From: Burkholderiales bacterium
GTDB lineage: Bacteria; Pseudomonadota; Gammaproteobacteria; Burkholderiales; Casimicrobiaceae
NCBI GenBank assembly: GCA_905339295.1
Contig: CAJPFI010000006.1
Coordinates: 62,001-126,000 of the forward strand
DNA length: 64,000 bases
Reading direction: 5' to 3'
Shown: one piece after another, positions 1 through 64,000 of the stretch
Layout of the letters: every line of letters begins with the position of its first letter
How positions within the stretch are numbered: position 1 is the stretch's first letter
Notes under the pieces: generated by a model
What the model saw: only the letters and a program-made list of their open reading frames with translations
What the model was told of the DNA's origin: nothing
Database searches by the model: none
Translations under genes and position numbers: made by a program

Positions 1-351
1 GCGAGCGCGGCCCGACCGAGCGCGATTAGGTTCGCCCTGACCGGGTCCGCGGCGTCGCGGCGCGCTCGCCGGGTGTCGCAGGCCCAGCACCCGAGGGCGG
101 GAACCGGCACCGCGCCGCGGATGGCGTGTTCCGAAGGGTTGGCGCACGAATCGAACGCGGGTCGTCCGAACGATGGCTCACGCGCGCAGGAACGCTGCGT
201 GGACGCGGGCGGAGACTCCCCGGCGGTGCGCGTCCCCTCCCAACGGGACGTGAATGTGGCTATGATGGCGCACGACCGGATGCGCAAGCGTTCGCGTCGT
301 CGCCCGCGCCCTCGGGGGCGGAATCCGTTCTTCCGGCCAGGGAGTGCCGAC
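1..351. other. Upstream region, no convincing gene
   Basis: Reading frames are open here only because the DNA is very GC-rich; I see no recognisable protein. A possible sigma-70 -10 hexamer lies at 261-266 and a GGGAG ribosome site just before the small gene at 352. Confidence 0.4.
261..266 (+). promoter_or_regulatory. Possible -10 element (TATGAT)
   Basis: TATGAT stands out in very GC-rich DNA about 85 bases before the small secreted peptide gene at 352. No good -35 is visible, so this is only a suggestion. Confidence 0.3.
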
Positions 352-522
352 ATGTACACACGCCAGATGTTCCTGCTGCTCACCGGTGCGGCCATCGCCG
401 TCCCGGCGCACGCCACGATGGCCGTCGTGCTTCCGGCCCCGGTGCCGGCACTCGGGGTCCTCGGCGTCGCGGTGACCGGAGTCGTTGCGCTGGTCATCGG
501 CTGGTGGCGGATGCGCAAGTAG
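352..522 (+). CDS. Small secreted single-anchor membrane peptide, PEP-CTERM-like tail
   Basis: This 56-residue protein has an N-terminal signal peptide ending around AHA (residues 19-21). A very short linker with a VLPAPVPA segment follows, then a hydrophobic helix (about residues 32-50) and a basic end (WWRMRK). That tripartite tail resembles PEP-CTERM/exosortase sorting signals, but the classic VPEP core is not exact. The ATG at 352 follows a GGGAG ribosome site; the longer frame beginning at 73 looks non-coding upstream. It sits 29 bases before the desaturase-family gene, so they may be co-transcribed. Function is unknown; it may be a minimal anchored peptide. No exosortase gene is in the window. 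Confidence 0.5.
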   Translation: MYTRQMFLLLTGAAIAVPAHATMAVVLPAPVPALGVLGVAVTGVVALVIGWWRMRK

Positions 523-551
523 CGCTCCGCAGCGCGCGTCCCGGCGGTCGC

Positions 552-1355
552 ATGGACGCGCCCATCCTCGTCGTCTCGCTCTATCTCGGCGCGCTCGTCG
601 GCGGCTTCGCGGTCGTCGGCGTGTGGGAGACCCTGGCCCCGGCGCGCGCCGCGCGCGCGCCGCTTCGCGGGCGCTGGCTGACCAACCTGGGGCTGCTCGC
701 GCTCAATCACGGCATCGTGCCGCTGGCGATGCCGCTGTCGAGCGCGGGCGCCGCGTGGTTCGCGTCGGAGCGCGGCTGGGGGCTCCTCAACGCGGTCGCG
801 CTTCCGCCCGCCGCCGCGCTCGTCGCGACGCTGGTCGCGATCGACGCGGTGCGCTACGGCAACCACCGGCTGTGGCACGAGGTGCCGTACCTGTGGCGCC
901 TCCACCGCGTGCACCACAGCGACGTCGACTACGACCTGACCGTCGGCCTGCGCTTCCATCCGATCGAAGCGGTCGTCACGAGCCTCGTCATGATCGCGGC
1001 GGTCGTCGCGCTCGGCGCGCCGGTGTGGGCGGTGGTCGCCTCCGACGTCGCCACGCTCGCGCTGGGCTACTTCTCCCACGGCAACGTGAGGCTGCCGCCG
1101 GCCGCCGACCGCGCGTTGCGCACGATCCTGGTCACGCCCGCGATGCACTCGACGCATCACAGCGTCGAGCGCGACGAGGCGATGTCCAACTTCGGTTCGG
1201 TGCTGGCGGTCTGGGACCGCGTCCTCGGGACCTACCGCGACCGGCCGCGCGCGGGCGAGGCGATCGAGTTCGGCCTCGACGACGAGCGCGACCCGGCGAA
1301 GCTGGGCATCGCCAGGCTCCTCGGGATGCCGTTCCGCGCCGACGCGCGCAGCTGA
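552..1355 (+). CDS. Sterol desaturase / fatty acid hydroxylase family protein
   Basis: A 267-residue integral membrane protein of the di-iron sterol desaturase superfamily (ERG3/fatty acid hydroxylase fold). The histidine boxes are visible: HRLWH near residue 100, HRVHHSD shortly after, and HSTHH near residue 198. These should bind two irons for O2-dependent hydroxylation or desaturation of a lipid. Several hydrophobic segments precede and separate the boxes. The start is the ATG at 552, which puts the first membrane helix at the N terminus as is usual; the frame can be extended upstream to 126 but that part is not protein-like. The lipid substrate cannot be told from sequence. Confidence 0.85.
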   Translation: MDAPILVVSLYLGALVGGFAVVGVWETLAPARAARAPLRGRWLTNLGLLALNHGIVPLAMPLSSAGAAWFASERGWGLLNAVALPPAAALVATLVAIDAVRYGNHRLWHEVPYLWRLHRVHHSDVDYDLTVGLRFHPIEAVVTSLVMIAAVVALGAPVWAVVASDVATLALGYFSHGNVRLPPAADRALRTILVTPAMHSTHHSVERDEAMSNFGSVLAVWDRVLGTYRDRPRAGEAIEFGLDDERDPAKLGIARLLGMPFRADARS

Positions 1356-3491
<2,136 letters not shown>

Positions 3492-3577
3492 CCGGACGCG
3501 GCGCCCGGGTGTTGCATCCGCGCCACGCCGTGCGCGCGGACCTGCGGATTTTGCTGGCGGCGCCGCGGCGGCGTCGC

Positions 3578-3583
3578 TAGAAT
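3578..3583 (+). promoter_or_regulatory. Possible -10 element (TAGAAT)
   Basis: A TAGAAT hexamer lies in the gap after fadH, ahead of the small ORFs at 3629 and 3901. No clear -35 is seen at the right spacing. Confidence 0.3.
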
Positions 3584-3628
3584 CCGTTCCTCGCTCGCAA
3601 GAGCACCGCGCAGACGGAGATCCACGGC

Positions 3629-3754
3629 ATGGACCACACGACGAACCTCGACCCCGCGATCCAGGCGCCCCGCGCCCGGAACGCCGCGGCGTCGTGCGTC
3701 GTGGTTCGTGTCGCGTTCCTGCCGGCTTCGGCCGGCATGGGCGCCGCGCGGTAG
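3629..3754 (+). CDS. Possible 41-residue peptide
   Basis: A short frame starts with ATG 46 bases after a TAGAAT promoter-like hexamer. No known family. It could be a leader peptide or simply a chance frame in GC-rich DNA. Confidence 0.15.
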   Translation: MDHTTNLDPAIQAPRARNAAASCVVVRVAFLPASAGMGAAR

Positions 3755-3900
3755 TCCCCCGGCCTCGAAGGTCCGCCGGGTGACCGGCGGAACCGTCGAA
3801 GGCCGCACACCCGCCCCTTCGAACGTCCTTCCGCCGCTCGCGCGGCCGAACGGTTTCGCTCGCGCATCGTGCGCGGGCGTCGACGACAGGAGGGCCGCGC

Positions 3901-4077
3901 ATGAACGACTTCGACCACATGACTCCCGCCGGATGCCGGCGCGGCGCGTCGACGGGCAATCGCCTGTCGATCGCGTCCGGTCCCGCCTCGACAGCGATGT
4001 CGCGGCGCCCGACCCGCGCCGACGGACCCGGCATGAACGACCGCGACCGGCGCTTCGGGCCGGAGACGATGCGCTAG
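3901..4077 (+). CDS. Possible 58-residue hypothetical protein
   Basis: A 58-codon ORF begins with ATG 11 bases after a strong AGGAGGG ribosome site (about 3889-3895) and ends 24 bases before a well-formed intrinsic terminator (4102-4132). Those two signals are the only support. The peptide is rich in Arg, Ser, Thr and Gly with no motif, membrane segment or family I recognise. Confidence 0.3.
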   Translation: MNDFDHMTPAGCRRGASTGNRLSIASGPASTAMSRRPTRADGPGMNDRDRRFGPETMR

Positions 4078-4101
4078 CGAGCGCGTCCTTCCCCCCGAGA
4101 G

Positions 4102-4132
4102 AGCCCGGTCGCCGCGAGGCCCCGGGCTTTTT
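4102..4132 (+). terminator. Intrinsic terminator
   Basis: AGCCCGG at 4102-4108 pairs with CCGGGCT at 4122-4128, followed by a run of T. It ends the transcription unit holding the small ORFs after fadH. Confidence 0.7.
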
Positions 4133-4186
4133 CCTTTCCCGGGCTTCGCGGCGCCTGACACGACAACGCAATGCGAGGCACCCGGA

Positions 4187-4399
4187 ATGAAGAGAATGCG
4201 GAACGAACCGGAACGACCGTACGGTCGCGACGATCTCGACTACGTGCGCGACGGACGCGCGGGCGCGTGCTTCCGCGGACGCGACGGGCTCGACGTCCGG
4301 CTCGCGTCGCCGGAGCGCGAGCTGCCGGTCCAGCGCGAACGGCTGTCGGTGGTCGGCGTGCTGATCGCGTTCCTGGCGAGCGGCGTCGAGCCGAAATGA
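4187..4399 (+). CDS. Hypothetical 70-residue protein
   Basis: Charged N-terminal half rich in Arg, Asp and Glu, then a hydrophobic stretch (VVGVLIAFLASGV) at the C terminus that could be a short anchor or the core of a small helix. The ribosome site is weak. It lies alone between the terminator at 4102 and the binding-protein gene at 4823. No family recognised; it may not be real. Confidence 0.35.
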   Translation: MKRMRNEPERPYGRDDLDYVRDGRAGACFRGRDGLDVRLASPERELPVQRERLSVVGVLIAFLASGVEPK

Positions 4400-4822
4400 G
4401 TTCGCGCGCCACGGCGTCAACGCGGCTCGCGATCGGCGCGTTGCACGGGAACGAATGGCCGCAGCCCGCGGTCAACGGTGTTGCCTCCGGCATCCGGATC
4501 GTGGTGTCGGGGTGGAACGACGGCGATCTTGCGTGCCGTGCGCGGCGCGCTTAACCGGGGATCGGGATCGCCGCCGCGCCCGGCGCTCGCCGGCGCGCGG
4601 TCACCAGTCGAAGTTCCCGGCGGAGACCCCCAGCTCCGCCGGGATCCTCGGCGAAATCGTCGCGGTACCGGGCACGCGCGTGACGAGCGCGCGGCCCGGC
4701 ACTCGCCCTCCCGCCTCCGCGTCGGTGCTGGTAGCATTGTCCGGCGCACGCGCAGTGGACGACCGGCGCCCGGTGCGGCGCGGCGTCCGACTCGCCGGCG
4801 ACCCTCCGGGAGACTCCCTTTC
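4400..4822. other. Intergenic region before the BMP transporter operon
   Basis: I see no gene. A TAGCAT hexamer at 4732-4737 could be a -10 for the binding-protein gene, and GGGAG just before 4823 is its ribosome site. Confidence 0.4.
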
Positions 4823-5824
4823 ATGACGAAGCGACGCGATTGGCTCAAGGCAACGGCGGTTACCGCGGTACTGGCGCTGGGCGCGCTCCCCGCGTTCACG
4901 CACGCCCAGAGCAGGCTCAAGGTGGCGGCGGTCTACACGGTTCCGATCGAGCAGCAGTGGGTGAGCCGCATCCACAAGGCGCTCAACGCCGCGAAAGACC
5001 GCGGCGAGATCGAGTACGTGTTCTCCGAGAAGGTCGCGAATGCCGACTACGAGCGCGTGATGCGCGAGTACGCGGAGAAGGGAAACTCGCTGGTCGTCGG
5101 CGAGTCGTTCGCGGTCGAGGCCGCGGCGCGCAAGGTGGCGAAGGACTACCCGAAGGTGTCGTTCCTGATGGGCAGCTCCGGCAAGCCGCAGGCGCCGAAC
5201 TTCGCGGTGTTCGACAACTACATCCAGGAGCCGGCGTACCTGACCGGAATGATCGCGGGCGGCATGACGAAGACGAACAGGATCGGCATGGTCGGCGGCT
5301 ACCCGATTCCGGAGGTGAACCGGCTGATGCATGCGTTCATGGCCGGCGCGAAGGAGACGAACCCGAAGGTCGCGTTCTACGTCACGTTCATCGGCTCGTG
5401 GTTCGACCCGCCGAAGGCGAAGGAGGCCGCGTTCGCGATGATCGAGAAGGGCGCGGACGTGATGTACGCCGAGCGCTTCGGCGTCTCCGACGCGGCGAAG
5501 GAGAAGGGCAAGCTCGCGATCGGCAACGTGATCAACACGCAGCCGCAGTACCCGGAAACGGTCGTCGCGAGCGCGCTGTGGAACATGGAGCCGACGATCG
5601 ACCGGGCGATCAGCGCGGCGAAGAACGGGAAGTTCAAGGCCGAGGATTACGGCCCGTACTCGATGATGAAGCATCGGGGCAGCGAGCTCGCGCCGCTCGG
5701 CACGTTCGAGACCAGGGTGCCGAAGGAGATCAAGGACAGGGTCGCCGCGAAGGAGAGAGCGATCCTCGACGGGAAGTTCGTCGTCAAGGTCAACGACGCC
5801 GAGCCGAAGTCGACGGCGAAGTAG
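4823..5824 (+). CDS. BMP-family ABC transporter substrate-binding protein (nucleoside type)
   Basis: A 333-residue periplasmic binding protein of the BMP/PnrA-Med family, whose members bind purine or pyrimidine nucleosides. It has a signal peptide (MTKRRDWLK..., cleavage near AHAQS around residue 30) and the family's features GMIAGGMTKTNRIGMVGGYPIPEVNR and GADVMYAERFGVSDAAKEKGK. It is the first gene of an importer with the ATPase at 6060 and the two permeases at 7588 and 8661. It is separated from them by a hairpin terminator (5843) and a REP block (5890-6049), which suggests the binding protein is made in excess. Next to the URC and codA genes, uridine, cytidine or a related pyrimidine is a plausible ligand; that is inference. 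Confidence 0.85.
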   Translation: MTKRRDWLKATAVTAVLALGALPAFTHAQSRLKVAAVYTVPIEQQWVSRIHKALNAAKDRGEIEYVFSEKVANADYERVMREYAEKGNSLVVGESFAVEAAARKVAKDYPKVSFLMGSSGKPQAPNFAVFDNYIQEPAYLTGMIAGGMTKTNRIGMVGGYPIPEVNRLMHAFMAGAKETNPKVAFYVTFIGSWFDPPKAKEAAFAMIEKGADVMYAERFGVSDAAKEKGKLAIGNVINTQPQYPETVVASALWNMEPTIDRAISAAKNGKFKAEDYGPYSMMKHRGSELAPLGTFETRVPKEIKDRVAAKERAILDGKFVVKVNDAEPKSTAK

Positions 5825-5842
5825 CGGACGTGATGCCCGATC

Positions 5843-5869
5843 GCGCCCCGGTTCCTTCCGGGGCGCTTT
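5843..5869 (+). terminator. Hairpin terminator/attenuator after the binding-protein gene
   Basis: A perfect 9-bp stem (GCGCCCCGG with CCGGGGCGC, 6-base loop) is followed by TTT, 19 bases after the stop codon. The T-run is short, so termination is probably partial. It would lower transcription into the ATPase and permease genes. Confidence 0.55.
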
Positions 5870-5889
5870 CGTTCGTGCGGCGGATCGGC

Positions 5890-6049
5890 GTCGGGCTGAA
5901 GCCCGACCCACGGGAGGACGCGCGCGGGTGGATCGAGGGCGTCGGGCTGAAGCCCGACCCACAGGGGGATGCGCGCGGGTGGATCGACGGCGTCGGGATG
6001 AAGCCCGACCCACGACATGCCGACAACGTGGGTCGGGCTTCAGCCCGAC
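5890..6049. repeat. REP-like palindrome block, four copies
   Basis: Four copies of an 18-base palindrome (consensus GTCGGGCTGAAGCCCGAC) lie at 5890-5907, 5941-5958, 5992-6009 (one mismatch) and, inverted, 6032-6049. The first three are spaced exactly 51 bases apart with similar intervening DNA, and each is followed by CCAC. The inverted last copy ends 10 bases before the ATPase start codon, where a ribosome site would be expected. The same element recurs at 18570-18950 and 39569-39702. Confidence 0.85.
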
Positions 6050-6059
6050 GATTTCCGCG

Positions 6060-7598
6060 ATGACGGACCGCCTCCTCGCGCTCACCGGCATCACGAAGCG
6101 CTTCGGATCGCTCGTCGCCAACGACGCGATCTCGCTCGAGCTTTCGCGCGGCGAGGTCCTCGCGCTGCTGGGCGAGAACGGCGCCGGGAAGTCGACGCTC
6201 GTGTCGATCCTGTTCGGCCACTACGTCGCGGACGCCGGAACGATCGAGATACTCGGCCGCGCGCTTCCGCCGGGCGACCCCGCCGCCGCGCTCGCGGCCG
6301 GAATCGGCATGGTGCACCAGCACTCGACGCTCGCCGACAACCTGTCGGTGCTCGACAACGTGATGTTGGGAACCGAGCCGCTGTGGTGGCCGCGCTCGCG
6401 GCGCCGCGAGGCGCGCGGACGCCTGCTCGGCACGGCGAGGCGATTCGGCCTCGCGGTCGACCCGGACGCGCGCGTCGCGTCGCTGTCGGTGGGCGAGCGC
6501 CAGCGCGTCGAGATCCTGAAGGCGCTCTACCGCGACGCGCGCGTGCTGATCCTCGACGAGCCGACCGCCGTGCTCACGCCGCAGGAGAGCGAGGCGCTGT
6601 TCGCGACGCTGCGCGGCATGGTCGCCGAGGGGCTGTCGGTGATCTTCATCAGCCACAAGCTCGGCGAGGTGCTGCGCGTGTCGGACCGGATAGCGGTGCT
6701 GCGCGCGGGCCGCCTCGTGGCGACCCTGCCCGCGCGCGGGACGTCGACGTCCGCGCTCGCCGAGGCGATGGTCGGCCGCGCGATCGCGCCGCCGGTCGCG
6801 AGGCCGCACGCGCGCGGCGACGTCGTCTGCGTGATCGACCGCGTGTCGACGCGCGGCGTGCGCGCCTCGGCGCGCCTCGACGCCGTGTCGCTCGCGCTGC
6901 ACGCCGGCGAGATCACCGCGATCGCCGGCGTGGCCGGCAACGGCCAGGCTGCGCTCGTCGAGCTGCTGTGCGGGCTGCGCGCCGCCGACGCCGGGACGGT
7001 GACACTCGCCGGGCGGCCGATGGCCGCCGATCCGCGCGCGTGGATCGCGGCCGGCGCCGCGCGGATTCCCGAGGACCGCCGCGAGACCGGCACGATCGGC
7101 GACCTGCCGGTATGGGAGAACGCGATCGCCGAGCGCTACCGCAGGCCGTTCGCGAGCGGCGGCATCGTCCGCCGGAGCGCCGCGCGGTCGTTCGCGGCGA
7201 AGCTCGTCGATCGCTACGACGTGCGCGGCGGCGGCATCGACACGCCCGTCCGTGCGTTGTCCGGCGGCAACATGCAGAAGCTCATCATCGGCCGCGCGCT
7301 GTCCGGCGGCGCAGCGCGCCCCGACCAGTACGCGCCGACGCTCGTCGTGGCGAGCCAGCCGACCTGGGGGCTCGACGCGGGCGCCGTCGCGTGGGTGCAC
7401 CAGCGGATGCTCGACGCCTGCGCGCGAGGCGCGGCGGTGCTGCTCGTGTCCGAGGACCTGGACGAGATCTTCGCGCTCGCCGATCGCATCGCGGTGCTCC
7501 ACGCCGGCCGCCTGACGCCGGCGCGGCCGGCGAAGGCCTGGACGCTCGCCGGGCTGGGCCTCGCGATGGCGGGCGCGGGGACGCGCGATGCGGCTTGA
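6060..7598 (+). CDS. ABC transporter ATP-binding protein, nucleoside (BMP) type, two ABC domains
   Basis: A 512-residue duplicated ATPase as in simple-sugar and nucleoside importers. The N-terminal domain has Walker A GENGAGKST (about residue 38), signature LSVGERQRVEI and Walker B VLILDEPTAVL. The C-terminal domain has a degenerate Walker A (GVAGNGQAALVE), signature LSGGNMQKLI and a weak Walker B (TLVVASQPTWGLD), typical of the family's non-hydrolysing half. It works in the cytoplasm with the permeases immediately downstream, and its 3' end overlaps the first permease by 11 bases. The ATG at 6060 lies just after the inverted REP copy, leaving no room for a standard ribosome site. Confidence 0.9.
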   Translation: MTDRLLALTGITKRFGSLVANDAISLELSRGEVLALLGENGAGKSTLVSILFGHYVADAGTIEILGRALPPGDPAAALAAGIGMVHQHSTLADNLSVLDNVMLGTEPLWWPRSRRREARGRLLGTARRFGLAVDPDARVASLSVGERQRVEILKALYRDARVLILDEPTAVLTPQESEALFATLRGMVAEGLSVIFISHKLGEVLRVSDRIAVLRAGRLVATLPARGTSTSALAEAMVGRAIAPPVARPHARGDVVCVIDRVSTRGVRASARLDAVSLALHAGEITAIAGVAGNGQAALVELLCGLRAADAGTVTLAGRPMAADPRAWIAAGAARIPEDRRETGTIGDLPVWENAIAERYRRPFASGGIVRRSAARSFAAKLVDRYDVRGGGIDTPVRALSGGNMQKLIIGRALSGGAARPDQYAPTLVVASQPTWGLDAGAVAWVHQRMLDACARGAAVLLVSEDLDEIFALADRIAVLHAGRLTPARPAKAWTLAGLGLAMAGAGTRDAA

Positions 7599-8649
7599 GG
7601 CGCGCGGGGCGATCTCGCCGGCGATGGCGATCGCCGCGCCTTTCGCGGCGATCGCGTTCACGCTGGCCGTCGCGGCGCTTTTCGTCGCGTGGGCGGGTGC
7701 GCCGGTCGGGCGCACCTACGCGCTGATCTTCGAGGGCGGCTTCGGCTCGCGCTTCGCGTGGAGCGAGACGCTGACGCGCGCGACGCCGCTGATCCTGACC
7801 GGGCTCGCTGCGGCGATCGCGTTCCGCGCGCGCCTATACAACATCGGCGCCGAGGGGCAGCTCTACGCCGGCGCGCTGGCCGCGGTCGCGGTCGGCGGAC
7901 TGCACGGCGGCATCGGCGCCGACCTGCCGCCCGCGTGGCTGTTTGCCGCGTTGCTCGGGTCCGCGGCGCTCGCCGGCGCCCTGCTGATGGCGCTGCCCGC
8001 GATCGCGAAGACGCGGTTCGGCGTCGACGAGGTCGTCACGACGCTGCTGCTCAACTTCGTCGTGCTGCTGTTCGTGTCGATGATGCTCGACGGGCCGATG
8101 AAGGACCCGGCCGCGATGGGCTGGCCGCAGAGCGTCACGCTCGACGACGAGCTCCTGCTCGGCAAGCTCGTCGACCGCACGCGCGTTCACTCGGGGCTCC
8201 TGATCGCGATGGGGCTCGCCGTGATCGCGTGGGCGGCGCTTCGCATGACGACGTTCGGCTTCGAGGTGCGCGCCGTCGGCGCCAATCCGCGCGCCGCGCG
8301 TTTCGCGGGCGTCCCGGTGACGCGCACGATCCTGCTCGTCGGCCTGGCGTCGGGCGCGGCCGCCGGGCTGGCCGGCGCGATCGAGGTCGCGGGCCGCACC
8401 GGCTATGTCACGCTCGACATGTCGCCGGGCTACGGCTACACCGGCATCGTGATCGCCATGCTCGCGGGGCTCAACCCGCTCGGCGTGATCGCCGCGGCCG
8501 TGTTCGTCGCCGGCGTGCTGGTCGGCGCCGACAGCATGAGTCGCGCGGTGGCGGTCCCCACCTACATCGCCGACGTGATCGTGGCCGTCGCGCTCATCGC
8601 GATGCTCGTCGCGACGCTGTCGGCGCGCTACCGGCTGCGCCTGCGCTAG
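7588..8649 (+). CDS. ABC transporter permease, BmpB/YufP-like
   Basis: A 353-residue inner-membrane permease of the branched-chain/nucleoside type, with about eight to ten hydrophobic helices. The conserved loop (IAFRARLYNIGAEGQLYAGALAA) and the EVRAVGANPRAARFAG segment mark the first permease of BMP-type importers. It starts inside the end of the ATPase gene, implying translational coupling, and pairs with the next gene to form the heterodimeric channel. Confidence 0.88.
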   Translation: MRLEARGAISPAMAIAAPFAAIAFTLAVAALFVAWAGAPVGRTYALIFEGGFGSRFAWSETLTRATPLILTGLAAAIAFRARLYNIGAEGQLYAGALAAVAVGGLHGGIGADLPPAWLFAALLGSAALAGALLMALPAIAKTRFGVDEVVTTLLLNFVVLLFVSMMLDGPMKDPAAMGWPQSVTLDDELLLGKLVDRTRVHSGLLIAMGLAVIAWAALRMTTFGFEVRAVGANPRAARFAGVPVTRTILLVGLASGAAAGLAGAIEVAGRTGYVTLDMSPGYGYTGIVIAMLAGLNPLGVIAAAVFVAGVLVGADSMSRAVAVPTYIADVIVAVALIAMLVATLSARYRLRLR

Positions 8650-8660
8650 CACGAGCCGGA

Positions 8661-9587
8661 ATGCTCGACGCGCTCGCCGCGATGCTCGTCCACGCCGACT
8701 TCTGGTCGGCCGTGCTTCGCATCGCCACGCCGCTCATCCTCGGCACGCTCGGCGTGCTGCTGTGCGAGCGCGCCGGCGTGCTCAATCTCGGCATCGAGGG
8801 AATCATGGTCGCGGGAGCGTTCACCGGCTGGCTCGCGGTGCACGCGGGCGCCGGGCTGTGGACGGGCGTGCTCGTCGCGGCGGCGACCGGCGCGCTGTTC
8901 GGGGCGCTGCACGGCGTGCTCACGGTGCCGCTCGCGCTGTCGCAGCACGTCTCCGGCCTCGGCATCACGATGTTCGCGTCGTCCGTCGCGTACTACGCGT
9001 ATCGCGTCAGCTTCCCGAACGTGACGACGCCGCCGACCATCCGGCCGTTCGTCGAGATGCGCTGGCTCGAGCTGCCGGTCCTCTCCGCGCAGACGCCGCT
9101 GACGCTGCTGGCGCTCGCGCTCGTGCCGCTCGTCGCGTGGGTCCTGGCGCGGACGCCGGCGGGCCTCGCCGTGCGCATGGTGGGCGAGAATCCTGCCGCC
9201 GCCGAGGGACAGGGCCTGTCCGTCTCGGCCGTGCGCATCGGCGCGATCGTCGCGGGCAGCGCGCTGATGGGCGTGGCGGGTGCGTTCCTGACCCTGTCGG
9301 CGTTCAACGCGTTCTTCTTCAACATGGTCAACGGCCGCGGCTGGATCTGCGTCGCGCTGGTCGTGTTCGCGGGATGGCGCCCGGGCAAGGCGCTGGCCGG
9401 GGCGTTGCTCTTCGCGTTCTTCGACGCGATGCAGCTGCGCCTTCAGCAGGCGGACGCGGGCGGGCTGCCGTACCAGGCGTGGCTGATGCTCCCGTACCTG
9501 CTGTCGATCGTCGCGCTCGTCGCGGTCGCCCGGCGCGCGAGCTACCCGCAGGCGCTGATGCGGCCGTACCGCAAGGGGGAGCGGTGA
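8661..9587 (+). CDS. ABC transporter permease, YufQ-like
   Basis: A 308-residue partner permease. ERAGVLNLGIEGIMVAGAF near residue 35 is the hallmark of this subunit, and VRMVGENPAAAEGQGLSV further on is the usual cytoplasmic loop. It starts 11 bases after the first permease. The operon may continue into the pyrimidine genes, although a hairpin at about 9596-9632 and a new promoter-like hexamer intervene. Confidence 0.88.
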   Translation: MLDALAAMLVHADFWSAVLRIATPLILGTLGVLLCERAGVLNLGIEGIMVAGAFTGWLAVHAGAGLWTGVLVAAATGALFGALHGVLTVPLALSQHVSGLGITMFASSVAYYAYRVSFPNVTTPPTIRPFVEMRWLELPVLSAQTPLTLLALALVPLVAWVLARTPAGLAVRMVGENPAAAEGQGLSVSAVRIGAIVAGSALMGVAGAFLTLSAFNAFFFNMVNGRGWICVALVVFAGWRPGKALAGALLFAFFDAMQLRLQQADAGGLPYQAWLMLPYLLSIVALVAVARRASYPQALMRPYRKGER

Positions 9588-9590
9588 TCG

Positions 9591-9635
9591 CCCGCCCGCC
9601 ACCGACCTCCCGTACCGGAGGTGACGGGCGGCGGG
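9591..9635 (+). terminator. Hairpin between importer and URC genes
   Basis: ACCTCC (9605-9610) pairs with GGAGGT (9617-9622), and the stem extends outward through CCGCC and GGCGG arms. There is no T-run, so it may be an attenuator or a weak terminator. Confidence 0.35.
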
Positions 9636-9659
9636 ATGCGGCGCGACCGCGCGGGGCGG

Positions 9660-9665
9660 TATAGT
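9660..9665 (+). promoter_or_regulatory. Possible -10 element (TATAGT)
   Basis: A near-consensus TATAGT sits 20 bases before the ATG of the URC1-like gene. It suggests the pyrimidine genes have their own promoter. A matching -35 is not obvious. Confidence 0.4.
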
Positions 9666-9685
9666 AGGACGCTTCGAGGACATCG

Positions 9686-10935
<1,250 letters not shown>

Positions 10936-10939
<4 letters not shown>

Positions 10940-12195
10940 CGGCGCCCGACGGGCCGTCCCGAGGGCGCGGCGCCGCCGGGGGAGGGCGCGCGTCGAGGGG
11001 ACCGCACGCGCGGGCGCTCGCGCCGCACCTCGCGGCGCTGCGCGACCCCGCGACGATCCGCGAACGATGCCGGAACGTGCTCGCGGCGGCGGATGCGGGC
11101 CGCTCGGCGCACTTCGCCGTCGACCGGTCGAAGCTGCCGGCCTGCGCGGATCTCGTGGCGGACGTCACGCGCCGCCGCTACCCGTCGCTCGGGATTCCGT
11201 ACCACAGCCGCTGGCGGCATTTCGAGGCGGGCGGCATCGACCGCGGCGCGGAGCTCGATCGCGCGCTCGCCGGCCGCGACCGGATCGACGCGGCGCTCGC
11301 GCGCATCGACCTCGCGATCGTAAGCGTGCTGCTCGACGCGGGCGCGGGCGCGCACTGGTCGTACGTCGAACGCGAGTCGGGCGGACGCTACATGCGCTCC
11401 GAGGGCCTCGGCGTCGCGAGCTTCCGCGCGTTCGCGGCAGGGACGTTCTCGTCGGTCGCGCGCGATCCGCTGCGCGTCGATGCCCGGGCGCTCGGCACGA
11501 TCGACGCCGCCGGGATCGCTCGCGTGTTCCAGGCGGGCGACGCCAATCCCCTCGTCGGCCTCGACGGCCGCGCGACGCTGCTGCGCCGGCTCGGCGCCGC
11601 GATCGGCGATCGTCCGTCGACGCCTTTCGTCGCATTGCTCGAACGCGCCGGCGACGTCGCTGCCGCGGAGATCCTCGCCGTGCTCCTCGACCGCACGAGC
11701 GCGATCTGGCCGAGCGGACTCGTCCTCGACGGCACCGCGATGGGCGACGTGTGGGCGCATCCGCACGCGGGCGGCGGCGATGCGTCCGCGGGATACGTGC
11801 CGTTCCACAAGCTTTCGCAATGGCTCGCGTACTCGCTGTTCGAGCCGTTCGAGCGCGCCGGCTGCCGCATCGCCGGCCGCGACGCGCTCACCGCGTTGCC
11901 CGAGTACCGCAACGGCGGCCTGCTGCTCGACGGCGACGTGCTGCGCCTCGCCGATCCCGCCGAGGCGTCGCGCCGGCACGCGGTCGGCGGCGAGCTGGTC
12001 GTCGAATGGCGCGCGCTCACGGTGGCGCTGGTCGACGAGCTCGCGGTTCACGTCCGCGCGCGCCTCGACCGTCCCGACCTGCCGCTCGCGTGCGTCCTCG
12101 AGGGCGGGACATGGGCGGCCGGGCGCGAGCTGGCCGCGACGCTCCGCGGCGGCCAGCCGCCGCTGACGATCGACAGCGACGGGACCGTGTTCTGA
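10936..12195 (+). CDS. DUF1688 (URC4/Urg3) family protein
   Basis: A 419-residue protein of the DUF1688 family, the bacterial counterpart of fungal URC4/Urg3, which is required for uracil catabolism but has no fully defined chemistry. The GTG start at 10936 overlaps the stop of the URC1 homologue (GTGA), implying coupling. Family-like segments include [22 protein letters not shown], the [14 protein letters not shown] motif and LFEPFERAG. The first 25 or so residues are low-complexity Arg/Gly and may not belong to the fold; an internal start is possible. It has no signal peptide or membrane segment, so it should be cytoplasmic. Confidence 0.85.
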
Positions 12196-12253
12196 AGTGT
12201 CGGACCTCGACGTGACGAGCGAAGAACGGGGTCGGACCCCTTGGAGAGCCACG

Positions 12254-12886
<633 letters not shown>

Positions 12887-12897
12887 GCGGAAAGGAC

Positions 12898-13416
12898 ATG
12901 GACATGGCGACGAGACGTTCGCTTCCTGCCGCGACGCCGTCGCGCCGCGCCCGGTACGCCGCGGCGTTGACCATCGCCGTCGCGGCCGCGGGTCTTTCGC
13001 TCGCCATGGCGCGCGCGCAACCGCCCGACGGCGCGCGTGTCGCAGGCGACGACAGGCAGCCCGTCGTGCTGCCCGAGCCCATGCGCACGCACACGATCGC
13101 CAACATGCGTGACCACCTTCTGGCGCTCCAGCAGATCAGCGAGGCACTGTCGAAGGGCGAGTTCGATGCCGCGTCGCGCGTCGCGGAAACGCGCCTGGGG
13201 ATGACCTCGCTCCAGGCCCATGGCGCCGCCCATGTCGCGGCGTTCCTGCCGGCGCCGATGCAGGACATCGGGACGCGAATGCACCGCGCGGCCAGCCGCT
13301 TCGCGGTCGAGGCGCAAGGCGCGGGTGCCAGCAACGACCTGCGTCCGGCGCTGGGGGCGTTGAGCGCGGTGATCGGGCAGTGCGTCGCATGTCACGCCGC
13401 GTACCGATACCCGTGA
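12898..13416 (+). CDS. Class II cytochrome c (cytochrome c' -like), secreted
   Basis: A 172-residue periplasmic protein. The signal peptide has a basic start and a helix ending near ARA (about residue 39). The helical body ends in a CVACH haem-binding motif close to the C terminus, the arrangement of class II cytochromes c. The start could be the ATG at 12898 or 12904; the GGAAAGG ribosome site fits the second slightly better. It sits between upp and the molybdate transporter, 11 bases after upp, so it may be co-transcribed. Why a cytochrome is in a pyrimidine cluster is unclear. Confidence 0.75.
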   Translation: MDMATRRSLPAATPSRRARYAAALTIAVAAAGLSLAMARAQPPDGARVAGDDRQPVVLPEPMRTHTIANMRDHLLALQQISEALSKGEFDAASRVAETRLGMTSLQAHGAAHVAAFLPAPMQDIGTRMHRAASRFAVEAQGAGASNDLRPALGALSAVIGQCVACHAAYRYP

Positions 13417-13498
13417 CGCGCCGCCCGGTTTCCCCGGACGGCTCGGACGCGGCCGCACGCGAGGTCCCGCTCGACCATCGCCGAGGCGGGTCGGGACG

Positions 13499-14671
13499 AT
13501 GACCGGACACGACCGACCGGTGCGCGAGAAGGCGCCGGCGCCCGGCAACCGCTTCGACCGGATGGAATGGGCGGGCGCGTTCGGCGACCTGGGCACGCTG
13601 ATCCCGTTCGTCGTCGCCTACCTCGCGATGCTCGACCTGGACCCGATGGGCGTGCTGCTCTCGTTCGGCGTCGCGATGATCGCCTGCGGGCTCGTCTACC
13701 GGACGCCGTTCCCGGTGCAGCCGATGAAGGCGATCGGCGCGATCGCGACGACGCAGGCCGCGCAGACGCTCACGGTGACGGCCGGCGCTGTGCAGGCCGC
13801 GGGCTTCGCCACCGGCGCGGTCTGGCTCGCGCTCGGCCTCACCGGCGCCGCGCAGAAGGTCGCGCGGCTGGTGCCCCGCCCGGTGATCGTCGGCATCATC
13901 CTCGGTCTCGGGATCGGCTTCATGCTGACCGGCGTCCGGATGATGTCCGACAACTGGTGGATCGGCGGCGTCGCGCTCGGCGGGACGCTGCTCCTGTTGG
14001 GCAACCGTCGCGTTCCGGCGATGTTCCTGCTGCTGGTCTTCGGCGTCGCCTGCGGCGTCGTCGTCGATCCGTCGGTGGTCGCGAAGCTCGCGGGGATCGC
14101 GATCGAGCCGCGCGCGCCGTCGTTCGCGCTGGCCGGCATCGGCTGGAACGACGTCGCGATCGGCGTCGTGTTCCTGGCGCTGCCGCAGGTGCCGCTGACG
14201 CTGGGCAACGCGATCATCGCGATCACCGAGGAGAACAACCGCGAGTTCCCCGACCGGCCCGTGACCGAGACGCGCGTCGCCGTGTCGACCGGGATCCTCA
14301 ACCTCGGCGGGGCCGCGCTGGGCGGCGTGCCGATGTGCCACGGCGCCGGCGGCATGGCCGGCCACGTCCGCTTCGGCGCTCGTACCGGCGGGGCGCCGAT
14401 CATCCTCGGAACGATCCTGGTCGTCGTCGCCTTGTTCTTCAGCGGCTCGGTGAGCACCCTGGTGCAGGTTTTTCCGCTGGCGATCCTCGGCGTCATCCTG
14501 TTCCTCACCGGCGCGCAACTGGCGCTCGGCGCATGCCGGTTCAGCGCGGACAAGGGCGAGCGACTCGCGACGGTGATCACCGCGGCGCTCGCGGTCTGGA
14601 ACGTCGGTATCGCGTTCGTAGCCGGCTGCGCCGTGTGGTGGATCGCGCGGCGCGGATGGCTCAAGCTGTAG
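13499..14671 (+). CDS. MOT1-family molybdate/sulfate transporter
   Basis: A 390-residue membrane protein with about ten helices. It has the two signature regions of the MOT1 family: PFPVQPMKAIGAIATTQ near residue 75 and VPMCHGAGGMAGHVRFGARTGG near residue 280, plus PQVPLTLGNAI. Family members take up molybdate with high affinity; sulfate or another oxyanion is an alternative. The only molybdoenzyme in the window is SoeA at 49719, so a link to that is possible but distant. It is placed between the cytochrome and codA with short gaps. Confidence 0.8.
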   Translation: MTGHDRPVREKAPAPGNRFDRMEWAGAFGDLGTLIPFVVAYLAMLDLDPMGVLLSFGVAMIACGLVYRTPFPVQPMKAIGAIATTQAAQTLTVTAGAVQAAGFATGAVWLALGLTGAAQKVARLVPRPVIVGIILGLGIGFMLTGVRMMSDNWWIGGVALGGTLLLLGNRRVPAMFLLLVFGVACGVVVDPSVVAKLAGIAIEPRAPSFALAGIGWNDVAIGVVFLALPQVPLTLGNAIIAITEENNREFPDRPVTETRVAVSTGILNLGGAALGGVPMCHGAGGMAGHVRFGARTGGAPIILGTILVVVALFFSGSVSTLVQVFPLAILGVILFLTGAQLALGACRFSADKGERLATVITAALAVWNVGIAFVAGCAVWWIARRGWLKL

Positions 14672-14738
14672 GCATGTCGGGCGGCAGGGGCGCGCCCGAC
14701 GGTGCGCCGCCCGCGGCCCGCTCGACGACGGAACTCCG

Positions 14739-16022
14739 ATGAGCGACCTCCTGATCCGCAACGCAACGCTTCCCGACGGCCGCACCGGCATCGACATCCT
14801 GTGCGCCGGCGGCCGCATCGCGAACCTCGCGCCGCGCATCCCGGCCGCCGCCGCCCGCACGATCGACGCGGCCGGGTTGCTCGTCTCGCCGCCGTTCGTC
14901 GATGCGCATTTCCACATGGACTCGACGCTGACCTACGGCATGCCGCGGGTCAACGCGAGCGGAACGCTGCTCGAGGGGATCGCGTTGTGGGGCGAGCTCA
15001 AGCCGACGCTGACGCAGGAGGCGATCGTCGAGCGCGCGCTCGCCTACTGCGACTGGGCGGTCGGCAAGGGGCTGCTCGCCATTCGCTCGCACGTCGACAC
15101 GTCGGACGCCCGTCTGCTCGCGGTCGAGGCGCTGCTCCACGTGCGCGAGCGCGTGAAGCCGTACCTCGACCTGCAGCTCGTCGCGTTCCCGCAGGACGGG
15201 CTTCTGCGCTCGCCGGGCGCGCTGCACAACGTGAAGCGCGCGCTGGACATGGGCGTCGACGTGGTCGGCGGCATCCCGCACTTCGAGCGGACGACCGCCG
15301 ACGGCGCCGAGAGCGTGCGCGTGCTGTGCGAGATCGCGGCGGACAGGGCCCTGCGCGTCGACATGCACTGCGACGAGACCGACGACCCGCTTTCGCGCCA
15401 CGTCGAGACGCTCGCGTTCCAGGCGCAGCGCCTGGGCCTCGTGGGCCGCGTCGCCGGCTCGCACCTGACGTCGATGCACTCGATGGACAACGACTACGTG
15501 TCCAAACTGATTCCGCTGATGAAGGAGGCGGGGCTCGCCGCGATCGCCAATCCGCTGATCAACATCACGCTGCAGGGCCGGCGCGACTCCTATCCGAAGC
15601 GCCGTGGAATGACGCGCGTCCCGGAGCTGTTGGCAGCGGGCGTGCCGGTGGCGTTCGGCCACGACTGCGTGATGGACCCGTGGTACCCGCTCGGCAGCGC
15701 CGACATGCTCGAGGTCGCCTCGATGGGGCTGCACGTCGCGCAGATGACCGGACAGGACGCGATGCGCAGGTGCTTCGACGCGGTGACCGCGACGCCGGCA
15801 GCGATCCTCGGCCTGGACGGCTACGGGCTCGCGCCCGGTTGCCGCGCCGACATGGTGCTGCTGGAGGCGCGCGATCCGGTCGAGGCGATCCGGCTCCGCG
15901 CCGCGCGGCTCGCGGTCGTGCGCGGCGGGCGCGTGATCGCCACGTCCGGGCCGTCGCGCGCGACACTCGACCTTCCGGGCCGTCCCGCGTCGGTCGACTG
16001 GATGCCGTCACGGGCCGTGTAA
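14739..16022 (+). CDS. codA: Cytosine deaminase
   Basis: A 427-residue amidohydrolase closely matching E. coli CodA in length and motifs. The metal-binding HFH (DAHFHMDST, about residue 64) and VDMHCDETDD carry expected ligands. SHLTSMHSMDNDY, ANPLINITLQGRRDSYPKRRG and FGHDCVMDPWYPLGSADML are near-diagnostic for cytosine deaminase. It hydrolyses cytosine to uracil and ammonia in the cytoplasm. In this cluster the uracil would pass to UPRT and the URC genes upstream. No CodB permease is present; the BMP importer or another carrier must supply substrate. Confidence 0.9.
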   Translation: MSDLLIRNATLPDGRTGIDILCAGGRIANLAPRIPAAAARTIDAAGLLVSPPFVDAHFHMDSTLTYGMPRVNASGTLLEGIALWGELKPTLTQEAIVERALAYCDWAVGKGLLAIRSHVDTSDARLLAVEALLHVRERVKPYLDLQLVAFPQDGLLRSPGALHNVKRALDMGVDVVGGIPHFERTTADGAESVRVLCEIAADRALRVDMHCDETDDPLSRHVETLAFQAQRLGLVGRVAGSHLTSMHSMDNDYVSKLIPLMKEAGLAAIANPLINITLQGRRDSYPKRRGMTRVPELLAAGVPVAFGHDCVMDPWYPLGSADMLEVASMGLHVAQMTGQDAMRRCFDAVTATPAAILGLDGYGLAPGCRADMVLLEARDPVEAIRLRAARLAVVRGGRVIATSGPSRATLDLPGRPASVDWMPSRAV

Positions 16023-16154
16023 GGATCCGCGTCCCCGGTCCGACGCACTGCACGCGCAGCGCCGCGCGTCAGGCGCGTCCGGCGATTGCCCGCATAATGC
16101 CGACGATGTCCCGCCCTCCCGCTTCCGGCCCCCTCCCCGTGTAGGCCCGCCCGC

Positions 16155-17258
16155 ATGGAGTCGATCTACTACGTGATGGCGTGGGCGTGCCACAGGAAGT
16201 GCCGGCACTGCTACGAGGACCGCTTCCGCCCGTACGTTCGCGGCGCGCTGGAAGCGGTGGTCCGCGAGGCGGAAGCGAACTTCCCGCGCATCGTCGACCA
16301 CTTCCCGCCGCGCATGACGTACCTGGACCAGGACGACCCGCGCGCGGACGGCACGTTCCCGGAGAAGACCGGCCGCATCATCCTGTCGGGCGGCGAGTCG
16401 CTGCTCGACGCGGTACGCGAGCGCGTCACCTATCCGGTGATCGAGCGGATCAACGCGAAGTACGCGCGGCAGGGCGGCGTGAAGATCGTCGTGCAGACGA
16501 CCGGCGACCTCCTGACCGACGCGATCGTCGGCGAGCTGACGAACCTCGGCGTCTGGATGATATCGGTGGCGAGCGTCGACGACTTCCACGTCGGGCTCGA
16601 GGGTCCCGAAAGGCAGAAGCGCTTCGTCGACGGCCTGACCGCGCTCTTCGAGCGGCACGGCCTCACGAAGTCGGGGCTGTCGGCCTCGACGCGCAACTGG
16701 CACGAGGAGGAGGGGCCGCTCTACAGCTTCTTCGGCGCGACGCCCGACTCGTGGATCGGCAAGCTGTGGCCGCGCGGGCGCGCGTGGCAGAACGGGCTCT
16801 CGAGCGCGACGCTCGCCGACAATTTCTGCAATCGATGGTCCGGCGGGCTGAACTTCCTGCGCCACGGCTACAACGGTTCCGAGGTGTCGGTCGAACCGGA
16901 TGGCGGCGTCTATCCGTGCTGCGTCAAGACGCGGCGCCCGATCGGAAGCCTGCTCGAGGACAGCCTGATCGCGATCCTCGACTCGCTCGCCGGCGTGCCT
17001 GCCTACGAGGCGATCACGATGGGCCACCCCGAGCGCATGGGCATCGCGTACGGCTGGAGCGAGGCGACCTTCGTCGAGCGCTCGGCGACGGTGACGCCGA
17101 AGGGCGCCCCTTACCGCAACCTGTGCATCGGCTGCGACCGCTTCCACGAGGAAGTGCTCGGGCCGGTGCTCGAGGCGGCGCGCGCAAGGCGTCGCGCGGC
17201 GCGGGGCGCGGCGGCCGACCCCTCGCGGCGCGAGCTCGCTCGTCTCGTCGAACGCTGA
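16155..17258 (+). CDS. Radical SAM / SPASM-like protein of unknown substrate
   Basis: A 367-residue protein with the radical SAM cluster motif C-x3-C-x2-C (CHRKCRHC, residues 12-19) very near the N terminus, and the SAM-binding ILSGGES segment about residue 77. The C-terminal half has further cysteines: YPCCVKT around residue 255 and NLCIGCDRF around residue 322. This is the layout of a SPASM or twitch auxiliary 4Fe-4S domain, and such proteins often modify peptides or are maturases. No precursor peptide is visible next door. It is followed within 4 bases by the YnjB-like binding protein and the rest of an ABC transporter, so it probably works with that system. Substrate unknown. Confidence 0.75.
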   Translation: MESIYYVMAWACHRKCRHCYEDRFRPYVRGALEAVVREAEANFPRIVDHFPPRMTYLDQDDPRADGTFPEKTGRIILSGGESLLDAVRERVTYPVIERINAKYARQGGVKIVVQTTGDLLTDAIVGELTNLGVWMISVASVDDFHVGLEGPERQKRFVDGLTALFERHGLTKSGLSASTRNWHEEEGPLYSFFGATPDSWIGKLWPRGRAWQNGLSSATLADNFCNRWSGGLNFLRHGYNGSEVSVEPDGGVYPCCVKTRRPIGSLLEDSLIAILDSLAGVPAYEAITMGHPERMGIAYGWSEATFVERSATVTPKGAPYRNLCIGCDRFHEEVLGPVLEAARARRRAARGAAADPSRRELARLVER

Positions 17259-17262
17259 TCCC

Positions 17263-18465
17263 GTGCGTGCGCGCCTCGTCGTCGCCGTTCTCGCCGCGTG
17301 GATCGCCTGGGTAACACCGGCCCGAGCGCAGGACGCGGCATGGTCCGCCGTCGTCGCGAAGGCGCGCGGGCAGACCGTGAACTGGAACGCGTGGGCCGGC
17401 GACGAGAAGACCAACGCGTTCATCGCGTGGGTGGGCGAGGAAGTCGCGACGCGCCACGGCGTGAAGGTCGTGCACGTCAAGCTCAGGGACACCGCCGAGG
17501 CGGTCGCGCGCGTGGTGGCCGAAAAGGCGGCCGGACGCGATGCCGGCGGCAGCGTCGACCTCGTCTGGATCAACGGACCGAACTTCCTCGCGATGAAGGA
17601 GCAGGGGCTGCTGTACGGCCCGTACGCGCAGCGGCTGCCGAACTGGCGCTATGTCGACACGGTGGGGAAGCGATCGAACCTGATCGACTTCACGATCCCG
17701 AACGAGGGCTACGAGTCGCCGTGGCGGATGGCGCAGGTCGTGTTCGTCCACGACAGCAGGCGCGTCAGGGACGTCCCGTCGTCGGTCGCGGGACTGCTCG
17801 ACTGGGCGAAGGCGCATCCGGGCCGCTTCACGCATCCCGGCGTGCGCAACTTCCTCGGCGCGACGTTCCTCAAGCAGGCGCTCTACGAGCTCGCGCCCGA
17901 TCCCTCGGTGCTGCAGCGGCCCGCGACCGATGCGAACTTCGCGTCGACGACCGCGCCGATGTGGGCGTGGTACGACGCGCTCAGGCCCGTCCTGTGGCGC
18001 CGCGGCACGCAGTTCCCGGAGAACGGCCCGGCGCAGCGCCAGCTGATGAACGACGGCGAAATCGACCTGATGATCTCGTTCAACCCGTCCGAGGCCGCGG
18101 TCTCGGCGATCTCGGGACTGCTGCCCGACTCGGTGCGGACGTTCACGCTCGCGAAGGGCACGATCGGGAACACGAGCTTCGTCGCGATCCCGTACAACGC
18201 GACGGCCAAGGAAGGCGCGATGGTGGTCGCGAACTTCCTGCTCGAGCCCGCGACGCAGGCGCACGCGCAGGACATTCGCCAGATGGGCAACTTCACCGTG
18301 CTCGACCTCGCAAGGCTCTCGCCCGCGGACCGCAAGCGCTTCGACGACCTGCCGCGCCACCCGGCGCTGCCGACCAACGCCGAGCTCGGCGCCACGCTGC
18401 CCGAGCCCCACCCGTCGTGGATGACGCGGATCACGGCCGAGTGGGAGCGCCGCTACACGAAGTGA
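17263..18465 (+). CDS. ABC transporter substrate-binding protein, YnjB-like
   Basis: A 400-residue periplasmic protein beginning with GTG. The signal peptide ends at ARA-QD (about residue 22), and WNAWAGDEKTNAFIAWVGEEV, typical of the YnjB family, follows. The body contains DLVWINGPNFLAMKEQGLLYGPYAQRLPNW. The family belongs to type I ABC uptake systems whose ligand in E. coli is not firmly known. The permease and ATPase follow, after a seven-copy REP array. The start lies 4 bases after the radical SAM gene. Confidence 0.85.
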   Translation: MRARLVVAVLAAWIAWVTPARAQDAAWSAVVAKARGQTVNWNAWAGDEKTNAFIAWVGEEVATRHGVKVVHVKLRDTAEAVARVVAEKAAGRDAGGSVDLVWINGPNFLAMKEQGLLYGPYAQRLPNWRYVDTVGKRSNLIDFTIPNEGYESPWRMAQVVFVHDSRRVRDVPSSVAGLLDWAKAHPGRFTHPGVRNFLGATFLKQALYELAPDPSVLQRPATDANFASTTAPMWAWYDALRPVLWRRGTQFPENGPAQRQLMNDGEIDLMISFNPSEAAVSAISGLLPDSVRTFTLAKGTIGNTSFVAIPYNATAKEGAMVVANFLLEPATQAHAQDIRQMGNFTVLDLARLSPADRKRFDDLPRHPALPTNAELGATLPEPHPSWMTRITAEWERRYTK

Positions 18466-18569
18466 TGGGCGTCCGGCATACGCCGGGCCCTCGGACAGGA
18501 CGCCATGCAGGTCCGGCATCGGCCGGATGGTCTTGCGCATCAGCGCGACCGACAACGATCGAGGATTCC

Positions 18570-18950
18570 GTCGGGCTGAAGCCCGACCCACGGCCACATG
18601 AGCGACGGTCCGGGCCATCGAGGATTCGGTCGGGCTGAAGCCCGACCCACGGCAGCATGAGCGACGGTCCGGGCCATCGAGGATTCGGTCGGGCTGAATC
18701 CCGACCCACGGCAGCATGAGCGACCCACATGAGCGACGGTCCGGGCCATCGGGGATTTTGTCGGGCTGAAGCCCGACCCACGGCCCCATGAGCGACGGTC
18801 CGGGCCATCGGGGATTTTGTCGGGCTGAAGCCGGACCCACGGCAGCATGAGCGACCCACATGAGCGACGGTCCGAGCCATCGAGGATCCCGTCGGGCTGA
18901 AGCGCGACCCACGGCACCGCGAGCGTTCGTGGGTCCGGCTTCAGCCGGAC
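18570..18950. repeat. Tandem REP-like palindrome array, seven copies
   Basis: Six direct copies of the palindrome GTCGGGCTGAAGCCCGAC (with variants) begin at 18570, 18629, 18688, 18760, 18819 and 18891. A seventh, inverted copy is at 18933-18950. Spacing is 59, 59, 72, 59 and 72 bases; the 72-base units contain an extra 13-base duplication (CATGAGCGACCCA). The intervening DNA is also repeated (CCACGGC..CATGAGCGACGG). The array fills the gap between the YnjB- and YnjC-like genes and runs into the start region of the permease gene. Confidence 0.9.
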
Positions 18951-20635
18951 GATTTCGCGCGCTCGCATGGGCGCCCGCGCTCACCGTCGCGTCTTTCGCG
19001 CTTCCGATCGCTGCCGGGCTCGCCGGCACGCTCGCGCCGGCGTTCGGCTACCTGCCCACCATCGGCGGGACGCACGCGTCGCTCGGGCCGTGGCGCGAGT
19101 TGTTCGCGTCGCCGGGATTCGCGACGAGCGTGCGCCTTACGCTCGCCACCGGCTTCGCGTCGGCGCTCCTCTCGGCGTTCCTCGCGTTCGGCTTCTGCGC
19201 GTGGGCGTCGGGACGCGCATGGGGTCCGCGAGCGGCGGCGTGGCTCGCCCCGATCCTCGCGACGCCGCATTCCGCGTTCGCGATCGGGCTCGCGTTCGTC
19301 GTCGCGCCGTCGGGCTGGGCGGTGCGGGCGGTGTCGCCGTGGCTCACCGGTTTCGACGTGCCGCCCGACGTCGCGACCGTCGGCCATCCGTCCGGCGCGG
19401 CGCTGGTGCTCGGCCTGGTGGTGAAGGAGGTGCCGTACCTGGTCCTGATGACGACCGCCGCGCTCGCGCAGGTTCGGACGCACGAGCACCTGGCGCTCGC
19501 GCGCTCGTTCGGCTACGGGCCCCGCGAAGCGTGGATCCGCGCGGTGCTGCCGCAGATCTGGCGCCAGGTGCGGCTCCCGGTGCTGGCGGTGCTCGCTTAC
19601 TCGCTGTCGGTCGTCGACGTCGCGCTGGTCCTCGGTCCCGGCAACCCTCCGACGCTCGCGGTCCTGGCCGTGCGCTGGTTCGCCGATGCGGACGTGCGAC
19701 TGTGGTTCCCCGCGGCGGCGGCGGCGGCGCTGCAACTCGCCGTCGTCGCCGCGTCGATCGCGCTGTTCGTCGCGCTCGAGAGGATCGTCGCGCGGGCTGG
19801 GCGTCGTATCGTCGAGCGCGGGCGCCGCGAGAGCCCGCTGTCGTGGCTTGCCGCCGGCGCCGCGGCGACCGTCGCGACGCTGTGCGCGCTCGCGTGCGCG
19901 GCGATGGCGGGCATGGCGCTGTGGTCCGTCGCGACGCAGTGGCGCTTCCCCGACGCGTGGCCCGCAGGGCTCTCCCTCGACGGCTGGACGCGCCGCCTCG
20001 CCGACATCGCGCTGCCGGCATGGAACACGGTCGCCATCGGCGCGCTCGCCACGTTCGTCGCGCTCGCGCTCACGCTCGCCTGCCTCGAGGCCGAGCAGCG
20101 CCAGCGGCGAGCCGGGCCGCCGCCGGCGCTGACGCTCCTCTACCTGCCGCTCATCGTGCCGCAGGTCGCCTTCCTGTTCGGCGCGCAGGTGCTGCTCGTG
20201 CGCGCCGGCGCCGACGGCGCCCTCGTCTCGGTCGTGTGGGCGCACCTGATCTACGTGCTCCCGTACCTTTTCCTGTCGCTCGCGGACCCGTGGCGGGCGC
20301 TCGATCCGCGCTACGCGCGCGCGGCGGCAAGCCTCGGCGCGTCGCCCGCGCGCGTGTTCTTCGCGGTGAAGGTTCCGATCCTCGCGAAGCCGGTCGCGAT
20401 CGCGTGCGCGGTCGCGTTCGCGGTGAGCGCCGGCCAGTACCTGCCGACGCTGTTCGCCGGCAACGGCCGCGTGCCGACGCTGACGACGGAGGCGGTCACG
20501 CTGTCGGCCGGCGCGGACCGCCGCGTGATCGGCGCCTGGGCCGTGATGCAGGCGCTCGTGCCGCTCGCCGTGTACGTCGCCGCGGTGCTGCTTCCCTCCC
20601 GCGCCGGCGCATGGCGACGGCGGGACACGCCGTGA
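18929..20635 (+). CDS. ABC transporter permease, YnjC-like (fused double permease)
   Basis: A membrane protein of about 568 residues with roughly twelve helices, formed of two binding-protein-dependent permease modules like E. coli YnjC. The EAA-like loops are recognisable near ARSFGYGPREAWIRAVLPQIW and ARAAASLGASPARVFFAVKVPIL. The start is uncertain: the frame is open from the ATG at 18860, but that part is translated REP sequence. The GTG at 18929 is chosen, although it too overlaps the inverted REP copy, and the protein proper begins near WAPALTVASFALPIAAGL. The 3' end overlaps the ATPase start. Confidence 0.85.
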   Translation: MGPASAGRFRALAWAPALTVASFALPIAAGLAGTLAPAFGYLPTIGGTHASLGPWRELFASPGFATSVRLTLATGFASALLSAFLAFGFCAWASGRAWGPRAAAWLAPILATPHSAFAIGLAFVVAPSGWAVRAVSPWLTGFDVPPDVATVGHPSGAALVLGLVVKEVPYLVLMTTAALAQVRTHEHLALARSFGYGPREAWIRAVLPQIWRQVRLPVLAVLAYSLSVVDVALVLGPGNPPTLAVLAVRWFADADVRLWFPAAAAAALQLAVVAASIALFVALERIVARAGRRIVERGRRESPLSWLAAGAAATVATLCALACAAMAGMALWSVATQWRFPDAWPAGLSLDGWTRRLADIALPAWNTVAIGALATFVALALTLACLEAEQRQRRAGPPPALTLLYLPLIVPQVAFLFGAQVLLVRAGADGALVSVVWAHLIYVLPYLFLSLADPWRALDPRYARAAASLGASPARVFFAVKVPILAKPVAIACAVAFAVSAGQYLPTLFAGNGRVPTLTTEAVTLSAGADRRVIGAWAVMQALVPLAVYVAAVLLPSRAGAWRRRDTP

Positions 20636-21294
20636 ACGCCGGCGCGCTCGCCCTCGAGGGCGTGCGCATCGCGATCGGCGGGCGCACGCTCGTCGACGGC
20701 CTCGACCTGTCCATCGGGGCGGGCGAATGCGTGACGCTGATGGGCCCGTCGGGCTGCGGCAAGTCGACGCTGCTCGCCTTCGTCGCCGGGTCGATGGACG
20801 CGGCGTTCGACGCGCGCGGACGCGTGCTCGCCGGCGGTGACGACATCACCGCGCTGCCCCCCGAGCGCCGGCGCATCGGCATTCTGTTCCAGGACGACCT
20901 CCTGTTCCCGCACCTCACGGTCGGCGGCAATCTCGCGTTCGCGCTCCACGAGCGCGCGCGGGGGCGCGACGAGCGTCGCGCGCGCATCGCGGCGGCGCTC
21001 GCCGAAGCCGACCTCGCGGGATTCGCCGACCGCGATCCGGCGACGCTGTCGGGCGGACAGCGCGCGCGCGTCGCGCTGATGCGCACGCTGCTCGCCGGGC
21101 CGCGCGCACTTCTGCTCGACGAGCCGTTCAACAAGCTCGACGCGCAGCTGCGCGGCGAAGTGCGCCGGTTCGTGTTCGATCACGCGCTCGAGCGCTCGAT
21201 CCCGATCCTGCTCGTGACGCACGACGAGGCGGATGCGCGAGCGGCGGGCGGGCGCGTGCTGCGGTTTGGCGACGGCGGACCGCCCCGAAGCTAG
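20632..21294 (+). CDS. ABC transporter ATP-binding protein, YnjD-like
   Basis: A 220-residue ATPase of about YnjD length. Walker A is GPSGCGKST, the Q-loop is LFQDDLLFPHLTVGGNLAFAL, the signature is LSGGQRARV and Walker B is ALLLDEPFNKLD, followed by the switch histidine in LVTHDEADA. The GTG at 20632 overlaps the permease stop (GTGA); the ATG at 20611 is an alternative in the same frame. It completes the radical SAM-YnjBCD operon. Confidence 0.88.
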   Translation: MNAGALALEGVRIAIGGRTLVDGLDLSIGAGECVTLMGPSGCGKSTLLAFVAGSMDAAFDARGRVLAGGDDITALPPERRRIGILFQDDLLFPHLTVGGNLAFALHERARGRDERRARIAAALAEADLAGFADRDPATLSGGQRARVALMRTLLAGPRALLLDEPFNKLDAQLRGEVRRFVFDHALERSIPILLVTHDEADARAAGGRVLRFGDGGPPRS

Positions 21295-21595
21295 CGCCTG
21301 TCCCGGAAACGGGTCGAATGCGAATCGGATCCCGTTGCCCCCCCGTGGGGGCACGGTTCGATAGAGCGACTGCCGCGAAGCACCTGGCGCCGACGCCGGA
21401 ATGAACCATTTCCACGCCGCCGCATCGAATGGTCGTCGAGTCCGCGCGATGACGGTCGTGCCCCGACCCGGGCCACCCATACGGCCAGGATGGCCGCACG
21501 ATCCCGCCCTGCCGGGCGTTTCCGGACATTGACCCGGATCAATCGCCTGACCGCCGGGCCAGCACATCATTCCCGTTGCTTTGCCCGCTTCCGAC
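21295..21595. other. Intergenic region before the copper/haem cassette
   Basis: It holds a hairpin of seven base pairs at 21336-21353 (TGCCCCC with GGGGGCA), a possible end signal for the ABC operon although it lacks a T-run, and an FNR-type box at 21529-21542. I see no gene. Confidence 0.5.
21529..21542. promoter_or_regulatory. FNR/ANR-type binding site
   Basis: TTGAC-N4-ATCAA matches the FNR/ANR consensus TTGAT-N4-ATCAA at nine of ten positions. Its centre is about 60 bases before the first gene of the cassette (21596), a usual position for an activator site. It suggests induction at low oxygen. The regulator itself is not in the window. Confidence 0.65.
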
Positions 21596-22024
21596 ATGAC
21601 ATTCAGCCGCCTCTCTCTGCGCCGCCTGGCCGCCTGCATGCTGGCATCGTGGGTCCTGGCGCTGGGCGCGAGCGTTGCGCACGCGTGCGGCCTGTCGGCG
21701 CACGTCGCCGTGGCGGGGCATGGCGATGTCGTCACGCCGACGGCTGCGAGTGTGGTCCCCATGCCGCTCGCCGTGCACGGACACGAACAGCCGCGCAATG
21801 CCGCCGAAGCGCTTTGCCTCAAGTTCTGTGCGGAGGAGAAGGCGTCTGCCCCGAGCCTCGCCATTCCTTCCGTACCTGCCGCCCCGGCGCTGATCAACAG
21901 CCTGCCGCCGTCCGTGCTGCATGACGCGGTGCCGCTGCAGACCAGGCGGCTGGCGTGGCGGCTCGAGCAGGGGCGACGCCCCACGCGCTCGACGTTGATC
22001 GACCTGCAGCGCCTCATCCTATAG
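21596..22024 (+). CDS. Small exported Cys/His protein, CopL-like
   Basis: A 142-residue protein with a signal peptide (RLSLRRLAACMLASWVLALGASVAHA, cleavage about residue 27). The mature part has CGLSAHV, several His residues (AVHGHEQ) and a CLKFC motif, which together could bind metal. Proteins of this general shape, such as CopL, lie ahead of copper-resistance genes. The ATG at 21596 is used; an in-frame TTG at 21581 would add five residues. It is the first gene after the FNR-like box and is followed by the Met-rich protein. Confidence 0.55.
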   Translation: MTFSRLSLRRLAACMLASWVLALGASVAHACGLSAHVAVAGHGDVVTPTAASVVPMPLAVHGHEQPRNAAEALCLKFCAEEKASAPSLAIPSVPAAPALINSLPPSVLHDAVPLQTRRLAWRLEQGRRPTRSTLIDLQRLIL

Positions 22025-22238
22025 CGCGCGCAGGGGCTCTCTCGGGGGCCCCGAGGTTCATGGCTTTCGCGGCCGGGACGGCACGCGCAAGCCCGAGGGC
22101 GGTTCCGGTCCAAGCCGGCGCGCCGTTCCCGGACGTCGAAGTCGAGCGCGCTTTCGCACCTGTCATCGTTCCCCCTGCATCGGGCGCCGCCACATGCCGC
22201 CATCGGCCGGCGTTCCCTTCTAGCCCCTGGAGATCACC

Positions 22239-22730
22239 ATGAATTCGATTCGAAGCCTCACCCTCGTGGCCGTCGCGCTGTCGGCATTTGCCGCCGGCGC
22301 ACAGACCCCGGCCGCCGCGCCCCCCGATCACGACGTGCACCATCCGGCCGGTACGGCGATTGCGCCGCCTGCCGACCCTGCCTCGCGTTCGGCGATGATG
22401 GACGAGCACATGCAGGCCATGCAGGCCATGCACGCGAAGATGAATGCCGCGACCACGCCCGCGCAGCGCCAGGCGCTGATGGCCGAGCACATGGCGCTGA
22501 TGCAGCAGGGCATGGCGCTGATGGGCGGCATGGGGCCGGGCGCCATGGGCGCGGGCATGGGCAGGGGCGGCATGCAGCGAGGGGCCGGGATGGGTGCCAT
22601 GCCCGGTGGCCCGGCGATGCCTGCCGACATGGCCGAGCGCCATAAGTGGATGGAAAAGCGCATGGACATGATGCAGTCGATGATGCAGATGATGATGGAC
22701 CGCATGGCTGCGCCCGCGGCCAGGCCCTGA
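22239..22730 (+). CDS. Methionine/histidine-rich periplasmic protein, probable copper binder
   Basis: A 163-residue exported protein with a signal peptide ending near AAGAQ (about residue 21). The mature chain is dense in Met and His: HDVHH near the N terminus, HMQAMQAMHAKM, a long MGGMGPGAMGAGMG stretch, and MDMMQSMMQMMMDRM near the end. Such Met-rich segments bind Cu(I) in known copper-handling proteins. No catalytic motif is present. It is placed 39 bases before the CuA subunit gene and may help load that site or buffer copper. Confidence 0.65.
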   Translation: MNSIRSLTLVAVALSAFAAGAQTPAAAPPDHDVHHPAGTAIAPPADPASRSAMMDEHMQAMQAMHAKMNAATTPAQRQALMAEHMALMQQGMALMGGMGPGAMGAGMGRGGMQRGAGMGAMPGGPAMPADMAERHKWMEKRMDMMQSMMQMMMDRMAAPAARP

Positions 22731-22768
22731 AGGCCCTGCAACGGCGGACTCGACCGTGGAGACCTCAC

Positions 22769-23521
22769 ATGCCTTCGGATGAACCGATCAGGACACATTT
22801 CACGACCCGACGCGCCTTCGTCGCGGCTGCGGGCTTCGGCGGCCTCAGCCTGTATGGGCTGTGGGCGGGGTACGGCGCGGCACCGGGGCCGCTGGCGCTG
22901 CTCGGCCTGGAGGGCGACCACGCCGGGGCCGTGACGCCCGACCATGCCGGTGACCACGGCGGCGGTCACGCCGCGGTGAATACCGGCACCGCGGACGCGG
23001 GCGGTGCGGGTGCTGCGGGGGGTGCTCATGGCGGCCATGGTGCGGCCGGAGGCGGCCCGGACCCCGAGGCCTTCCGGCGCATGACCGACGCCTTCATCGA
23101 GCGCTATCGCCTTGGCGACGGCACCGTGCATCCGCGACGGCTGCCTGCTCCCGCGCTGCCCGGCCAGGATCCCCATGCCGGCCACGCTGCACACGCCGCC
23201 GCCGGCGACGGCATGGCGATGGCGGCGCCGATGGCGGACGGACCGATCGAGGTACCGATGGTGGCCGGTCGCTGGTACTACCTGCCGGCGGCGCTGCGCC
23301 TGGATGCCGGCGAGGCCTACCGCTTTCGCATGCTGGCGGTGGACACGTCGCACGGCGCGTCGATCCAGTTCGGCCGCGGCGGGCGCATGGCGCGCCTGCA
23401 CCCCGGCCGCGAAGCGCAGCTCGAGCTGAGCTTCCCCCAACCCGGACGCTACTTCATGTACTGCACGGTCTATTGCGGCGCCGCGCATGACCTGATGCAG
23501 GCGAGGATCGAGGTGGTCTGA
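22769..23521 (+). CDS. CuA-domain cytochrome oxidase subunit II-like protein with Tat-type signal
   Basis: A 250-residue protein. TTRRAFVAAAGFGGLSLYG (residues 12-30) looks like a twin-arginine signal or anchor. A His/Gly/Ala-rich stretch follows (about residues 45-95, including HAGDHGGGHAA), then a cupredoxin domain. The CuA ligands appear complete: H195 and the set C232, C236, H240 and M243 in YCTVYCGAAHDLM. It should accept electrons from a cytochrome c or copper protein in the periplasm. The stop is followed two bases later by the subunit I gene. The His-rich insert is unusual for subunit II and may hold extra metal. Confidence 0.8.
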   Translation: MPSDEPIRTHFTTRRAFVAAAGFGGLSLYGLWAGYGAAPGPLALLGLEGDHAGAVTPDHAGDHGGGHAAVNTGTADAGGAGAAGGAHGGHGAAGGGPDPEAFRRMTDAFIERYRLGDGTVHPRRLPAPALPGQDPHAGHAAHAAAGDGMAMAAPMADGPIEVPMVAGRWYYLPAALRLDAGEAYRFRMLAVDTSHGASIQFGRGGRMARLHPGREAQLELSFPQPGRYFMYCTVYCGAAHDLMQARIEVV

Positions 23522-23523
23522 TC

Positions 23524-25176
23524 ATGGCCGACCTCTCCATGGAACGCATGGCCGCGCTGCCGGCGGCCGACCGCAGGCTTCTCAAGGGCATGGCGGCGGC
23601 CGCGCTGCTGGCCTTGGCGTTGGGCATTGTCGGCGGTGCACTCACCGCCGCGGCGCGCGCGGGCTTCATCGACATCGTGCCGGCCACGGGCTACCGCTAC
23701 CTGACCGTGCACGGCGTGAGCATCTTCTTCTACTGGCTGTTCATCGCGCAGGCGGCGCTGCTGCTGGGGTTCGCCTCCACCGAGAACGACCGGGGCCTGG
23801 TCTGGCGCCGGCTGGCCTGGGCTGGCTTCCTGCCGATGCTCGCCGGCTTCGGATTCAGCGTGGCGGGATCGCACATGGGGGCGCCGCTGCTCTACAACGG
23901 CGCTCCCGAGCTGGCCATCGACGACCCCAGCGGGCTGCTGGTGTTCAACCTGGGCTATGTCCTGCTCGGGCTCGGGCTGCTGGTGCTGCCGGTCTCGGCC
24001 ATCGTGACGCTGCTGACACCGCGCTGGCAGCGACGGCAGCGAACGCTCAGCGCGGTCGGCTTTGCCTTGTTCGTCTGGGCAGGCTTCCTGATGGTGACCG
24101 GCTTCGCCGCGCTCTACACCTTCGTGCCCGGATTGGTCTGGGCGCTCGGCGTCGGCGCCTTTCCGGCCGACCACGGCACGCGCTGGCACATCGTGTTCCA
24201 CAACATGCACTACCTGCCGCTGATGGCCACGGTGATCCTCTGGTACGTGCTCGTGCGCGCGCTCACCGGCGTCAAGTCGGTGTTCGGCGATCGCTTCTCC
24301 AAGATCGTGTTCTCGATGTACCTGGTGTTCGTGCCGCCGACATCGCTGTACCACATGTTCCTCGAGCCGACCCTGCCGGGGCCGGTGCGCGTGGCGGGTT
24401 CGCTGCTCTCGTTGTTCGTCAGCGTGCCCACGCTCACCGCCTTCCTGATCATCGTCGCCTCGCTCGAGGTGCACGCGCGCACGCAGGGCGGGCGCGGCCT
24501 GTTCGGCTGGCTGCGCCTGCTGCCCTGGCGCCATCCGGCGATGGCGTCGATCGGCGTGGCGGTGCTCAGCATGGCGCTGGGCATCACCTTCTCCTTCGTG
24601 CTGATTCAGGGCGACCTGGCGCCGTTGCTGTCGGACACCTTCTTCGTGCCGGGCTACTTCCATTTCTTCACCGTCGGCACCGTCAGCCTGACCCTGCTTG
24701 CCGCGCTCGCCGTGGTGCTGCCCGCGATCGGCGGGCGCGCGCCGTGGCGGCCGCGACTGCTGCGCTGGATGCCGTGGCTGGCGTTCGCCGGCTTGCTGGT
24801 ATTCGGCGCGGCGGGCATCGCCGCCGGCTACCTGGGCGTGCCGCGGCGTGTGATCGACGTCACCTACCAGGGCCAGGCGCCAGCCGCGTGGCAGGCGTTG
24901 ATGGCCGTGATGGGTGTCGGCGGGACGGTCATGGCGCTGGCCCTGGCGACCTTTGCAGCCGGGGTGGCGGCTTCGCTGTGGCCGCGGCGCGAGCCGGCGG
25001 CGTTTGGCGGCCCGACCGTTGACTGGGGCGGCCTCGTCGTGCGACCCGGCGCCAGCGCCTGGGTCGGCCCGGTCTCGGTGCTGCTGATCGTGGCGGCGAT
25101 GTACTTGTTCAGCGCGCTCGGCTTCGAGCTGATGCAGTCCCTGCCCGTCAGCGCAAGCGGCGGCGGCGGCCATTGA
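23524..25176 (+). CDS. Haem-copper oxidase subunit I homologue, ba3-like, with an altered active site
   Basis: A 550-residue membrane protein with at least twelve helices, resembling type B (ba3) oxidase subunit I along most of its length. Examples are VPRRVID near residue 442 and a segment around residues 270-317 that matches the ba3 region GFHHQFADP through ASLE. H63 (low-spin haem) is present, as is H226 with Y230 (H-x3-Y, the CuB His and cross-linked Tyr positions). However, the usual HH pair is Y276-H277, and the usual H-x-H haem pair is Y378-F-H380. So one CuB ligand and the high-spin haem ligand are replaced by Tyr. Normal O2 reduction is doubtful; the family name alone would mislead. 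Confidence 0.75.
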   Translation: MADLSMERMAALPAADRRLLKGMAAAALLALALGIVGGALTAAARAGFIDIVPATGYRYLTVHGVSIFFYWLFIAQAALLLGFASTENDRGLVWRRLAWAGFLPMLAGFGFSVAGSHMGAPLLYNGAPELAIDDPSGLLVFNLGYVLLGLGLLVLPVSAIVTLLTPRWQRRQRTLSAVGFALFVWAGFLMVTGFAALYTFVPGLVWALGVGAFPADHGTRWHIVFHNMHYLPLMATVILWYVLVRALTGVKSVFGDRFSKIVFSMYLVFVPPTSLYHMFLEPTLPGPVRVAGSLLSLFVSVPTLTAFLIIVASLEVHARTQGGRGLFGWLRLLPWRHPAMASIGVAVLSMALGITFSFVLIQGDLAPLLSDTFFVPGYFHFFTVGTVSLTLLAALAVVLPAIGGRAPWRPRLLRWMPWLAFAGLLVFGAAGIAAGYLGVPRRVIDVTYQGQAPAAWQALMAVMGVGGTVMALALATFAAGVAASLWPRREPAAFGGPTVDWGGLVVRPGASAWVGPVSVLLIVAAMYLFSALGFELMQSLPVSASGGGGH

Positions 25177-25196
25177 TCCGGAAGGAGTGTCGAACG

Positions 25197-25400
25197 ATGA
25201 ACGAGGACTTCGTGCTGGTCCTGCCGGTTGCGCTGGTGTGGGCCGTGCTGGCTGTGGTGTATGCCATGGCGCCCTGGGGCGACATGATCGGCTACGCCTG
25301 GGTGTGGGGCTTCGGCTCCGTGTTGTTCGTCGGCTTGTCCGGGTTGCTGCTGCGCCGCGGCAGCCCGGGCGGCGAGGTCGGTCCCGACACGCGGCAGTGA
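25197..25400 (+). CDS. Small membrane protein of the oxidase-like cassette
   Basis: A 67-residue protein with two hydrophobic helices (about residues 6-26 and 33-52) and a polar Gly/Arg-rich tail. The ATG at 25197 follows a strong GGAAGGAG ribosome site; the frame is open from 25173 but only via a TTG. It lies between subunit I and the cytochrome c gene and is probably a small accessory subunit. Family not recognised. Confidence 0.6.
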   Translation: MNEDFVLVLPVALVWAVLAVVYAMAPWGDMIGYAWVWGFGSVLFVGLSGLLLRRGSPGGEVGPDTRQ

Positions 25401-25416
25401 ATCGGGGAGCCTGGCG

Positions 25417-25902
25417 ATGACGCTGCGGCCGCTTCCCGTCGTCGTCGGCCTGGCGCTGGCGGCGGGCGTGGCCTTCCTGGTGCTCGGCGACCCGTTTGCC
25501 GGCGCCGGCCGCGACACAACGCTACGGCCCGACGATGCGCGCGTGCTCGCCAGGGGCCGGCAGGTCTACGAGACGCAGTGCGCCACGTGCCACGGGGCGC
25601 GGCTCGAAGGCCAGCCGAACTGGCGCGAGCGCGGGCCCGATGGCCGCCTGCCCGCGCCGCCCCACGATGCCAGCGGCCACACCTGGCACCACCCGGACGA
25701 GATTCTGTTCCGTATCACCAAGCTTGGCGTGGCCAAGGTAGCGAATCTGACGGACTACGCCACGGCGATGCCGGTATACGACGGCGTGCTCGGCGACGAG
25801 GACATCGTCGCCGTGCTGTCGTGGATCAAGTCGCAGTGGCCCGCCGGCATCCGTGCCAGGCACGACCAGGTCAACCGGCAGGCGCGCTCGCGTACGCCTT
25901 GA
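25417..25902 (+). CDS. Membrane-anchored monohaem cytochrome c
   Basis: A 161-residue class I cytochrome c. An N-terminal hydrophobic helix (residues 8-24) serves as anchor or signal. The haem motif is C55-A-T-C58-H59 and a likely axial Met lies in TAMPVYDG. It is the probable electron donor to the CuA subunit encoded upstream. It starts 16 bases after the small membrane protein, in the same operon. Confidence 0.85.
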   Translation: MTLRPLPVVVGLALAAGVAFLVLGDPFAGAGRDTTLRPDDARVLARGRQVYETQCATCHGARLEGQPNWRERGPDGRLPAPPHDASGHTWHHPDEILFRITKLGVAKVANLTDYATAMPVYDGVLGDEDIVAVLSWIKSQWPAGIRARHDQVNRQARSRTP

Positions 25903-25921
25903 AACGAAGGAGCGGGCGACG

Positions 25922-26022
25922 ATGTCCGTTGATGGTGCGCACATGGCGGGCATGCACGCCTGGCGGTGGCAGTTCTGCGTGCTGCCGATCGATGTCCGGG
26001 ACCCGGCGGGGCGGCACCTCGA
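25922..26022 (+). pseudogene. Truncated ORF at the right edge of the copper/haem cassette
   Basis: An excellent GAAGGAG ribosome site (25905-25911) and an ATG at 25922 start a protein-like sequence (MSVDGAHMAGMHAWRWQFCV...) in step with the preceding operon. It then runs head-on into the 3' end of the minus-strand racemase gene at 26023. Beyond that the open frame is just the antisense of that gene. It looks like the 5' remnant of a cassette gene cut at a junction. The exact break cannot be seen. Confidence 0.35.
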
Positions 26023-26694
26023 TCATGCGGACCCGAGTCGCCCGCGCAACGCGCGCACCGCGGAGCCTGGCGTCGTCAGCACCGGGACGCTCGTCACCCG
26101 CGACATGGCGGCCGCGGCGCGCGCGAGGCTGAACTGCGCGAGCGCGATCGCATCGACCGGCGCCACCGCGTCGAGCGATCGTGTGACCGCCCCGGCGACG
26201 AGCCGGTCGTGCGTGTCGCCGTCGCCGCGATCGAGCGCGGCCATCGCGCCGTCGACGAACAGGGGCACGACCTCGACGTCGCCCGGGAACTCGGCGGGCA
26301 TCGACGCGAGCGTCGGACCGAACGTCGCGACGAGCGCGACGCGGCGCACGCCCGCGCGGGCGAGCGCCACCGCGTCGTCGATCATCGCCTCGTTGGGCTT
26401 CATCACCGGCCGGTCCGGCCAGCGACGCGCGACCGCGTCGATGCACGGGCCGAACGCCGAGCAGGTGAACAGGATGCCGGCCGCGCCGGTGCCGAACGCA
26501 TAGTCCGCGAGCGCGAGGAAGCGCCCGGTCATGCGCTCGTCGAGCCCGCCGGGGCTCGCGGCCAGGTCGGCCGACAGGCTGTCGTCGAGCAGGTTCATGC
26601 GCGCCGCCCGCGGCCACGCGCGCGCGAACTCGGCCTCGATCGGCGCGATCGAGTGCGCGAGCGCATGGATCAGCGCGATGCGCGGCGCGTCCAT
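26023..26694 (-). CDS. Aspartate/glutamate racemase family protein
   Basis: A 223-residue cytoplasmic protein of the Asp/Glu/hydantoin racemase superfamily. C78 in GILFTCSAFGPC is the usual first catalytic cysteine. The second conserved Cys is missing: the matching stretch is AIALAQFSLARAA. Some family members with one cysteine are decarboxylases or isomerases rather than racemases, so the activity is open. It is the last gene of the RpiR-aminotransferase-TRAP operon, 10 bases after the TRAP permease, and probably acts on the imported acid. Confidence 0.75.
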   Translation of the reverse strand: MDAPRIALIHALAHSIAPIEAEFARAWPRAARMNLLDDSLSADLAASPGGLDERMTGRFLALADYAFGTGAAGILFTCSAFGPCIDAVARRWPDRPVMKPNEAMIDDAVALARAGVRRVALVATFGPTLASMPAEFPGDVEVVPLFVDGAMAALDRGDGDTHDRLVAGAVTRSLDAVAPVDAIALAQFSLARAAAAMSRVTSVPVLTTPGSAVRALRGRLGSA

Positions 26695-26704
26695 TCCCGG
26701 CGCG

Positions 26705-29311
26705 CTATTCGCCGGGCGCGGCGCGGGGGGCGGGCGCCGGCGCGCTCGCCGCGCCGGTCATCCGCAACCCTTGCGCCCACCACACGAGCGCGACGAGCGC
26801 GAACGCGGGCAGGTAGAACCAGTACGGCGAGGGCCTTCCCGAGGAAATCTCGATCCGGTCGATGTCCCAGCCCTGCTCGAAGCCTCCCTTGCGCGCGCGC
26901 GAGCCGAACTTCACGGCCGCGACCGTCATGGCGTCGCCGGGCCCGGCGAGCGTGAGCCCCGCGTCCGCGAGCCGCTTGCGCCCGTCGTTGCCCGCGGCGC
27001 CCAGGTTCAGCGCGACCGTCTTGGTCACGTCGTCGCCCTCGATCGTCTGGCCGCGGATCACCATGACGAGCCGCCCTCTCGCGGGCGCGTCGCGCGCGAC
27101 GTCGTAGACCTGCGCGGGCGGCAGGTGCGTGTACTCGGGCGCGAGGAAGTCCATGAGGAAGTTCGGCCGGAACAGGAGCACGCACGCGAGCGAGAGCGCG
27201 GCGAACTCCCACGGCCGGCAGCGGACCCGGAACCAGTTCATCGTGATGGCGGCGAAGATCAGCATCGCGACCGTCGACGCGAGGACGACGATGACGAACT
27301 CGCCCACGCCGGCGACGTCGACCAGCAGCAACGCCGGATTGAATATCCAGATGAACGGCAGGATGACAGTTCGCAGCGCGTAGACGGCGCCCTGGACGCC
27401 GGTCTTGATCGCGTCCTCGCCGGAGATTGCCGCCGCGGCGAACGTGGCGAGCCCGACCGGCGGCGTGATGTCGCCCATGATCCCGTAGTAGAAGACGAAC
27501 AGGTGAACGGCGATCAGCGGGATCACCAGCCCGGACCGCGCGCCCAGTTCGACGACCACCGGCGCCATCAGCGTGGCGACCAGCACGTAGTTCGCGGTCG
27601 TAGGGACGCCGAGCCCCAGCACGAGGCACACGAACGCGGTGAACAGCAGCATCAGGAGCACGTTGCCCTGCGAGACGAACTCGACGAACTCGGTCATCCG
27701 CAGGCCGAGGCCCGTGAGCGTGATCGCGCCGACCACCACGCCCGCGGTCGCGGTCGCCACCCCGATGCCGATCATGTTGCGGGAGCCGTCGGTCATGCCC
27801 CGGACGACATCGTTCCAGCCCGCCTTCCACGCGCCGGGCGCGCGTGCGCGGCGGAACGCCGCGATCATCGGGCGCTGCGTCAGCATGAGACCGATCAGCA
27901 CGACAATCGCCCAGAACGCCGACAGCGACGGCGACATCTCCTCGACCATCAGGCACCAGATCAGCATGCCGATCGGCAGCAGGAAGTGCAGCCCCGCCTT
28001 CACGGCCGGCCAGGTCTCGAGCGGCCGCGGATCGTCGATGTCGATGTCGTCGGGCAGGTCCGGGCTCCTCGCGGCCATCGCGGTCGCGAACACGTAGAGC
28101 GCGACGACGATCGCGCCGGCGACGAGCGGCGCGGCCGCGCCGAGCCCCGCCTTCACCGCCGCCAGCAGGTAGTAGAGGGCGCCGCAGACGGCGATCGTGC
28201 CGGTGACGCCCAGCGCGCTGCGGACCGCCTTGTCCTTCAGGCTGCGCGGCCGGCGATGCAGGGCCGGCTGCATGCCGAGCTTCAGCGCCTCGAGGTGGAC
28301 GATGTAGAAGAGGCCGATGTAGGAGAGCGTCGCCGGCAGGATCGCATGGCGCACGACCTCCGCGTACGGGATGCCCACGTACTCGACCATCAGGAACGCC
28401 GCGGCGCCCATCACCGGCGGCATGATCTGGCCGTTGACCGACGACATCGTCTCGATCGCGCCGGCCTTGACCCCGCCGTAGCCCGCCTTCTTCATCAGCG
28501 GGATGGTGAAGATGCCGCCGGACACGACGTTGGACACCGACGAGCCCGAGATCATCCCGTTCATCGCCGACGACACGACGGCGACCTTCGCCGGGCCGCC
28601 GCGCAGGTGGCCGAGTGCGGCGAAACTGACCTGCATCATGTAGTTGCCGCCGCCGGCGCGGTCGAGCAGCGTGCCGAACAGCACGTAGACGAAGATCGTG
28701 CCGGTCGACACGCCGAGCGCGATGCCGAACACGCCCTCGGTCGTGAGCCACATGTGCGACATCAGCCGGTTGAGCGACGCCCCCTTGTGCTGCAGCACCT
28801 CGGGCAGGAACTGCCCGCCCATGCTGTAGGCGATGAACAGCGCGGCGAGCGCGGCCATCGGCCAGCCGACCGCGCGACGCGTCGCCTCGAGCAGCAGCGC
28901 GAGGCCGGAGGTCGCCACGACGATGTCGGTGAGCGTCGGCTGCCCGGGGCGCGTCGCGAGCTCGGCGTAGAACAGGATGTGGTAGGCGGCCGCGAACGCC
29001 GCGACGAGCGCGAACAGCCAGTCGAGGAGCGGGACCCGGTCGCGGGGCGAACTGGCGAGCGCAGGCCAGGCGAGGAACGCGAGGAACAGCGCGAACGCGA
29101 GGTGCAGCGAGCGCGCCTCGGTGTCGTTGAGGACGCCGAAGCGCAGAACGAACGGCAGCGGCGACGCGTACCAGAGCTGGAACAGCGCCCACGCGAGCGC
29201 GACGCCGAAGATCAGCCTTGCGGTCGCGCCGGCCGGCTTGCGCGCGCCGGAGTCCGTCCTGGCGACGAGCTCCTGCAGCTCGACGGGCGCCTTCTCGATG
29301 TCTGTCGCCAT
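26705..29311 (-). CDS. TRAP transporter fused permease, TAXI-associated
   Basis: An 868-residue membrane protein joining a small DctQ-like N-terminal part and a large DctM-like channel with many helices. The core carries family segments such as AMNGMISGSSVSNVVSGGIFTIPLMKKAGY and AAAFLMVEYVGIPYAEV. The last 120 or so residues form an extracytoplasmic domain (DUF3394-like) ending in a helix. Such fused permeases work with TAXI binding proteins, here encoded upstream at 29537, in ion-gradient-driven uptake of organic acids or amino acids. Confidence 0.9.
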   Translation of the reverse strand: MATDIEKAPVELQELVARTDSGARKPAGATARLIFGVALAWALFQLWYASPLPFVLRFGVLNDTEARSLHLAFALFLAFLAWPALASSPRDRVPLLDWLFALVAAFAAAYHILFYAELATRPGQPTLTDIVVATSGLALLLEATRRAVGWPMAALAALFIAYSMGGQFLPEVLQHKGASLNRLMSHMWLTTEGVFGIALGVSTGTIFVYVLFGTLLDRAGGGNYMMQVSFAALGHLRGGPAKVAVVSSAMNGMISGSSVSNVVSGGIFTIPLMKKAGYGGVKAGAIETMSSVNGQIMPPVMGAAAFLMVEYVGIPYAEVVRHAILPATLSYIGLFYIVHLEALKLGMQPALHRRPRSLKDKAVRSALGVTGTIAVCGALYYLLAAVKAGLGAAAPLVAGAIVVALYVFATAMAARSPDLPDDIDIDDPRPLETWPAVKAGLHFLLPIGMLIWCLMVEEMSPSLSAFWAIVVLIGLMLTQRPMIAAFRRARAPGAWKAGWNDVVRGMTDGSRNMIGIGVATATAGVVVGAITLTGLGLRMTEFVEFVSQGNVLLMLLFTAFVCLVLGLGVPTTANYVLVATLMAPVVVELGARSGLVIPLIAVHLFVFYYGIMGDITPPVGLATFAAAAISGEDAIKTGVQGAVYALRTVILPFIWIFNPALLLVDVAGVGEFVIVVLASTVAMLIFAAITMNWFRVRCRPWEFAALSLACVLLFRPNFLMDFLAPEYTHLPPAQVYDVARDAPARGRLVMVIRGQTIEGDDVTKTVALNLGAAGNDGRKRLADAGLTLAGPGDAMTVAAVKFGSRARKGGFEQGWDIDRIEISSGRPSPYWFYLPAFALVALVWWAQGLRMTGAASAPAPAPRAAPGE

Positions 29312-29536
29312 CGCCTCCCTCCGGCGGAGCGACGCGCGCGGTCGCCGCTTCCCGCGCGCGGCGGGGACGCGGCGCCGGACGTCGCGAGTGCGGCCTCCCT
29401 GAACGGTTCGCGCGCGGTGCCGCGCGGAGTGTCGGCCGCTGCCGACGCTCGCCTTGCCGTCGATCCCCGCGCAGGGACGGTCGATGTTACTGCGGCGGCA
29501 CGATGCGCGGGGACCCTCGCCGGGCGGCTCGGCCCG

Positions 29537-30511
29537 TTACCTTACCCAGCCCTTCTCCCGGTAGTAGCGGGCGGCGCCCTCGTGAAGCGGCGCCGACAGG
29601 CCGTCCTTCACCATGTTCTGAGGCGTCAGGAAGGCGAGCGCCGGATGCAGCTTCTTGAACTCGTCGAAGTTGTCGAACACCGCCTTGACCACCGCATAGA
29701 CCATGTCGGGCGGCGTCTTCGCCGACGTGACCACGGTCGCGAGCACGCCGTAGGTCTGGGTCGGGTTCGGGTTGTTCGGATACAGGTTGGCGGCGATCGT
29801 CGCCTTCGCGTAGTACGGCTTGTCGGCGACCAGCTTGTCGATCGCGGGCCCGGTCAGCGATACGAGCTGCGCGCCGCAGGACGTCGTCGGATCCTGGATG
29901 TTCGCCGACGGGTGGCCGACCGCATAGAAGAACCCGTCGATCTTGCCGTCGCACAGCGCCGGCCCGTGCTCGTCGGCCTTGAGCTCGGAGGCGAGCGAGA
30001 AGTCCGACAGCTTCCAGCCCATCGCGCCCAGGAGCTCCTCCATCGACGAGCGTGTGCCCGAGCCGGGGTTGCCGACGTTGAAGCGCTTGCCCTTGAAGTC
30101 GGCGAATGACCTGACGTTCGCCTCCTTGCGCGCGACGACGGTGAACGGCTCGGGGTGCACCGAGAACACGGCCCGCAGGTCGCCGTAGGCGCCGCTGTCC
30201 TTGAACTGGCCCTGACCCTTCGCGGCGTTGAACTGGACGTCGGACTGCGAGAAGCCGATGTCGAGCTCGCCGGCCTTGATCGTGTTGACGTTGAACACCG
30301 ACCCGCCGGTCGACTCGACCGAGCAGCGGATCCCGTGCTTCGCGCGGTCCTTGTTGACGAGGCGGCAGATCGCGCCGCCGGCCGCGTAGTAGACGCCGGT
30401 GACGCCGCCCGTGCCGATCGTGACGAACCTCTGCTGCGCAGCGGCGGTCGGGACGAGCGCGGTGCAGGCCAGCGCGACGGCGATCGAGACGGCGAGGGGG
30501 GACTTGCTCAT
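29537..30511 (-). CDS. TAXI-family TRAP transporter solute-binding protein
   Basis: A 324-residue periplasmic protein with a signal peptide ending at AAAQQ (about residue 25), followed by [25 protein letters not shown], the recognisable start of TAXI proteins. [15 protein letters not shown] and the [13 protein letters not shown] segment also fit. The ATG at 30511 has a GGAGG ribosome site (revcomp of 30516-30521). It lies between the aminotransferase and the permease. The ligand is unknown, perhaps an amino acid or 2-oxo acid given the neighbours. Confidence 0.9.
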
Positions 30512-30549
30512 CGGAACCTCCTTTGCGTGTTGACGACGACTGGAACGAC

Positions 30550-31878
30550 TCAGACGGAAGCGATCGCTGCGTCGATCGCCGGAGCCAGGCGCTCGACCAT
30601 TTCGCGGAGGGAGTCCTCCCCGGCGATGAACGGAGGGGCGAGCACGATGTGGTCTCCCCGCGCGCCATCGATGGTACCTCCCATCGGGTAGGTCATGAGC
30701 CCGCGAGCCATCGCCTCGCGCTTGACGCGGGCATGGAGCTGGATCGCCGGATCGAACGGGGCCCGGCTCGGGCGGTCGCGCACCAGCTCGACGCCCCAGA
30801 ACAGGCCTCGGCCCCGGATGTCCCCGACGTGGGGGTGCTCGCCAAGGCGCCGGCGCAGCAGGCCCCCGAATGCTTCCCCCGACGCGCGCACGCGCGCCAG
30901 CAGTCCGTCGCGCGCGATGACGCGCTGCACCGCGAGGGCGGCCGCGCAGGCGACCGGGTGGCCCAGGTAGGTGTGGCCGTGCTGGAAGTAGCCGCTGCCG
31001 CGCGACATCGCCTCGACGATGCGCTTCTGCGCGAGCACGGCGCCGATCGGTTGGTAGCCGCCGCCCAGCCCCTTGGCGATCGTGATCAGGTCGGGGACGA
31101 CGCCTTCCTGCTCGCACGCGTGGAGCGTGCCGGTGCGTCCCATGCCGCACATCACCTCGTCGAGGATGAGCAGCGCGCCGTGACGGTCGCAGACCTCGCG
31201 CACCGCGCGGAAATAGCCTGGCACCGGCGTCAGCACGCCCGCGGTCGCGCCGCCGACGGTCTCGGCGACGAAGGCGATCACGCGCCCGGGGCCGGCCGCG
31301 ACGATCGCGCGGTCGAGCTCGTCGGCGAGGCGCCGGCCGTAGGCCTCGGGCGATTCGCCTTCGCCGATATCGCGGTACGGATAGCATGGCGAGACATGCG
31401 TGACGTCGATCAGCAGAGGCGCGAACTCGCGCCGCCGCCACGCGTTGCCGCCGACCGCCAGCGCGCCCAGCGTGTTGCCGTGGTAGCTCTGTCGCCGCGC
31501 GATGAAGTGCGCGCGCCGCGGCTCGCCGATCTCGACGAAGTACTGCCGCGCCATCTTGAGCGCGGCCTCGACCGCCTCCGAGCCGCCGCTCACGAAATAG
31601 GCATGGCTCGTGCCCGCGGGCGCGTTGCGCACAAGCTCGTCGGCGAGCGTCTCGGCGACCTCGGTCGTGAAGAAGCTCGTGTGCGCGTAGGCGAGCCGGT
31701 CGATCTGCTCGTGCATCGCGGCGAGGACGTCGGGGTGGCCGTGGCCGAGGCACGACACCGCCGCGCCCCCGCACGCGTCGAGGTAGCGGCGTCCGTCGGC
31801 GCCGATCACGAACAGTCCTTCGCCGCCGGCGGCGACCGGGGGCTTGCGGTGCAGGTGGCGGTGCAGGACGCGGGTCAT
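30550..31878 (-). CDS. Class III PLP-dependent aminotransferase
   Basis: A 442-residue enzyme of the aspartate/omega-aminotransferase family. PLP lysine is in [17 protein letters not shown], the aspartate is in [15 protein letters not shown], and [19 protein letters not shown] is the phosphate-binding region. Such enzymes move an amino group from an omega-amino acid or amine to pyruvate or 2-oxoglutarate. It starts 4 bases after the RpiR gene and precedes the TAXI gene, so it probably acts on the transported compound. Confidence 0.88.
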
Positions 31879-31882
31879 GCGG

Positions 31883-32794
31883 TCAGCCGGGCACGGGTTC
31901 GGGACCGCGGACGGGGCGCTCCCAGTATGCGTCGCGCACGGCGAGCTGCGCCTGCCGCTCGCGCAGGTGCGCGAGCACGGGCGCGCCGCCGATCGCGGCG
32001 ATCGTCGCGCCGAGCGCCTCGACGAGCGCGGTCACGCCGACGAGCGACTGGAAGAACGACGGTGCGTCGGCGCGGAACGCGAGCGTGTGCCTCGCGACGC
32101 GGGCGATCGGCGAGAGCGTCGCGTCGGTGATCGCGATGACGCGAACCTTCCGGCGCGCGCACTGCGTGGCCGCGTCCACGGTGGCGCGCGTGTAGGGGGC
32201 CATGCTGATCGCGACCAGCGCGTCGCGCTCGCCGAGCGCGTCGATCTCGTCGCCCAGAATCCCGCCTGCGCCGGTCAGGAGCCGCGCGTTGCCCGCCATC
32301 AGCCGGCAGGTGTAATGAAGCTGCCACGCGACGCCGTGGCAGACGCGCAGCCCGAGGATGGCCACCGTGCGGGCGGCGAGCATCGCGCGCGCGGCGGCCT
32401 CGAGCTCCGCGCGCGAGTTCCGCTCGATCACGGCCGACACGTTCGCGAGATGCGCGTCGGCGAGCGTATCGAGCCAAGGCGCCGCGTCGGCACGTCTGCG
32501 CTGCAGCGCCTCGGCGCGCGCCGCGTAGTCGCCTTGCCCGCGCAGCAGCGCGTCGCGCATCGGCGCGCGCATCGCCTCGTAGCCGTCGTGGCCCAGCGCC
32601 TGGGCGAGCCGCGTCATCGTCGCGGGCCCCACGCCGGCACGGCGCGCGCACTCGCGCATCGAACGCACGCCGGCGTCGCGCGGATGCTCGCGCAGCCAGC
32701 GGGCCGCGCGCTTCAGCACCGGACTCAGCGCTTCGAAGTCGCGGTCCGCCACGATGCCGCCGCTGCGGGGCGCGGGACGGGTCGGGGACGGCAT
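31883..32794 (-). CDS. MurR/RpiR-family transcriptional regulator
   Basis: A 303-residue regulator. The N-terminal HTH_6 domain (MRECARRAGVGPATMTRLAQALG) covers about residues 45-70. A C-terminal SIS sugar-phosphate-type domain contains VAILGLRVCHGVAWQ, DALVAISMAPYTRATVD and VRVIAITDATLSPIA. It heads the operon with the aminotransferase, TAXI-TRAP and racemase genes and faces the Bug gene at 33127. A palindrome at 32816-32833 just upstream is a candidate operator. The open frame extends upstream to 33226, but the ATG at 32794 gives the usual N terminus. Confidence 0.85.
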   Translation of the reverse strand: MPSPTRPAPRSGGIVADRDFEALSPVLKRAARWLREHPRDAGVRSMRECARRAGVGPATMTRLAQALGHDGYEAMRAPMRDALLRGQGDYAARAEALQRRRADAAPWLDTLADAHLANVSAVIERNSRAELEAAARAMLAARTVAILGLRVCHGVAWQLHYTCRLMAGNARLLTGAGGILGDEIDALGERDALVAISMAPYTRATVDAATQCARRKVRVIAITDATLSPIARVARHTLAFRADAPSFFQSLVGVTALVEALGATIAAIGGAPVLAHLRERQAQLAVRDAYWERPVRGPEPVPG

Positions 32795-32815
32795 GAAACA
32801 AACATATCCGACCAG

Positions 32816-32833
32816 ACATTTCGAGTCAAATGT
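32816..32833. promoter_or_regulatory. Candidate operator palindrome
   Basis: ACATTT-N6-AAATGT is a perfect inverted repeat in locally AT-rich DNA, 22 bases upstream of the RpiR start codon. Its symmetry and position fit an autoregulatory RpiR site, but the protein that binds is not known from sequence. Confidence 0.5.
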
Positions 32834-33030
32834 ACCCGCGCCCCTGCTCTGCCGGGCGCGCCTCTGCCCGGGCGAACCGCAGCCGATCGGCGAGCACGTC
32901 GGGCGCCCCGGCGCCGGAGGCTGCGCGAGTCGACGGCTGCGCCCCGCGACGTCGTCGTGCCGGCGTTCATGCCCGGCCGCGCGATGCGCGATGCCGCCCC
33001 GCGGGAAGCGCGCCCCTCCCGGCGCATCGC

Positions 33031-33036
33031 TATACT
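33031..33036 (+). promoter_or_regulatory. Possible -10 element (TATACT)
   Basis: A near-consensus TATACT hexamer lies 91 bases before the Bug gene. No clear -35. Confidence 0.35.
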
Positions 33037-33126
33037 TCCCTGTCGCCGCGGCGCGCGCCCTACCGGGGCGCCAGCGAGCCGCGGCGGCGATCCGGTCGAG
33101 GCACGGCCGGCTGTCGAGGGCGACGC

Positions 33127-34080
33127 TTGAGCGAGAGGGTGCGGGCGGTCCGGCGCAGGGTCCTCGGCGCGGCCGTTGCCGCAACCGCGCTCGCGTTGCG
33201 CGGCGTCGCGTCGCATGCGCAGGCATCGCGCGGCGGCGTGGTGCGCCTGGTCGTCGGATTCCCGCCCGGCGGTTCGGTGGACCGGATCGCGCGCGTGCTC
33301 GTGCCCGAACTCTCGTCGCTGATGGGCCGCAGCGTCATCGTCGAGAACCTTCCCGGCGCGAACGGCGCGCGCGCCCTCGCACGCGTGGCGTCGAGCGTTC
33401 CGAACGGCGACACGCTGCTGTTCGCGACCTCGGCCATCGCCTATCCCGACAACGCGTCCGCGGCGGCGGCGTTGCGCCCGGTGATCCTCGTGTCGACCGC
33501 GCCGATGGTGCTCGTCGTGCGTGCGACGCTGCCGGTTCGCGACATGCGCGAGTTCGCAGCGTACCTCGCGGCGAACGCCGGCACGACGTACGGGTCGTCC
33601 GGGATCGGCAATCCGACGCATCTGTGCGCGGCACGACTGGTCGAGCATCTCCGCGTGGAGGCGGTGCACGTCCCGTACAGCGGCTCGACGCTCGCGTTCG
33701 CGGATCTCGTCGCCGGACGCATCGATTTCATGATGACGGCGATCAACTCCTCGCTCGGCAGCCACGCCGCGGTACGCGCGCTGGCGGTGAGCACGCGGAC
33801 CCGTTCCGGGCTGCCGGGCTTCGACGGGCTTCCCACGATCGCGGAGACGCTCGTGCCGGGATTCGATTACGGCCTGTGGCTGGCGGTGTATTCGCCGTCG
33901 CGCCTGCCCGACGCCGCGGTCGCGACGCTCAACGCGCAGTTTCGCGAGGTCCTCGCGCGGGACCCGGTGAGGGCGGCGCTTGCCGACGGCGGCGTCGAGA
34001 TCGTCGCCGGCTCGCCGGAGGACGCCGGCCGGGTCTTTCGCGCCGACGCGGAGCGGCTCCGCGGGCAGGCGCCGCGATGA
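33127..34080 (+). CDS. Bug/TctC-family tripartite tricarboxylate-type binding protein
   Basis: A 317-residue periplasmic binding protein with a Tat- or Sec-like leader (RRRVLGAAVAATALALRGVASHA). Family segments include VRLVVGFPPGGSVDRIARVL, VIVENLPGANG, TYGSSGIGNPTHL and HVPYSGS. The start is probably the TTG at 33127, which has a GAGGG ribosome site; the GTG at 33139 is an alternative. Bug proteins are abundant orphan receptors for carboxylates in Burkholderiales, and no TctAB membrane genes are here. It precedes an acid-CoA ligase-like gene, suggesting the ligand is an organic acid. Confidence 0.85.
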   Translation: MSERVRAVRRRVLGAAVAATALALRGVASHAQASRGGVVRLVVGFPPGGSVDRIARVLVPELSSLMGRSVIVENLPGANGARALARVASSVPNGDTLLFATSAIAYPDNASAAAALRPVILVSTAPMVLVVRATLPVRDMREFAAYLAANAGTTYGSSGIGNPTHLCAARLVEHLRVEAVHVPYSGSTLAFADLVAGRIDFMMTAINSSLGSHAAVRALAVSTRTRSGLPGFDGLPTIAETLVPGFDYGLWLAVYSPSRLPDAAVATLNAQFREVLARDPVRAALADGGVEIVAGSPEDAGRVFRADAERLRGQAPR

Positions 34081-34114
34081 CGCTCGGGGCGACGCGCCGC
34101 GGCGGGAGCCGCCG

Positions 34115-35572
34115 ATGACCGGGACGAAGCGCACGTTCCGCGAGCGCCTGCTCGAGCATTCGAGCAGCCTCGCCGACGTCCCGGCGCTGGTCTCGCCGTC
34201 CGCGAGCATCCGCTACGGGGCGCTGGCCGGCGAGGCGCACGCGCTCGCGCACTCGCTCCGGTCGCTCGGGATCGGGCCGGAAGCGACGGTCGCACTGACC
34301 GCCCGCGGCGAGGTCGATCACGTACTCGCGACGCTGGCGCTCCTCGAACTGGGCGCGTCGCAGGTCGCGCTCGCGTCGCGCGATCCGCCGGCGCTGCGCG
34401 AACGCATCGCCCGGCGGATCGGCGCCACGACCGTCCTCGCCGACCGGCAGGACGACGCGGTCGCGGGCCTTCGCTGGGTCGACCTTCGCACCGCGCTCGC
34501 CGCATCGCGCGCGAGCCCGAGCGGCGACGACGCATGGCCCGCGGGCGCGACCGCTCCCGCGTTGCACCTTACCGGGTCCGGCACCACCGGCGAGCCCAAG
34601 ATCATCGCGTTCGCGGAGCGCGACCTCGCGCTCCAGGCCGAAAGGCAGACCGACTTCCGCGGACAGCGCGTGCTGCGGCCCGCGCACGTCGAGTACAACA
34701 ACGCCAAGCGCATGCGCCTCTACACGCTGTGGCAGGGAGGGACCTGCGTGCTTGCCGACGGCACGCCGGAGTCGCTGCACGCCCAGTGCGCGCGCCACCG
34801 CGTCACCTGGCTCGAGCTCTCGCCCATGCACTGCAAGGACCTGCTCGCGGCCTGCCCGACCGAAGGCAGGCTGCCGTCGACGACGTCGCTGCGCGTGGGC
34901 GGCGCGCGCGTGCCGGTCGCCTTGCGGCGCGCAATCATGGCCGAGGCCTCGGCGGACCTGCACGTTTCCTACGGTACGACGGAAACCTCGCTCATCGCGA
35001 TCGCCGGCCCGGCGATGCACGACGAGCGCGAAACGGTCGGCCCGCGGGTGCCCGGTGTCGACGTCGAGGTCGTGCGCGGCGACTGCACGCCGGCGCCCGC
35101 GGACGAGGTCGGCGAGATCCGGATCCGCGCGAGCGGGATGGCGCGCGCGTACCTGGGCGACGCCAACGCGACCGCGCAACACTTCCGCGACGGCTGGTTC
35201 ATGCCCGGCGACCTGGCGTCGCTCACCCGCGACGGCCTCGTGTGCCTGCACGGGCGCCGGGACGACATGATGATCATGAACAGCATCAACATCTTTTCCG
35301 CCGAGATCGAGCGCGTCCTCGAGTCGCATCCGGCGGTCGCGGCGGCGGCGGCACTGCCGATCGCGTCGGAGGTGCACGGGCAGATTCCGGTCGCGGCAGT
35401 CGAGCTGAGGCGCGGCGCGAGCTGCACGGCGGGCGAGCTCGTGAGGTTCGCGCGCGAGGCGCTGGGCGTGCGGGCGCCACGGCGCATCGAGGTGCTCGCG
35501 ACGCTGCCGCGCAACGCGCAGGGGAAGATCGTCAGGCGCGAGCTCGCCGGCGCCTTCCGCGAACGCCGCTAG
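34115..35572 (+). CDS. AMP-forming acyl-CoA synthetase / ligase family protein
   Basis: A 485-residue ANL-superfamily enzyme. The P-loop-like motif is LTGSGTTGEPK (about residue 152), SYGTTET lies near residue 289, the GWFMPGDLASL segment holds the conserved Asp, and the C-terminal lysine is in LPRNAQGKIVRRELA. It should activate a carboxylic acid as the adenylate and transfer it to CoA or a carrier. It is shorter than typical long-chain ligases. It lies 34 bases after the Bug gene and is followed by the CMD-Rieske protein, suggesting a small catabolic operon for an aromatic or organic acid. Confidence 0.85.
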   Translation: MTGTKRTFRERLLEHSSSLADVPALVSPSASIRYGALAGEAHALAHSLRSLGIGPEATVALTARGEVDHVLATLALLELGASQVALASRDPPALRERIARRIGATTVLADRQDDAVAGLRWVDLRTALAASRASPSGDDAWPAGATAPALHLTGSGTTGEPKIIAFAERDLALQAERQTDFRGQRVLRPAHVEYNNAKRMRLYTLWQGGTCVLADGTPESLHAQCARHRVTWLELSPMHCKDLLAACPTEGRLPSTTSLRVGGARVPVALRRAIMAEASADLHVSYGTTETSLIAIAGPAMHDERETVGPRVPGVDVEVVRGDCTPAPADEVGEIRIRASGMARAYLGDANATAQHFRDGWFMPGDLASLTRDGLVCLHGRRDDMMIMNSINIFSAEIERVLESHPAVAAAAALPIASEVHGQIPVAAVELRRGASCTAGELVRFAREALGVRAPRRIEVLATLPRNAQGKIVRRELAGAFRERR

Positions 35573-35751
35573 GCGACGCGCGGCGCGGAGCTGCGCGTCG
35601 TCGTCGCCGGGAGGACGAACGGCAAGGTCCGGGAATGCGCGCAGCGTCGCCGTGGTTTGACGTCCGCGGCGCCGCGCACGTAAGCTTTGCGGCGCGCGGT
35701 GGCGCGGCCGCCGCGACGACGAAACGACGTGCTTCGAAGGACTCGACTGCC

Positions 35752-36396
35752 GTGAGCGATGCGCTAGCCTACCTCGTCAAGGCCCGGCCCGAGGCCATGC
35801 AATCGTATTTCGCGTTCCTCAAGACCGCCGGCGCGCATCTCGATCCGAAAACACGCAACCTGATCTCGGTCATCACCAAGGTGCACGCGCGCACCGAGAA
35901 CGGGCTCAGGCAGTACCTGAAGCGCGCGTTGCGCGAAGGCGCGAGCGCCGACGAGGTCGTCGACGCGCTGCTGATGGCGTTCCCGGCGCTCGGGCTCGCC
36001 AACATCGTGTGGGCGATCGATGTGATCCTGAAGATGGACCTGCCCGAGTTCCCGCGCGTGGCGGCGAGCGGCGCGCCGGCGCCGGTGCCGGAGCCCGCCT
36101 GGCACGACGTCGTGGCGGTTGCGGATCTCGCGGACGGCAAGGCCGTGCGCCTCGAGTGCGACGGTCGCGGACTGTTCGTGTACCGGAAGGGTCGCACGCA
36201 CAAGGTCTACGACAGCCTGTGCCCCCACCAGTCCACGAACATCCCGCATCTGGCGCTGAAGGGAAGCCGGCTCACCTGCCCGAAGCACGAGTGGGCGTTC
36301 GACCTCGCGAGCGGGCGTTGCGTGGCCAAGGGGGACGCGCCGCTCAACGTCTTCCCGCACAAGGTGGCCGGGGGACGGCTCCTCGCGCGGTGGTAG
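35752..36396 (+). CDS. AhpD/CMD-like domain fused to a Rieske 2Fe-2S domain
   Basis: A 214-residue fusion. Residues 1-100 or so resemble a carboxymuconolactone decarboxylase/AhpD-like helical domain (KTRNLISVITKVHARTENGLRQYLKRALREGASADEVVDALLM), but it lacks the redox Cys pair of AhpD. After a short Pro/Ala linker comes a Rieske ferredoxin domain with C-P-H (LCPHQSTNIPH) and C-P-K-H (TCPKHEWAF), the complete Cys2His2 set. The GTG at 35752 follows GAAGGA; the frame is open from 35635. The fusion suggests an electron-transfer role beside the ligase gene. Substrate unknown. Confidence 0.75.
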   Translation: MSDALAYLVKARPEAMQSYFAFLKTAGAHLDPKTRNLISVITKVHARTENGLRQYLKRALREGASADEVVDALLMAFPALGLANIVWAIDVILKMDLPEFPRVAASGAPAPVPEPAWHDVVAVADLADGKAVRLECDGRGLFVYRKGRTHKVYDSLCPHQSTNIPHLALKGSRLTCPKHEWAFDLASGRCVAKGDAPLNVFPHKVAGGRLLARW

Positions 36397-36512
36397 GTGG
36401 CGGTCCGGCGCGCCGCGCGCGCCCCGCCGGCCGCCCAGGCACGACGCGACACGGGAGCGGCGCCACCGTCATGTGCGCGCGCGTCCGGCGGCCCGCCCTG
36501 CGCGCCCTGGGC

Positions 36513-36518
36513 TAGAAT
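36513..36518 (+). promoter_or_regulatory. Possible -10 element (TAGAAT)
   Basis: A TAGAAT hexamer lies 37 bases before the small ORF at 36555; no -35 identified. Confidence 0.3.
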
Positions 36519-36554
36519 GGACGCGCATCCCGTGACGATCCTCCGGCGGCCGCC

Positions 36555-36788
36555 ATGATTCCCGATTTCACCGAAGCCGAGCGCGAGTCGGTCGAGTCGC
36601 TGCTGCACCGGCGCTACGGCCGGCCGACGGCGTTCGGCGGGGGCCGCAACCGGCAAGGCGAGCGGCTGATCGTCGCCGAAGTGGTGCGCGGGCGCGGGCA
36701 GGCGGCGGCCGACCGGCTCGTCGCCGAACCGGAGCTCGACCGGGTGTTCGGCATGACCCCCGGGAAGCCTCCGGGACCGGCGTCGTGA
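36555..36788 (+). CDS. Hypothetical 77-residue protein
   Basis: A small soluble, charged protein (MIPDFTEAERESVESLLHRRYG...) with no signal peptide or membrane helix. It starts after a promoter-like hexamer and ends 28 bases before the phosphoesterase gene, so the two are probably co-transcribed. I do not recognise the family. Confidence 0.5.
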   Translation: MIPDFTEAERESVESLLHRRYGRPTAFGGGRNRQGERLIVAEVVRGRGQAAADRLVAEPELDRVFGMTPGKPPGPAS

Positions 36789-36816
36789 CGCGCGGGCGCT
36801 GCGGCCGGGGCGCGCG

Positions 36817-37347
36817 ATGAAGGTATGCGTCGTGTCGGACAGCCACGACCGCGCTTCGATGCTCGCCGCGGCGGTCCTCGAGGCCCGGGAGGCCGGCGCG
36901 GAAGCCGTGATCCACTGCGGCGACGTGATCGGCGCCAACACGCTGCGCGCGCTGTTCCCGCTCGGGCTGCCCGTGCACTTCGTCCACGGAAACAACATCG
37001 GCGACCCGCATGCGCTCGCGCGGATCGGCCAGGCTTCCGGCGGGCTCGTCACCTACCACGGTGCGGATGCCTGCCTCGAGTTGGCCGGGCGGCGGGTGCT
37101 GGCGACCCACTACCCGCATTACGGCCAGGGACTTGCCTGCACCGGCGACTGGGACGTCGTCTGCTGCGGCCACTCGCACGAGGCGCGTATCGTCCGGCAG
37201 CCCAACCTCAAGGGCGGGCACACCTGGCTCGTGAACCCCGGGACGGTCGCCGGACTCGGCGCGCCGGCGACCTGGATGCTCGCCGACTTCGCGGCGCTGA
37301 CGTTCGAGATCCGGAACCTCGGAGGAGCTACCCCATCCGGGGAGTAG
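36817..37347 (+). CDS. Metallophosphoesterase, YfcE/MJ0936 type
   Basis: A 176-residue phosphodiesterase of the calcineurin-like family. The metal ligands are in order: SDSHD (residues 8-12), CGDV (39-42), the GNN segment near 57, H in ATHYPH near 97, and GHSHEA near 117. Small members cleave phosphodiesters in vitro; the natural substrate is usually unknown. A terminator follows directly. Confidence 0.85.
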   Translation: MKVCVVSDSHDRASMLAAAVLEAREAGAEAVIHCGDVIGANTLRALFPLGLPVHFVHGNNIGDPHALARIGQASGGLVTYHGADACLELAGRRVLATHYPHYGQGLACTGDWDVVCCGHSHEARIVRQPNLKGGHTWLVNPGTVAGLGAPATWMLADFAALTFEIRNLGGATPSGE

Positions 37348-37365
37348 TCCCGGCGGCGGTTTTTT
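37327..37365 (+). terminator. Intrinsic terminator
   Basis: CTACCCC and GGGGAGTAG form a stem with one bulge around a four-base loop, and an alternative CCGGG/CCCGG stem overlaps it. A run of six T at 37360-37365 follows. It overlaps the end of the phosphoesterase gene. Confidence 0.55.
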
Positions 37366-37455
37366 GTGTCTGATAGCCTGGTGCGTCCGGGCCGCCGCGC
37401 CGGCGGCCGCGCCGCGCGCACGCCGCGAACCCGTCGAGGCTTCCGCCGACCTCCC

Positions 37456-37722
37456 ATGACCGACGCCGCCAAGCCCTGGAGCAAGCTCGTCTACTACGGC
37501 CTGGGCTCCGCGGCATGCTACGTGGCGCTGTTCGCCAACGAGCAGGCCGTGATGGCGACCTTCACCCGGACGGACGGCGTGTACTGGCTGCTGCCGGTCG
37601 CGACGGCCTTCGTCATCTCCTATTTCCACGGCGGCTTCACCGGCTGCTTCTGGGAAGTGCTGGGCGTACAGGCGAAGCGGCCTGTCCCGAAGGACGTGAC
37701 GGAAGCGGAGGTGGAGGAGTGA
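37456..37722 (+). CDS. Small membrane protein upstream of TauE
   Basis: An 88-residue protein with two hydrophobic helices (about residues 12-27 and 40-58), joined by a short loop (NEQAVMATFTRTDG), and a charged acidic tail. The stop codon overlaps the start of the TauE gene (TGATG), so the two are translationally coupled. No family recognised; it probably works with the exporter. Confidence 0.65.
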   Translation: MTDAAKPWSKLVYYGLGSAACYVALFANEQAVMATFTRTDGVYWLLPVATAFVISYFHGGFTGCFWEVLGVQAKRPVPKDVTEAEVEE

Positions 37723-38765
37723 TGGATCCGTCGCTGTTCATCGAGCTCACGTTCCCGTCGGTCGCGTTCCTGCTCGTCGTCGGGTTCATCGGCGGCCTGG
37801 TCTCCGGGTTCATCGGCTCCGGCGGCGCGTTCGTGCTCACGCCCGGCATGATGAGCCTCGGCGTCCCGGGGCTCGTCGCCGTCGCGACGAACATCTGCCA
37901 CAAGTTCCCGAAGGCGCTGGTCGGCGCGATCAAGCGGCACAGGTACGGGCAGGTCGACATCAAGCTCGGGCTCTACATGGCCTCGACCGCGGCGCTCGGC
38001 ATGTGGTGGGGCTCGGGCATCCAGAAGTCGATCAAGGCCGCGTGGGGCGAGGCGGGTTCCAACCTCTACGTGTCCGCGGCCTTCGTGGTCGTGCTGACCA
38101 TCGTGGGGCTGTTCGTGCTGCGCGATGCGATCAGGATTCACCGCGCGGGCGAGACGCACGACGAGGAGAGGATCGGCAATCTCGCGCGCTGGGTCCGGTC
38201 GGTCGAGATCCCCGGCACGATGGTCACGTTCCATGTGGCCCGGACGCGCGTGTCGTTCCTGTTCATCCTGCCGCTCGGCTTCGCGACCGGGCTCCTCGCC
38301 TCGATCATCGCGGTGGGGGGCTTCGTCGGCGTGCCGGGGATGATGTACGTGCTCGGCGCGCCGGGGCTGGTCGCCTCGGCGACCGAGCTCGTGATCGCGT
38401 TCGTCATGGGACTGGGCGGCACGATCAACTTCGCGATGAGCGGCTTCGTCGACATCCGCCTCGCGATGCTGATCCTGCTGGCGTCGCTGTTCGGCATCCA
38501 GCTCGGCGCCATCGGCACGACCTACGTCCGCCCCTACATGATCAAGGTCGTGATGGCGACGATCATGCTCATCGTCGCGGCGAGCCGCGCGATCGTCGTC
38601 CCGGTCTACCTGAGCCAGCTGGGCCACATGGCGGTGAGCGACGCGACGGCGGGCGTGCTCAAGGTCGTGAGCTTCGCGTTCATGGTCGCCGCGCTGGCGA
38701 TCGGCGCGCTGATCATCATCGGCGCGATGGTCCGCGGCCATCGCACGGCGGTGGCCGCCGCCTGA
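37722..38765 (+). CDS. TauE/SafE-family sulfite or organosulfonate exporter
   Basis: A 347-residue membrane protein with about eight helices and the two repeated TauE motifs, FIGGLVSGFIGSGGAFVLTPGMM near the N terminus and GFATGLLASIIAVGGFVGVPGMM in the second half. The family exports sulfite, sulfoacetate and similar anions. It has a GGAGGAG ribosome site and is coupled to the small protein before it. The sulfite-oxidation genes start 2.5 kb downstream, so sulfite handling is a fair guess. Confidence 0.85.
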   Translation: MDPSLFIELTFPSVAFLLVVGFIGGLVSGFIGSGGAFVLTPGMMSLGVPGLVAVATNICHKFPKALVGAIKRHRYGQVDIKLGLYMASTAALGMWWGSGIQKSIKAAWGEAGSNLYVSAAFVVVLTIVGLFVLRDAIRIHRAGETHDEERIGNLARWVRSVEIPGTMVTFHVARTRVSFLFILPLGFATGLLASIIAVGGFVGVPGMMYVLGAPGLVASATELVIAFVMGLGGTINFAMSGFVDIRLAMLILLASLFGIQLGAIGTTYVRPYMIKVVMATIMLIVAASRAIVVPVYLSQLGHMAVSDATAGVLKVVSFAFMVAALAIGALIIIGAMVRGHRTAVAAA

Positions 38766-39126
38766 GCCCGCCGCCCGGCAGCGCGTCGGCCGGGCACCCT
38801 GCTGGCCTGCCGTCCCTCGGCCCGGGCCTCGTCCGCGACGACCGGTACGCCCGGGTCGCATGGGTATCGACGCCCGGGAGCGAGGGCTCGACCGATTCGA
38901 ACCGGTCTGCCGCACCGACAGCGCCGGTCCCGCGAAGCGACATCGACAACGCGTCTCCGCGCTCCAGCGGGTTGACGGGGATCAATTGCCTCCGGACGCG
39001 GTCCGGATACGTTCGCGGATACGCCAGGCGCACCCGGCGCCGCCCGACGCGACGCGCGAGCTCCGTCGCCGGTCCTGCCGGGCCGGGGGAGCGTCGACCC
39101 CCGATCGGCCCCTGCGGAAGCGAACC
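38766..39126. other. Intergenic region with an FNR-like box
   Basis: About 360 bases without a recognisable gene. It holds an FNR-type palindrome at 38972-38985. Confidence 0.5.
38972..38985. promoter_or_regulatory. FNR/ANR-type binding site
   Basis: TTGAC-N4-ATCAA, the same half-site pair as at 21529, with a GGGG spacer. It lies about 150 bases before the CBS-domain gene. It suggests that gene responds to oxygen. Confidence 0.55.
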
Positions 39127-39552
39127 ATGTACGACAACCCGATTCGCACCGTCATGCGCCGCCGAGGCCTCATCAAGGCGGCGTCCGACGCGACCGTGCG
39201 CAAGGCCGTGAAGCAGATGGCCCGCCGCGACGCCGGTGCCGTCCTGGTGATCGACGGGGATCGCCTGGTCGGGATCTTCACCGAACGCGATGCGGTGTTC
39301 CGAGTGATGGCGCCCGGCCTGGACGCCGCGGCGACCAGGTTGCGCGACGTCATGACGCGCGATCCGCACACGATCGGCCCGGACCAGCCGTTCGGCGTCG
39401 CGCTCGCGCTGATGCACGAAAAGCGATTCCGCCACCTGCCGGTCCTCGACAAGGGCAAGCTCGTCGGACTGGTCTCGGCGCGCAGCGCGATGGACCCCGA
39501 CCTCGAGGACTTCCGCGCCGAGGCCCGTCGGCGCGAGCGCTTCCAGCGCTAG
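39127..39552 (+). CDS. CBS-domain pair protein
   Basis: A 141-residue cytoplasmic protein made of two CBS domains: residues about 8-65 (VLVIDGDRLVGIFTERDAVFRV) and 75-130 (LPVLDKGKLVGLVSARSAMD). Stand-alone CBS pairs bind adenine nucleotides and act as energy or redox sensors. A FNR-like site upstream suggests low-oxygen control. The gene is followed by a REP block. Confidence 0.85.
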   Translation: MYDNPIRTVMRRRGLIKAASDATVRKAVKQMARRDAGAVLVIDGDRLVGIFTERDAVFRVMAPGLDAAATRLRDVMTRDPHTIGPDQPFGVALALMHEKRFRHLPVLDKGKLVGLVSARSAMDPDLEDFRAEARRRERFQR

Positions 39553-39568
39553 GTAAAGACCCCTGTGG

Positions 39569-39702
39569 GTCGGCCTTCAGGCCGACGGGATTCGCGATGC
39601 AAGGAGCGCCGGGCTGAAGCCCGATCCACGATGCCGCCCCTGTGGGTCGGCCTTCAGGCCGACGGGATTCGCGATGCAAGGAACGTCGGGCTGAAGCCCG
39701 AC
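39569..39702. repeat. REP-like palindromes, two alternating pairs
   Basis: GTCGGCCTTCAGGCCGAC at 39569-39586 and 39646-39663 alternates with the GGGCTGAAGCCC form at about 39609-39626 and 39685-39702. The unit repeats with a 77-base period, with near-identical intervening DNA. It is the same family as the blocks at 5890 and 18570, placed between a plus-strand and a minus-strand gene. Confidence 0.8.
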
Positions 39703-39713
39703 ACGCAGCGACG

Positions 39714-40220
39714 TCAGTCGAGCCCCTCGTCGGCCCGCACGCCTTTCACGTAGACGTCGTACACGACGACCGGCACGCCCACGTCGCCCAGGTGCTGGTG
39801 CACCAGCGGCTTCACGTCGCTCCACCCGAGCCCGCCCACGCCGGTCGCGAGCCGGGGCAGCGCGACGCTTTTCACCCTCTGATCGCGGACGTGGCGGGCC
39901 AGCGACTTCAACGCCCGCCCGACGTACTCGAGCGTGGCCTTGCCCGGCTTCGCGGCCTTGCCGTCACCGACCATGTCCTGCGTCAGCAGGTTCACGATGC
40001 CGCGCGTGCGGCCCTCGGCGTCGACGCCCGCCCACGCCCATAGCTCGCCAGGCTCGAGCGGCTTCGCGTGGACGGCGTGCCGGTAGTCCCGCACCATCGA
40101 TGGCCAGTGCTCGCGGAGCGCGAGGGCAAGGCCCGAGTCGAAATGGTCGTGCGGGGCGATGCCGTGCGCGATCACCTGCGCACGCGTCAGAAGGATGTCG
40201 CCGGCGACTTCACGGATCAT
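39714..40220 (-). CDS. Macro-domain protein
   Basis: A 168-residue protein resembling stand-alone macro domains that bind ADP-ribose or its derivatives. GDILLTRAQVIAHGI at the start, the ALALRE helix, and LPRLATGVGGLGWSDV near the C terminus correspond to the ligand-binding loops. It could remove ADP-ribose adducts or hydrolyse ADP-ribose-1''-phosphate. No ADP-ribosyltransferase or NAD-glycohydrolase is adjacent. The glycine loop and start agree with this family, but identity is by pattern only. Confidence 0.65.
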   Translation of the reverse strand: MIREVAGDILLTRAQVIAHGIAPHDHFDSGLALALREHWPSMVRDYRHAVHAKPLEPGELWAWAGVDAEGRTRGIVNLLTQDMVGDGKAAKPGKATLEYVGRALKSLARHVRDQRVKSVALPRLATGVGGLGWSDVKPLVHQHLGDVGVPVVVYDVYVKGVRADEGLD

Positions 40221-40350
40221 GTCGGTGCCCTCGTGGTCGGTCCGGAAGCCCGTCGAGCCGATGCGGCGTGCATCCGTCTCACCGAATCGTTTCCATCCGG
40301 CCGGCGCCGGGCGCGCAGTGGCGCCCGGCCCGCGTCGGCGACGTCGCGCG

Positions 40351-40911
40351 CTACATCGCCTTCCTGATCGTCATCGCGCCGCGGATCTGGCCGGCCGTGT
40401 AGCCAGTGCCCCTGTCCTCGGGATAGAGCGCCTTCAGCTTCGCGATCACCGCGGGCGTCATCCTGTCGACCGGCCCGTGGCAGTTCATGCACAGTTCCTG
40501 CGTCGGCAGCGCGCGCAGGTAACGGCGGACCTGCTTGCCGTTCTCGCTCACCACCTCGGCCTTCTCGAGCGTCATCGCGGTCTCGCCCGCGGCAGCGCGA
40601 CGGTCGAAGTCCTCGAGCGCCGCGCGCTCCCATGCATCGGGCACGGCCCTGGGATTGCGGTTCTTGAGGCTCACGCGGCGGATCGCCCAGCCGGTCTCTT
40701 CCGATGCGGCCTTCGCCATCGCGGGCGCCTTGTCGCGGCAGATCTCGATCGCGCCTTCGGGTCCGCCCTTCGCGATCTCGTCGGCCAGCACCGCGAGGAG
40801 CTTCGGCGGGACCGAGCCAGCGACCTTGCGGGCGTCGTCGACCCACGCGGTGTCCTGCGCGAACGAGGGGACGGCGGCGAAGATCGCGGCCGCGATGAAC
40901 GGGAGGCGCAT
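40351..40911 (-). CDS. DUF3365 (Tll0287-like) haem-binding periplasmic protein
   Basis: A 186-residue exported protein. The signal peptide ends at SFA-QD (about residue 19), and a PAS-like DUF3365 domain follows. A CMNCH c-type haem motif lies near residue 142, followed by a helix with conserved ALYPEDRGTGYTAGQIRGA. Family members are small haem sensors or electron carriers. It is divergently transcribed from aprM, so it may serve the sulfur-oxidation region, but there is no direct evidence of that. Confidence 0.8.
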   Translation of the reverse strand: MRLPFIAAAIFAAVPSFAQDTAWVDDARKVAGSVPPKLLAVLADEIAKGGPEGAIEICRDKAPAMAKAASEETGWAIRRVSLKNRNPRAVPDAWERAALEDFDRRAAAGETAMTLEKAEVVSENGKQVRRYLRALPTQELCMNCHGPVDRMTPAVIAKLKALYPEDRGTGYTAGQIRGAMTIRKAM

Positions 40912-41235
40912 GTCGTGAACTCCTGTGATGCGGGCGGGGTGCCGCGCGCAGGAATAAGTCTAACCCCGAGCCGTCGATCTCGTCGTCGTCGCGCACACGG
41001 CGTTCGGCTGTCCCGCATTCCAGCCGGGGACTCGTCACGGGTCCCGATCCCCCGAACGCTGGCGGGCGTCGCCGCCCGGCCACCCGGATCCCGGCCGGTC
41101 CGTCGCCAATGCGATTCGAGGTCCATACGATTCCCTTATGGCCGTATCATTGGATTCGTTCCACTCGACCCGAATCGCCCCCCATAATCGCAAGGTTTCG
41201 TCGAATCGACCCATCGTCCAGCGGGGAGGACCACG
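40912..41235. other. Divergent promoter region between the DUF3365 gene and the apr operon
   Basis: More AT-rich than its surroundings. It contains an ATACG-N13-CGTAT inverted repeat (41125-41147), a CATAAT hexamer at 41183-41188 that could be the apr -10, and a GGGGAGG ribosome site before aprM. No gene. Confidence 0.5.
41125..41147. promoter_or_regulatory. Inverted repeat upstream of aprM
   Basis: ATACG and CGTAT are separated by 13 bases. A related TACCC-N13-GGGTA element lies upstream of the TauE gene at 55161. It sits about 36 bases before the putative -10 and is a candidate activator site. Confidence 0.35.
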
Positions 41236-42063
41236 ATGCTCAGCAGCAACGCCTTCGCGGCGGTTTCGGGAAGCCTGCCCGCGGGATTCATGCAATGGTA
41301 CGTGGGGCTGATGATCGTGGCGGTCATCGTCGGCACTGTCGCGGACATGATCCACAAGGGCAGCGCGAAGTACTTCTTCGCCAACGCGCGAAAGACGCGA
41401 GCCCAGGGCAAACCGGTCAACAAGGCGTCGATCGCGGTGAAGACCCTCGCGGTGGACGTGCTCGCCTCGGGTGAGTTCTGCAATCCGCGGCGCCGCGTGG
41501 CCCACCTGCTCACGATGTACGGGTTCATCCTCTACGTCGTCACCACCGCGGTCATGGTGTTCGTCTACCCGACGGCCGCGACGCCGACGCCGGCCCTGGT
41601 GCCGCAACTCTGGTGGCTCGGCGGATTGATGGCCATGGTCGGCGGCTACTGGTTCTGGTTCTTCATCCGCGTGGACGTGGCGGCCGAGGGCAGTTCGCCC
41701 CTGCGTTTGATGCGTGCCGACCTCTTCATCCTCTCGCTGCTGGCGAGCGTCACGGCCGGCCTCCTCTGGGCCTGGCTGCAGGCGAGCGGCAGCGCGGCCT
41801 CGTGGCCGCTCTTCGGCCTCTATCTCCTCGCCACCACGGTGCTGTTCGGCGGCGTGTACTGGTCCAAGTTCGCGCACATGTTCTTCAAGCCCGCGGCGGC
41901 GTTCGACAAGCGGCTGGCCGAGGCCGACGGCACGAACATGAACCTGCCGACACTGGGCCGGGACGATCCCGCGCAGCGCGAGCGGCACTCGATGGAACTG
42001 CTGCGCAACGCCCCGATGGACATGGGGCTCGGCATCAAGCGCGAAGCTCCGCGCCACTACTAG
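41236..42063 (+). CDS. aprM: APS reductase membrane anchor AprM
   Basis: A 275-residue membrane protein with about five helices (near residues 20-38, 78-100, 118-136, 155-175 and 190-208). It lies directly before aprB and aprA, the arrangement of AprM in sulfur-oxidising bacteria, where it is thought to link the soluble AprBA to the quinone pool. Scattered His residues in the helices (for example AHLLTMYGF and SKFAHMFFKP) might bind haem, but this is not certain. The ATG at 41236 has a GGGGAGG ribosome site. Confidence 0.8.
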   Translation: MLSSNAFAAVSGSLPAGFMQWYVGLMIVAVIVGTVADMIHKGSAKYFFANARKTRAQGKPVNKASIAVKTLAVDVLASGEFCNPRRRVAHLLTMYGFILYVVTTAVMVFVYPTAATPTPALVPQLWWLGGLMAMVGGYWFWFFIRVDVAAEGSSPLRLMRADLFILSLLASVTAGLLWAWLQASGSAASWPLFGLYLLATTVLFGGVYWSKFAHMFFKPAAAFDKRLAEADGTNMNLPTLGRDDPAQRERHSMELLRNAPMDMGLGIKREAPRHY

Positions 42064-42109
42064 TCACAAGCCCGCCGGTCACCGCGGAACAGAACAGGGA
42101 GCCAGTTCT

Positions 42110-42589
42110 ATGCCTACCTTCGTGTACATGACGAGGTGCGACGGATGCGGACACTGCGTCGACATCTGTCCCTCGGACATCATGCACATCGACAAGACCT
42201 ACCGGCGCGCCTACAACATCGAGCCGAACATGTGCTGGGAGTGCTACTCGTGCGTCAAGGCCTGCCCGCAGCACGCGATCGACGTGCGCGGCTACGCCGA
42301 CTTCGCCCCGCTCGGCCACAGCGTGCGCGTTCACCGGGACGAACAGCAGGGCACGATCGCCTGGCGGATCAAGTTCCGCAACGGCACGGAGAAGAACTTC
42401 CTGTCGCCGATCACCACCAAGCCCTGGGGGCAGGCGATCCCCAATCTCGCGGACGTTCCCGCACCCAGCAAGGAAATGCGCGACGGCGAGCTGCTCTACA
42501 ACGAGCCGAAGTACATCCGCATGGATGAGGGCGGGCTGCACACGCTGCAGACGGCAGGATTGAAGCTGAGACAAGGGGTGTACTACTAA
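42110..42589 (+). CDS. aprB: Adenylylsulfate reductase beta subunit
   Basis: A 159-residue iron-sulfur subunit. Two 4Fe-4S motifs are clear: C-x2-C-x2-C-x3-C (CDGCGHCVDIC) near the N terminus and CWECYSCVKAC about residue 43. The C-terminal tail, ending GLKLRQGVYY, wraps the alpha subunit in known structures. It passes electrons from the FAD of AprA. Its stop overlaps the ATG of aprA by one base. Confidence 0.95.
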   Translation: MPTFVYMTRCDGCGHCVDICPSDIMHIDKTYRRAYNIEPNMCWECYSCVKACPQHAIDVRGYADFAPLGHSVRVHRDEQQGTIAWRIKFRNGTEKNFLSPITTKPWGQAIPNLADVPAPSKEMRDGELLYNEPKYIRMDEGGLHTLQTAGLKLRQGVYY

Positions 42590-44457
42590 TGGCCTTCGAA
42601 ACCATCATCGAAGACGGCATCGACGTTCTCGTCGTCGGTGCGGGCCTTGGCGGCACGGGAGCCGCCTGGGAGGCGCGGTTCTGGGGGCGGGACAAGAAGA
42701 TCGTGATCGCCGAGAAGGCGAACATCGATCGTTCGGGTGCGGTCGCCCAGGGCTTGTACGCGATCAACTGCTACATGGGCACGCGCTGGGGCGAGAACAA
42801 GCCCGAGGACCATGTCCGCTACGCCCGCATCGACCTGATGGGCATGGTGCGCGAGGATCTGCTGTTCGACATGGCCCGCCACGTCGACTCCACGGTCCAC
42901 CAGTTCGAGGAGTGGGGCCTGCCGATCATGAAAGACCCGAAGACCGGGCGCTACCTGCGCGAAGGGCGTTGGCAGATCATGATCCACGGCGAATCCTACA
43001 AGCCGATCGTGGCCGAGGCGGCGAAGAAGTCGGCGGACAAGGTCTTCAACCGTATCTGCGTCACCCACCTGCTGATGGACGAGAGCCGGGAGAACCGGGT
43101 GGCCGGTGCCGTCGGATTCAACGTCCGCACGGGCAACTACCACGTCTTCAAGTCCAAGACGGTGATCTGCGGCGCGGGCGGCGCCTCCAACATCTTCAAG
43201 CCGCGCTCGGTGGGCGAAGGCTCCGGCCGCACCTGGTACGCGCCTTGGTCGTCGGCCTCCGCCTACGGGCTGATGATCGACGCCGGCGCCAAGATGACGC
43301 AGATGGAGAACCGCATCGTGCTGGCGCGGTTCAAGGACGGCTACGGCCCGGTCGGCGCCTACTTCCTGCACCTCAAGACCTACACGCAGAACGGCCTGGG
43401 CGAGGAATTCGAGTCCAAGTGGTTCCCCGAGCTGCAGAAGATGGTCGGCAAGGAGTACCTCGATCCGGAAGCCTCGCACCTGACGCATCGGCCGATCCCG
43501 ACGTGCCTGCGCAACCACGCGCTGATCAGCGAGATCAACGCCGGCCGCGGCCCCATCCACATGGTGACGATGCGCGCCTTCCAGGACCCGCACCTGGAAG
43601 AGGTCGGCTGGGAGAACTTCCTCGGCATGACCGTCGGGCAGGCGGTGCTGTGGGCCGCCACCGACGTGGACCCCAAGAACGAGAATCCCGAGCTGACCAC
43701 CTCCGAACCCTACGTCATGGGCTCCCATGCGACCGGTTCGGGCGCCTGGTGCTCGGGCCCCGAGGACGTCTCGCCTCCCGAGTACTTCTGGGGTTACAAC
43801 CGCATGACCTCGGTCGACGGGCTGTTCGGTGCCGGCGACGCGGTGGGCGGTACGCCGCACGCCTTCTCGTCGGGGTCGTTCACCGAAGGCCGGCTGGCCG
43901 CCAAGGCCGCCTGCAAGTACATCGACGACGGCAAGGGCGAGGGCATCGTCGTCTCGGAGGGGCAGATCAACCGCCGCAAGGAGGAGATCTACAAACCGCT
44001 CGAGCACTATCGCATCTACCGCAATGCGATCGTCGCCGGCGACGTCAATCCGCACTACATCAATCCCAAGCAGGGCCTGGACCGCCTGCAGAAGCTGATG
44101 GACGAGTACTGCGGCGGCGCGACCGTCAACTACATGACCAACGAGAAGCTCCTGAATATCGGCTTGAAGAAGCTCGCGATCATGGAGGAGGATCTCGAGA
44201 ACCTGGCCGCGAAGGACGTCCACGAGCTGCTGCGGGCCTGGGAGCTGAAGCATCGTCATCGCGCCGCCGAGTGCGTCACACAGCACACGCTGTTCCGCAA
44301 GGAGACCCGCTGGCCGGGCTACTATTACCGCGGCGACGCGATGAAGGTCGACGACGAGAACTGGCACGTGCTGACGGTGTCGCGCCGCGACCCGAAGTCC
44401 GGCGAGTACACGATGGAGAAGGCGCCCTGCTATCACCTCGTGGCGGACGAGCAGTAA
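42589..44457 (+). CDS. aprA: Adenylylsulfate reductase alpha subunit
   Basis: A 622-residue flavoprotein of the fumarate-reductase/AprA family. FAD binding is at VLVVGAGLGGTGAAWEA (near residue 13) and at GAGGASNIFKP. Further AprA features are MENRIVLARFKDGYGPVGAYFLHLK and a conserved C-terminal region (TRWPGYYYRGD). In oxidisers AprBA runs from sulfite plus AMP to APS; with Sat at 46670 this gives ATP by substrate-level phosphorylation. The pairing with AprM and the absence of dsr genes in the window support the oxidative direction. Confidence 0.95.
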   Translation: MAFETIIEDGIDVLVVGAGLGGTGAAWEARFWGRDKKIVIAEKANIDRSGAVAQGLYAINCYMGTRWGENKPEDHVRYARIDLMGMVREDLLFDMARHVDSTVHQFEEWGLPIMKDPKTGRYLREGRWQIMIHGESYKPIVAEAAKKSADKVFNRICVTHLLMDESRENRVAGAVGFNVRTGNYHVFKSKTVICGAGGASNIFKPRSVGEGSGRTWYAPWSSASAYGLMIDAGAKMTQMENRIVLARFKDGYGPVGAYFLHLKTYTQNGLGEEFESKWFPELQKMVGKEYLDPEASHLTHRPIPTCLRNHALISEINAGRGPIHMVTMRAFQDPHLEEVGWENFLGMTVGQAVLWAATDVDPKNENPELTTSEPYVMGSHATGSGAWCSGPEDVSPPEYFWGYNRMTSVDGLFGAGDAVGGTPHAFSSGSFTEGRLAAKAACKYIDDGKGEGIVVSEGQINRRKEEIYKPLEHYRIYRNAIVAGDVNPHYINPKQGLDRLQKLMDEYCGGATVNYMTNEKLLNIGLKKLAIMEEDLENLAAKDVHELLRAWELKHRHRAAECVTQHTLFRKETRWPGYYYRGDAMKVDDENWHVLTVSRRDPKSGEYTMEKAPCYHLVADEQ

Positions 44458-44476
44458 CGGAACGCCGCGTGCGTAC

Positions 44477-44827
44477 GTGAACATCACCGAGAAGACCGAC
44501 GACGAGATCCTGGCGATGGCGAAGCCCCTGTGGCGCGACCTCGTCAAGTACTCGAACGAAGGCAAGTACGGCGAGTTCTCGAGGAATTTCTCCGGTTCGC
44601 TGGCACGCGCCATGGACCAGGTCGCGGCCGGCCACCAGTTCGCGCACAGCGATCTGGCGCGCAGCCTGTCCGAGGAGTTCGACGCGCTCGGCACCATCCG
44701 CCGCGGCGAGCATGTGACCGTCCTGTTCCGGCAGCGCAGCACCAAGAAGCCGGGCGAATGGCTCGGCCGGCTGGTCCTCGGCGACGAGGACGGCCAGCTC
44801 AGGATCTTCGGTGCAACCATCTTCTGA
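44477..44827 (+). CDS. Unknown 116-residue protein of the apr operon
   Basis: A soluble protein with GTG start 20 bases after aprA. The first half is helical and charged (DDEILAMAKPLWRDLVKYSNEGKYGEFSRNFSGSL). The second half is strand-like (HVTVLFRQRSTKKPGEWLGRLVLGDEDGQLRIFGATIF), reminiscent of an SnoaL/NTF2-like small alpha+beta fold, though I cannot assign a family. No cysteines or cofactor motifs. The spacing implies it is co-expressed with aprMBA. Confidence 0.6.
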   Translation: MNITEKTDDEILAMAKPLWRDLVKYSNEGKYGEFSRNFSGSLARAMDQVAAGHQFAHSDLARSLSEEFDALGTIRRGEHVTVLFRQRSTKKPGEWLGRLVLGDEDGQLRIFGATIF

Positions 44828-44847
44828 TCACTTCGTCGGGCACTGAC

Positions 44848-45357
44848 GTGAGCGAAGTCATCCAGGCCGGCAAGTACGTCGAACTCACCTACAAGGTGAC
44901 CGACCGGAAGTCCGGCCATGTGCTCACCCGGGTCGAGTTTCCGCTGGGCTACGTCCACGGGCACAACGAGATCCTGGCCCCGGCGGTCCACATGCGGCTC
45001 GAAGGCAAGGCCGCCGGCGACGTCATCGAAGTGGCGATCGACGGCAACGACATCTTCGGCCCGAGGGACGAGTCGCTGGTGTTCTCCGATCGCATCGACA
45101 ACGTCCCCGAGGAGTATCGGCAGGTCGGCACGTCGATCCTGATGGAGAACGACAGTGGACAGACCCGCAGCTTCCTCGTCACGCACCTGGACGACGAGAC
45201 GCTGACGGTCGACGGTAACAACCCGCTGTGCGGCAGAGAGGTCGTCTTCGCGCTCGAGATACTGACCGTGCGCGACGCCACCGACGACGAGACGCGAGCG
45301 GGCGGGGCGATTCCCAGGGTCGCCGACGTCGACCCGTCGCTCCTGAGATCGGTTTGA
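44848..45357 (+). CDS. FKBP-type peptidyl-prolyl isomerase, SlyD-like
   Basis: A 169-residue protein with GTG start, 21 bases after the 116-residue gene. The FKBP/SlyD pattern is visible: VELTYKVTDRKSGHVLTR, then GYVHGHNEILAPAVHMRLEGKAAGDVIEVAIDGNDIFG, the region holding the insert-in-flap. It lacks SlyD's His-rich metal-binding tail. Its position suggests a folding helper for the Apr proteins. Confidence 0.75.
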   Translation: MSEVIQAGKYVELTYKVTDRKSGHVLTRVEFPLGYVHGHNEILAPAVHMRLEGKAAGDVIEVAIDGNDIFGPRDESLVFSDRIDNVPEEYRQVGTSILMENDSGQTRSFLVTHLDDETLTVDGNNPLCGREVVFALEILTVRDATDDETRAGGAIPRVADVDPSLLRSV

Positions 45358-45393
45358 GCGGCCACCCCTGCATTTCGGCGAGAAAGGACATCC

Positions 45394-45555
45394 ATGAGCG
45401 ACCATAAGCCTCCCCCGACCAAGGTCCCTGACGGCGTGACGCCCTACGTGACGACGCGCCAGTTGCCGCCGAACGAGAAGGGTTTCGTCGGCTTCGAGAC
45501 CGTCTGGAAGCGGTTCCAGAAGGAAGCCGTGTACAAGACGCCGAAGAAGCCCTAG
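45394..45555 (+). CDS. Small 53-residue protein ending the apr operon
   Basis: A short Pro- and Lys-rich soluble peptide (MSDHKPPPTKVPDGVTPYVTT...) with a good AGAAAGGA ribosome site eight bases before its ATG. It starts 36 bases after the FKBP gene and is followed by the terminator at 45630, so it is the last gene of the unit. It is probably real because of the ribosome site and codon use, but no family is recognised. Confidence 0.6.
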   Translation: MSDHKPPPTKVPDGVTPYVTTRQLPPNEKGFVGFETVWKRFQKEAVYKTPKKP

Positions 45556-45629
45556 GCGGGCTTCGGGACGGGCGGGCGCGTTCCGCGCGCCCGTGCCGAG
45601 CTTCCCCGGTCGTCATCCCGGTTTCGGAG

Positions 45630-45663
45630 CCGGGGGCCACCCTTCTCGGGGGCCCCCGGTTTT
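45630..45663 (+). terminator. Intrinsic terminator of the apr operon
   Basis: CCGGGGGCC (45630-45638) pairs with GGCCCCCGG (45651-45659), followed by TTTT. It ends the aprMBA transcription unit just before the LysR gene. Confidence 0.8.
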
Positions 45664-45699
45664 GTGCTTGAATAGCCGCCTCGAACCGGGGACAGGGCG

Positions 45700-46650
45700 A
45701 TGGCGGATCGGCGGCTTCAGGTGTTCCACGCGGTCGCGAAGCACCTCTCGTTCACCAAGGCGGGGGAATCGCTCTGCATGACGCAACCGGCGGTGACGTT
45801 CCAGATCCGCCAGCTGGAAGACCAGTTCAACACCAGGTTGTTCGACCGCACCCATGGCCGCATCGGCCTCACGCCCGCGGGAACGGTCGCGTTCGCGTAT
45901 GCCGAGAGGATCCTGGCGCTGACGGCGGAGCTCGATGCGCGCCTGAGGGACCTGGGCGGTCAGGTCGCCGGCCCGCTCCTGATCGGCGCGAGCACGACGA
46001 TCGCCGACTTCCTCCTGCCGCAGATCCTCGGGGAATTCAAGGCGACCCACCCGGGCGTGGCGCCGAGCCTGTTCGTGGGCAACTCCGAGACCGTCCAGCA
46101 GCGCCTGGGCGAGCGAGCACTGGACATCGGGTTCATCGAGGGTGATTCGTTCCTGCCCTCGCTGGCGGGCGAGCGGCTATGCAGCGACGAGTTGCAGGTC
46201 GTCTGCGCTCCGGGCCACGCGCTCGCGCAGTGCGGGTCGGTCGCGGCGGGCGCCCTCGTCGAGCACGCCTATCTCTCGCGCGAACAGGGATCCGGCACGC
46301 GCGAGGTGACCGATCATTACCTGAAGAGCGCCGGGATCGAGCCCGGAGCGCTCAACGTGGTCATGGAGGCGAGCAGCCCGGAAGCCCTCAAGGGACTCGT
46401 GGCTGCCGGCATGGGTTTCGCGATCATGTCGCACGTTTCCGTCCTGAAGGAAGTACGGCTCGGCCTGCTCGTGCGGATCCCGCTCTCGCCGCCGATCACG
46501 CGGCAGCTGACCGCCGTCTATCCCCGGGAGCGCATCCAGTCCGGACTCGTGGGCGCCTTCGTGCAATTCGCGAAGCGGCGGCTGGACACACCTGCCGGCG
46601 AGGGGACGGAGAAAACGGAACTCGCGTTCAGCGCACGGAGTGCCCCGTGA
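45700..46650 (+). CDS. LysR-family transcriptional regulator
   Basis: A 316-residue LysR protein. The winged HTH occupies residues about 3-62 (FHAVAKHLSFTKAGESLCMTQPAVTFQIRQLEDQFNTRLFDRT) and a substrate-binding-like effector domain follows (about 90-300). It resembles CysB/CbbR-type regulators in layout. It lies between the apr operon and the convergent sat gene, with only 19 bases to the latter, so it is a good candidate for controlling these sulfur genes. The effector is unknown. Confidence 0.85.
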   Translation: MADRRLQVFHAVAKHLSFTKAGESLCMTQPAVTFQIRQLEDQFNTRLFDRTHGRIGLTPAGTVAFAYAERILALTAELDARLRDLGGQVAGPLLIGASTTIADFLLPQILGEFKATHPGVAPSLFVGNSETVQQRLGERALDIGFIEGDSFLPSLAGERLCSDELQVVCAPGHALAQCGSVAAGALVEHAYLSREQGSGTREVTDHYLKSAGIEPGALNVVMEASSPEALKGLVAAGMGFAIMSHVSVLKEVRLGLLVRIPLSPPITRQLTAVYPRERIQSGLVGAFVQFAKRRLDTPAGEGTEKTELAFSARSAP

Positions 46651-46669
46651 GCTTCGCGTCCGCCCGGTC

Positions 46670-47842
46670 TCAAGCGGCGATCGTCGCGTAGTACTGTCGC
46701 AGGATCTCGAGGACTTCCGGCCGGCTGAACTCCGCGGGCACCTCGGCACCCTCCGAGAGCGACTTGCGCAGCTGCGTTCCGGACACCTGCAGGCGGTCGG
46801 CGTCGTCGTGCGGGCAGGTGCGCCCCGACGCCATGCCGCCGCACCTGTAGCACCAGAACGCGACGTCGATCTTGAGCGGCTGGGTCTCCAGCGCGCCCTT
46901 CGGGATCCGGTCGAAGATGTGGTGCGCGTCGAACGGGCCGTAGTAGCTGCCGACCCCGGCGTGGTCGCGGCCGACGATCTGGTGCGAGCAGCCGTAGTTC
47001 TGCCGGAAGACCGCGTGCAGCAGCGCCTCGCGCGGTCCCGCGTAGCGCATGTCGAGCGGGTAGCCCGCCTGCACGACCGTCTTCTTCACGAAGTACCTGT
47101 CGGCCAGCACGCCGATCGCGCGCGTCCGGACCTCGGCCGGGATGTCGCCCGGCTTGAGCGCGCCGAGCAGCGAATGGATGAGCACGCCGTCGCACACCTC
47201 GATCGCCACCTTGGCGAGGTACTCGTGCGACCGGTGCATCGGATTGCGCGTCTGGAACGCGGCGACGCGCGACCAGCCCAGCGACGCGAAGAGCGCGCGC
47301 GTCTCGGCCGGCGTCATGAACAGCGACCCGTACTTCGCCGCGAATCCGCCGGTCCCGAGGACGCGGATCGGGCCCGCCAGGTTGACCTCGCCCTGCTCCA
47401 TCACCAGGCGCACGCCCGGGTGCGCGTCGTCGGTGGTGCGGAACACCGTCGCGCACTCGTGCGCCTTGTCGATCGCGTAGCGCTCGGTGACCGTCATCGT
47501 GGCGAGCGGCTCGCCATCGTCCGGGTCGACGAGCGCGATGTCCTGCCCGGTGCGGATCGTCTCGGCGAACGCGCGGCCCGCGGACAGCGTGATCGGGATC
47601 GGCCAGAACAGCCCGGAGGCCGTCTTCATCCCGTCGCAGACCCCCTGCCAGTCGGCGTGCGACATGAAGCCGTCGAGCGGCGTGAAGCCGCCGATGCCGA
47701 GCATGATGATGTCGCCCTTCTCGCGCGAGCTGACGCGCAGGCGGGGCAACGAGGCGGCACGGCGCTTCTCGGCGGCGAGCGCGTCGTTCTCGAGCAGCAG
47801 CGGCTTCAGGTCGCCGCCGCCATGGGGGTTCACCAGCGGCAT
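46670..47842 (-). CDS. sat: ATP sulfurylase (dissimilatory type)
   Basis: A 390-residue Sat. The catalytic motifs are [11 protein letters not shown] near residue 205 and [15 protein letters not shown] near 295; the metal-type cysteines [18 protein letters not shown] are near 335. It joins APS and pyrophosphate to give ATP and sulfate, completing the AprBA route. It is transcribed in the same direction as soeABC and follows soeC by 127 bases, so it could be the last gene of that operon or have its own promoter. Confidence 0.93.
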
Positions 47843-47969
47843 GGGCGCACGCTCCGGGGGGCCGTCGGCGCGCGACCGGACGCCGGGCCCGCCCGGCGGC
47901 TGATAACGCGCAGCACCAAATTCATGACCTTACCGCGCACTTCGTCGGTTTCCTTGATCCAGGGCAATC

Positions 47970-48950
47970 TCAGGCGATCGCCCGGTAGTAGAGGTTCTGC
48001 GGGTGGTTGGCCTCGGCGAAGAAGTACCAGCGCTCCGCCAGCAGCCCGCAGTACTGGACCAGGAACGCGGCCGGCAGCAGCGCCCCTCCGGCGCCGGCGA
48101 GGTACGCGGCGAGCAGCAGCGACGGAACGGCGAAGGCCGCGGCCAGGAACGCCCACCGGACGCTGCGCACGAACGTGCCCGCCTTGCCGTGGAAGAACTC
48201 GCGCGTGTTGAACGAGCCGCCCATGAACCCCATCGATTTCTGGACGATGCGCGGATGCTTGATGCCGATCGCCGTCTGCGGCGTCGACTTCGGGCGCAGG
48301 CGCGCGTTGCGGGCGAGCGACGCGAGGCGGCCGACGCCGGCGGCGAGCGTCAGGACGAGCGCCCAGACGGCGAAGAAGCGGGCGAGCGACGGCGCGCCCG
48401 CCGCGGCGTACGCGGCCGCCAGCGTGAAGCCGGACGCACCGCCCATCAGCGTGAAGTTGAGCGGCGTGAGTGCGCTCGCCCATTCGCGCAGGAACGGCAG
48501 GCAGGCGTAGATCATCGCGGTGCACAGGAACAGCGCGAACGCGAGCAGCGTGCCCGCCGCGCCGAGCGCCGCGGTCGCCTCGACGGGAATGCCGGAGGGC
48601 AGGGTCGCGAGCGCCGGCCGGTAGCCGACGTAGTGGATCGCGCCCCAGGCCGCCACCGCGGCCATGAACGCCGGCAGCGCGATCACTTCGCGCGACAGCC
48701 ACGAGGTCCGCCACTGCGCCGCCGCGCGCCATGCCCGCTCCGGCCTGCCGAGGTGGAAGAACGACGCCGCCAGCCCGGCCGCGAGCAGCACGAGCGCGAT
48801 CAGCGCGCCGGGCGCGTGGAAGGCGCGGCCGTCCTGCGCGGGCAGCAGGTCGAACAGCGCGTAGATCTCGGCCGTGTACAGCGCGAGGAACAGCCCCTGG
48901 CCGGCGCCGATCAGCGTCGTCAGCAGGAGCACCGAGAAGTCGGGCCGCAT
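47970..48950 (-). CDS. soeC: SoeC-like membrane anchor (DmsC/NrfD type)
   Basis: A 326-residue membrane protein with about eight or nine helices (starting MRPDFSVLLLTTLIGAGQGLFLALY). It belongs to the DmsC-like anchors of Mo-oxidoreductases; typical features are FFHLGRPERAWRAAAQWRTSWLSREV and GGSFNTREFFHGK. It would pass electrons from the FeS subunit to quinone. It starts 8 bases after soeB. Confidence 0.85.
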   Translation of the reverse strand: MRPDFSVLLLTTLIGAGQGLFLALYTAEIYALFDLLPAQDGRAFHAPGALIALVLLAAGLAASFFHLGRPERAWRAAAQWRTSWLSREVIALPAFMAAVAAWGAIHYVGYRPALATLPSGIPVEATAALGAAGTLLAFALFLCTAMIYACLPFLREWASALTPLNFTLMGGASGFTLAAAYAAAGAPSLARFFAVWALVLTLAAGVGRLASLARNARLRPKSTPQTAIGIKHPRIVQKSMGFMGGSFNTREFFHGKAGTFVRSVRWAFLAAAFAVPSLLLAAYLAGAGGALLPAAFLVQYCGLLAERWYFFAEANHPQNLYYRAIA

Positions 48951-48958
48951 CGACGTGC

Positions 48959-49699
48959 CTACCAGGACATCACGTCGTCGAGCGACGGTTCGGACTTCGC
49001 CGGCTTCGGCAGGAGGCCGTCGACCTTGAGCGGGTTGTCGGCGCGCTCGAGCTCGTCCTCGTGGATGCGCATCGGCGTCTTGCGCCGCGGCAGGTAGTGG
49101 TTCGCCGGATGGGTGCCCCACTCGGGCATCAGCGCGTAGCCGGCGTGGTCGCGGATCGCCTGCGACACGACCGACTCCGGGTCGTGGATGTCGCCGAACA
49201 GCCGCGCGCTGGTCGGGCACGCCATCACGCAGGCCGGTCTGCGCTCCGCCGCGGGCAGCGTGGCGTCGTAGATCCGGTCGACGCACAGCGTGCACTTGGT
49301 CATCACCTTGCGCTCGGGATCGATCTCGCGCGCGCCGTAGGGGCAGGCCCACGAGCAGTACTTGCAGCCGATGCACTTGTCGTAGTCGACCAGCACGATG
49401 CCGTCCGTGGCGCGCTTGTACGAGGCGCCGGTCGGGCACACCGGGACGCAGGGCGGGTCCTCGCAGTGCAGGCACGACTTCGGGAAATGCACCGTCTGCG
49501 TGTTCGGATACTCGCCCACCTCGAAGGTCTGGACGCGGTTGAAGAACGCGCCGGTCGGGTCCTTGCCGTAGGGTCCGACGTCGGCCAGCGGCCCGGCGGA
49601 ACCGGACGTGTTCCACTGCTTGCAGCTCGTGACGCAGGCGTGGCAGCCGACGCACACGTTGAGGTCGATCACCAGCGCGAACTGCGTCATCGCGGGCAC
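48959..49699 (-). CDS. soeB: SoeB-like iron-sulfur subunit
   Basis: A 246-residue ferredoxin-type subunit with four 4Fe-4S cluster motifs: CVGCHACVTSC, CLHCEDPPCVPVC, CIGCKYCSWAC and CTLC...CVMAC. No signal peptide, consistent with a cytoplasmic enzyme. It bridges SoeA and SoeC and lies 19 bases after soeA. Confidence 0.9.
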   Translation of the reverse strand: MPAMTQFALVIDLNVCVGCHACVTSCKQWNTSGSAGPLADVGPYGKDPTGAFFNRVQTFEVGEYPNTQTVHFPKSCLHCEDPPCVPVCPTGASYKRATDGIVLVDYDKCIGCKYCSWACPYGAREIDPERKVMTKCTLCVDRIYDATLPAAERRPACVMACPTSARLFGDIHDPESVVSQAIRDHAGYALMPEWGTHPANHYLPRRKTPMRIHEDELERADNPLKVDGLLPKPAKSEPSLDDVMSW

Positions 49700-49718
49700 T
49701 CCCGGCGATCGCGCGGCG

Positions 49719-52625
49719 TCATGGTCGCGCCCCGCGTCCGGCGAAATACGCCTGGAACGACGGCGTCGCCGCGGCGGTTCCCGGCGCCGCCGGGACGGCG
49801 TCGGGCTGCGGCCAGGTGACGCGCGGCTCGTCGGCGGCCGCCGGATAGATGCGCACGCGCACGTCGTACCAGGCGGCCTGCCCGGTGATCGGATCGGAGT
49901 TCGACACCCGGCCGCCCCCGGCGTCCGGCAGCTCGTCGGTGATCAGGTGATTGAGCAGGAACCCGCGCCGCGACTCGTTCGCGTCGGGCGAGAGGCGCCA
50001 CGCGCCGGGCGCCTTGCCGATCGCGTTCCAGGTCCACACGGTCCCCGGCTCGACGGCCTCGGAATGAAGGCACATGCATCGGACCTTGCCCCAGGCCGAC
50101 TCGACCCACATCCAGTCGCCGTCCTCGATGCCCGCGGCGCGCGCGACGCGGGGATTCACGTGCAGGTGGTTGTGCGCGTGGATCTGGCGCAGCCACGCGT
50201 TCTGCGAGTCCCACGAGTGGTACATCGCCATCGGCCGCTGCGTCACCGCGGCGAGCGGGTACGTCGCCGCGTCGGCCCGCGCCGCCTCGAGCGGCGCGCA
50301 GTAGAACGGCAGCGGATCGAAGTGGGTCGCGATGCGCTCGCGCAGGTGGTCCGGCGGCTGGCGCGAGATGCCCTTGCCCTGCGCCGCGAGCCGGAACTTC
50401 TGCAGCACCTCGGAATAGAGGTGGATCAGGATCGGCTCGGCGTAGCGCTGGATGCGGTTGCGCTGCGACCACTCGAGGTAGCCCCTGTTCCAGTTGCGCA
50501 TGTACTGGTAGGACGGCGGCAGCCGGTAGTGGTAGACGCAGTTGTTCTGCGCGTACATCTCCCACTGCCGCGGATTGGGCTCGCCGCGCATGAACTTCCC
50601 GCCGTCCTTGCCGCGCCATCCGGCGAGAAAGCCGATGCCCGATCCCGGCTCGGTCTCGTAGTTGACGACGAAGTCCGGGTAGTCGCGGAAGCGGCGCGTG
50701 CCGTCGGGCCGCACGAACGCCGGGAGCTTCAGGCGCCCGGCGAGCTCGATCAGGACCTCCTGGAACGGCCTGCACTCGCCGGTCGGCGGGACCACGGGGA
50801 TGCGGACCGAGTCGACCGGGCCGTCGAACTCCGAGATCGGCCGGTCGAGCATCGACATCACGTCGTGCCGCTCGAGGTAGGTCGTGTCGGGCAGCACGAG
50901 GTCGGCGAACGCCGTCATTTCCGACTGGAACGCGTCGCAGACGACGATGAACGGGATGCGGTGCTCGCCGTCCTCGCCGCGGTCGTTCAGCATCCTCCGA
51001 ACGTCCGACGTGTTCATGGTCGAGTTCCACGCCATGTTCGCCATGAAGATCATCAGCGTGTCGATCGGGTACGGATCGCCGCGCCAGGCGTTGGTGATGA
51101 CGTTGTGCATCATCCCGTGCACGGCGAGCGGGTACTCCCACGAGAACGCCTTGTCGATGCGCACCGGCGTGCCGTCGTCGTCGACGAACAGGTCGTCGGG
51201 CTCGGCGGGCCAGCCGAGCGCGAGCCCGTCGAGCGGGTGGCCGGGCCTGATCGCGAGCGGCGTGTTCGGCGTCTTCGCGCAGGGCGGGATCGGGCGCGGG
51301 AACGGCGCCTTGTGGCGGAAGCCGCCCGGGCGGTCGATCGTGCCGAGCAGCGTCATCAGGATCGCGAGCGCGCGGACCGTGTGGAAGCCGTTCGAGTGCG
51401 CCGCGAGTCCGCGCATCGCGTGGAACGCGACCGGGTTGCCGGTGACCGTCGCGTGTTCCCTGCCCCACATGTCGGTCCAGGCGATCGGCAGCTCGATCTT
51501 CTCGTCGCGCGCGGTGATCCCCATCTCGTGCGCGAGCCGCCGGATCGCCTCGGCGGGGATCCCGGTGATGGCGGCGGCCCATTCCGGCGTGCAGTCCTCG
51601 ACGCGCTCCTTGAGCAGCTGGAACGACGGCTTGACCGCGGTGCCGTCGGGCAGCCGGAAGGATCCCAGCAGGAACGGGTCGGTCCCCTCGCGGTGCGTGA
51701 TCACCGGCCGGTCGGTCGCGCGGTCCCACCACAGCTTGTTCTGCGGGTCGAAGCAGCCTTCCTCCTCGGGCACCTCGGTGCGGATGAACATGCCGAACTC
51801 GTCGTTCGCCTCGTCCATGTTCACGAGCTGCCCGGCGTTGGTGTAGCGGACGAGGAACTCGCGGTCGTAGAGGCCGAGCGCGATCAGCTCGTGGATCAGC
51901 GCGAGCAGGAGCGCGCCGTCGGTGCCGGGCCGGATCGGCAGCCATTCGTCGGCGATCGCCGAGTAGCCGGTGCGGATCGGGTTGATCGAGATGAAGCGGC
52001 CCCCGTCGCGCTTGAACTTCGAGATCGCGATCTTCAGCGGATTCGAGTGGTGGTCCTCCGCGGTGCCGATCATCACGAACAGCCGTGCGCGCTCGAGGTC
52101 CGGCCCGCCGAACTCCCAGAACGAGCCGCCGATCGTGTAGATCATGCCGGCGGCCATGTTCACCGAGCAGAAGCCGCCGTGCGCCGCGTAGTTGGGCGTG
52201 CCGAACTGGCGCGCGAACAGCCCGGTGAGCGCCTGCATCTGGTCGCGCCCGGTGAACAGCGCGAAGCGCTTCGGGTCGGTTTCGCGGATCTTCGCGAGGC
52301 GCTCGGCGAGCAGCGCGTACGCCTCGTCCCAGCCGATCGGAACGAACTCGCCGGCGCCGCGGGGAGCGCCGGGCTTGCGCAGCAGCGGTCGGGTGAGCCG
52401 CGCCGGCGAGGTCTGCTTCATGATCCCCGACGATCCCTTGGCGCAGATCACGCCCCGGTTGATCGGATGGTCGGGGTTGCCCTCGATGTAGCGAATCTCG
52501 CCGTCGCGCAGGTGAACGCGGATTCCGCAGCGGCACGCGCACATGTAGCACGTGGTGTTGCGCGTCTCCGTGGCGGCGTCCGGGAACGGCGCAGCGGTCG
52601 GATCGTGGATCGGTGTGGAGGCCAT
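49719..52625 (-). CDS. soeA: SoeA-like molybdopterin sulfite dehydrogenase subunit
   Basis: A 968-residue Mo-bis-MGD oxidoreductase. The N-terminal 4Fe-4S motif is TCYMCACRCGIRVH plus a fourth Cys in VICAKGSSG; QTSPARLTRPLLR and the domain order fit the DMSO-reductase family. There is no twin-arginine leader, so it stays in the cytoplasm, as SoeA does. With SoeBC it should oxidise sulfite directly to sulfate, passing two electrons to quinone. The ATG at 52625 is chosen; the frame extends to 52652. Function rests on synteny with apr and sat; thiosulfate or polysulfide reductase activity is the alternative. Confidence 0.85.
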   Translation of the reverse strand: MASTPIHDPTAAPFPDAATETRNTTCYMCACRCGIRVHLRDGEIRYIEGNPDHPINRGVICAKGSSGIMKQTSPARLTRPLLRKPGAPRGAGEFVPIGWDEAYALLAERLAKIRETDPKRFALFTGRDQMQALTGLFARQFGTPNYAAHGGFCSVNMAAGMIYTIGGSFWEFGGPDLERARLFVMIGTAEDHHSNPLKIAISKFKRDGGRFISINPIRTGYSAIADEWLPIRPGTDGALLLALIHELIALGLYDREFLVRYTNAGQLVNMDEANDEFGMFIRTEVPEEEGCFDPQNKLWWDRATDRPVITHREGTDPFLLGSFRLPDGTAVKPSFQLLKERVEDCTPEWAAAITGIPAEAIRRLAHEMGITARDEKIELPIAWTDMWGREHATVTGNPVAFHAMRGLAAHSNGFHTVRALAILMTLLGTIDRPGGFRHKAPFPRPIPPCAKTPNTPLAIRPGHPLDGLALGWPAEPDDLFVDDDGTPVRIDKAFSWEYPLAVHGMMHNVITNAWRGDPYPIDTLMIFMANMAWNSTMNTSDVRRMLNDRGEDGEHRIPFIVVCDAFQSEMTAFADLVLPDTTYLERHDVMSMLDRPISEFDGPVDSVRIPVVPPTGECRPFQEVLIELAGRLKLPAFVRPDGTRRFRDYPDFVVNYETEPGSGIGFLAGWRGKDGGKFMRGEPNPRQWEMYAQNNCVYHYRLPPSYQYMRNWNRGYLEWSQRNRIQRYAEPILIHLYSEVLQKFRLAAQGKGISRQPPDHLRERIATHFDPLPFYCAPLEAARADAATYPLAAVTQRPMAMYHSWDSQNAWLRQIHAHNHLHVNPRVARAAGIEDGDWMWVESAWGKVRCMCLHSEAVEPGTVWTWNAIGKAPGAWRLSPDANESRRGFLLNHLITDELPDAGGGRVSNSDPITGQAAWYDVRVRIYPAAADEPRVTWPQPDAVPAAPGTAAATPSFQAYFAGRGARP

Positions 52626-52760
52626 GGCGGGAGGGGCGGTCCCGCGACGCATGCGCGCCGTCGATCGACCGACGCCCGCGCGACCCGCCTGGGGAACCCC
52701 TCTTATCGTGGGCGGAGGATTGCCCTGTCAATCCCCGAAATAGGGAAGATCGACCGCCGC

Positions 52761-52782
52761 GCACTACCCGGACGGGTAGTGC
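52761..52782. promoter_or_regulatory. Perfect palindrome upstream of soeA
   Basis: GCACTACCC-N4-GGGTAGTGC, a perfect 9-bp inverted repeat 136 bases upstream of soeA and 43 bases beyond the end of the universal-stress-protein gene. It contains the TACCC/GGGTA half-sites also seen at 55161. It could be an operator for soe or, less likely, a terminator, as it lacks a T-run. Confidence 0.5.
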
Positions 52783-52824
52783 GTGCGCATACCCGGTTTC
52801 CGCCGGCGGGATCCGCGCGCTTTC

Positions 52825-53640
52825 TCAATGCCCGACGACGAGGACCGGGCATCCGGCTCCGCCGATGATCCGTTCGGCGGCTCCACTCGGCGCGAACCAT
52901 TCGCTCGCGCGCGGATGGCCGCGCCGCCCGATCACGACCAGGTCGGCGCCGAGGGCCGCGGCGACATGCCCGATCTCGTCGGGTCGCGCGATGGCAGGCG
53001 CGCTCGCCTGCGCGCGGATGCCGGCCCCGGACGCGACGGCCAGCGCGCGGTCGACCGCCGCCGCGGCGTCGCCGTGCTTCGACGGCACGCCCGCGATCGC
53101 CAGGGGCAACCCTGCATGCGCGGCGAATCGCGCGGCGGCCGAGGCCACGTCACCTGCCGTGTCGACGTCGTCGACCGCGGCCAGCACGCCGCGCGTCCAG
53201 AGGCCCGCGGCGCGCGGCACCAGCAGGGCGCTGCACGGCGACCGCGTCGCCACCTTGCCGACCATGTCGCCGACGAGCAGGTTGGCGAGAAATCCCTCGC
53301 GCCCGCGCCTGCGCACGATCACCAGGTCGGCCTGCCGCAGGGCGGCCTCGGCGACGATCTCGCGCCACGCCTCGTCGCCGCGGCGAACGCGCGCGTCGAG
53401 CCGGATCCCGGCGGCGTCGGCTTCGGCCTGCAGCCGCATCAGGCGGTCGTGGGCGTCGTCATCCGTTCGCTCCGCCAGCCCGGGCGCGATCGACTCGTAC
53501 TCGGCATTGGTGACGAGCGGCTGGACGGCCAGGAGCGGCAGGCCCCAGCGCGACGCGATGCCGAACGCCACGCGTTCGGCGCCCACGTCGAACTCGGTGT
53601 GCTGGGTCGCGAGCAGCGGGCGGGCGCAGGGCGCGGTCAC
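52825..53640 (-). CDS. Tandem universal stress protein (UspA)
   Basis: A 271-residue protein of two Usp domains. The first ends with VIVRRRGREGFLANLLVGDMVGKV... and the second with GRRGHPRASEWFAPSGAAERIIGGAGCPVLVV, both carrying the G-x2-G-x9-G nucleotide-binding pattern in some form. No ATG fits; the GTG at 53640 gives a normal N terminus (RPLLATQHTEFD). It starts 5 bases after the small membrane protein gene and lies in one unit with the TauE gene. Confidence 0.8.
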   Translation of the reverse strand: MTAPCARPLLATQHTEFDVGAERVAFGIASRWGLPLLAVQPLVTNAEYESIAPGLAERTDDDAHDRLMRLQAEADAAGIRLDARVRRGDEAWREIVAEAALRQADLVIVRRRGREGFLANLLVGDMVGKVATRSPCSALLVPRAAGLWTRGVLAAVDDVDTAGDVASAAARFAAHAGLPLAIAGVPSKHGDAAAAVDRALAVASGAGIRAQASAPAIARPDEIGHVAAALGADLVVIGRRGHPRASEWFAPSGAAERIIGGAGCPVLVVGH

Positions 53641-53645
53641 GGCGG

Positions 53646-54062
53646 TCAATGCCCCGCGGTCAGGATTCCGGACGCGGCCAGCAGCAGCACCGCGACGACG
53701 AGCGCGCAGACGGTGGCCATGACCTTTTCGCCCCGCTTCGCGAACAGCGGCATCACCGCGAGCAGGCACGGGATCGAGCAGCCGGAAAGGATCGCGATGC
53801 CGGCGATGCCGGCGTACTCGCCGTGGCCGAGCTGCGCGAGCCAGCCCCAGCCGGTCGGCGCGCCCGTCTCGGCGAGGTAGGCTTCCAGCGACTGCGTCCA
53901 CAGGACCGGCAGCTGCTCCAGCGCGACGTGCGCGGGCAGGACGCCCGACACGTAGGCGGCGAACGCGACCACCGCGACGGCGAATCCCGTCTTCGCCCCC
54001 CAGTCGAGCAGCGTCGCGTAGCGCCGCTGCAGCGCCGCGCCGTCGTCGTCGCGTTCCGTCAT
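53646..54062 (-). CDS. Four-helix membrane protein of the TauE-Usp unit
   Basis: A 138-residue protein with about three to four hydrophobic helices (near residues 25-45, 80-105 and 115-135). The GCSIPCLLAVMPLFAKRGEKV segment has two cysteines. No known family. It lies 7 bases after the TauE gene and 5 before usp, which fits one operon. Confidence 0.65.
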   Translation of the reverse strand: MTERDDDGAALQRRYATLLDWGAKTGFAVAVVAFAAYVSGVLPAHVALEQLPVLWTQSLEAYLAETGAPTGWGWLAQLGHGEYAGIAGIAILSGCSIPCLLAVMPLFAKRGEKVMATVCALVVAVLLLAASGILTAGH

Positions 54063-54069
54063 GGCCTCG

Positions 54070-55062
54070 TCAACCCCATCCCAGACCCTTCTGCAGCGCC
54101 CGCGCGCCCGCGAACAGGAGCAACCCCAGCACGAGCTTGCGCACGACCGAGGCCTTCAGCACGGACAGAAGGCGCGCACCGATGCGGGCGCCCATCATCA
54201 TGCCGATCACCGAGGGCACGGCGATGACGGCAAGCGTCGCGCCCTTGTTCAGGTAGACCCACGCGGCGGAGGAATCGACCAGCGACAGGATGAAGCTCGA
54301 CGTCCCGGCGGACACCTTGAGCGGCGCACCCATCACGAGGTTCAGCACCGGCACGTTCGCCCAGCCCGCACCCATGCCGAACATGCCGGCCAGCACGCCG
54401 ATGCCGGCGAACAGCACGAGGGCGGTCGGCGTGCGACGCACGTGCCAGGCGTGGTCCCGGCCCGTCGCACGGTCGTGGAACACCCCGTGCATGCGCAGCG
54501 CGGTCGCCAGCCGGTCGGGGGCGACCTGCGCGCCGGATTCCGACCGGGGCGAGGCGGCCATCAGCGCCACGATGCCCAGGATCGTGGCGCCCAGCGCGAT
54601 CTGCACCACGCGCACCGGGAGCGCGAGGCCGACCAGCGCCCCCACGATCGAGCTGGCCGAGGCGAGCAGGGCGAGCGGCAGGGCGAGGCGCAGGTCGGCA
54701 AGGCCGCCGCGCAGGAGGCTGGGTCCCGCGGCCAGCGCGCTGGCCAGCGCAACCAGCAATCCCGCGCCGCGGACGAAGTCGAGGTGGAACGGGAAGAATC
54801 CGCCGACGATCGGGACGAACAGCACGCCGCCGCCCACGCCGGCCGGGACCGCGACGATGCCGAGCGCGAAGCAGACGATGAACAACGCGAGCGGCCACAC
54901 CCACCATGGGGACGCCGCCCCCGCCGCGGCGAGGTCCGCGGCGGATGCCGGATCGGCGCCGAAGGCGAGCGCGGCGGCCACGAGCGTCGCGACGACGCTT
55001 GCGCGTCGCGCGGTCGCGACCCGGCGCCCGGACTCGTACGAAGGGAGGGGAGTGTGGTTCAC
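54070..55062 (-). CDS. TauE/SafE-family exporter, second copy
   Basis: A 330-residue membrane protein with an N-terminal signal-like helix (VATLVAAALAFGADPASA) and about eight more helices. The repeated motifs are FALGIVAVPAGVGGGVLFVPI and GIGVLAGMFGMGAGWANVPVLN. It probably exports sulfite or a sulfonate. The start may be the GTG at 55062 or an ATG at 55161; the longer form has an odd basic leader and overlaps the TACCC motif. It lies between soe and the two-component system, supporting a role in sulfite export. Confidence 0.8.
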   Translation of the reverse strand: MNHTPLPSYESGRRVATARRASVVATLVAAALAFGADPASAADLAAAGAASPWWVWPLALFIVCFALGIVAVPAGVGGGVLFVPIVGGFFPFHLDFVRGAGLLVALASALAAGPSLLRGGLADLRLALPLALLASASSIVGALVGLALPVRVVQIALGATILGIVALMAASPRSESGAQVAPDRLATALRMHGVFHDRATGRDHAWHVRRTPTALVLFAGIGVLAGMFGMGAGWANVPVLNLVMGAPLKVSAGTSSFILSLVDSSAAWVYLNKGATLAVIAVPSVIGMMMGARIGARLLSVLKASVVRKLVLGLLLFAGARALQKGLGWG

Positions 55063-55158
55063 GGACAAAGGCCGGGTCCCCCGCCACGACGGTTTCCGGA
55101 CCCGGGCCGGCGGGACGGAGGAGAGTCCTCGTTTATCGCGGTTGCGTCGCGCGATGTC

Positions 55159-55193
55159 CATACCCACCTTGGGCAAGCGGGTAGCCCGTATGG
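55159..55193. promoter_or_regulatory. Nested inverted repeat upstream of TauE and the kinase gene
   Basis: TACCC (55161) and GGGTA (55079+100, ending 55183) are separated by 13 bases, enclosed in an outer CATAC (55159) and GTATG (ending 55192) pair. It lies in the divergent region between the TauE gene and the sensor kinase and is a candidate site for the response regulator encoded at 56547. Confidence 0.4.
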
Positions 55194-55335
55194 GGGAGCG
55201 CGATGGCGGGAACGTTCCTTGCCCGGGGGTGGGGGAGGGACGATAATCGATATCTGGCGGCACGGCGGGGTGAGGCACCCCCGGTGCGCCGCAACCGGGC
55301 GCGGCGCGAACGCGCCCGACGGAGGAGTCATCGGC

Positions 55336-56550
55336 ATGCCGGACCCGCAAGTCAGTGCCCGCCACGATGCGCTCGACCGCGTGCCCGCCGGGCGTGCGCC
55401 GGACGTCGCGTCCGGGCCGCGCCCGGTGCGCGCGGGCAGCGGACGCGGCGTCGACCTTCGCGACGCGATCGCGCCCATGCTCGACGCGGTGATCCATTTC
55501 GCCGGCGCGGCGGCCGGCGCGATCCGCCTCTCGAGGCCCGGCCGGGCCGGTCTGACGCCGGTCGTCGTCGCGGGACGGGGCGCGCAAGGCGTCGCGGGCG
55601 GGGGCGTGCTCGCGCAATGGTGCAGCCAGTGCTCCGAATCCGTCGATCCGGCGAGCGCGTGCGTGCGCAACCAGCTCTGCGGCCATGACGAGCGCCTGCC
55701 GGCGAGCCGCCTCGAGTCCGTCTGCAGGCACATCCTCGTCGTCCCGCTGCACCACGCCGGGAACCAGGTCGGCATGCTGGACCTGGTGTTCGACGCGCCC
55801 TGCGAGCTTCCGCCCGGGATGCCCGCGATGCTGCAGGCCGCCGGCGACCTGATCGGCATCTCGCTGGAGAAGGCGCGGCTCGCCGACGAGGTGATGCGCG
55901 CCACGCTGATGAACGAGCGCCAGACGATGGCCGGCGAGATCCACGACTCGCTCGCCCAGGGGCTCACCTACATGCGCATGCGGATGAGCCTGCTTTCCGA
56001 CGCGATCCGGCAGCGCGACGAGTTGCGGGCGTTCAAGTACTGGAGCGACGTCGATGACTCGCTGACGCACGCGCACGCGCGCCTGCGCGAGCTCATCACC
56101 TGCTTCCGCAGCCGGATGGATCCGCAGGGGCTGGTCCACGCGCTCGAGGACACGGCGGGGCGCTTCCTCGACCGCACCGGGATCGAGCTCGAGTTCGTCA
56201 ACCGGGTGCGCGATTTCCGGCTCGCCCCGGCGCGAGAAGTCGAGGTCCACCACATCGTGCAGGAAGCGCTGTCCAACGTGACGCGGCACGCCCGTGCCCG
56301 CCGCGCGAGCATGACGCTCGACCGCGACGGAGCCGATGGCTACGCGATCGTCATCGAGGACGACGGCGTCGGGCTGTCCGCGGCGCCGGCCGAGGGCGCC
56401 GACGCGTCGGGCCACTACGGGCTGTCCATCATGCGCGAACGCGCCGCGCGGCTGGGCGGCGGCATCCGTTTCGAACCCGCCGCGGGACGGGGAACCCGCG
56501 TTTGCCTGCACTTTCCGGAACACGGACCGAACCGCGAGGAGCCCCGATGA
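55336..56550 (+). CDS. Soluble NarX-type sensor histidine kinase with a Cys-rich GAF domain
   Basis: A 404-residue kinase without membrane helices. Residues about 45-180 form a GAF-like domain holding C96, C99, C109, C115 and C130 (C-x2-C-x9-C-x5-C-x14-C), a likely FeS, haem or redox sensor. The dimerisation helix with phospho-accepting H203 (GEIHDSLAQG) is of the HisKA_3 type and the ATP domain has EALSNVTRHARA and DDGVGL. The ATG at 55336 follows a GGAGGAG site. It overlaps the regulator gene by four bases (ATGA). Confidence 0.88.
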   Translation: MPDPQVSARHDALDRVPAGRAPDVASGPRPVRAGSGRGVDLRDAIAPMLDAVIHFAGAAAGAIRLSRPGRAGLTPVVVAGRGAQGVAGGGVLAQWCSQCSESVDPASACVRNQLCGHDERLPASRLESVCRHILVVPLHHAGNQVGMLDLVFDAPCELPPGMPAMLQAAGDLIGISLEKARLADEVMRATLMNERQTMAGEIHDSLAQGLTYMRMRMSLLSDAIRQRDELRAFKYWSDVDDSLTHAHARLRELITCFRSRMDPQGLVHALEDTAGRFLDRTGIELEFVNRVRDFRLAPAREVEVHHIVQEALSNVTRHARARRASMTLDRDGADGYAIVIEDDGVGLSAAPAEGADASGHYGLSIMRERAARLGGGIRFEPAAGRGTRVCLHFPEHGPNREEPR

Positions 56551-57236
56551 CCGAGCCCATCAGCGTCGTCCTGATTGACGACCACGGACTGTGCCGGCGC
56601 GGCCTCGCCGAGTTGCTCGAGCAGCGCGCGGGAATCAAGGTGCTGGGCACCGCGGGCACCGCCGACGACGCGCTGCGCCTGCTGACCGAGACGAAGCCGG
56701 ATCTCGCGGTCATGGACCTGCGCATGTCGCCGGTCGACGGCTTCCGGCTGCTGACGCGCCTGCGCGCCGAGGGCTGCGAGACGCCGGTGGTCGTGCTGAC
56801 GATGAGCGATTCGCAGGACGACCTCGCGCGCGCGTTCCGGGCGGGCGTCCGCGGCTACCTGCTGAAGGACATGGACCCGGACGACGTGATCGACGCGATC
56901 CGGCGCACGGCGCGCGGCGAGATCGTGGTCGCGCCGACGATGGCGGTGAAACTCGTCGACATGCTTCTGCCCGGCGAGTCGAAGCAGCGCTCGCCCGAAA
57001 GCTACATGAAGCAGCTCACCGAGCGGGAGCGCGAGATCCTGCAGCACCTGTCGTCCGGCAAGAGCAACAAGGCGATCGCGCAGGCGCTGTCGATCAGCCA
57101 CGACACCGTGAAGCTGCACGTTCGCCACATCCTGTCGAAGCTCGGGCTCACCTCGCGGGTCGAGGCGGCCGTGTTCGCGGTCGAGCACCGCGTCGCGTCC
57201 GAGACAGCCGATACTTCGCAGCAGGCGTCGGGGTAG
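56547..57236 (+). CDS. NarL/FixJ-family response regulator
   Basis: A 229-residue regulator. The receiver domain has the acidic pair D11-D12, phospho-accepting D57 and K in YLLKDMD; the LuxR-type HTH is near the C terminus (LTEREREILQHLSSGKSNKAIAQALSISHDTVKLHVRHIL). It is coupled to the kinase and closest in layout to NarL. Candidate targets are the soe, TauE and apr promoters, which carry TACCC or related palindromes. Confidence 0.92.
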   Translation: MTEPISVVLIDDHGLCRRGLAELLEQRAGIKVLGTAGTADDALRLLTETKPDLAVMDLRMSPVDGFRLLTRLRAEGCETPVVVLTMSDSQDDLARAFRAGVRGYLLKDMDPDDVIDAIRRTARGEIVVAPTMAVKLVDMLLPGESKQRSPESYMKQLTEREREILQHLSSGKSNKAIAQALSISHDTVKLHVRHILSKLGLTSRVEAAVFAVEHRVASETADTSQQASG

Positions 57237-57573
57237 CGGCGTCGCTGCGCCGGCGAGGGGCCCCGCCTGCGAAGCAGGCGGGGATCGACGGCGCGTGGTT
57301 GCGATCGCCGCTGGCGGCCGACACGCGACGCCGCACATCGCGCAAGCCATGCAAGGAGGCCGCGGCGCGGCTTCGTCGGCGAAGGGCCGGCGATGCACGG
57401 TGCAGCAGAACCGTGGCGTTGCGTTCGCCGGCCCTGCGCTCGTCTCGGGTCGCATCCCCACGAAAGGCGTGGGGCCCCTGCTCCGCCTCGTCGAGCGCCC
57501 CGGCCGCGAAGCCGACGGGGATCGACGACGAGCGCTTGCCGTCGCCGCCGGCGGCCGATCGCGCGTTCGGACC
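57237..57573. other. Gap with palindromic repeats
   Basis: No gene seen. The gap holds three GC-rich palindromic elements of a second type, described separately. Confidence 0.5.
57260..57565. repeat. Three palindromic elements ending in GGGGAT
   Basis: CCCCGCCTGC-GAA-GCAGGCGGGG at 57261-57283 is a perfect 10-bp hairpin; CCCCACG-N5-CGTGGGG lies at 57456-57474; and a less perfect copy at 57497 onward repeats the first unit over about 68 bases (57260-57327 and 57497-57565, roughly 80% identical). The first hairpin is 24 bases after the regulator stop and could help end that transcript. Confidence 0.55.
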
Positions 57574-58224
57574 TCAGTCGCGCCGCGCGAGCGCGATGCC
57601 GGCCACCGCGATCGCGACGAAGAACGCGAGCGTCCATCCCGCGATCGACAGGCCGAGGAACACCCAGCCCTTGTCCGCGCACTCGCCGCTGCCCTCGAGC
57701 ACGCGCGTGATGACGTCGAGGAACGGCATCGACTCGAGCATGTACGACAGTCCCATGCCGCACGCCGGGACCTCGTTCGCGGGCAGCGACTGCAGCCACA
57801 CCTGGCGTGCGGCGAGCGCGGCGCCGACGCCCGCGACGGCGACGAGCAGCAGTGCGTAGATCCACGAGCCGATCCGCCCGGGGTTGTGGAACGTGCCCAC
57901 GAGGAAGATCAGGCCGATCGCCGCGAACGCGACGCGCTGGAACATGCACAGCGGGCAGGGATCCAGGCCCTCGATGTGCTCGAGCCAGAATGCCCAGGCC
58001 AACAGCGCCGCGCAGATCAGGAAACCGAGTGCGAACGCGATCCTTCTTGGAGGCATCAGGACGAGCGCGAGCGAGGCGATGCCTAGCGCCATCACGCCGA
58101 CCTGCCAGAGTGCCAGCGCGAACGCGGGGCCCTCGCCGTAGACGAGCGCGATCGCCTGCTGGAGCAGGAGCGCGAGCGCGACGATCAGCCCCGTCCAGGG
58201 GAGCGGAAGCCCGGTCCGGTTCAT
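57574..58224 (-). CDS. dsbB: Disulfide bond formation protein B
   Basis: A 216-residue inner-membrane protein with about four core helices. The active-site cysteine pairs are C-P-L-C (DPCPLCMFQR, about residue 90) and CGMG ... C (about residues 155 and 182). It reoxidises DsbA with quinone as acceptor. It starts with ATG overlapping the stop of the sulfhydrylase gene (ATGA), so translation is coupled. Confidence 0.92.
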   Translation of the reverse strand: MNRTGLPLPWTGLIVALALLLQQAIALVYGEGPAFALALWQVGVMALGIASLALVLMPPRRIAFALGFLICAALLAWAFWLEHIEGLDPCPLCMFQRVAFAAIGLIFLVGTFHNPGRIGSWIYALLLVAVAGVGAALAARQVWLQSLPANEVPACGMGLSYMLESMPFLDVITRVLEGSGECADKGWVFLGLSIAGWTLAFFVAIAVAGIALARRD

Positions 58225-59513
58225 CGTGCCGCCTCCGCGCGCGCGAGCGCCTGGTCGAGGTCCCAGACGATGTCGTCGAGCGACTCGAGGCCGATCGACA
58301 GCCGGATCATCTCCGGCGTGACTCCCGCGGCGCGCTGCTCGTCCTCGTCGAGTTGCCGGTGCGTCGTCGACGCCGGGTGGATGATGAGCGACTTCGCGTC
58401 GCCGACGTTGGCCAGGTGCGACAGGAACTCGACGCTCTCGATGACGCGCTCGCCGGCCTTCGCCCCCCCCTTGACGCCGAAGGTCAGGATGCCGCCCGCC
58501 CCGCTGGGCAGGTAACGGCGAACGAGCGCGTCGTCGTGCTGGCCGGGCATCCCCGGGTAACGCACCCAGTCGACCGACGGATGCGCGGCGAGGTGCTTCG
58601 CCACCGCCATCGCGGACTCGCAGTGGCGCGGCATGCGCAGGTGCAGCGTCTCGATGCCCTGCAGCAGCAGGAACGCCGAGAACGGCGAGAGCGTGGGCCC
58701 CAGCGTGCGCATCGTCTCCATGCGCGCCTTCATCGTGAAGCCGAAGTCGCCGAACGTCTCGAAAAAGCGCACGCCGTGGTAGCCGCGCGAGGGCTCGGTC
58801 ATCTGCGGGAAATTGCCGTTGTCCCACGGGAAGCGCCCCGACTCGACGACGATGCCGCCCATCGTCGTGCCGTGTCCGCCCAGGTACTTGGTGACCGAAT
58901 GGATCACGATGTCGGCGCCGTGCTCGAACGGCCGGCACAGGCATGGCGACGCCAGCGTGTTGTCGATGACCAGCGGCACACCCGCGCCGTGCGCGACCTC
59001 CGCGAGTCCGGCGATGTCGCACACGTTGAGCTGCGGATTGCCGATGGTCTCCGCGTAGACCGCCCTGGTGCGCGGCGTGAGCGCGCGTCGGAACGCGTCG
59101 GCGTCGTCGGGATCGACGAAGGTCGCGTCGATGCCGAACTGCGCGAACGTCACGGCGAGCTGCGAGTAGGTGCCGCCATAGAGGGTGCGCGCTGCGACGA
59201 TGTGGTCGCCGTTCCGCGCCAGCGTGAGCAGCGCCACCATCTGCGCCGCCATGCCGGTCGCGCACGCGAGCGCCGCGCGCCCGCCCTCGAGCGCCGCGAC
59301 GCGCTCCTCGAGCGCCGCGACCGTCGGATTGCTGATGCGCGAGTAGACGTTGCCGAACGTCTGCAGGTTGAACAGGCTCGCGGCGTGGTCCGCGCTGTCG
59401 AAGACGAACGACGTCGTCTGGTAGATCGGCAGCGCGCGCGCGCCGGTGGCGGCGTCGGGGATCTGCCCGGCGTGCAGGCACAGCGTGTCGAAGCCGTAGC
59501 GGTGATCGGCCAT
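58221..59513 (-). CDS. metY: O-acetylhomoserine (thiol)-lyase / sulfhydrylase
   Basis: A 430-residue PLP enzyme of the Cys/Met metabolism family. PLP lysine is in VIHSVTKYLGGHGT, and FDTLCLHAGQIPDAATGARALPIYQTTSF is the usual N terminus. LASPCLCRPFEHGAD and WVRYPG also match. It makes homocysteine from O-acetyl- (or O-succinyl-) homoserine and sulfide. It fits a sulfur-handling cell but is a general biosynthetic enzyme. Start at ATG 59513. Confidence 0.9.
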   Translation of the reverse strand: MADHRYGFDTLCLHAGQIPDAATGARALPIYQTTSFVFDSADHAASLFNLQTFGNVYSRISNPTVAALEERVAALEGGRAALACATGMAAQMVALLTLARNGDHIVAARTLYGGTYSQLAVTFAQFGIDATFVDPDDADAFRRALTPRTRAVYAETIGNPQLNVCDIAGLAEVAHGAGVPLVIDNTLASPCLCRPFEHGADIVIHSVTKYLGGHGTTMGGIVVESGRFPWDNGNFPQMTEPSRGYHGVRFFETFGDFGFTMKARMETMRTLGPTLSPFSAFLLLQGIETLHLRMPRHCESAMAVAKHLAAHPSVDWVRYPGMPGQHDDALVRRYLPSGAGGILTFGVKGGAKAGERVIESVEFLSHLANVGDAKSLIIHPASTTHRQLDEDEQRAAGVTPEMIRLSIGLESLDDIVWDLDQALARAEAAR

Positions 59514-59565
59514 GGACCGGCATTCTACCGGCACCCGGGGGCCGGGTCCCGGTGCCGGTCCGAGG

Positions 59566-60051
59566 TCAGACCCCCGCGCGTCGCGCCGAGATCACGCCGG
59601 TGTTGACGCCGCACCAGTTGAGGCCGCCGAGGATGCGCGCGTGCTCGATCTTCACGCAGCGGTCCATGACCACGTCGAGCCCGGCGTCCGTCGCGATGCG
59701 CGCCGCCTCGTCGTTGCGCAGCCCGAGCTGCATCCACAGCACCTTCGCGCCCTTCGCGACCGCCTCGCGGGCGATCGCGGGCATCTCCGCCGGCTTGCGG
59801 AACGCGTCGACGATGTCGACCGGGCCCGGGATCGCATCGATCGACGGGTGGCAGCGCTGCCCGAGCACCTCGGCGTACGCCGGATTGACCGGGATCACGC
59901 GGTAGCCGTGGTCGAGCATGTACTTCGCCGCGAAGTACGATGGCCGGTACCAGTTCGCCGACAGCCCGACGACGGCGATCGTGCGATGCTGCGCGAGCAG
60001 CCGCCGCAGGCCGGCGATGTCGTCGACGACGCGCCCGCGCGTCGCGGTCAT
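59566..60051 (-). CDS. CoA-binding domain protein (YccU type)
   Basis: A 161-residue Rossmann-fold protein of the CoA_binding family. IAVVGLSANWYRPSYFAAKYM at the start is the glycine-rich loop, then IPVNPAYAEVLGQRCHPSI and VLWMQLGLRNDEAARIA. Function of the family is poorly known. Its ATG overlaps the stop of the crystallin-like gene by four bases. Confidence 0.85.
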   Translation of the reverse strand: MTATRGRVVDDIAGLRRLLAQHRTIAVVGLSANWYRPSYFAAKYMLDHGYRVIPVNPAYAEVLGQRCHPSIDAIPGPVDIVDAFRKPAEMPAIAREAVAKGAKVLWMQLGLRNDEAARIATDAGLDVVMDRCVKIEHARILGGLNWCGVNTGVISARRAGV

Positions 60052-61019
60052 TGCTGCGTGTACCCGCTCCAGTTCGGGTTGCTCCGGTACGGGTAGTCGT
60101 CCGAGATCCGCCGTCCCGACGAGATCCGGTTGTTGAGGCCGGTCGGCAGCGTCGGGTAGTCGCCCGGCCCGAACGTGCGGCAGGTGCCCCGGAAATCCGC
60201 CTCGCTGCAGAACATCCAGTAGCCGCGCTCGACGCGCAGCGACGAGGCGCGATCGTTGAAGCCCTGATTGGCGAAGTTGGGCACGATGTCCTCGGTCAGC
60301 ACGTGACGCCGCCCGGCGAGGTTGGCGCCTTCGTACAGGACGACGCGGGACCGGCTGCCCCAGCCGCTCTGCCAGTCGCCGCCGCCCGCGCCGGGCCCGG
60401 CGACGCCGCCCAGCGGGCGGATCGACGACACCTCGCCGGCGAGGAAGCCGAGATTGCCGTGCTGCCCCGGGCCGAACGTCTGGCAGCCACCCCGGTAGTC
60501 GTCGTCGCGGCACAGTTGCCACGATCCGCCCTGCACGACGAGCGACCGGGCACGATCGTTGAAGTTCGTGCGCCCGAGATTCGGGACGTCGCCCTCGACG
60601 CCGAAGGACGCGCCGCCGAAGTTGAAGCCCTCGTAGAGGGTGGCACCCGCCTGCGGATAGCCGCTTCCTCCTCCGCCAGCCCAGCCGCCGCCCTGACCGC
60701 CGACCTGGCGCGCCGACGAGATCTGGTTCGCAAGGCCGATCTGGCCGAGATTGCGGTACTCGCCGGGGTTGAGCGTCACGCAGCGGCCGCGGAAATAACT
60801 CTCGGTGCAGACCTGCCAGGTGCCCGACCGCACGACCATCGACGACGCGCGGTCGTTGAAGCCGGAATTCGCCAGGTCCGAGACCGAGTTGCTCGCGGAA
60901 ACGCGCCGGCCATTGAAATCGGCATACTCGAAGAAGATGATGTCCTGTGCCGCCGATGCGCCGGCGATGGACAGGAATCCGAGCAGCGCAGCGGCCCGGA
61001 CAAGTCGTGTCGTGTTCAT
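60048..61019 (-). CDS. Secreted protein with three beta/gamma-crystallin domains
   Basis: A 323-residue exported protein. The signal peptide ends near ASAAQD (about residue 24). Three beta/gamma-crystallin-like domains follow (about residues 27-105, 126-205 and 225-305), each with the LYEG/FFEYADFNG, NFNDRASSLxV and C-x3-F-RG-C-TFGPG features. Gly-rich linkers separate them. The family often binds calcium and confers stability; role here unknown. It is the first gene of an overlapping set with the CoA-binding protein, metY and dsbB. Confidence 0.85.
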   Translation of the reverse strand: MNTTRLVRAAALLGFLSIAGASAAQDIIFFEYADFNGRRVSASNSVSDLANSGFNDRASSMVVRSGTWQVCTESYFRGRCVTLNPGEYRNLGQIGLANQISSARQVGGQGGGWAGGGGSGYPQAGATLYEGFNFGGASFGVEGDVPNLGRTNFNDRARSLVVQGGSWQLCRDDDYRGGCQTFGPGQHGNLGFLAGEVSSIRPLGGVAGPGAGGGDWQSGWGSRSRVVLYEGANLAGRRHVLTEDIVPNFANQGFNDRASSLRVERGYWMFCSEADFRGTCRTFGPGDYPTLPTGLNNRISSGRRISDDYPYRSNPNWSGYTQQ

Positions 61020-61496
61020 GAACGCTCGCGATGGACGTGGAAAGGCTCCCTGCAGAGCATAACGCGCGATGACGGCGTACGGTTGAACGCGGCCGGGTCC
61101 TCGGCAGCGGACGGTGCGCGGAGGCGGGACGGGGCAGCGGCGGCATCGCCGGCTGGACCGGATGTGGACGTCTCCCGGGAGTGCCGCGCCGAAGGGCATG
61201 CCGCGGGCGCGGCCGAGCGCGACGCACTCGTTCCCGGGCGTGCGCAAGGGGTGACGGTCGAGATGTCGACCTGCCCGGGCGTCTGCCGAGGGCGCCTGCG
61301 CGGGGCGGGACCGCCTCGCCCGCAGGCGACAAGTCCGGGCGCGAGGATTTCCCGGCCTGATCCTTGCTTGTGCCCTACACGTTCGATGCTTCGGCGCGCA
61401 TCGGCCGTCCCGGCCGCCACCTCTTTCGGCCATGAGCCGCCGGGCAGGCCCCGGCAGTTGCGCGGCGAGCAGGACCGCTGAACCATAGACCCTGCC
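61020..61496. other. Divergent intergenic region
   Basis: About 480 bases between the crystallin gene and the PAS gene. I see no gene, no RNA and no clear promoter hexamer beyond general AT-richer patches. Confidence 0.4.
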
Positions 61497-64000
61497 ATGG
61501 CACTGCAACGCGCCCCGCTCCGCGCCGACACCGCGACCGTCCAGACGGTCGGGGACGCGGTCGAGCGCGGCAACCTGCAGGCGCTCTCGCAGCGCAAGCT
61601 CAACGCGCTCGGGCAGCCGCTCGCGTACGTCGACCGCAACTTCCGGTACCGGTTCGCCAACCGCGCGTTCCTCGACTGGCTGGGCAGGCGGCCCGACGAG
61701 GTGCTGGGCCGGGAAGTGGTCGAGGTGCTCGGGCGCGAGGTCTGGACGCTCTACCACGCCTACACCGAGGCGGCCCTCGAGGGGGAGCGCACCGGATTCG
61801 AGCGACAGCTCGTCACCGCCGGCCGTCCGCCGATCTGGATCCGCGTCGATTACTACCCGGACCGCGGCGCGAACGGCCGCGTGCGCGGGCTGCTCGTCAC
61901 CTACAGCGACGTCGACCACCTGAAGCGCCTGGAGCTGGAGGCGGGGCAGCGCGAGCACCGCCTTCGACTCGTCACCGACAGTGTCGGCGTCCCGATCCTG
62001 TACGTCGACCGGCAGCAGAAGATCCGCTTCGCGAACTGGCCGTTCGCCGACTGGATCGGCGTGCCGTCCGACGACCTGCTCGGTCACGGCCTGCGCGACG
62101 TGCTGCCGGCCGAGTCGATGGGCGAGATGAGCGCGGCGCTCGAGCGGGCGTTCACCGGCGCGAAGGTGAGCTACGAGCGGCGCGAGAAGAAGTCGACGGG
62201 CGAGCCGCGCTGGGTTCGCGTGACGCTGTTCCCGGACCGCGAGGTGAGCGGGCGCATCGGCGGCGCGTTCGTCGTGCTGAACGACATCGAGGACGACGTC
62301 CGCGTCCGCGAGGCGCTCAAGAGCCAGCAGGCGCAGCTCCGGCTGTTCGCCGACAACATCCCGGGACCGATCGCCTACCTCGACCGCACGCTGCGCTACA
62401 CGCTGGTCAACCAGGCGTTCGCGAACCTGGCGTGCCGCCCGCAGGAGGAGATCTACGGCCGCACGCCCGCCGAGATCCTTCCCCCGGACGTCGCGGGGTT
62501 CCTGCGGCCGGTGCTGAAGCGCGCGCAGGACGGCGAGCATGTCGAGTACGAGCGTATCGGCACGCTTCCGTCGGGCGACAAGCGCTGGATGCACGGGCGC
62601 ATCGCCCCCGACCTCGACGCGACCGGCACGGTGCGCGGCCTCTACTGCACCGAGTACGACATCCACGACCTCAAGCTCACCGAGCAGGCGCTCGCGACGC
62701 GCGAGCAGCAGCTGCGGCTGTTCACCGACAACATTCCGGAGCCGGTCGTCTACCTCGACGCGGAGCGCCGCTACGTCTTCGTCAACGAGGCGTTCCTGCG
62801 CCTCTACGGGCTGAAGCGCGACGAGGTGATCGGCCGCCGCAGCACCGAGGTGCTGGGGATGGAGGCGACCGAGGCGCTCGCGCCGGGCCGCCAGCGCGTG
62901 ATGTCGGGCGAGGCGGTCACCTACGAGCGCGAGGTCGTCGACGCGCAGGGGCGCAAGCGCTGGATCCGCGCGCGCTGCGTGCCGGACCTGAACTTCGACG
63001 GCACCGTGAAGGGCGAGTACGTCGCGGGCCACGACATCACCGACCTCAAGCTCGCGCAGGACGCGCTGGCGGCGCGGGAGTCGCAGCTGCGGGCGATCAT
63101 GGACGGCGTGCCCGCGCCGGTCGCCTACATCGACCGCGACGAGCGCTGCCACTACGTCAACCGGGCGTTCGTCCAGTACTTCGGGATCGCGGACGAGGCG
63201 CTCGCGGACCTGAAGCTGCGCGACGTCGTCGGCCACGGCATCTACGAGAGCGCGCAGGCGATGGTGGCGCGCGCGCTGGAGGGCGAGTCGACCGCGTTCG
63301 ACCGCCTGATCGCCGGCGCGAACGGCGTGCGGCGCTGGATGTCGATCCGCGTCGTGCCGGACCCCGGCGCGTCCGGCGAGGTGCACGGCGCGTTCGTGCT
63401 GATGAACGACATCCACGGCCTGAAGCAGACGCAGGAAGCGCTGCGCGCGTCCGAGGCCGAGCTCCGGCTCATCATGGACAACGTGCCGGCGCGCGTGTCG
63501 TACATCGACCGCGACCTCCGGTTCCGCTTCGTCAACGGCCGCAACGAGGCGTGGCTCGGCGAATCGCGCAAGGACCTGAACGGGCGCAAGGTCGAGGACG
63601 TCCTCGGCCCGCAGCGCTTCGCGATGATCGCTCCGCTGTTTGCGCGCGTGCTGAAGGGCGAGACGATCGCCACGGAGATGCTGCTGCCGCAGCACGGGAC
63701 GGCCGATCCGCGCTGGGAGTCGATCCACTATGCTCCGAACCGGGACAGCGACGGGAATGTCGTCGGCATCTACGCGGTGCACGGCGACATCCACGACGAG
63801 AAGCGCAACGAGGAGGCGCTGCGTCGCGTGAACTGGGAGCTGTCGAGCCACATCGGCAACACGCCGCTCGCGGTGCTCGAGTGGGATCGCGACCTGAAGC
63901 TCGTGCGCTGGTCGGAGCAGGCGCGCAACATCTTCGGCTACGAGTCCTCCGAGGTGCTCGGGATGTCGCTCACCGACAACCCGATGCTGCACGACGACGA
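61497..64000 (+). CDS. Multi-PAS sensor protein (3' end outside the window)
   Basis: The frame starts with ATG at 61497 and stays open to the window edge, at least 834 codons. It holds seven PAS domains in a row, starting near residues 42, 164, 291, 415, 539, 664 and 788, a period of about 125. Each begins with a line such as LAYVDRNFRYRFANRAFLDWLG and ends in a DIHDLKLTEQAL-type linker. The repeat shows recent duplication. The C-terminal output, probably a histidine kinase or GGDEF/EAL domain, lies beyond the window. No membrane segment is seen, so it is probably cytoplasmic. Confidence 0.85.
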   Translation, partial: MALQRAPLRADTATVQTVGDAVERGNLQALSQRKLNALGQPLAYVDRNFRYRFANRAFLDWLGRRPDEVLGREVVEVLGREVWTLYHAYTEAALEGERTGFERQLVTAGRPPIWIRVDYYPDRGANGRVRGLLVTYSDVDHLKRLELEAGQREHRLRLVTDSVGVPILYVDRQQKIRFANWPFADWIGVPSDDLLGHGLRDVLPAESMGEMSAALERAFTGAKVSYERREKKSTGEPRWVRVTLFPDREVSGRIGGAFVVLNDIEDDVRVREALKSQQAQLRLFADNIPGPIAYLDRTLRYTLVNQAFANLACRPQEEIYGRTPAEILPPDVAGFLRPVLKRAQDGEHVEYERIGTLPSGDKRWMHGRIAPDLDATGTVRGLYCTEYDIHDLKLTEQALATREQQLRLFTDNIPEPVVYLDAERRYVFVNEAFLRLYGLKRDEVIGRRSTEVLGMEATEALAPGRQRVMSGEAVTYEREVVDAQGRKRWIRARCVPDLNFDGTVKGEYVAGHDITDLKLAQDALAARESQLRAIMDGVPAPVAYIDRDERCHYVNRAFVQYFGIADEALADLKLRDVVGHGIYESAQAMVARALEGESTAFDRLIAGANGVRRWMSIRVVPDPGASGEVHGAFVLMNDIHGLKQTQEALRASEAELRLIMDNVPARVSYIDRDLRFRFVNGRNEAWLGESRKDLNGRKVEDVLGPQRFAMIAPLFARVLKGETIATEMLLPQHGTADPRWESIHYAPNRDSDGNVVGIYAVHGDIHDEKRNEEALRRVNWELSSHIGNTPLAVLEWDRDLKLVRWSEQARNIFGYESSEVLGMSLTDNPMLHDD

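Follow-up and report, generated by a model that had tools for sequence, protein, structure and literature searches.

The haem-copper superfamily is defined by the ligands of its binuclear centre. The closest described system to the locus presented here is the ba3 (B-family) oxidase of Thermus thermophilus, with which it shares the fold (structural Z ~31), a CuA-bearing subunit II, the low-spin haem ligands, one CuB His, the His/Tyr pair and the VPRR loop. The proteins are 24% identical and differ by the substitutions H282Y, H384Y, H376S, G232F, V236H and W229H (ba3 numbering), and the family described here also has an extended, usually His-rich, Tat-like subunit II and, in most relatives, a copper-resistance operon around it. 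A haem-copper subunit I together with a cupredoxin subunit II is also found in the NO reductases sNOR, eNOR, gNOR and CuANOR. These replace the active-site Tyr by N, Q, D and N, respectively (PMC8756737 Table A4), whereas in our family this Tyr is kept and the haem and copper ligands are changed instead. Membership in a known NOR family (cNOR, qNOR, sNOR, eNOR, gNOR or CuANOR) was rejected on account of the Tyr at the diagnostic E/N/Q/D position (PMC8756737). The multicopper Cu(I) oxidases CueO and PcoA (CopA) share with the family its operons and the task proposed for it below, periplasmic Cu(I) oxidation, but they are soluble, lack haem and have an unrelated fold; some of the family clusters carry both. 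Searches of the open literature gave no description of the family.

The locus lies in a window of 64,000 nt (the whole stretch of DNA analysed), corresponding to positions 62,001-126,000 of the forward strand of contig CAJPFI010000006.1, from a Burkholderiales bacterium of the Casimicrobiaceae. The features involved are the following (fractions refer to the family sequences or loci introduced below).

21596..22024, + strand: small secreted-looking protein with His and Cys, upstream (from sequence only)
22239..22730, + strand: small Met/His-rich protein of 163 aa, probably periplasmic; no other ORF of the 64 kb window is Met-rich
22769..23521, + strand: subunit II, 250 aa, with a Tat-like TRRxF signal/anchor, a His-rich linker and a CuA cupredoxin domain (profile match)
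23524..25176, + strand: subunit I homologue of 550 aa that has the B-type haem-copper oxidase fold and a remodelled binuclear centre (Pfam COX1)
24199..24213, + strand: H226-N-M-H229-Y230 of subunit I; positions of the CuB His and Tyr retained, ba3 V236 replaced by H229 (census, panel alignment)
24349..24354, + strand: Y276-H277 of subunit I, replacing the HH pair (alignments; 66/66)
24631..24663, + strand: S370-D-T...Y378-F-H380 of subunit I; HNT changed to SDT and H-x-H to Y-F-H (S370, Y378 and H380 in 66/66)
25197..25400, + strand: small membrane subunit, 67 aa, with two hydrophobic segments (same family beside subunit I at 56/66 loci)
25417..25902, + strand: monohaem cytochrome c (Pfam Cytochrom_C, 8.9e-11)

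The ORF of subunit I starts with the ATG at 23524 and its stop codon ends at 25176; the ORF, the coordinates and every residue number given in a preliminary description of this DNA were correct. Its match to Pfam COX1 was at 5.9e-36 (124.7 bits for a cut-off of 34.8), and the nearest solved structure by sequence was the T. thermophilus ba3 oxidase (1ehk, phmmer E 2.7e-22). A profile built from 62 family sequences aligned with ba3 (E 2e-32) in the same register across residues 18-498, and this register appeared again in a 47-sequence MAFFT panel that included ba3, b(o/a)3, A-type and cbb3 oxidases. The type B (ba3) kinship that had been proposed by eye is thus confirmed by three independent alignments, and their agreement rules out an alignment slip, as had also been claimed. 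The AF2 model of subunit I (pLDDT 85, pTM 0.88) matched ba3 and aa3 with structural Z of 31-32. By its 12-helix COX1 fold and its homology, subunit I is a member of the haem-copper oxidase superfamily by descent, within the B branch. The confidence of this apo-chain model drops (pLDDT ~53-72) exactly at residues 271-300 and 351-380, that is, at the remodelled centre, which might reflect ligands absent from the model or a shallow alignment.

In this register the low-spin haem ligands H72 and H386 of ba3 correspond to H63 and H380, both invariant, and the CuB His H233, the Tyr Y237 and the His H283 correspond to H226, Y230 and H277. Two ligands are lost, the CuB His H282 being Y276 and the proximal His of the high-spin haem, H384, being Y378. 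The preliminary description had read H63, H380, H226 and Y230 as kept and both Y276-H277 and Y378-F-H380 as true replacements of ligands by Tyr, and all of this stood in the alignments and in 66/66 sequences. A simple move to other His ligands was also considered and rejected: although H222 is invariant and H229 nearly so, they sit at ba3 W229 and V236, not at H282 or H384. Additional substitutions around the centre, absent from the preliminary description, were H376 to S370, G232 to F225, V236 to H229 and W229 to H222 (panel alignment). In ba3, H376 lies near the propionate of the high-spin haem, and G232 and V236 presumably line the ligand path. The latter two are the sites of ba3 mutants named in PDB titles. 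Tyr 244 of ba3, which belongs to the K-type proton path, is V237 by alignment offset, and this Val is invariant in the family. Among the standard features of O2 reductases, the two low-spin haem His and the Tyr at i+4 of the CuB His are kept in 66/66 sequences; those that fail are the proximal His of the high-spin haem (Y378, 66/66) and the three standard CuB His, the third of which is Y276. H229 is placed beside CuB, and a three-His copper site (H226/H229/H277) may have been rebuilt without H282.

Relatives first came to light in two further Burkholderiales genomes (56-57% identity) and on Azospirillum plasmids (60%). A scan of one genome per species, with which some overlap of these first relatives is likely, then gave 65 loci, making 66 sequences with the window copy. 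They span Alpha-, Beta- and Gammaproteobacteria, with genera that include Azospirillum, Rhodoferax, Hydrogenophaga, Azoarcus, Thioalkalivibrio, Nitrincola, Paracoccus and Tabrizicola. Two search patterns were used in the scan, one of which contained H222, H226 and N227, while Y230, Y276 and Y378 were outside both. Residues Y230, Y276, H277, M278, S370, D371, Y378 and H380 were invariant (66/66), as were H222, H226 and N227, whose invariance is partly built in by the search pattern, and H229 was found in 65/66. Both Tyr to which the preliminary description had drawn attention, Y276 and Y378, were therefore present in every homologue counted with neither of them in the patterns. Within segments 221-237, 266-282 and 370-380, 33/45 positions were invariant (73%), versus 60/505 elsewhere (12%, p ~1e-18). 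No other part of subunit I is as conserved as these three segments round the would-be active site, indicating that something is bound or done there; mere decay of the centre would leave a different pattern.

The family was monophyletic (100/100) with a long stem, and no intermediate with just one of the two Tyr substitutions was seen. The sequences closest to the family in the tree have the full set of standard haem and copper ligands, bar OWN_C39b, a very divergent row of unsure register. Family members score above 600 bits with P0001 and the next matches reach at most ~160 bits with the family profile; those matches below the family that were examined keep HH and H-x-H. The sister of the family (97/90 and 100/95 forks) is a NOR-like B-family group with a GHSSQQ motif, which keeps HH and H-x-H and has Gln where the family has Tyr230. 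The occurrence of the family in three proteobacterial classes and the mixture of Alpha-, Beta- and Gammaproteobacteria in the part of the tree that contains the window copy suggest horizontal transfer. Five other COX1-family genes were found in the same genome, including an A-type and a cbb3 gene whose ligands are standard. A paralogue with GHSSQQ (L029, G000:C39, 13529-15253, strand -) groups with similar proteins of other genomes. On the same contig (L029, G000:C39, 5661-7145, strand -) there is a very divergent haem-copper oxidase homologue of 494 aa with an IPAHYH motif, adjoining cytochrome b6-like and ferredoxin-reductase-like genes.

Subunit II was found directly upstream of subunit I at 63 loci. 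Its profile matched ba3 subunit II in the PDB at 5.5e-16 (best chain 1.4e-16) and N2O reductase at 3e-5, and the model comprised a helix (13-34), a disordered linker and a cupredoxin domain (160-249). The linker is longer than in ordinary subunits II and usually His-rich (median 9% His), with a widely varying content that gives totals of 4-26 His per subunit II protein. The CuA ligands H195, C232, C236, H240 and M243 were invariant in 63/63 subunits II, so that the neighbouring CuA subunit is complete, as it had appeared earlier, though the CuA motif CTVYC has Val instead of the usual Glu of CxExC. The Tat-like TRRxF start is conserved across the family. With this Glu missing and this start conserved, the assembly of CuA (22769-23521) may differ from that of ordinary oxidases. 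Directly downstream of subunit I, the small membrane protein was present at 56/66 loci and had no match in Pfam or NCBIfam. The monohaem cytochrome c is a possible redox partner in this genome only; CXXCH ORFs occur near just a few other loci, and a cytochrome c partner as a family-wide trait was dropped because it is not conserved among them. Met-rich ORFs were found within 5 kb of 26/66 family loci. The small His/Cys protein had no family match in Pfam or NCBIfam, and no multicopper oxidase domain was found with these databases in any of the six proteins scanned.

The copper-resistance setting, of which the preliminary description had no sign, is the strongest clue to function. Neighbouring ORFs were clustered over all loci and then named with NCBIfam and Pfam. 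The recurrent ones were a CusA/CzcA RND pump, CusB, a TolC-like channel, a copper P-type ATPase, CusRS, CueR, a PcoA-like multicopper oxidase, CusF, LTXXQ, DUF305, DUF302, DUF2933 and Met-rich proteins. At least one strict copper marker was present at 44/65 relatives, many contigs being short. The copper P-type ATPase was near 22-23 of the 65, whereas its genome-wide frequency, taken from ten of these genomes, predicts ~1.3; the P of ~5e-23 for this linkage comes from a random-placement model that ignores kinship and should be read as indicative. CusB and CusA were found at 18 loci each, CusR at 14, CueR at 8, CusF at 6, the PcoA-like oxidase at 5-7, and cluster C14, labelled DUF411 from sequence without a profile match, at 10. 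In several genomes the three genes for subunit II, subunit I and the small subunit occupy a central position within a co-directional copper operon that faces CusRS. At L043, for example, a single strand carries TolC-CusB-CusA-...-DUF411-SUII-SUI-small-MetRich-DUF2933-methyltransferase-ATPase (SU, subunit), with CusRS opposite. An isoprenylcysteine-methyltransferase-like membrane protein accompanies the copper ATPase and DUF2933 in 24-25 loci (L040, L043, L046 and others). Around the window copy itself there is no Cus/Cop gene within the 64 kb, the Met/His-rich protein being the only candidate, and the CusA of the genome is elsewhere on the same contig. Some other members also have no copper genes nearby, though many such contigs are short. 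For the window copy we therefore infer the copper role from its relatives, while for the family a role in copper resistance is very probable. A gene neighbourhood gives the pathway and not the reaction; the link to copper is strong, and the chemistry is what we infer.

Having lost catalytic ligands, subunit I could be taken for a decayed pseudo-oxidase or a sequencing error. Identical substitutions in 66 genomes, the conservation of the three-gene unit and a dN/dS of ~0.2-0.3 against five relatives (NG86), which indicates purifying selection on the gene, refute this and leave it a negligible probability. That we are not dealing with a standard O2 or NO reductase is, on the other hand, highly likely, and the earlier view of a protein that is no ordinary oxidase and has kept its CuA and low-spin haem sites is supported by the conserved ligands of both and the absence of the standard centre. 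An unusual terminal reductase could still be at work, with a catalase-like Tyr378 on the high-spin haem and copper on H226/H229/H277, reducing O2, peroxide or NO and serving when copper poisons ordinary oxidases. Such an enzyme would agree with the intact CuA and low-spin haem sites, with the strong conservation of the remodelled centre, with the retention of Y230 and with H229 as a substitute for the lost CuB ligand. We nevertheless consider it unlikely, given that H376S, G232F and V236H all fall round the high-spin haem or its ligand path and that Y244 of the K-type proton path has become V237; no terminal oxidase or NOR family is known to have a proximal Tyr. Table A4 of PMC8756737 also gives E, N, Q or D for the NOR families at a position that is Tyr here.

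The loss of the proximal His, the bulky Phe at ba3 G232 and the invariant low-spin ligands would all be expected of a pure electron-transfer cytochrome, in which CuA and one low-spin haem b pass electrons to quinone or another partner and the old centre is a filled scaffold. This was one of the options in the preliminary description and it fits poorly with a remodelled centre that is the most conserved region (33/45 vs 60/505); a scaffold leaves the 33 invariant positions, including H222, H226, H277 and both Tyr, unexplained, and we regard it as improbable. The other option given there, an unusual Tyr-ligated centre, may hold. A copper carrier, buffer or sensor, with redox activity secondary, has also to be considered, in which copper would be bound by the His cluster of helices VI/VII and by subunit II through its His-rich arm, and passed to CusCBA or to the sensor CusS. 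The operons with CusCBA, CusF and CusRS, the His-rich linker and the additional H222 (invariant) and H229 (65/66) point that way, but the invariance of the CuA site and of the haem ligands speaks for electron transfer, and the His content of the linker is highly variable, making this role quite unlikely. The reading that we favour, and consider reasonably probable, is that a conserved, horizontally spread complex of subunit I, CuA subunit II and the small subunit derives from B-type (ba3/NOR-like) oxidases and was recruited to copper detoxification. That it works specifically as a Cu(I) oxidase is a tentative proposal. Periplasmic Cu(I), or else a reduced partner, would supply electrons to subunit II through its His-rich arm and CuA. 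From CuA they would move via haem b into the remodelled centre, which might consist of copper on H226/H229/H277 together with Y230 and Y276, and might also include a haem ligated by Tyr378. Candidate final acceptors are quinone, peroxide and slow O2, and the net effect would be the oxidation of toxic Cu(I) to Cu(II). Within this proposal, a new binuclear site with copper on H226/H229/H277 beside a tyrosinate-ligated (catalase-like) haem, or beside the adjacent Tyr pair, receiving Cu(I) electrons via CuA, is a doubtful detail.

The invariant Tyr in place of two His and the usual copper-resistance setting suggest that an oxygen-reducing enzyme fold was rebuilt to handle toxic copper rather than to breathe oxygen. 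If so, a widespread and strictly conserved branch with Tyr in place of a haem and a copper ligand, found in copper-resistance operons, would represent a new function for this fold, one that ties electron transfer of the respiratory type to metal detoxification. Its members may carry a cytochrome c oxidase annotation, and genome counts of oxygen respiration would then be misleading. Azospirillum brasilense and Hydrogenophaga pseudoflava, both culturable, are among the species in which the family occurs. Elsewhere in the window (18535-18925) there are six copies of an interspersed palindromic element, GTCGGGCTGAAGCCCGACCCACG, with a spacing of 59 or 72 nt. This element is REP-like, with ~357 copies in the genome (up to two mismatches) versus 0 in a reversed control.

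Follow-up and report, generated by a model that had tools for sequence, protein, structure and literature searches.

A CMD–Rieske fusion protein as a candidate electron-transfer component found near sulfur-oxidation genes

The nearest described systems are Rieske proteins on one side and CMD proteins on the other. In known Rieske proteins, absence of the disulfide Cys and of the Ser/Tyr goes with a low potential, and in NirD the Rieske cluster serves a siroheme nitrite reductase. CMD proteins form oligomers, and their fold is found in AhpD and RclX (7y4r) as well as in gamma-CMD (2af7), TM1620 and single-domain CMD proteins. AprM, QmoABC and DsrMKJOP act in electron transfer in cytoplasmic sulfur oxidation, and for many bacteria the exit route of electrons from the cytoplasmic steps is not settled. 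We analysed a window (the whole stretch of 64,000 nucleotides) carrying a gene that joins a CMD/AhpD-like domain to a Rieske domain, hereafter CMDR. CMDR has the look of a so far unstudied component of electron transfer, and not of a member of a new pathway for organic acids; many sulfur oxidizers carry its gene next to those that convert sulfite to sulfate.

Domain architecture and predicted structure of CMDR

The CMDR gene (35752..36396, + strand) encodes 214 aa, with a GTG start at 35752 and a stop ending at 36396. This start fits an alignment of 51 full-length members (A1; 55-73% identity to the window CMDR), in which homology begins at residue 2 and S2 and A4 are invariant; the start codons of the aligned members were picked by script near this point of homology. 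We left out of A1 a locus with a broken frame (L069), the partial genes of L073, L075, L079, L081 and L082, two loci on the reverse strand (L002 and L007) and two duplicates (L032 and L033). A1 was then extended to a set of 90 rows, which takes in 19 class-carrier loci (carriers from the class of the window's genome) and leaves aside the remaining ones.

Pfam searches placed a CMD/AhpD-like domain at residues 13-91 (35788..36024, +; PF02627, 1.8e-8, 34.7 bits against a cut-off of 23) and, in the same frame, a Rieske [2Fe-2S] domain at residues 117-193 (36100..36330, +; PF00355, 2.1e-13, 50.4 bits against 20.3). With both domains over their cut-offs in one frame, the fusion proposed by the sequence-only reading is confirmed. 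The Rieske ligand motifs C157-P-H159 (36220..36228, +) and C176-P-K-H179 (36277..36288, +) are kept in all 89 rows that are not cut off, and ligands, PF00355 and fold together place this half in the Rieske domain superfamily; PF02627 likewise places the other half in the CMD superfamily. The CMD domain has no CxxC. Position 48 is T in 87 of the 90 rows and S in the other 3, and G51 and Y55 are found in 90/90, so the same reading was also right that the catalytic Cys pair is missing while the Rieske centre is intact. Apart from cut-off rows, the fixed positions are K43, G51, Q54, Y55, G63, E68, D71, P78, G81 and the Rieske ligands.

Pfam revealed neither an oxygenase domain nor a DNA-binding or signalling domain in the protein, and the identity of a Rieske oxygenase was rejected because this search found no oxygenase domain. 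The N-terminus (MSDAL...) is hydrophilic and showed no signal peptide by inspection, which suggests that the protein is cytoplasmic. Residues 75-93 (19 residues) have a Kyte-Doolittle mean of 1.86, the customary threshold for a membrane helix being 1.6; we take this stretch, a helix of the CMD fold, to be buried and not a membrane helix. A scan of 35300-37500 for promoters and terminators found nothing, and Rfam gave no match at gathering scores in the 64-kb window.

An AlphaFold2 model built from 51 sequences had a mean pLDDT of 91.7 and a pTM of 0.56, values at which both domains are sure in the model and their relative placing is unsure. The best fold match of the Rieske part was 2qpz, the naphthalene dioxygenase ferredoxin (Z 14.5, 3.2 Å over 101 residues). 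The CMD part gave profile matches to the CMD chains 7y4r (6.3e-7, the best), 2q0t (8.9e-7) and 2af7 (1.8e-5). When modelled alone it reached a pLDDT of 93 and matched 2af7, 1p8c, 1vke, 3d7i and 2qeu at Z 9.8-11.0 with an rmsd of 6-8 Å, perhaps reflecting a hinge difference; the CMD part of the full model superposes on 2af7 at 2.0 Å over 72 residues. Z values of 9.8-11.0 alone would not decide a helical fold, and it is the sequence matches that decide the assignment to the CMD family. Cobalamin-binding helical domains were rejected as relatives of this part, their scores of Z 7.3 and less being taken as a common helical arrangement.

The CMD part is 29-30% identical to 7y4r, whose Cys pair aligns to T48 and G51 and whose His aligns to Y55, and AhpD chemistry is therefore excluded for CMDR. 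An AhpD-type peroxidase was rejected on the same grounds: CxxC is absent, and the catalytic Cys pair and His are replaced by T/S48, G51 and Y55. The loss of the Cys pair is less striking than it first seemed, because gamma-CMD 2af7 also has no Cys at these positions. A bc1-type Rieske protein was likewise rejected. On inspection of the alignment, the ligand loops (CPHQ and CPKHEWAF) have neither the disulfide Cys nor the Ser/Tyr positions of high-potential Rieske proteins, and the protein has a hydrophilic start instead of a membrane helix. Since these residues are absent, the potential of the cluster would be low.

Conservation, distribution and genome-level co-occurrence

A scan of genome contigs gave 53 named loci from records of beta- and gammaproteobacteria and, in a few cases, of alphaproteobacteria; the majority were full length, with 53-73% identity. 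In two samples that were drawn evenly, CMDR was present in 27 of 274 genomes of the class (E up to 1e-30; one copy each, the window's genome included) and in 41 of 200 genomes of the phylum, 40 of these outside the class. The 40 outside carriers scored 162-195 bits, compared with 357 bits for the window's own copy, and their sequences indicate that they are a second, more distant CMDR subfamily; the 20 rows compared were 35-45% identical to the window CMDR. Two class carriers of one genus (G169 and G299) matched the profile over positions 1-107 only. At their loci, L119 and L123, the linker is much longer and the Rieske half has diverged; in L119 this half is cut off by the contig end.

The fused architecture was seen in all 51 aligned members. 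We also searched 100 genomes with the CMD part alone. Of the matches, 24 reached about 160 bits or higher, each at the site of a fusion; below a gap came five more in short frames (120-138 residues), none above 49 bits. This CMD type without a Rieske partner is absent from the 100-genome sample. No plasmid-borne CMDR covering 80% of the query was found; there were three plasmid matches, essentially to the Rieske part. One of them, on a Thermus plasmid (NC_017273.1:391732-392142), coincides with features whose annotations read NifU family protein and NHL-repeat protein, and is perhaps another unusual Rieske fusion.

Mean conservation over the 90 rows was 0.74 in the CMD half, 0.58 in the Rieske half and 0.27 in the linker. 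The CMD half is better conserved than a mere scaffold would need, which counts against a pure carrier, and it may be catalytic. CMDR could then be an enzyme whose CMD pocket (K43, T48, Q54, Y55 and neighbours) binds a small substrate while the Rieske cluster supplies or removes electrons, for instance in detoxifying reactive sulfur, peroxide or quinone species. The fixed T/S48, G51 and Y55 at the AhpD-type Cys, Cys and His positions agree with such a pocket, as does the finding that every strong match of this CMD type in the 100 genomes is fused to a Rieske domain. However, there are no redox cysteines at the AhpD positions, nothing points to a substrate, and the pTM of 0.56 makes the domain placing, and hence the distance from pocket to cluster, uncertain. 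We consider an enzyme possible but doubtful.

At the genome level, none of four sulfur-oxidation markers was significantly enriched in the class carriers. dsrA was present in 14/27 carriers and 78/247 non-carriers (p 0.051), aprA in 12/27 and 70/247 (p 0.12), soeA-like genes in 9/27 and 73/247 (p 0.66), and soxB in 11/27 and 103/247 (p 1.0). At the thresholds used, 11 of the 27 carriers missed all four. Neither RuBisCO (12/27 carriers, 26/45 chosen non-carriers) nor DsrE2 (14/27 and 21/45) was enriched. These results count against a sulfur carrier, and the marker-free carriers, together with the RuBisCO and DsrE2 counts, led us to reject CMDR as a strict marker of sulfur oxidizers or autotrophs. 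Outside the class, 37 of 40 carriers had dsrA, 36 of them with scores above the curated cut-off, compared with 0 of 40 chosen non-carriers, a difference confounded by clade, as the carriers may well form one clade. Our guess is that these outside carriers may be Magnetococcia. Oxidative Dsr is reported for Magnetococcia in PMC10591310, and a sulfur-context text search of PMC11406059 gave no match.

Physical nearness is a stronger test than co-occurrence inside the class. soxB or dsrA lay within 10 kb of CMDR in four class carriers (G181, G186, G310 and G331), where 0.28 marker genes were expected over the 15 marker-bearing carriers besides the window's genome. The resulting Poisson P of 2e-4 is rough, as it ignores contig ends and marker clustering, and it leaves out the window's genome, in which aprA lies 6.2 kb from CMDR.

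Gene neighbourhoods in the window and in other genomes

A downstream neighbour of CMDR encodes a YfcE-type metallophosphoesterase (36817..37347, +; PF12850, 2.8e-28), which is kept in relatives. It is followed by a TauE/SafE-type permease of the sulfite exporter family (37719..38765, +; PF01925, 4.8e-37 on the longer frame 37515-38765). A membrane protein that we take to be AprM-like (41236..42063, +) has no Pfam match, only weak TcuB/QmoC matches below cut-off, and lies directly before aprB (APS reductase beta subunit; 42110..42589, +; TIGR02060, 210 of 135.65 bits) and aprA (alpha subunit; 42589..44457, +; TIGR02061, 1075.5 of 641.75 bits). A LysR gene is also downstream of CMDR, in listed order between aprA and sat (sulfate adenylyltransferase; 46670..47842, -; PF01747, with TIGR00339 over cut-off). 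The next three genes, presumably soeC, soeB and soeA, encode an anchor subunit (47970..48950, -; PF04976 DmsC), an iron-sulfur subunit (48959..49699, -; PF13247) and a molybdopterin subunit (49719..52625, -; PF00384), the last 76% identical to the soeA-like protein of L055. Beyond them are a Usp-domain protein (52825..53649, -; PF00582), a small membrane protein (53646..54062, -) that travels with Usp and TauE according to the neighbourhood comparison, and the TauE/SafE permease of the soe-like cluster (54070..54981, -; PF01925, also seen in that comparison). From 41236 to 54981 the window therefore holds an island with both sulfite-oxidation routes, aprMBA plus sat and a soeABC-like complex with its TauE/SafE permease. 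A relative of the small membrane protein at L047:4172-4609 has no Pfam match, and a Tll0287-like protein (40351-40911, -; PF11845) is encoded on the opposite strand immediately ahead of the apr genes.

Upstream of CMDR are genes for an acid-CoA ligase and a Bug protein. The sequence-only reading had placed them in one operon with CMDR, which it thought may belong to an undescribed catabolic route. They do lie on the same strand, and the ligase stop is 179 bases upstream of the CMDR start, but the arrangement is not conserved: relatives with 38% identity or more across 40% of the length occur near CMDR in 1 of 117 other loci. This is the congener locus L170, where a related pair is again upstream and the ligase match stops some 1.4 kb short of CMDR; the pair is absent from the four other congener loci examined. 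The ligase and Bug neighbours are incidental, and with sulfur- and sulfite-oxidation genes recurring in their place, a role of CMDR in a new organic-acid route is very improbable; the catabolic operon was rejected on the 1/117 count. Before the Bug/ligase pair, on the other strand, lie a class-III aminotransferase gene and an RpiR-type regulator gene (29537-32770, -), with what we take to be a possible TAXI-type binding protein beside them.

Four of the five congener loci keep parts of the window island beside CMDR in differing orders. L031 reads CMDR-YfcE-aprMBA-sat-soeCB; L169 has the Usp-small protein-TauE group, YfcE and sat near CMDR; L171 has the same group plus YfcE, aprM and aprB; and L170 has YfcE-aprM. 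The fifth, L172, has none of the island genes, and its twin L032, with an identical CMDR, has a dsrC-family gene and a CobB-type gene. For L169-L173 one set of gene calls in antisense frames was discarded and the comparison of congener loci was used instead.

Across the 53 named loci, all of which were counted although many are on short contigs, at least one core sulfur gene was found in 31 (30 without the ambiguous L039), with labels that are partly assumed. By type there were 11 loci with apr, 9 with dsr-type, 4 with sox and 17 with soe-type genes; the last count includes L036, L037 and L039, each entered for no more than a ferredoxin-like subunit, and in L036 and L037 the "soeB" label is probably DsrO. 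For the representatives tested, scores against family models bear out the labels dsrA, DsrC/TusE family, soxB, soxY and sat; a representative labelled dsrN scored as CobB. The names dsrE, dsrF, dsrK, dsrN, dsrP, dsrR, soxZ, aprM and soe, as well as Qmo, MsrPQ, PP2C, antiporter and dnaG, are assumptions based on the sequences, their sizes and the order of the genes. Together with the four class carriers at 10 kb or less, these counts indicate that CMDR is recurrently linked to sulfur-oxidation genes.

Close spacing was surveyed in the 48 loci, several of them closely related, for which gene calling had placed the focal gene; the window is one of them. Six loci whose focal gene was missed in the first round of calling are absent from the neighbourhood maps. 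Directly upstream of CMDR, a Usp gene was found in 12 of the 48, overlapping in 9. Next downstream, a FadL-type porin was found in 13 of 48, YfcE in 8 loci besides the window at 11-26 bp (420 bp in the window), and a multihaem cytochrome in 3 loci at 330-501 bp. A BenC-like Fer2-FAD-NAD reductase (106.9 bits, below the 430 cut-off) is directly upstream in L041 (114 bp) and L044 (20 bp), in line with an electron carrier. Siroheme synthase or uroporphyrinogen methyltransferase genes lie on the same strand at -4 to 32 bp from CMDR in 6 loci and converge with it at 37-38 bp in 2. CysG scored over cut-off in L041 (8629-10056) and L057 (4430-5428), as did the methyltransferase in L039 (7153-8004); this operon-like spacing was seen in separate clades.

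The Usp-domain and YfcE neighbours in part of the loci, and the wide spread of CMDR in varied contexts, would also suit a redox or sulfite sensor, in which the state of the cluster alters the CMD oligomer and so signals to a regulator or enzyme. Against this, the protein contains no DNA-binding or signalling domain that we could find, and we regard a sensor as quite unlikely.

Other neighbourhoods have no sulfur context. Some gammaproteobacterial loci carry ileS-lspA, and nine loci have F20 beside what we take to be PP2C-type and antiporter-type genes. F20 is a small, N-terminally anchored protein of about 150-190 aa with two conserved Cys, encoded directly upstream of CMDR in L113 (8745-9203), L076, L111, L114, L115, L119, L120, L121 and L123, mostly in gammaproteobacteria without the four sulfur markers. 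The second subfamily has varied, mostly housekeeping neighbours, such as a presumed dnaG-like gene. In L149 and L155, presumed MsrP- and MsrQ-like genes (methionine sulfoxide reductase) lie directly behind CMDR. The ileS-lspA and housekeeping neighbours and the 11 marker-free class carriers would fit a general cytoplasmic redox housekeeping protein, whose nearness to sulfur genes would reflect genome layout in a few lineages. Two results argue otherwise. Sulfur genes of different modules recur in separate clades, the sulfur label changing 8 times on a quick tree of 46 labelled rows (29 positive) with many modest supports, and the nearness in the class sample is beyond chance. We think a housekeeping role unlikely.

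Proposed role and comparison with known systems

The explanation we prefer, at a rough probability of 0.45, is that CMDR is a soluble, cytoplasmic and probably low-potential one-electron Rieske carrier on a CMD-fold platform, used in sulfite or sulfur oxidation where that is present. Of the two functions offered by the sequence-only reading, electron transfer or sensing, the former is our best guess in view of the intact ligands, the ferredoxin-like fold and the lack of an oxygenase domain, and the latter ranks lower. The C-terminal Rieske domain would assemble its cluster and carry the electron. The N-terminal CMD-fold domain, without redox cysteines, would form an oligomer and, through a conserved pocket or surface, bind a ligand or let a redox partner dock. 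The CMDR of sulfur oxidizers would work beside cytoplasmic enzymes that form or oxidize sulfite (Dsr, Apr, Soe-like). Electrons might pass to or from a reductase or quinone-linked partner, or the Rieske centre might exchange them with an enzyme of the sulfur pathway or with a flavin reductase, and the direction of flow may be either. In carriers without Dsr, Apr or Soe-like enzymes, CMDR would presumably serve another partner. We name no single partner, since the neighbours vary from clade to clade.

In a narrower form of this proposal, which we hold to be rather improbable, CMDR would be a dedicated redox partner of cytoplasmic sulfur or sulfite oxidation, accepting electrons from a DsrAB-type siroheme enzyme or from one that oxidizes sulfite. 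It would then resemble NirD, working in the oxidative direction, and the siroheme-synthase operons would be a trace of that link. The link to sulfur oxidation is not exclusive, and the mechanism is a proposal. Even so, a strongly conserved, unnamed protein with apr, soe-like, dsr, sox and siroheme genes as recurrent neighbours is a concrete candidate for purification and knock-out.

Among described families, no NCBIfam model scored over its cut-off for the window CMDR. Among named Rieske subfamilies it scored best against MocE (31.5 bits, cut-off 136.15) and NirD (30.5 bits, cut-off 74.65), and at the NCBIfam cut-offs the protein belongs to none of MocE, NirD, AndAb and HcaC. The nine NCBIfam models matched by the 51 A1 members are Rieske or single-domain families, none of which describes the fusion. 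Nor did the open-licence literature searched yield a description of a CMD–Rieske fusion, a mention inside full texts being possible; as far as searched, then, the architecture is not a known, characterised family.

The Rieske ferredoxins NdoA, CarAc and T4moC share the Rieske fold and the CxH/CxxH ligands with CMDR. In fold comparison, the listed ferredoxins of dioxygenases and of toluene monooxygenase gave Z 11.9-14.5, and E. coli NirD (2jo6) gave 10.9. In contrast to NdoA, CarAc, T4moC and NirD, CMDR has an extra N-terminal CMD domain. No oxygenase gene was found near CMDR among the annotated neighbour families, many neighbours having no annotation.

Gamma-CMD, TM1620 and the single-domain CMD proteins belong, as CMDR does, to the CMD family by profile and fold. 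CMDR differs from gamma-CMD and the single-domain proteins in its fusion to a Rieske domain, in the Tyr at the His position and in its sulfur-gene neighbourhood. Judged by domain content, AprM, QmoABC and DsrMKJOP differ from CMDR. AprM-like genes lie close to CMDR in the window as well as in 11 of 117 loci, and presumed Qmo- and DsrK/DsrP-like genes in a few; the literature searched holds no description of CMDR as part of these systems. Both domains of CMDR are thus known from other proteins, and what appears to be new is their fusion, which the family libraries used here know only as two domains.
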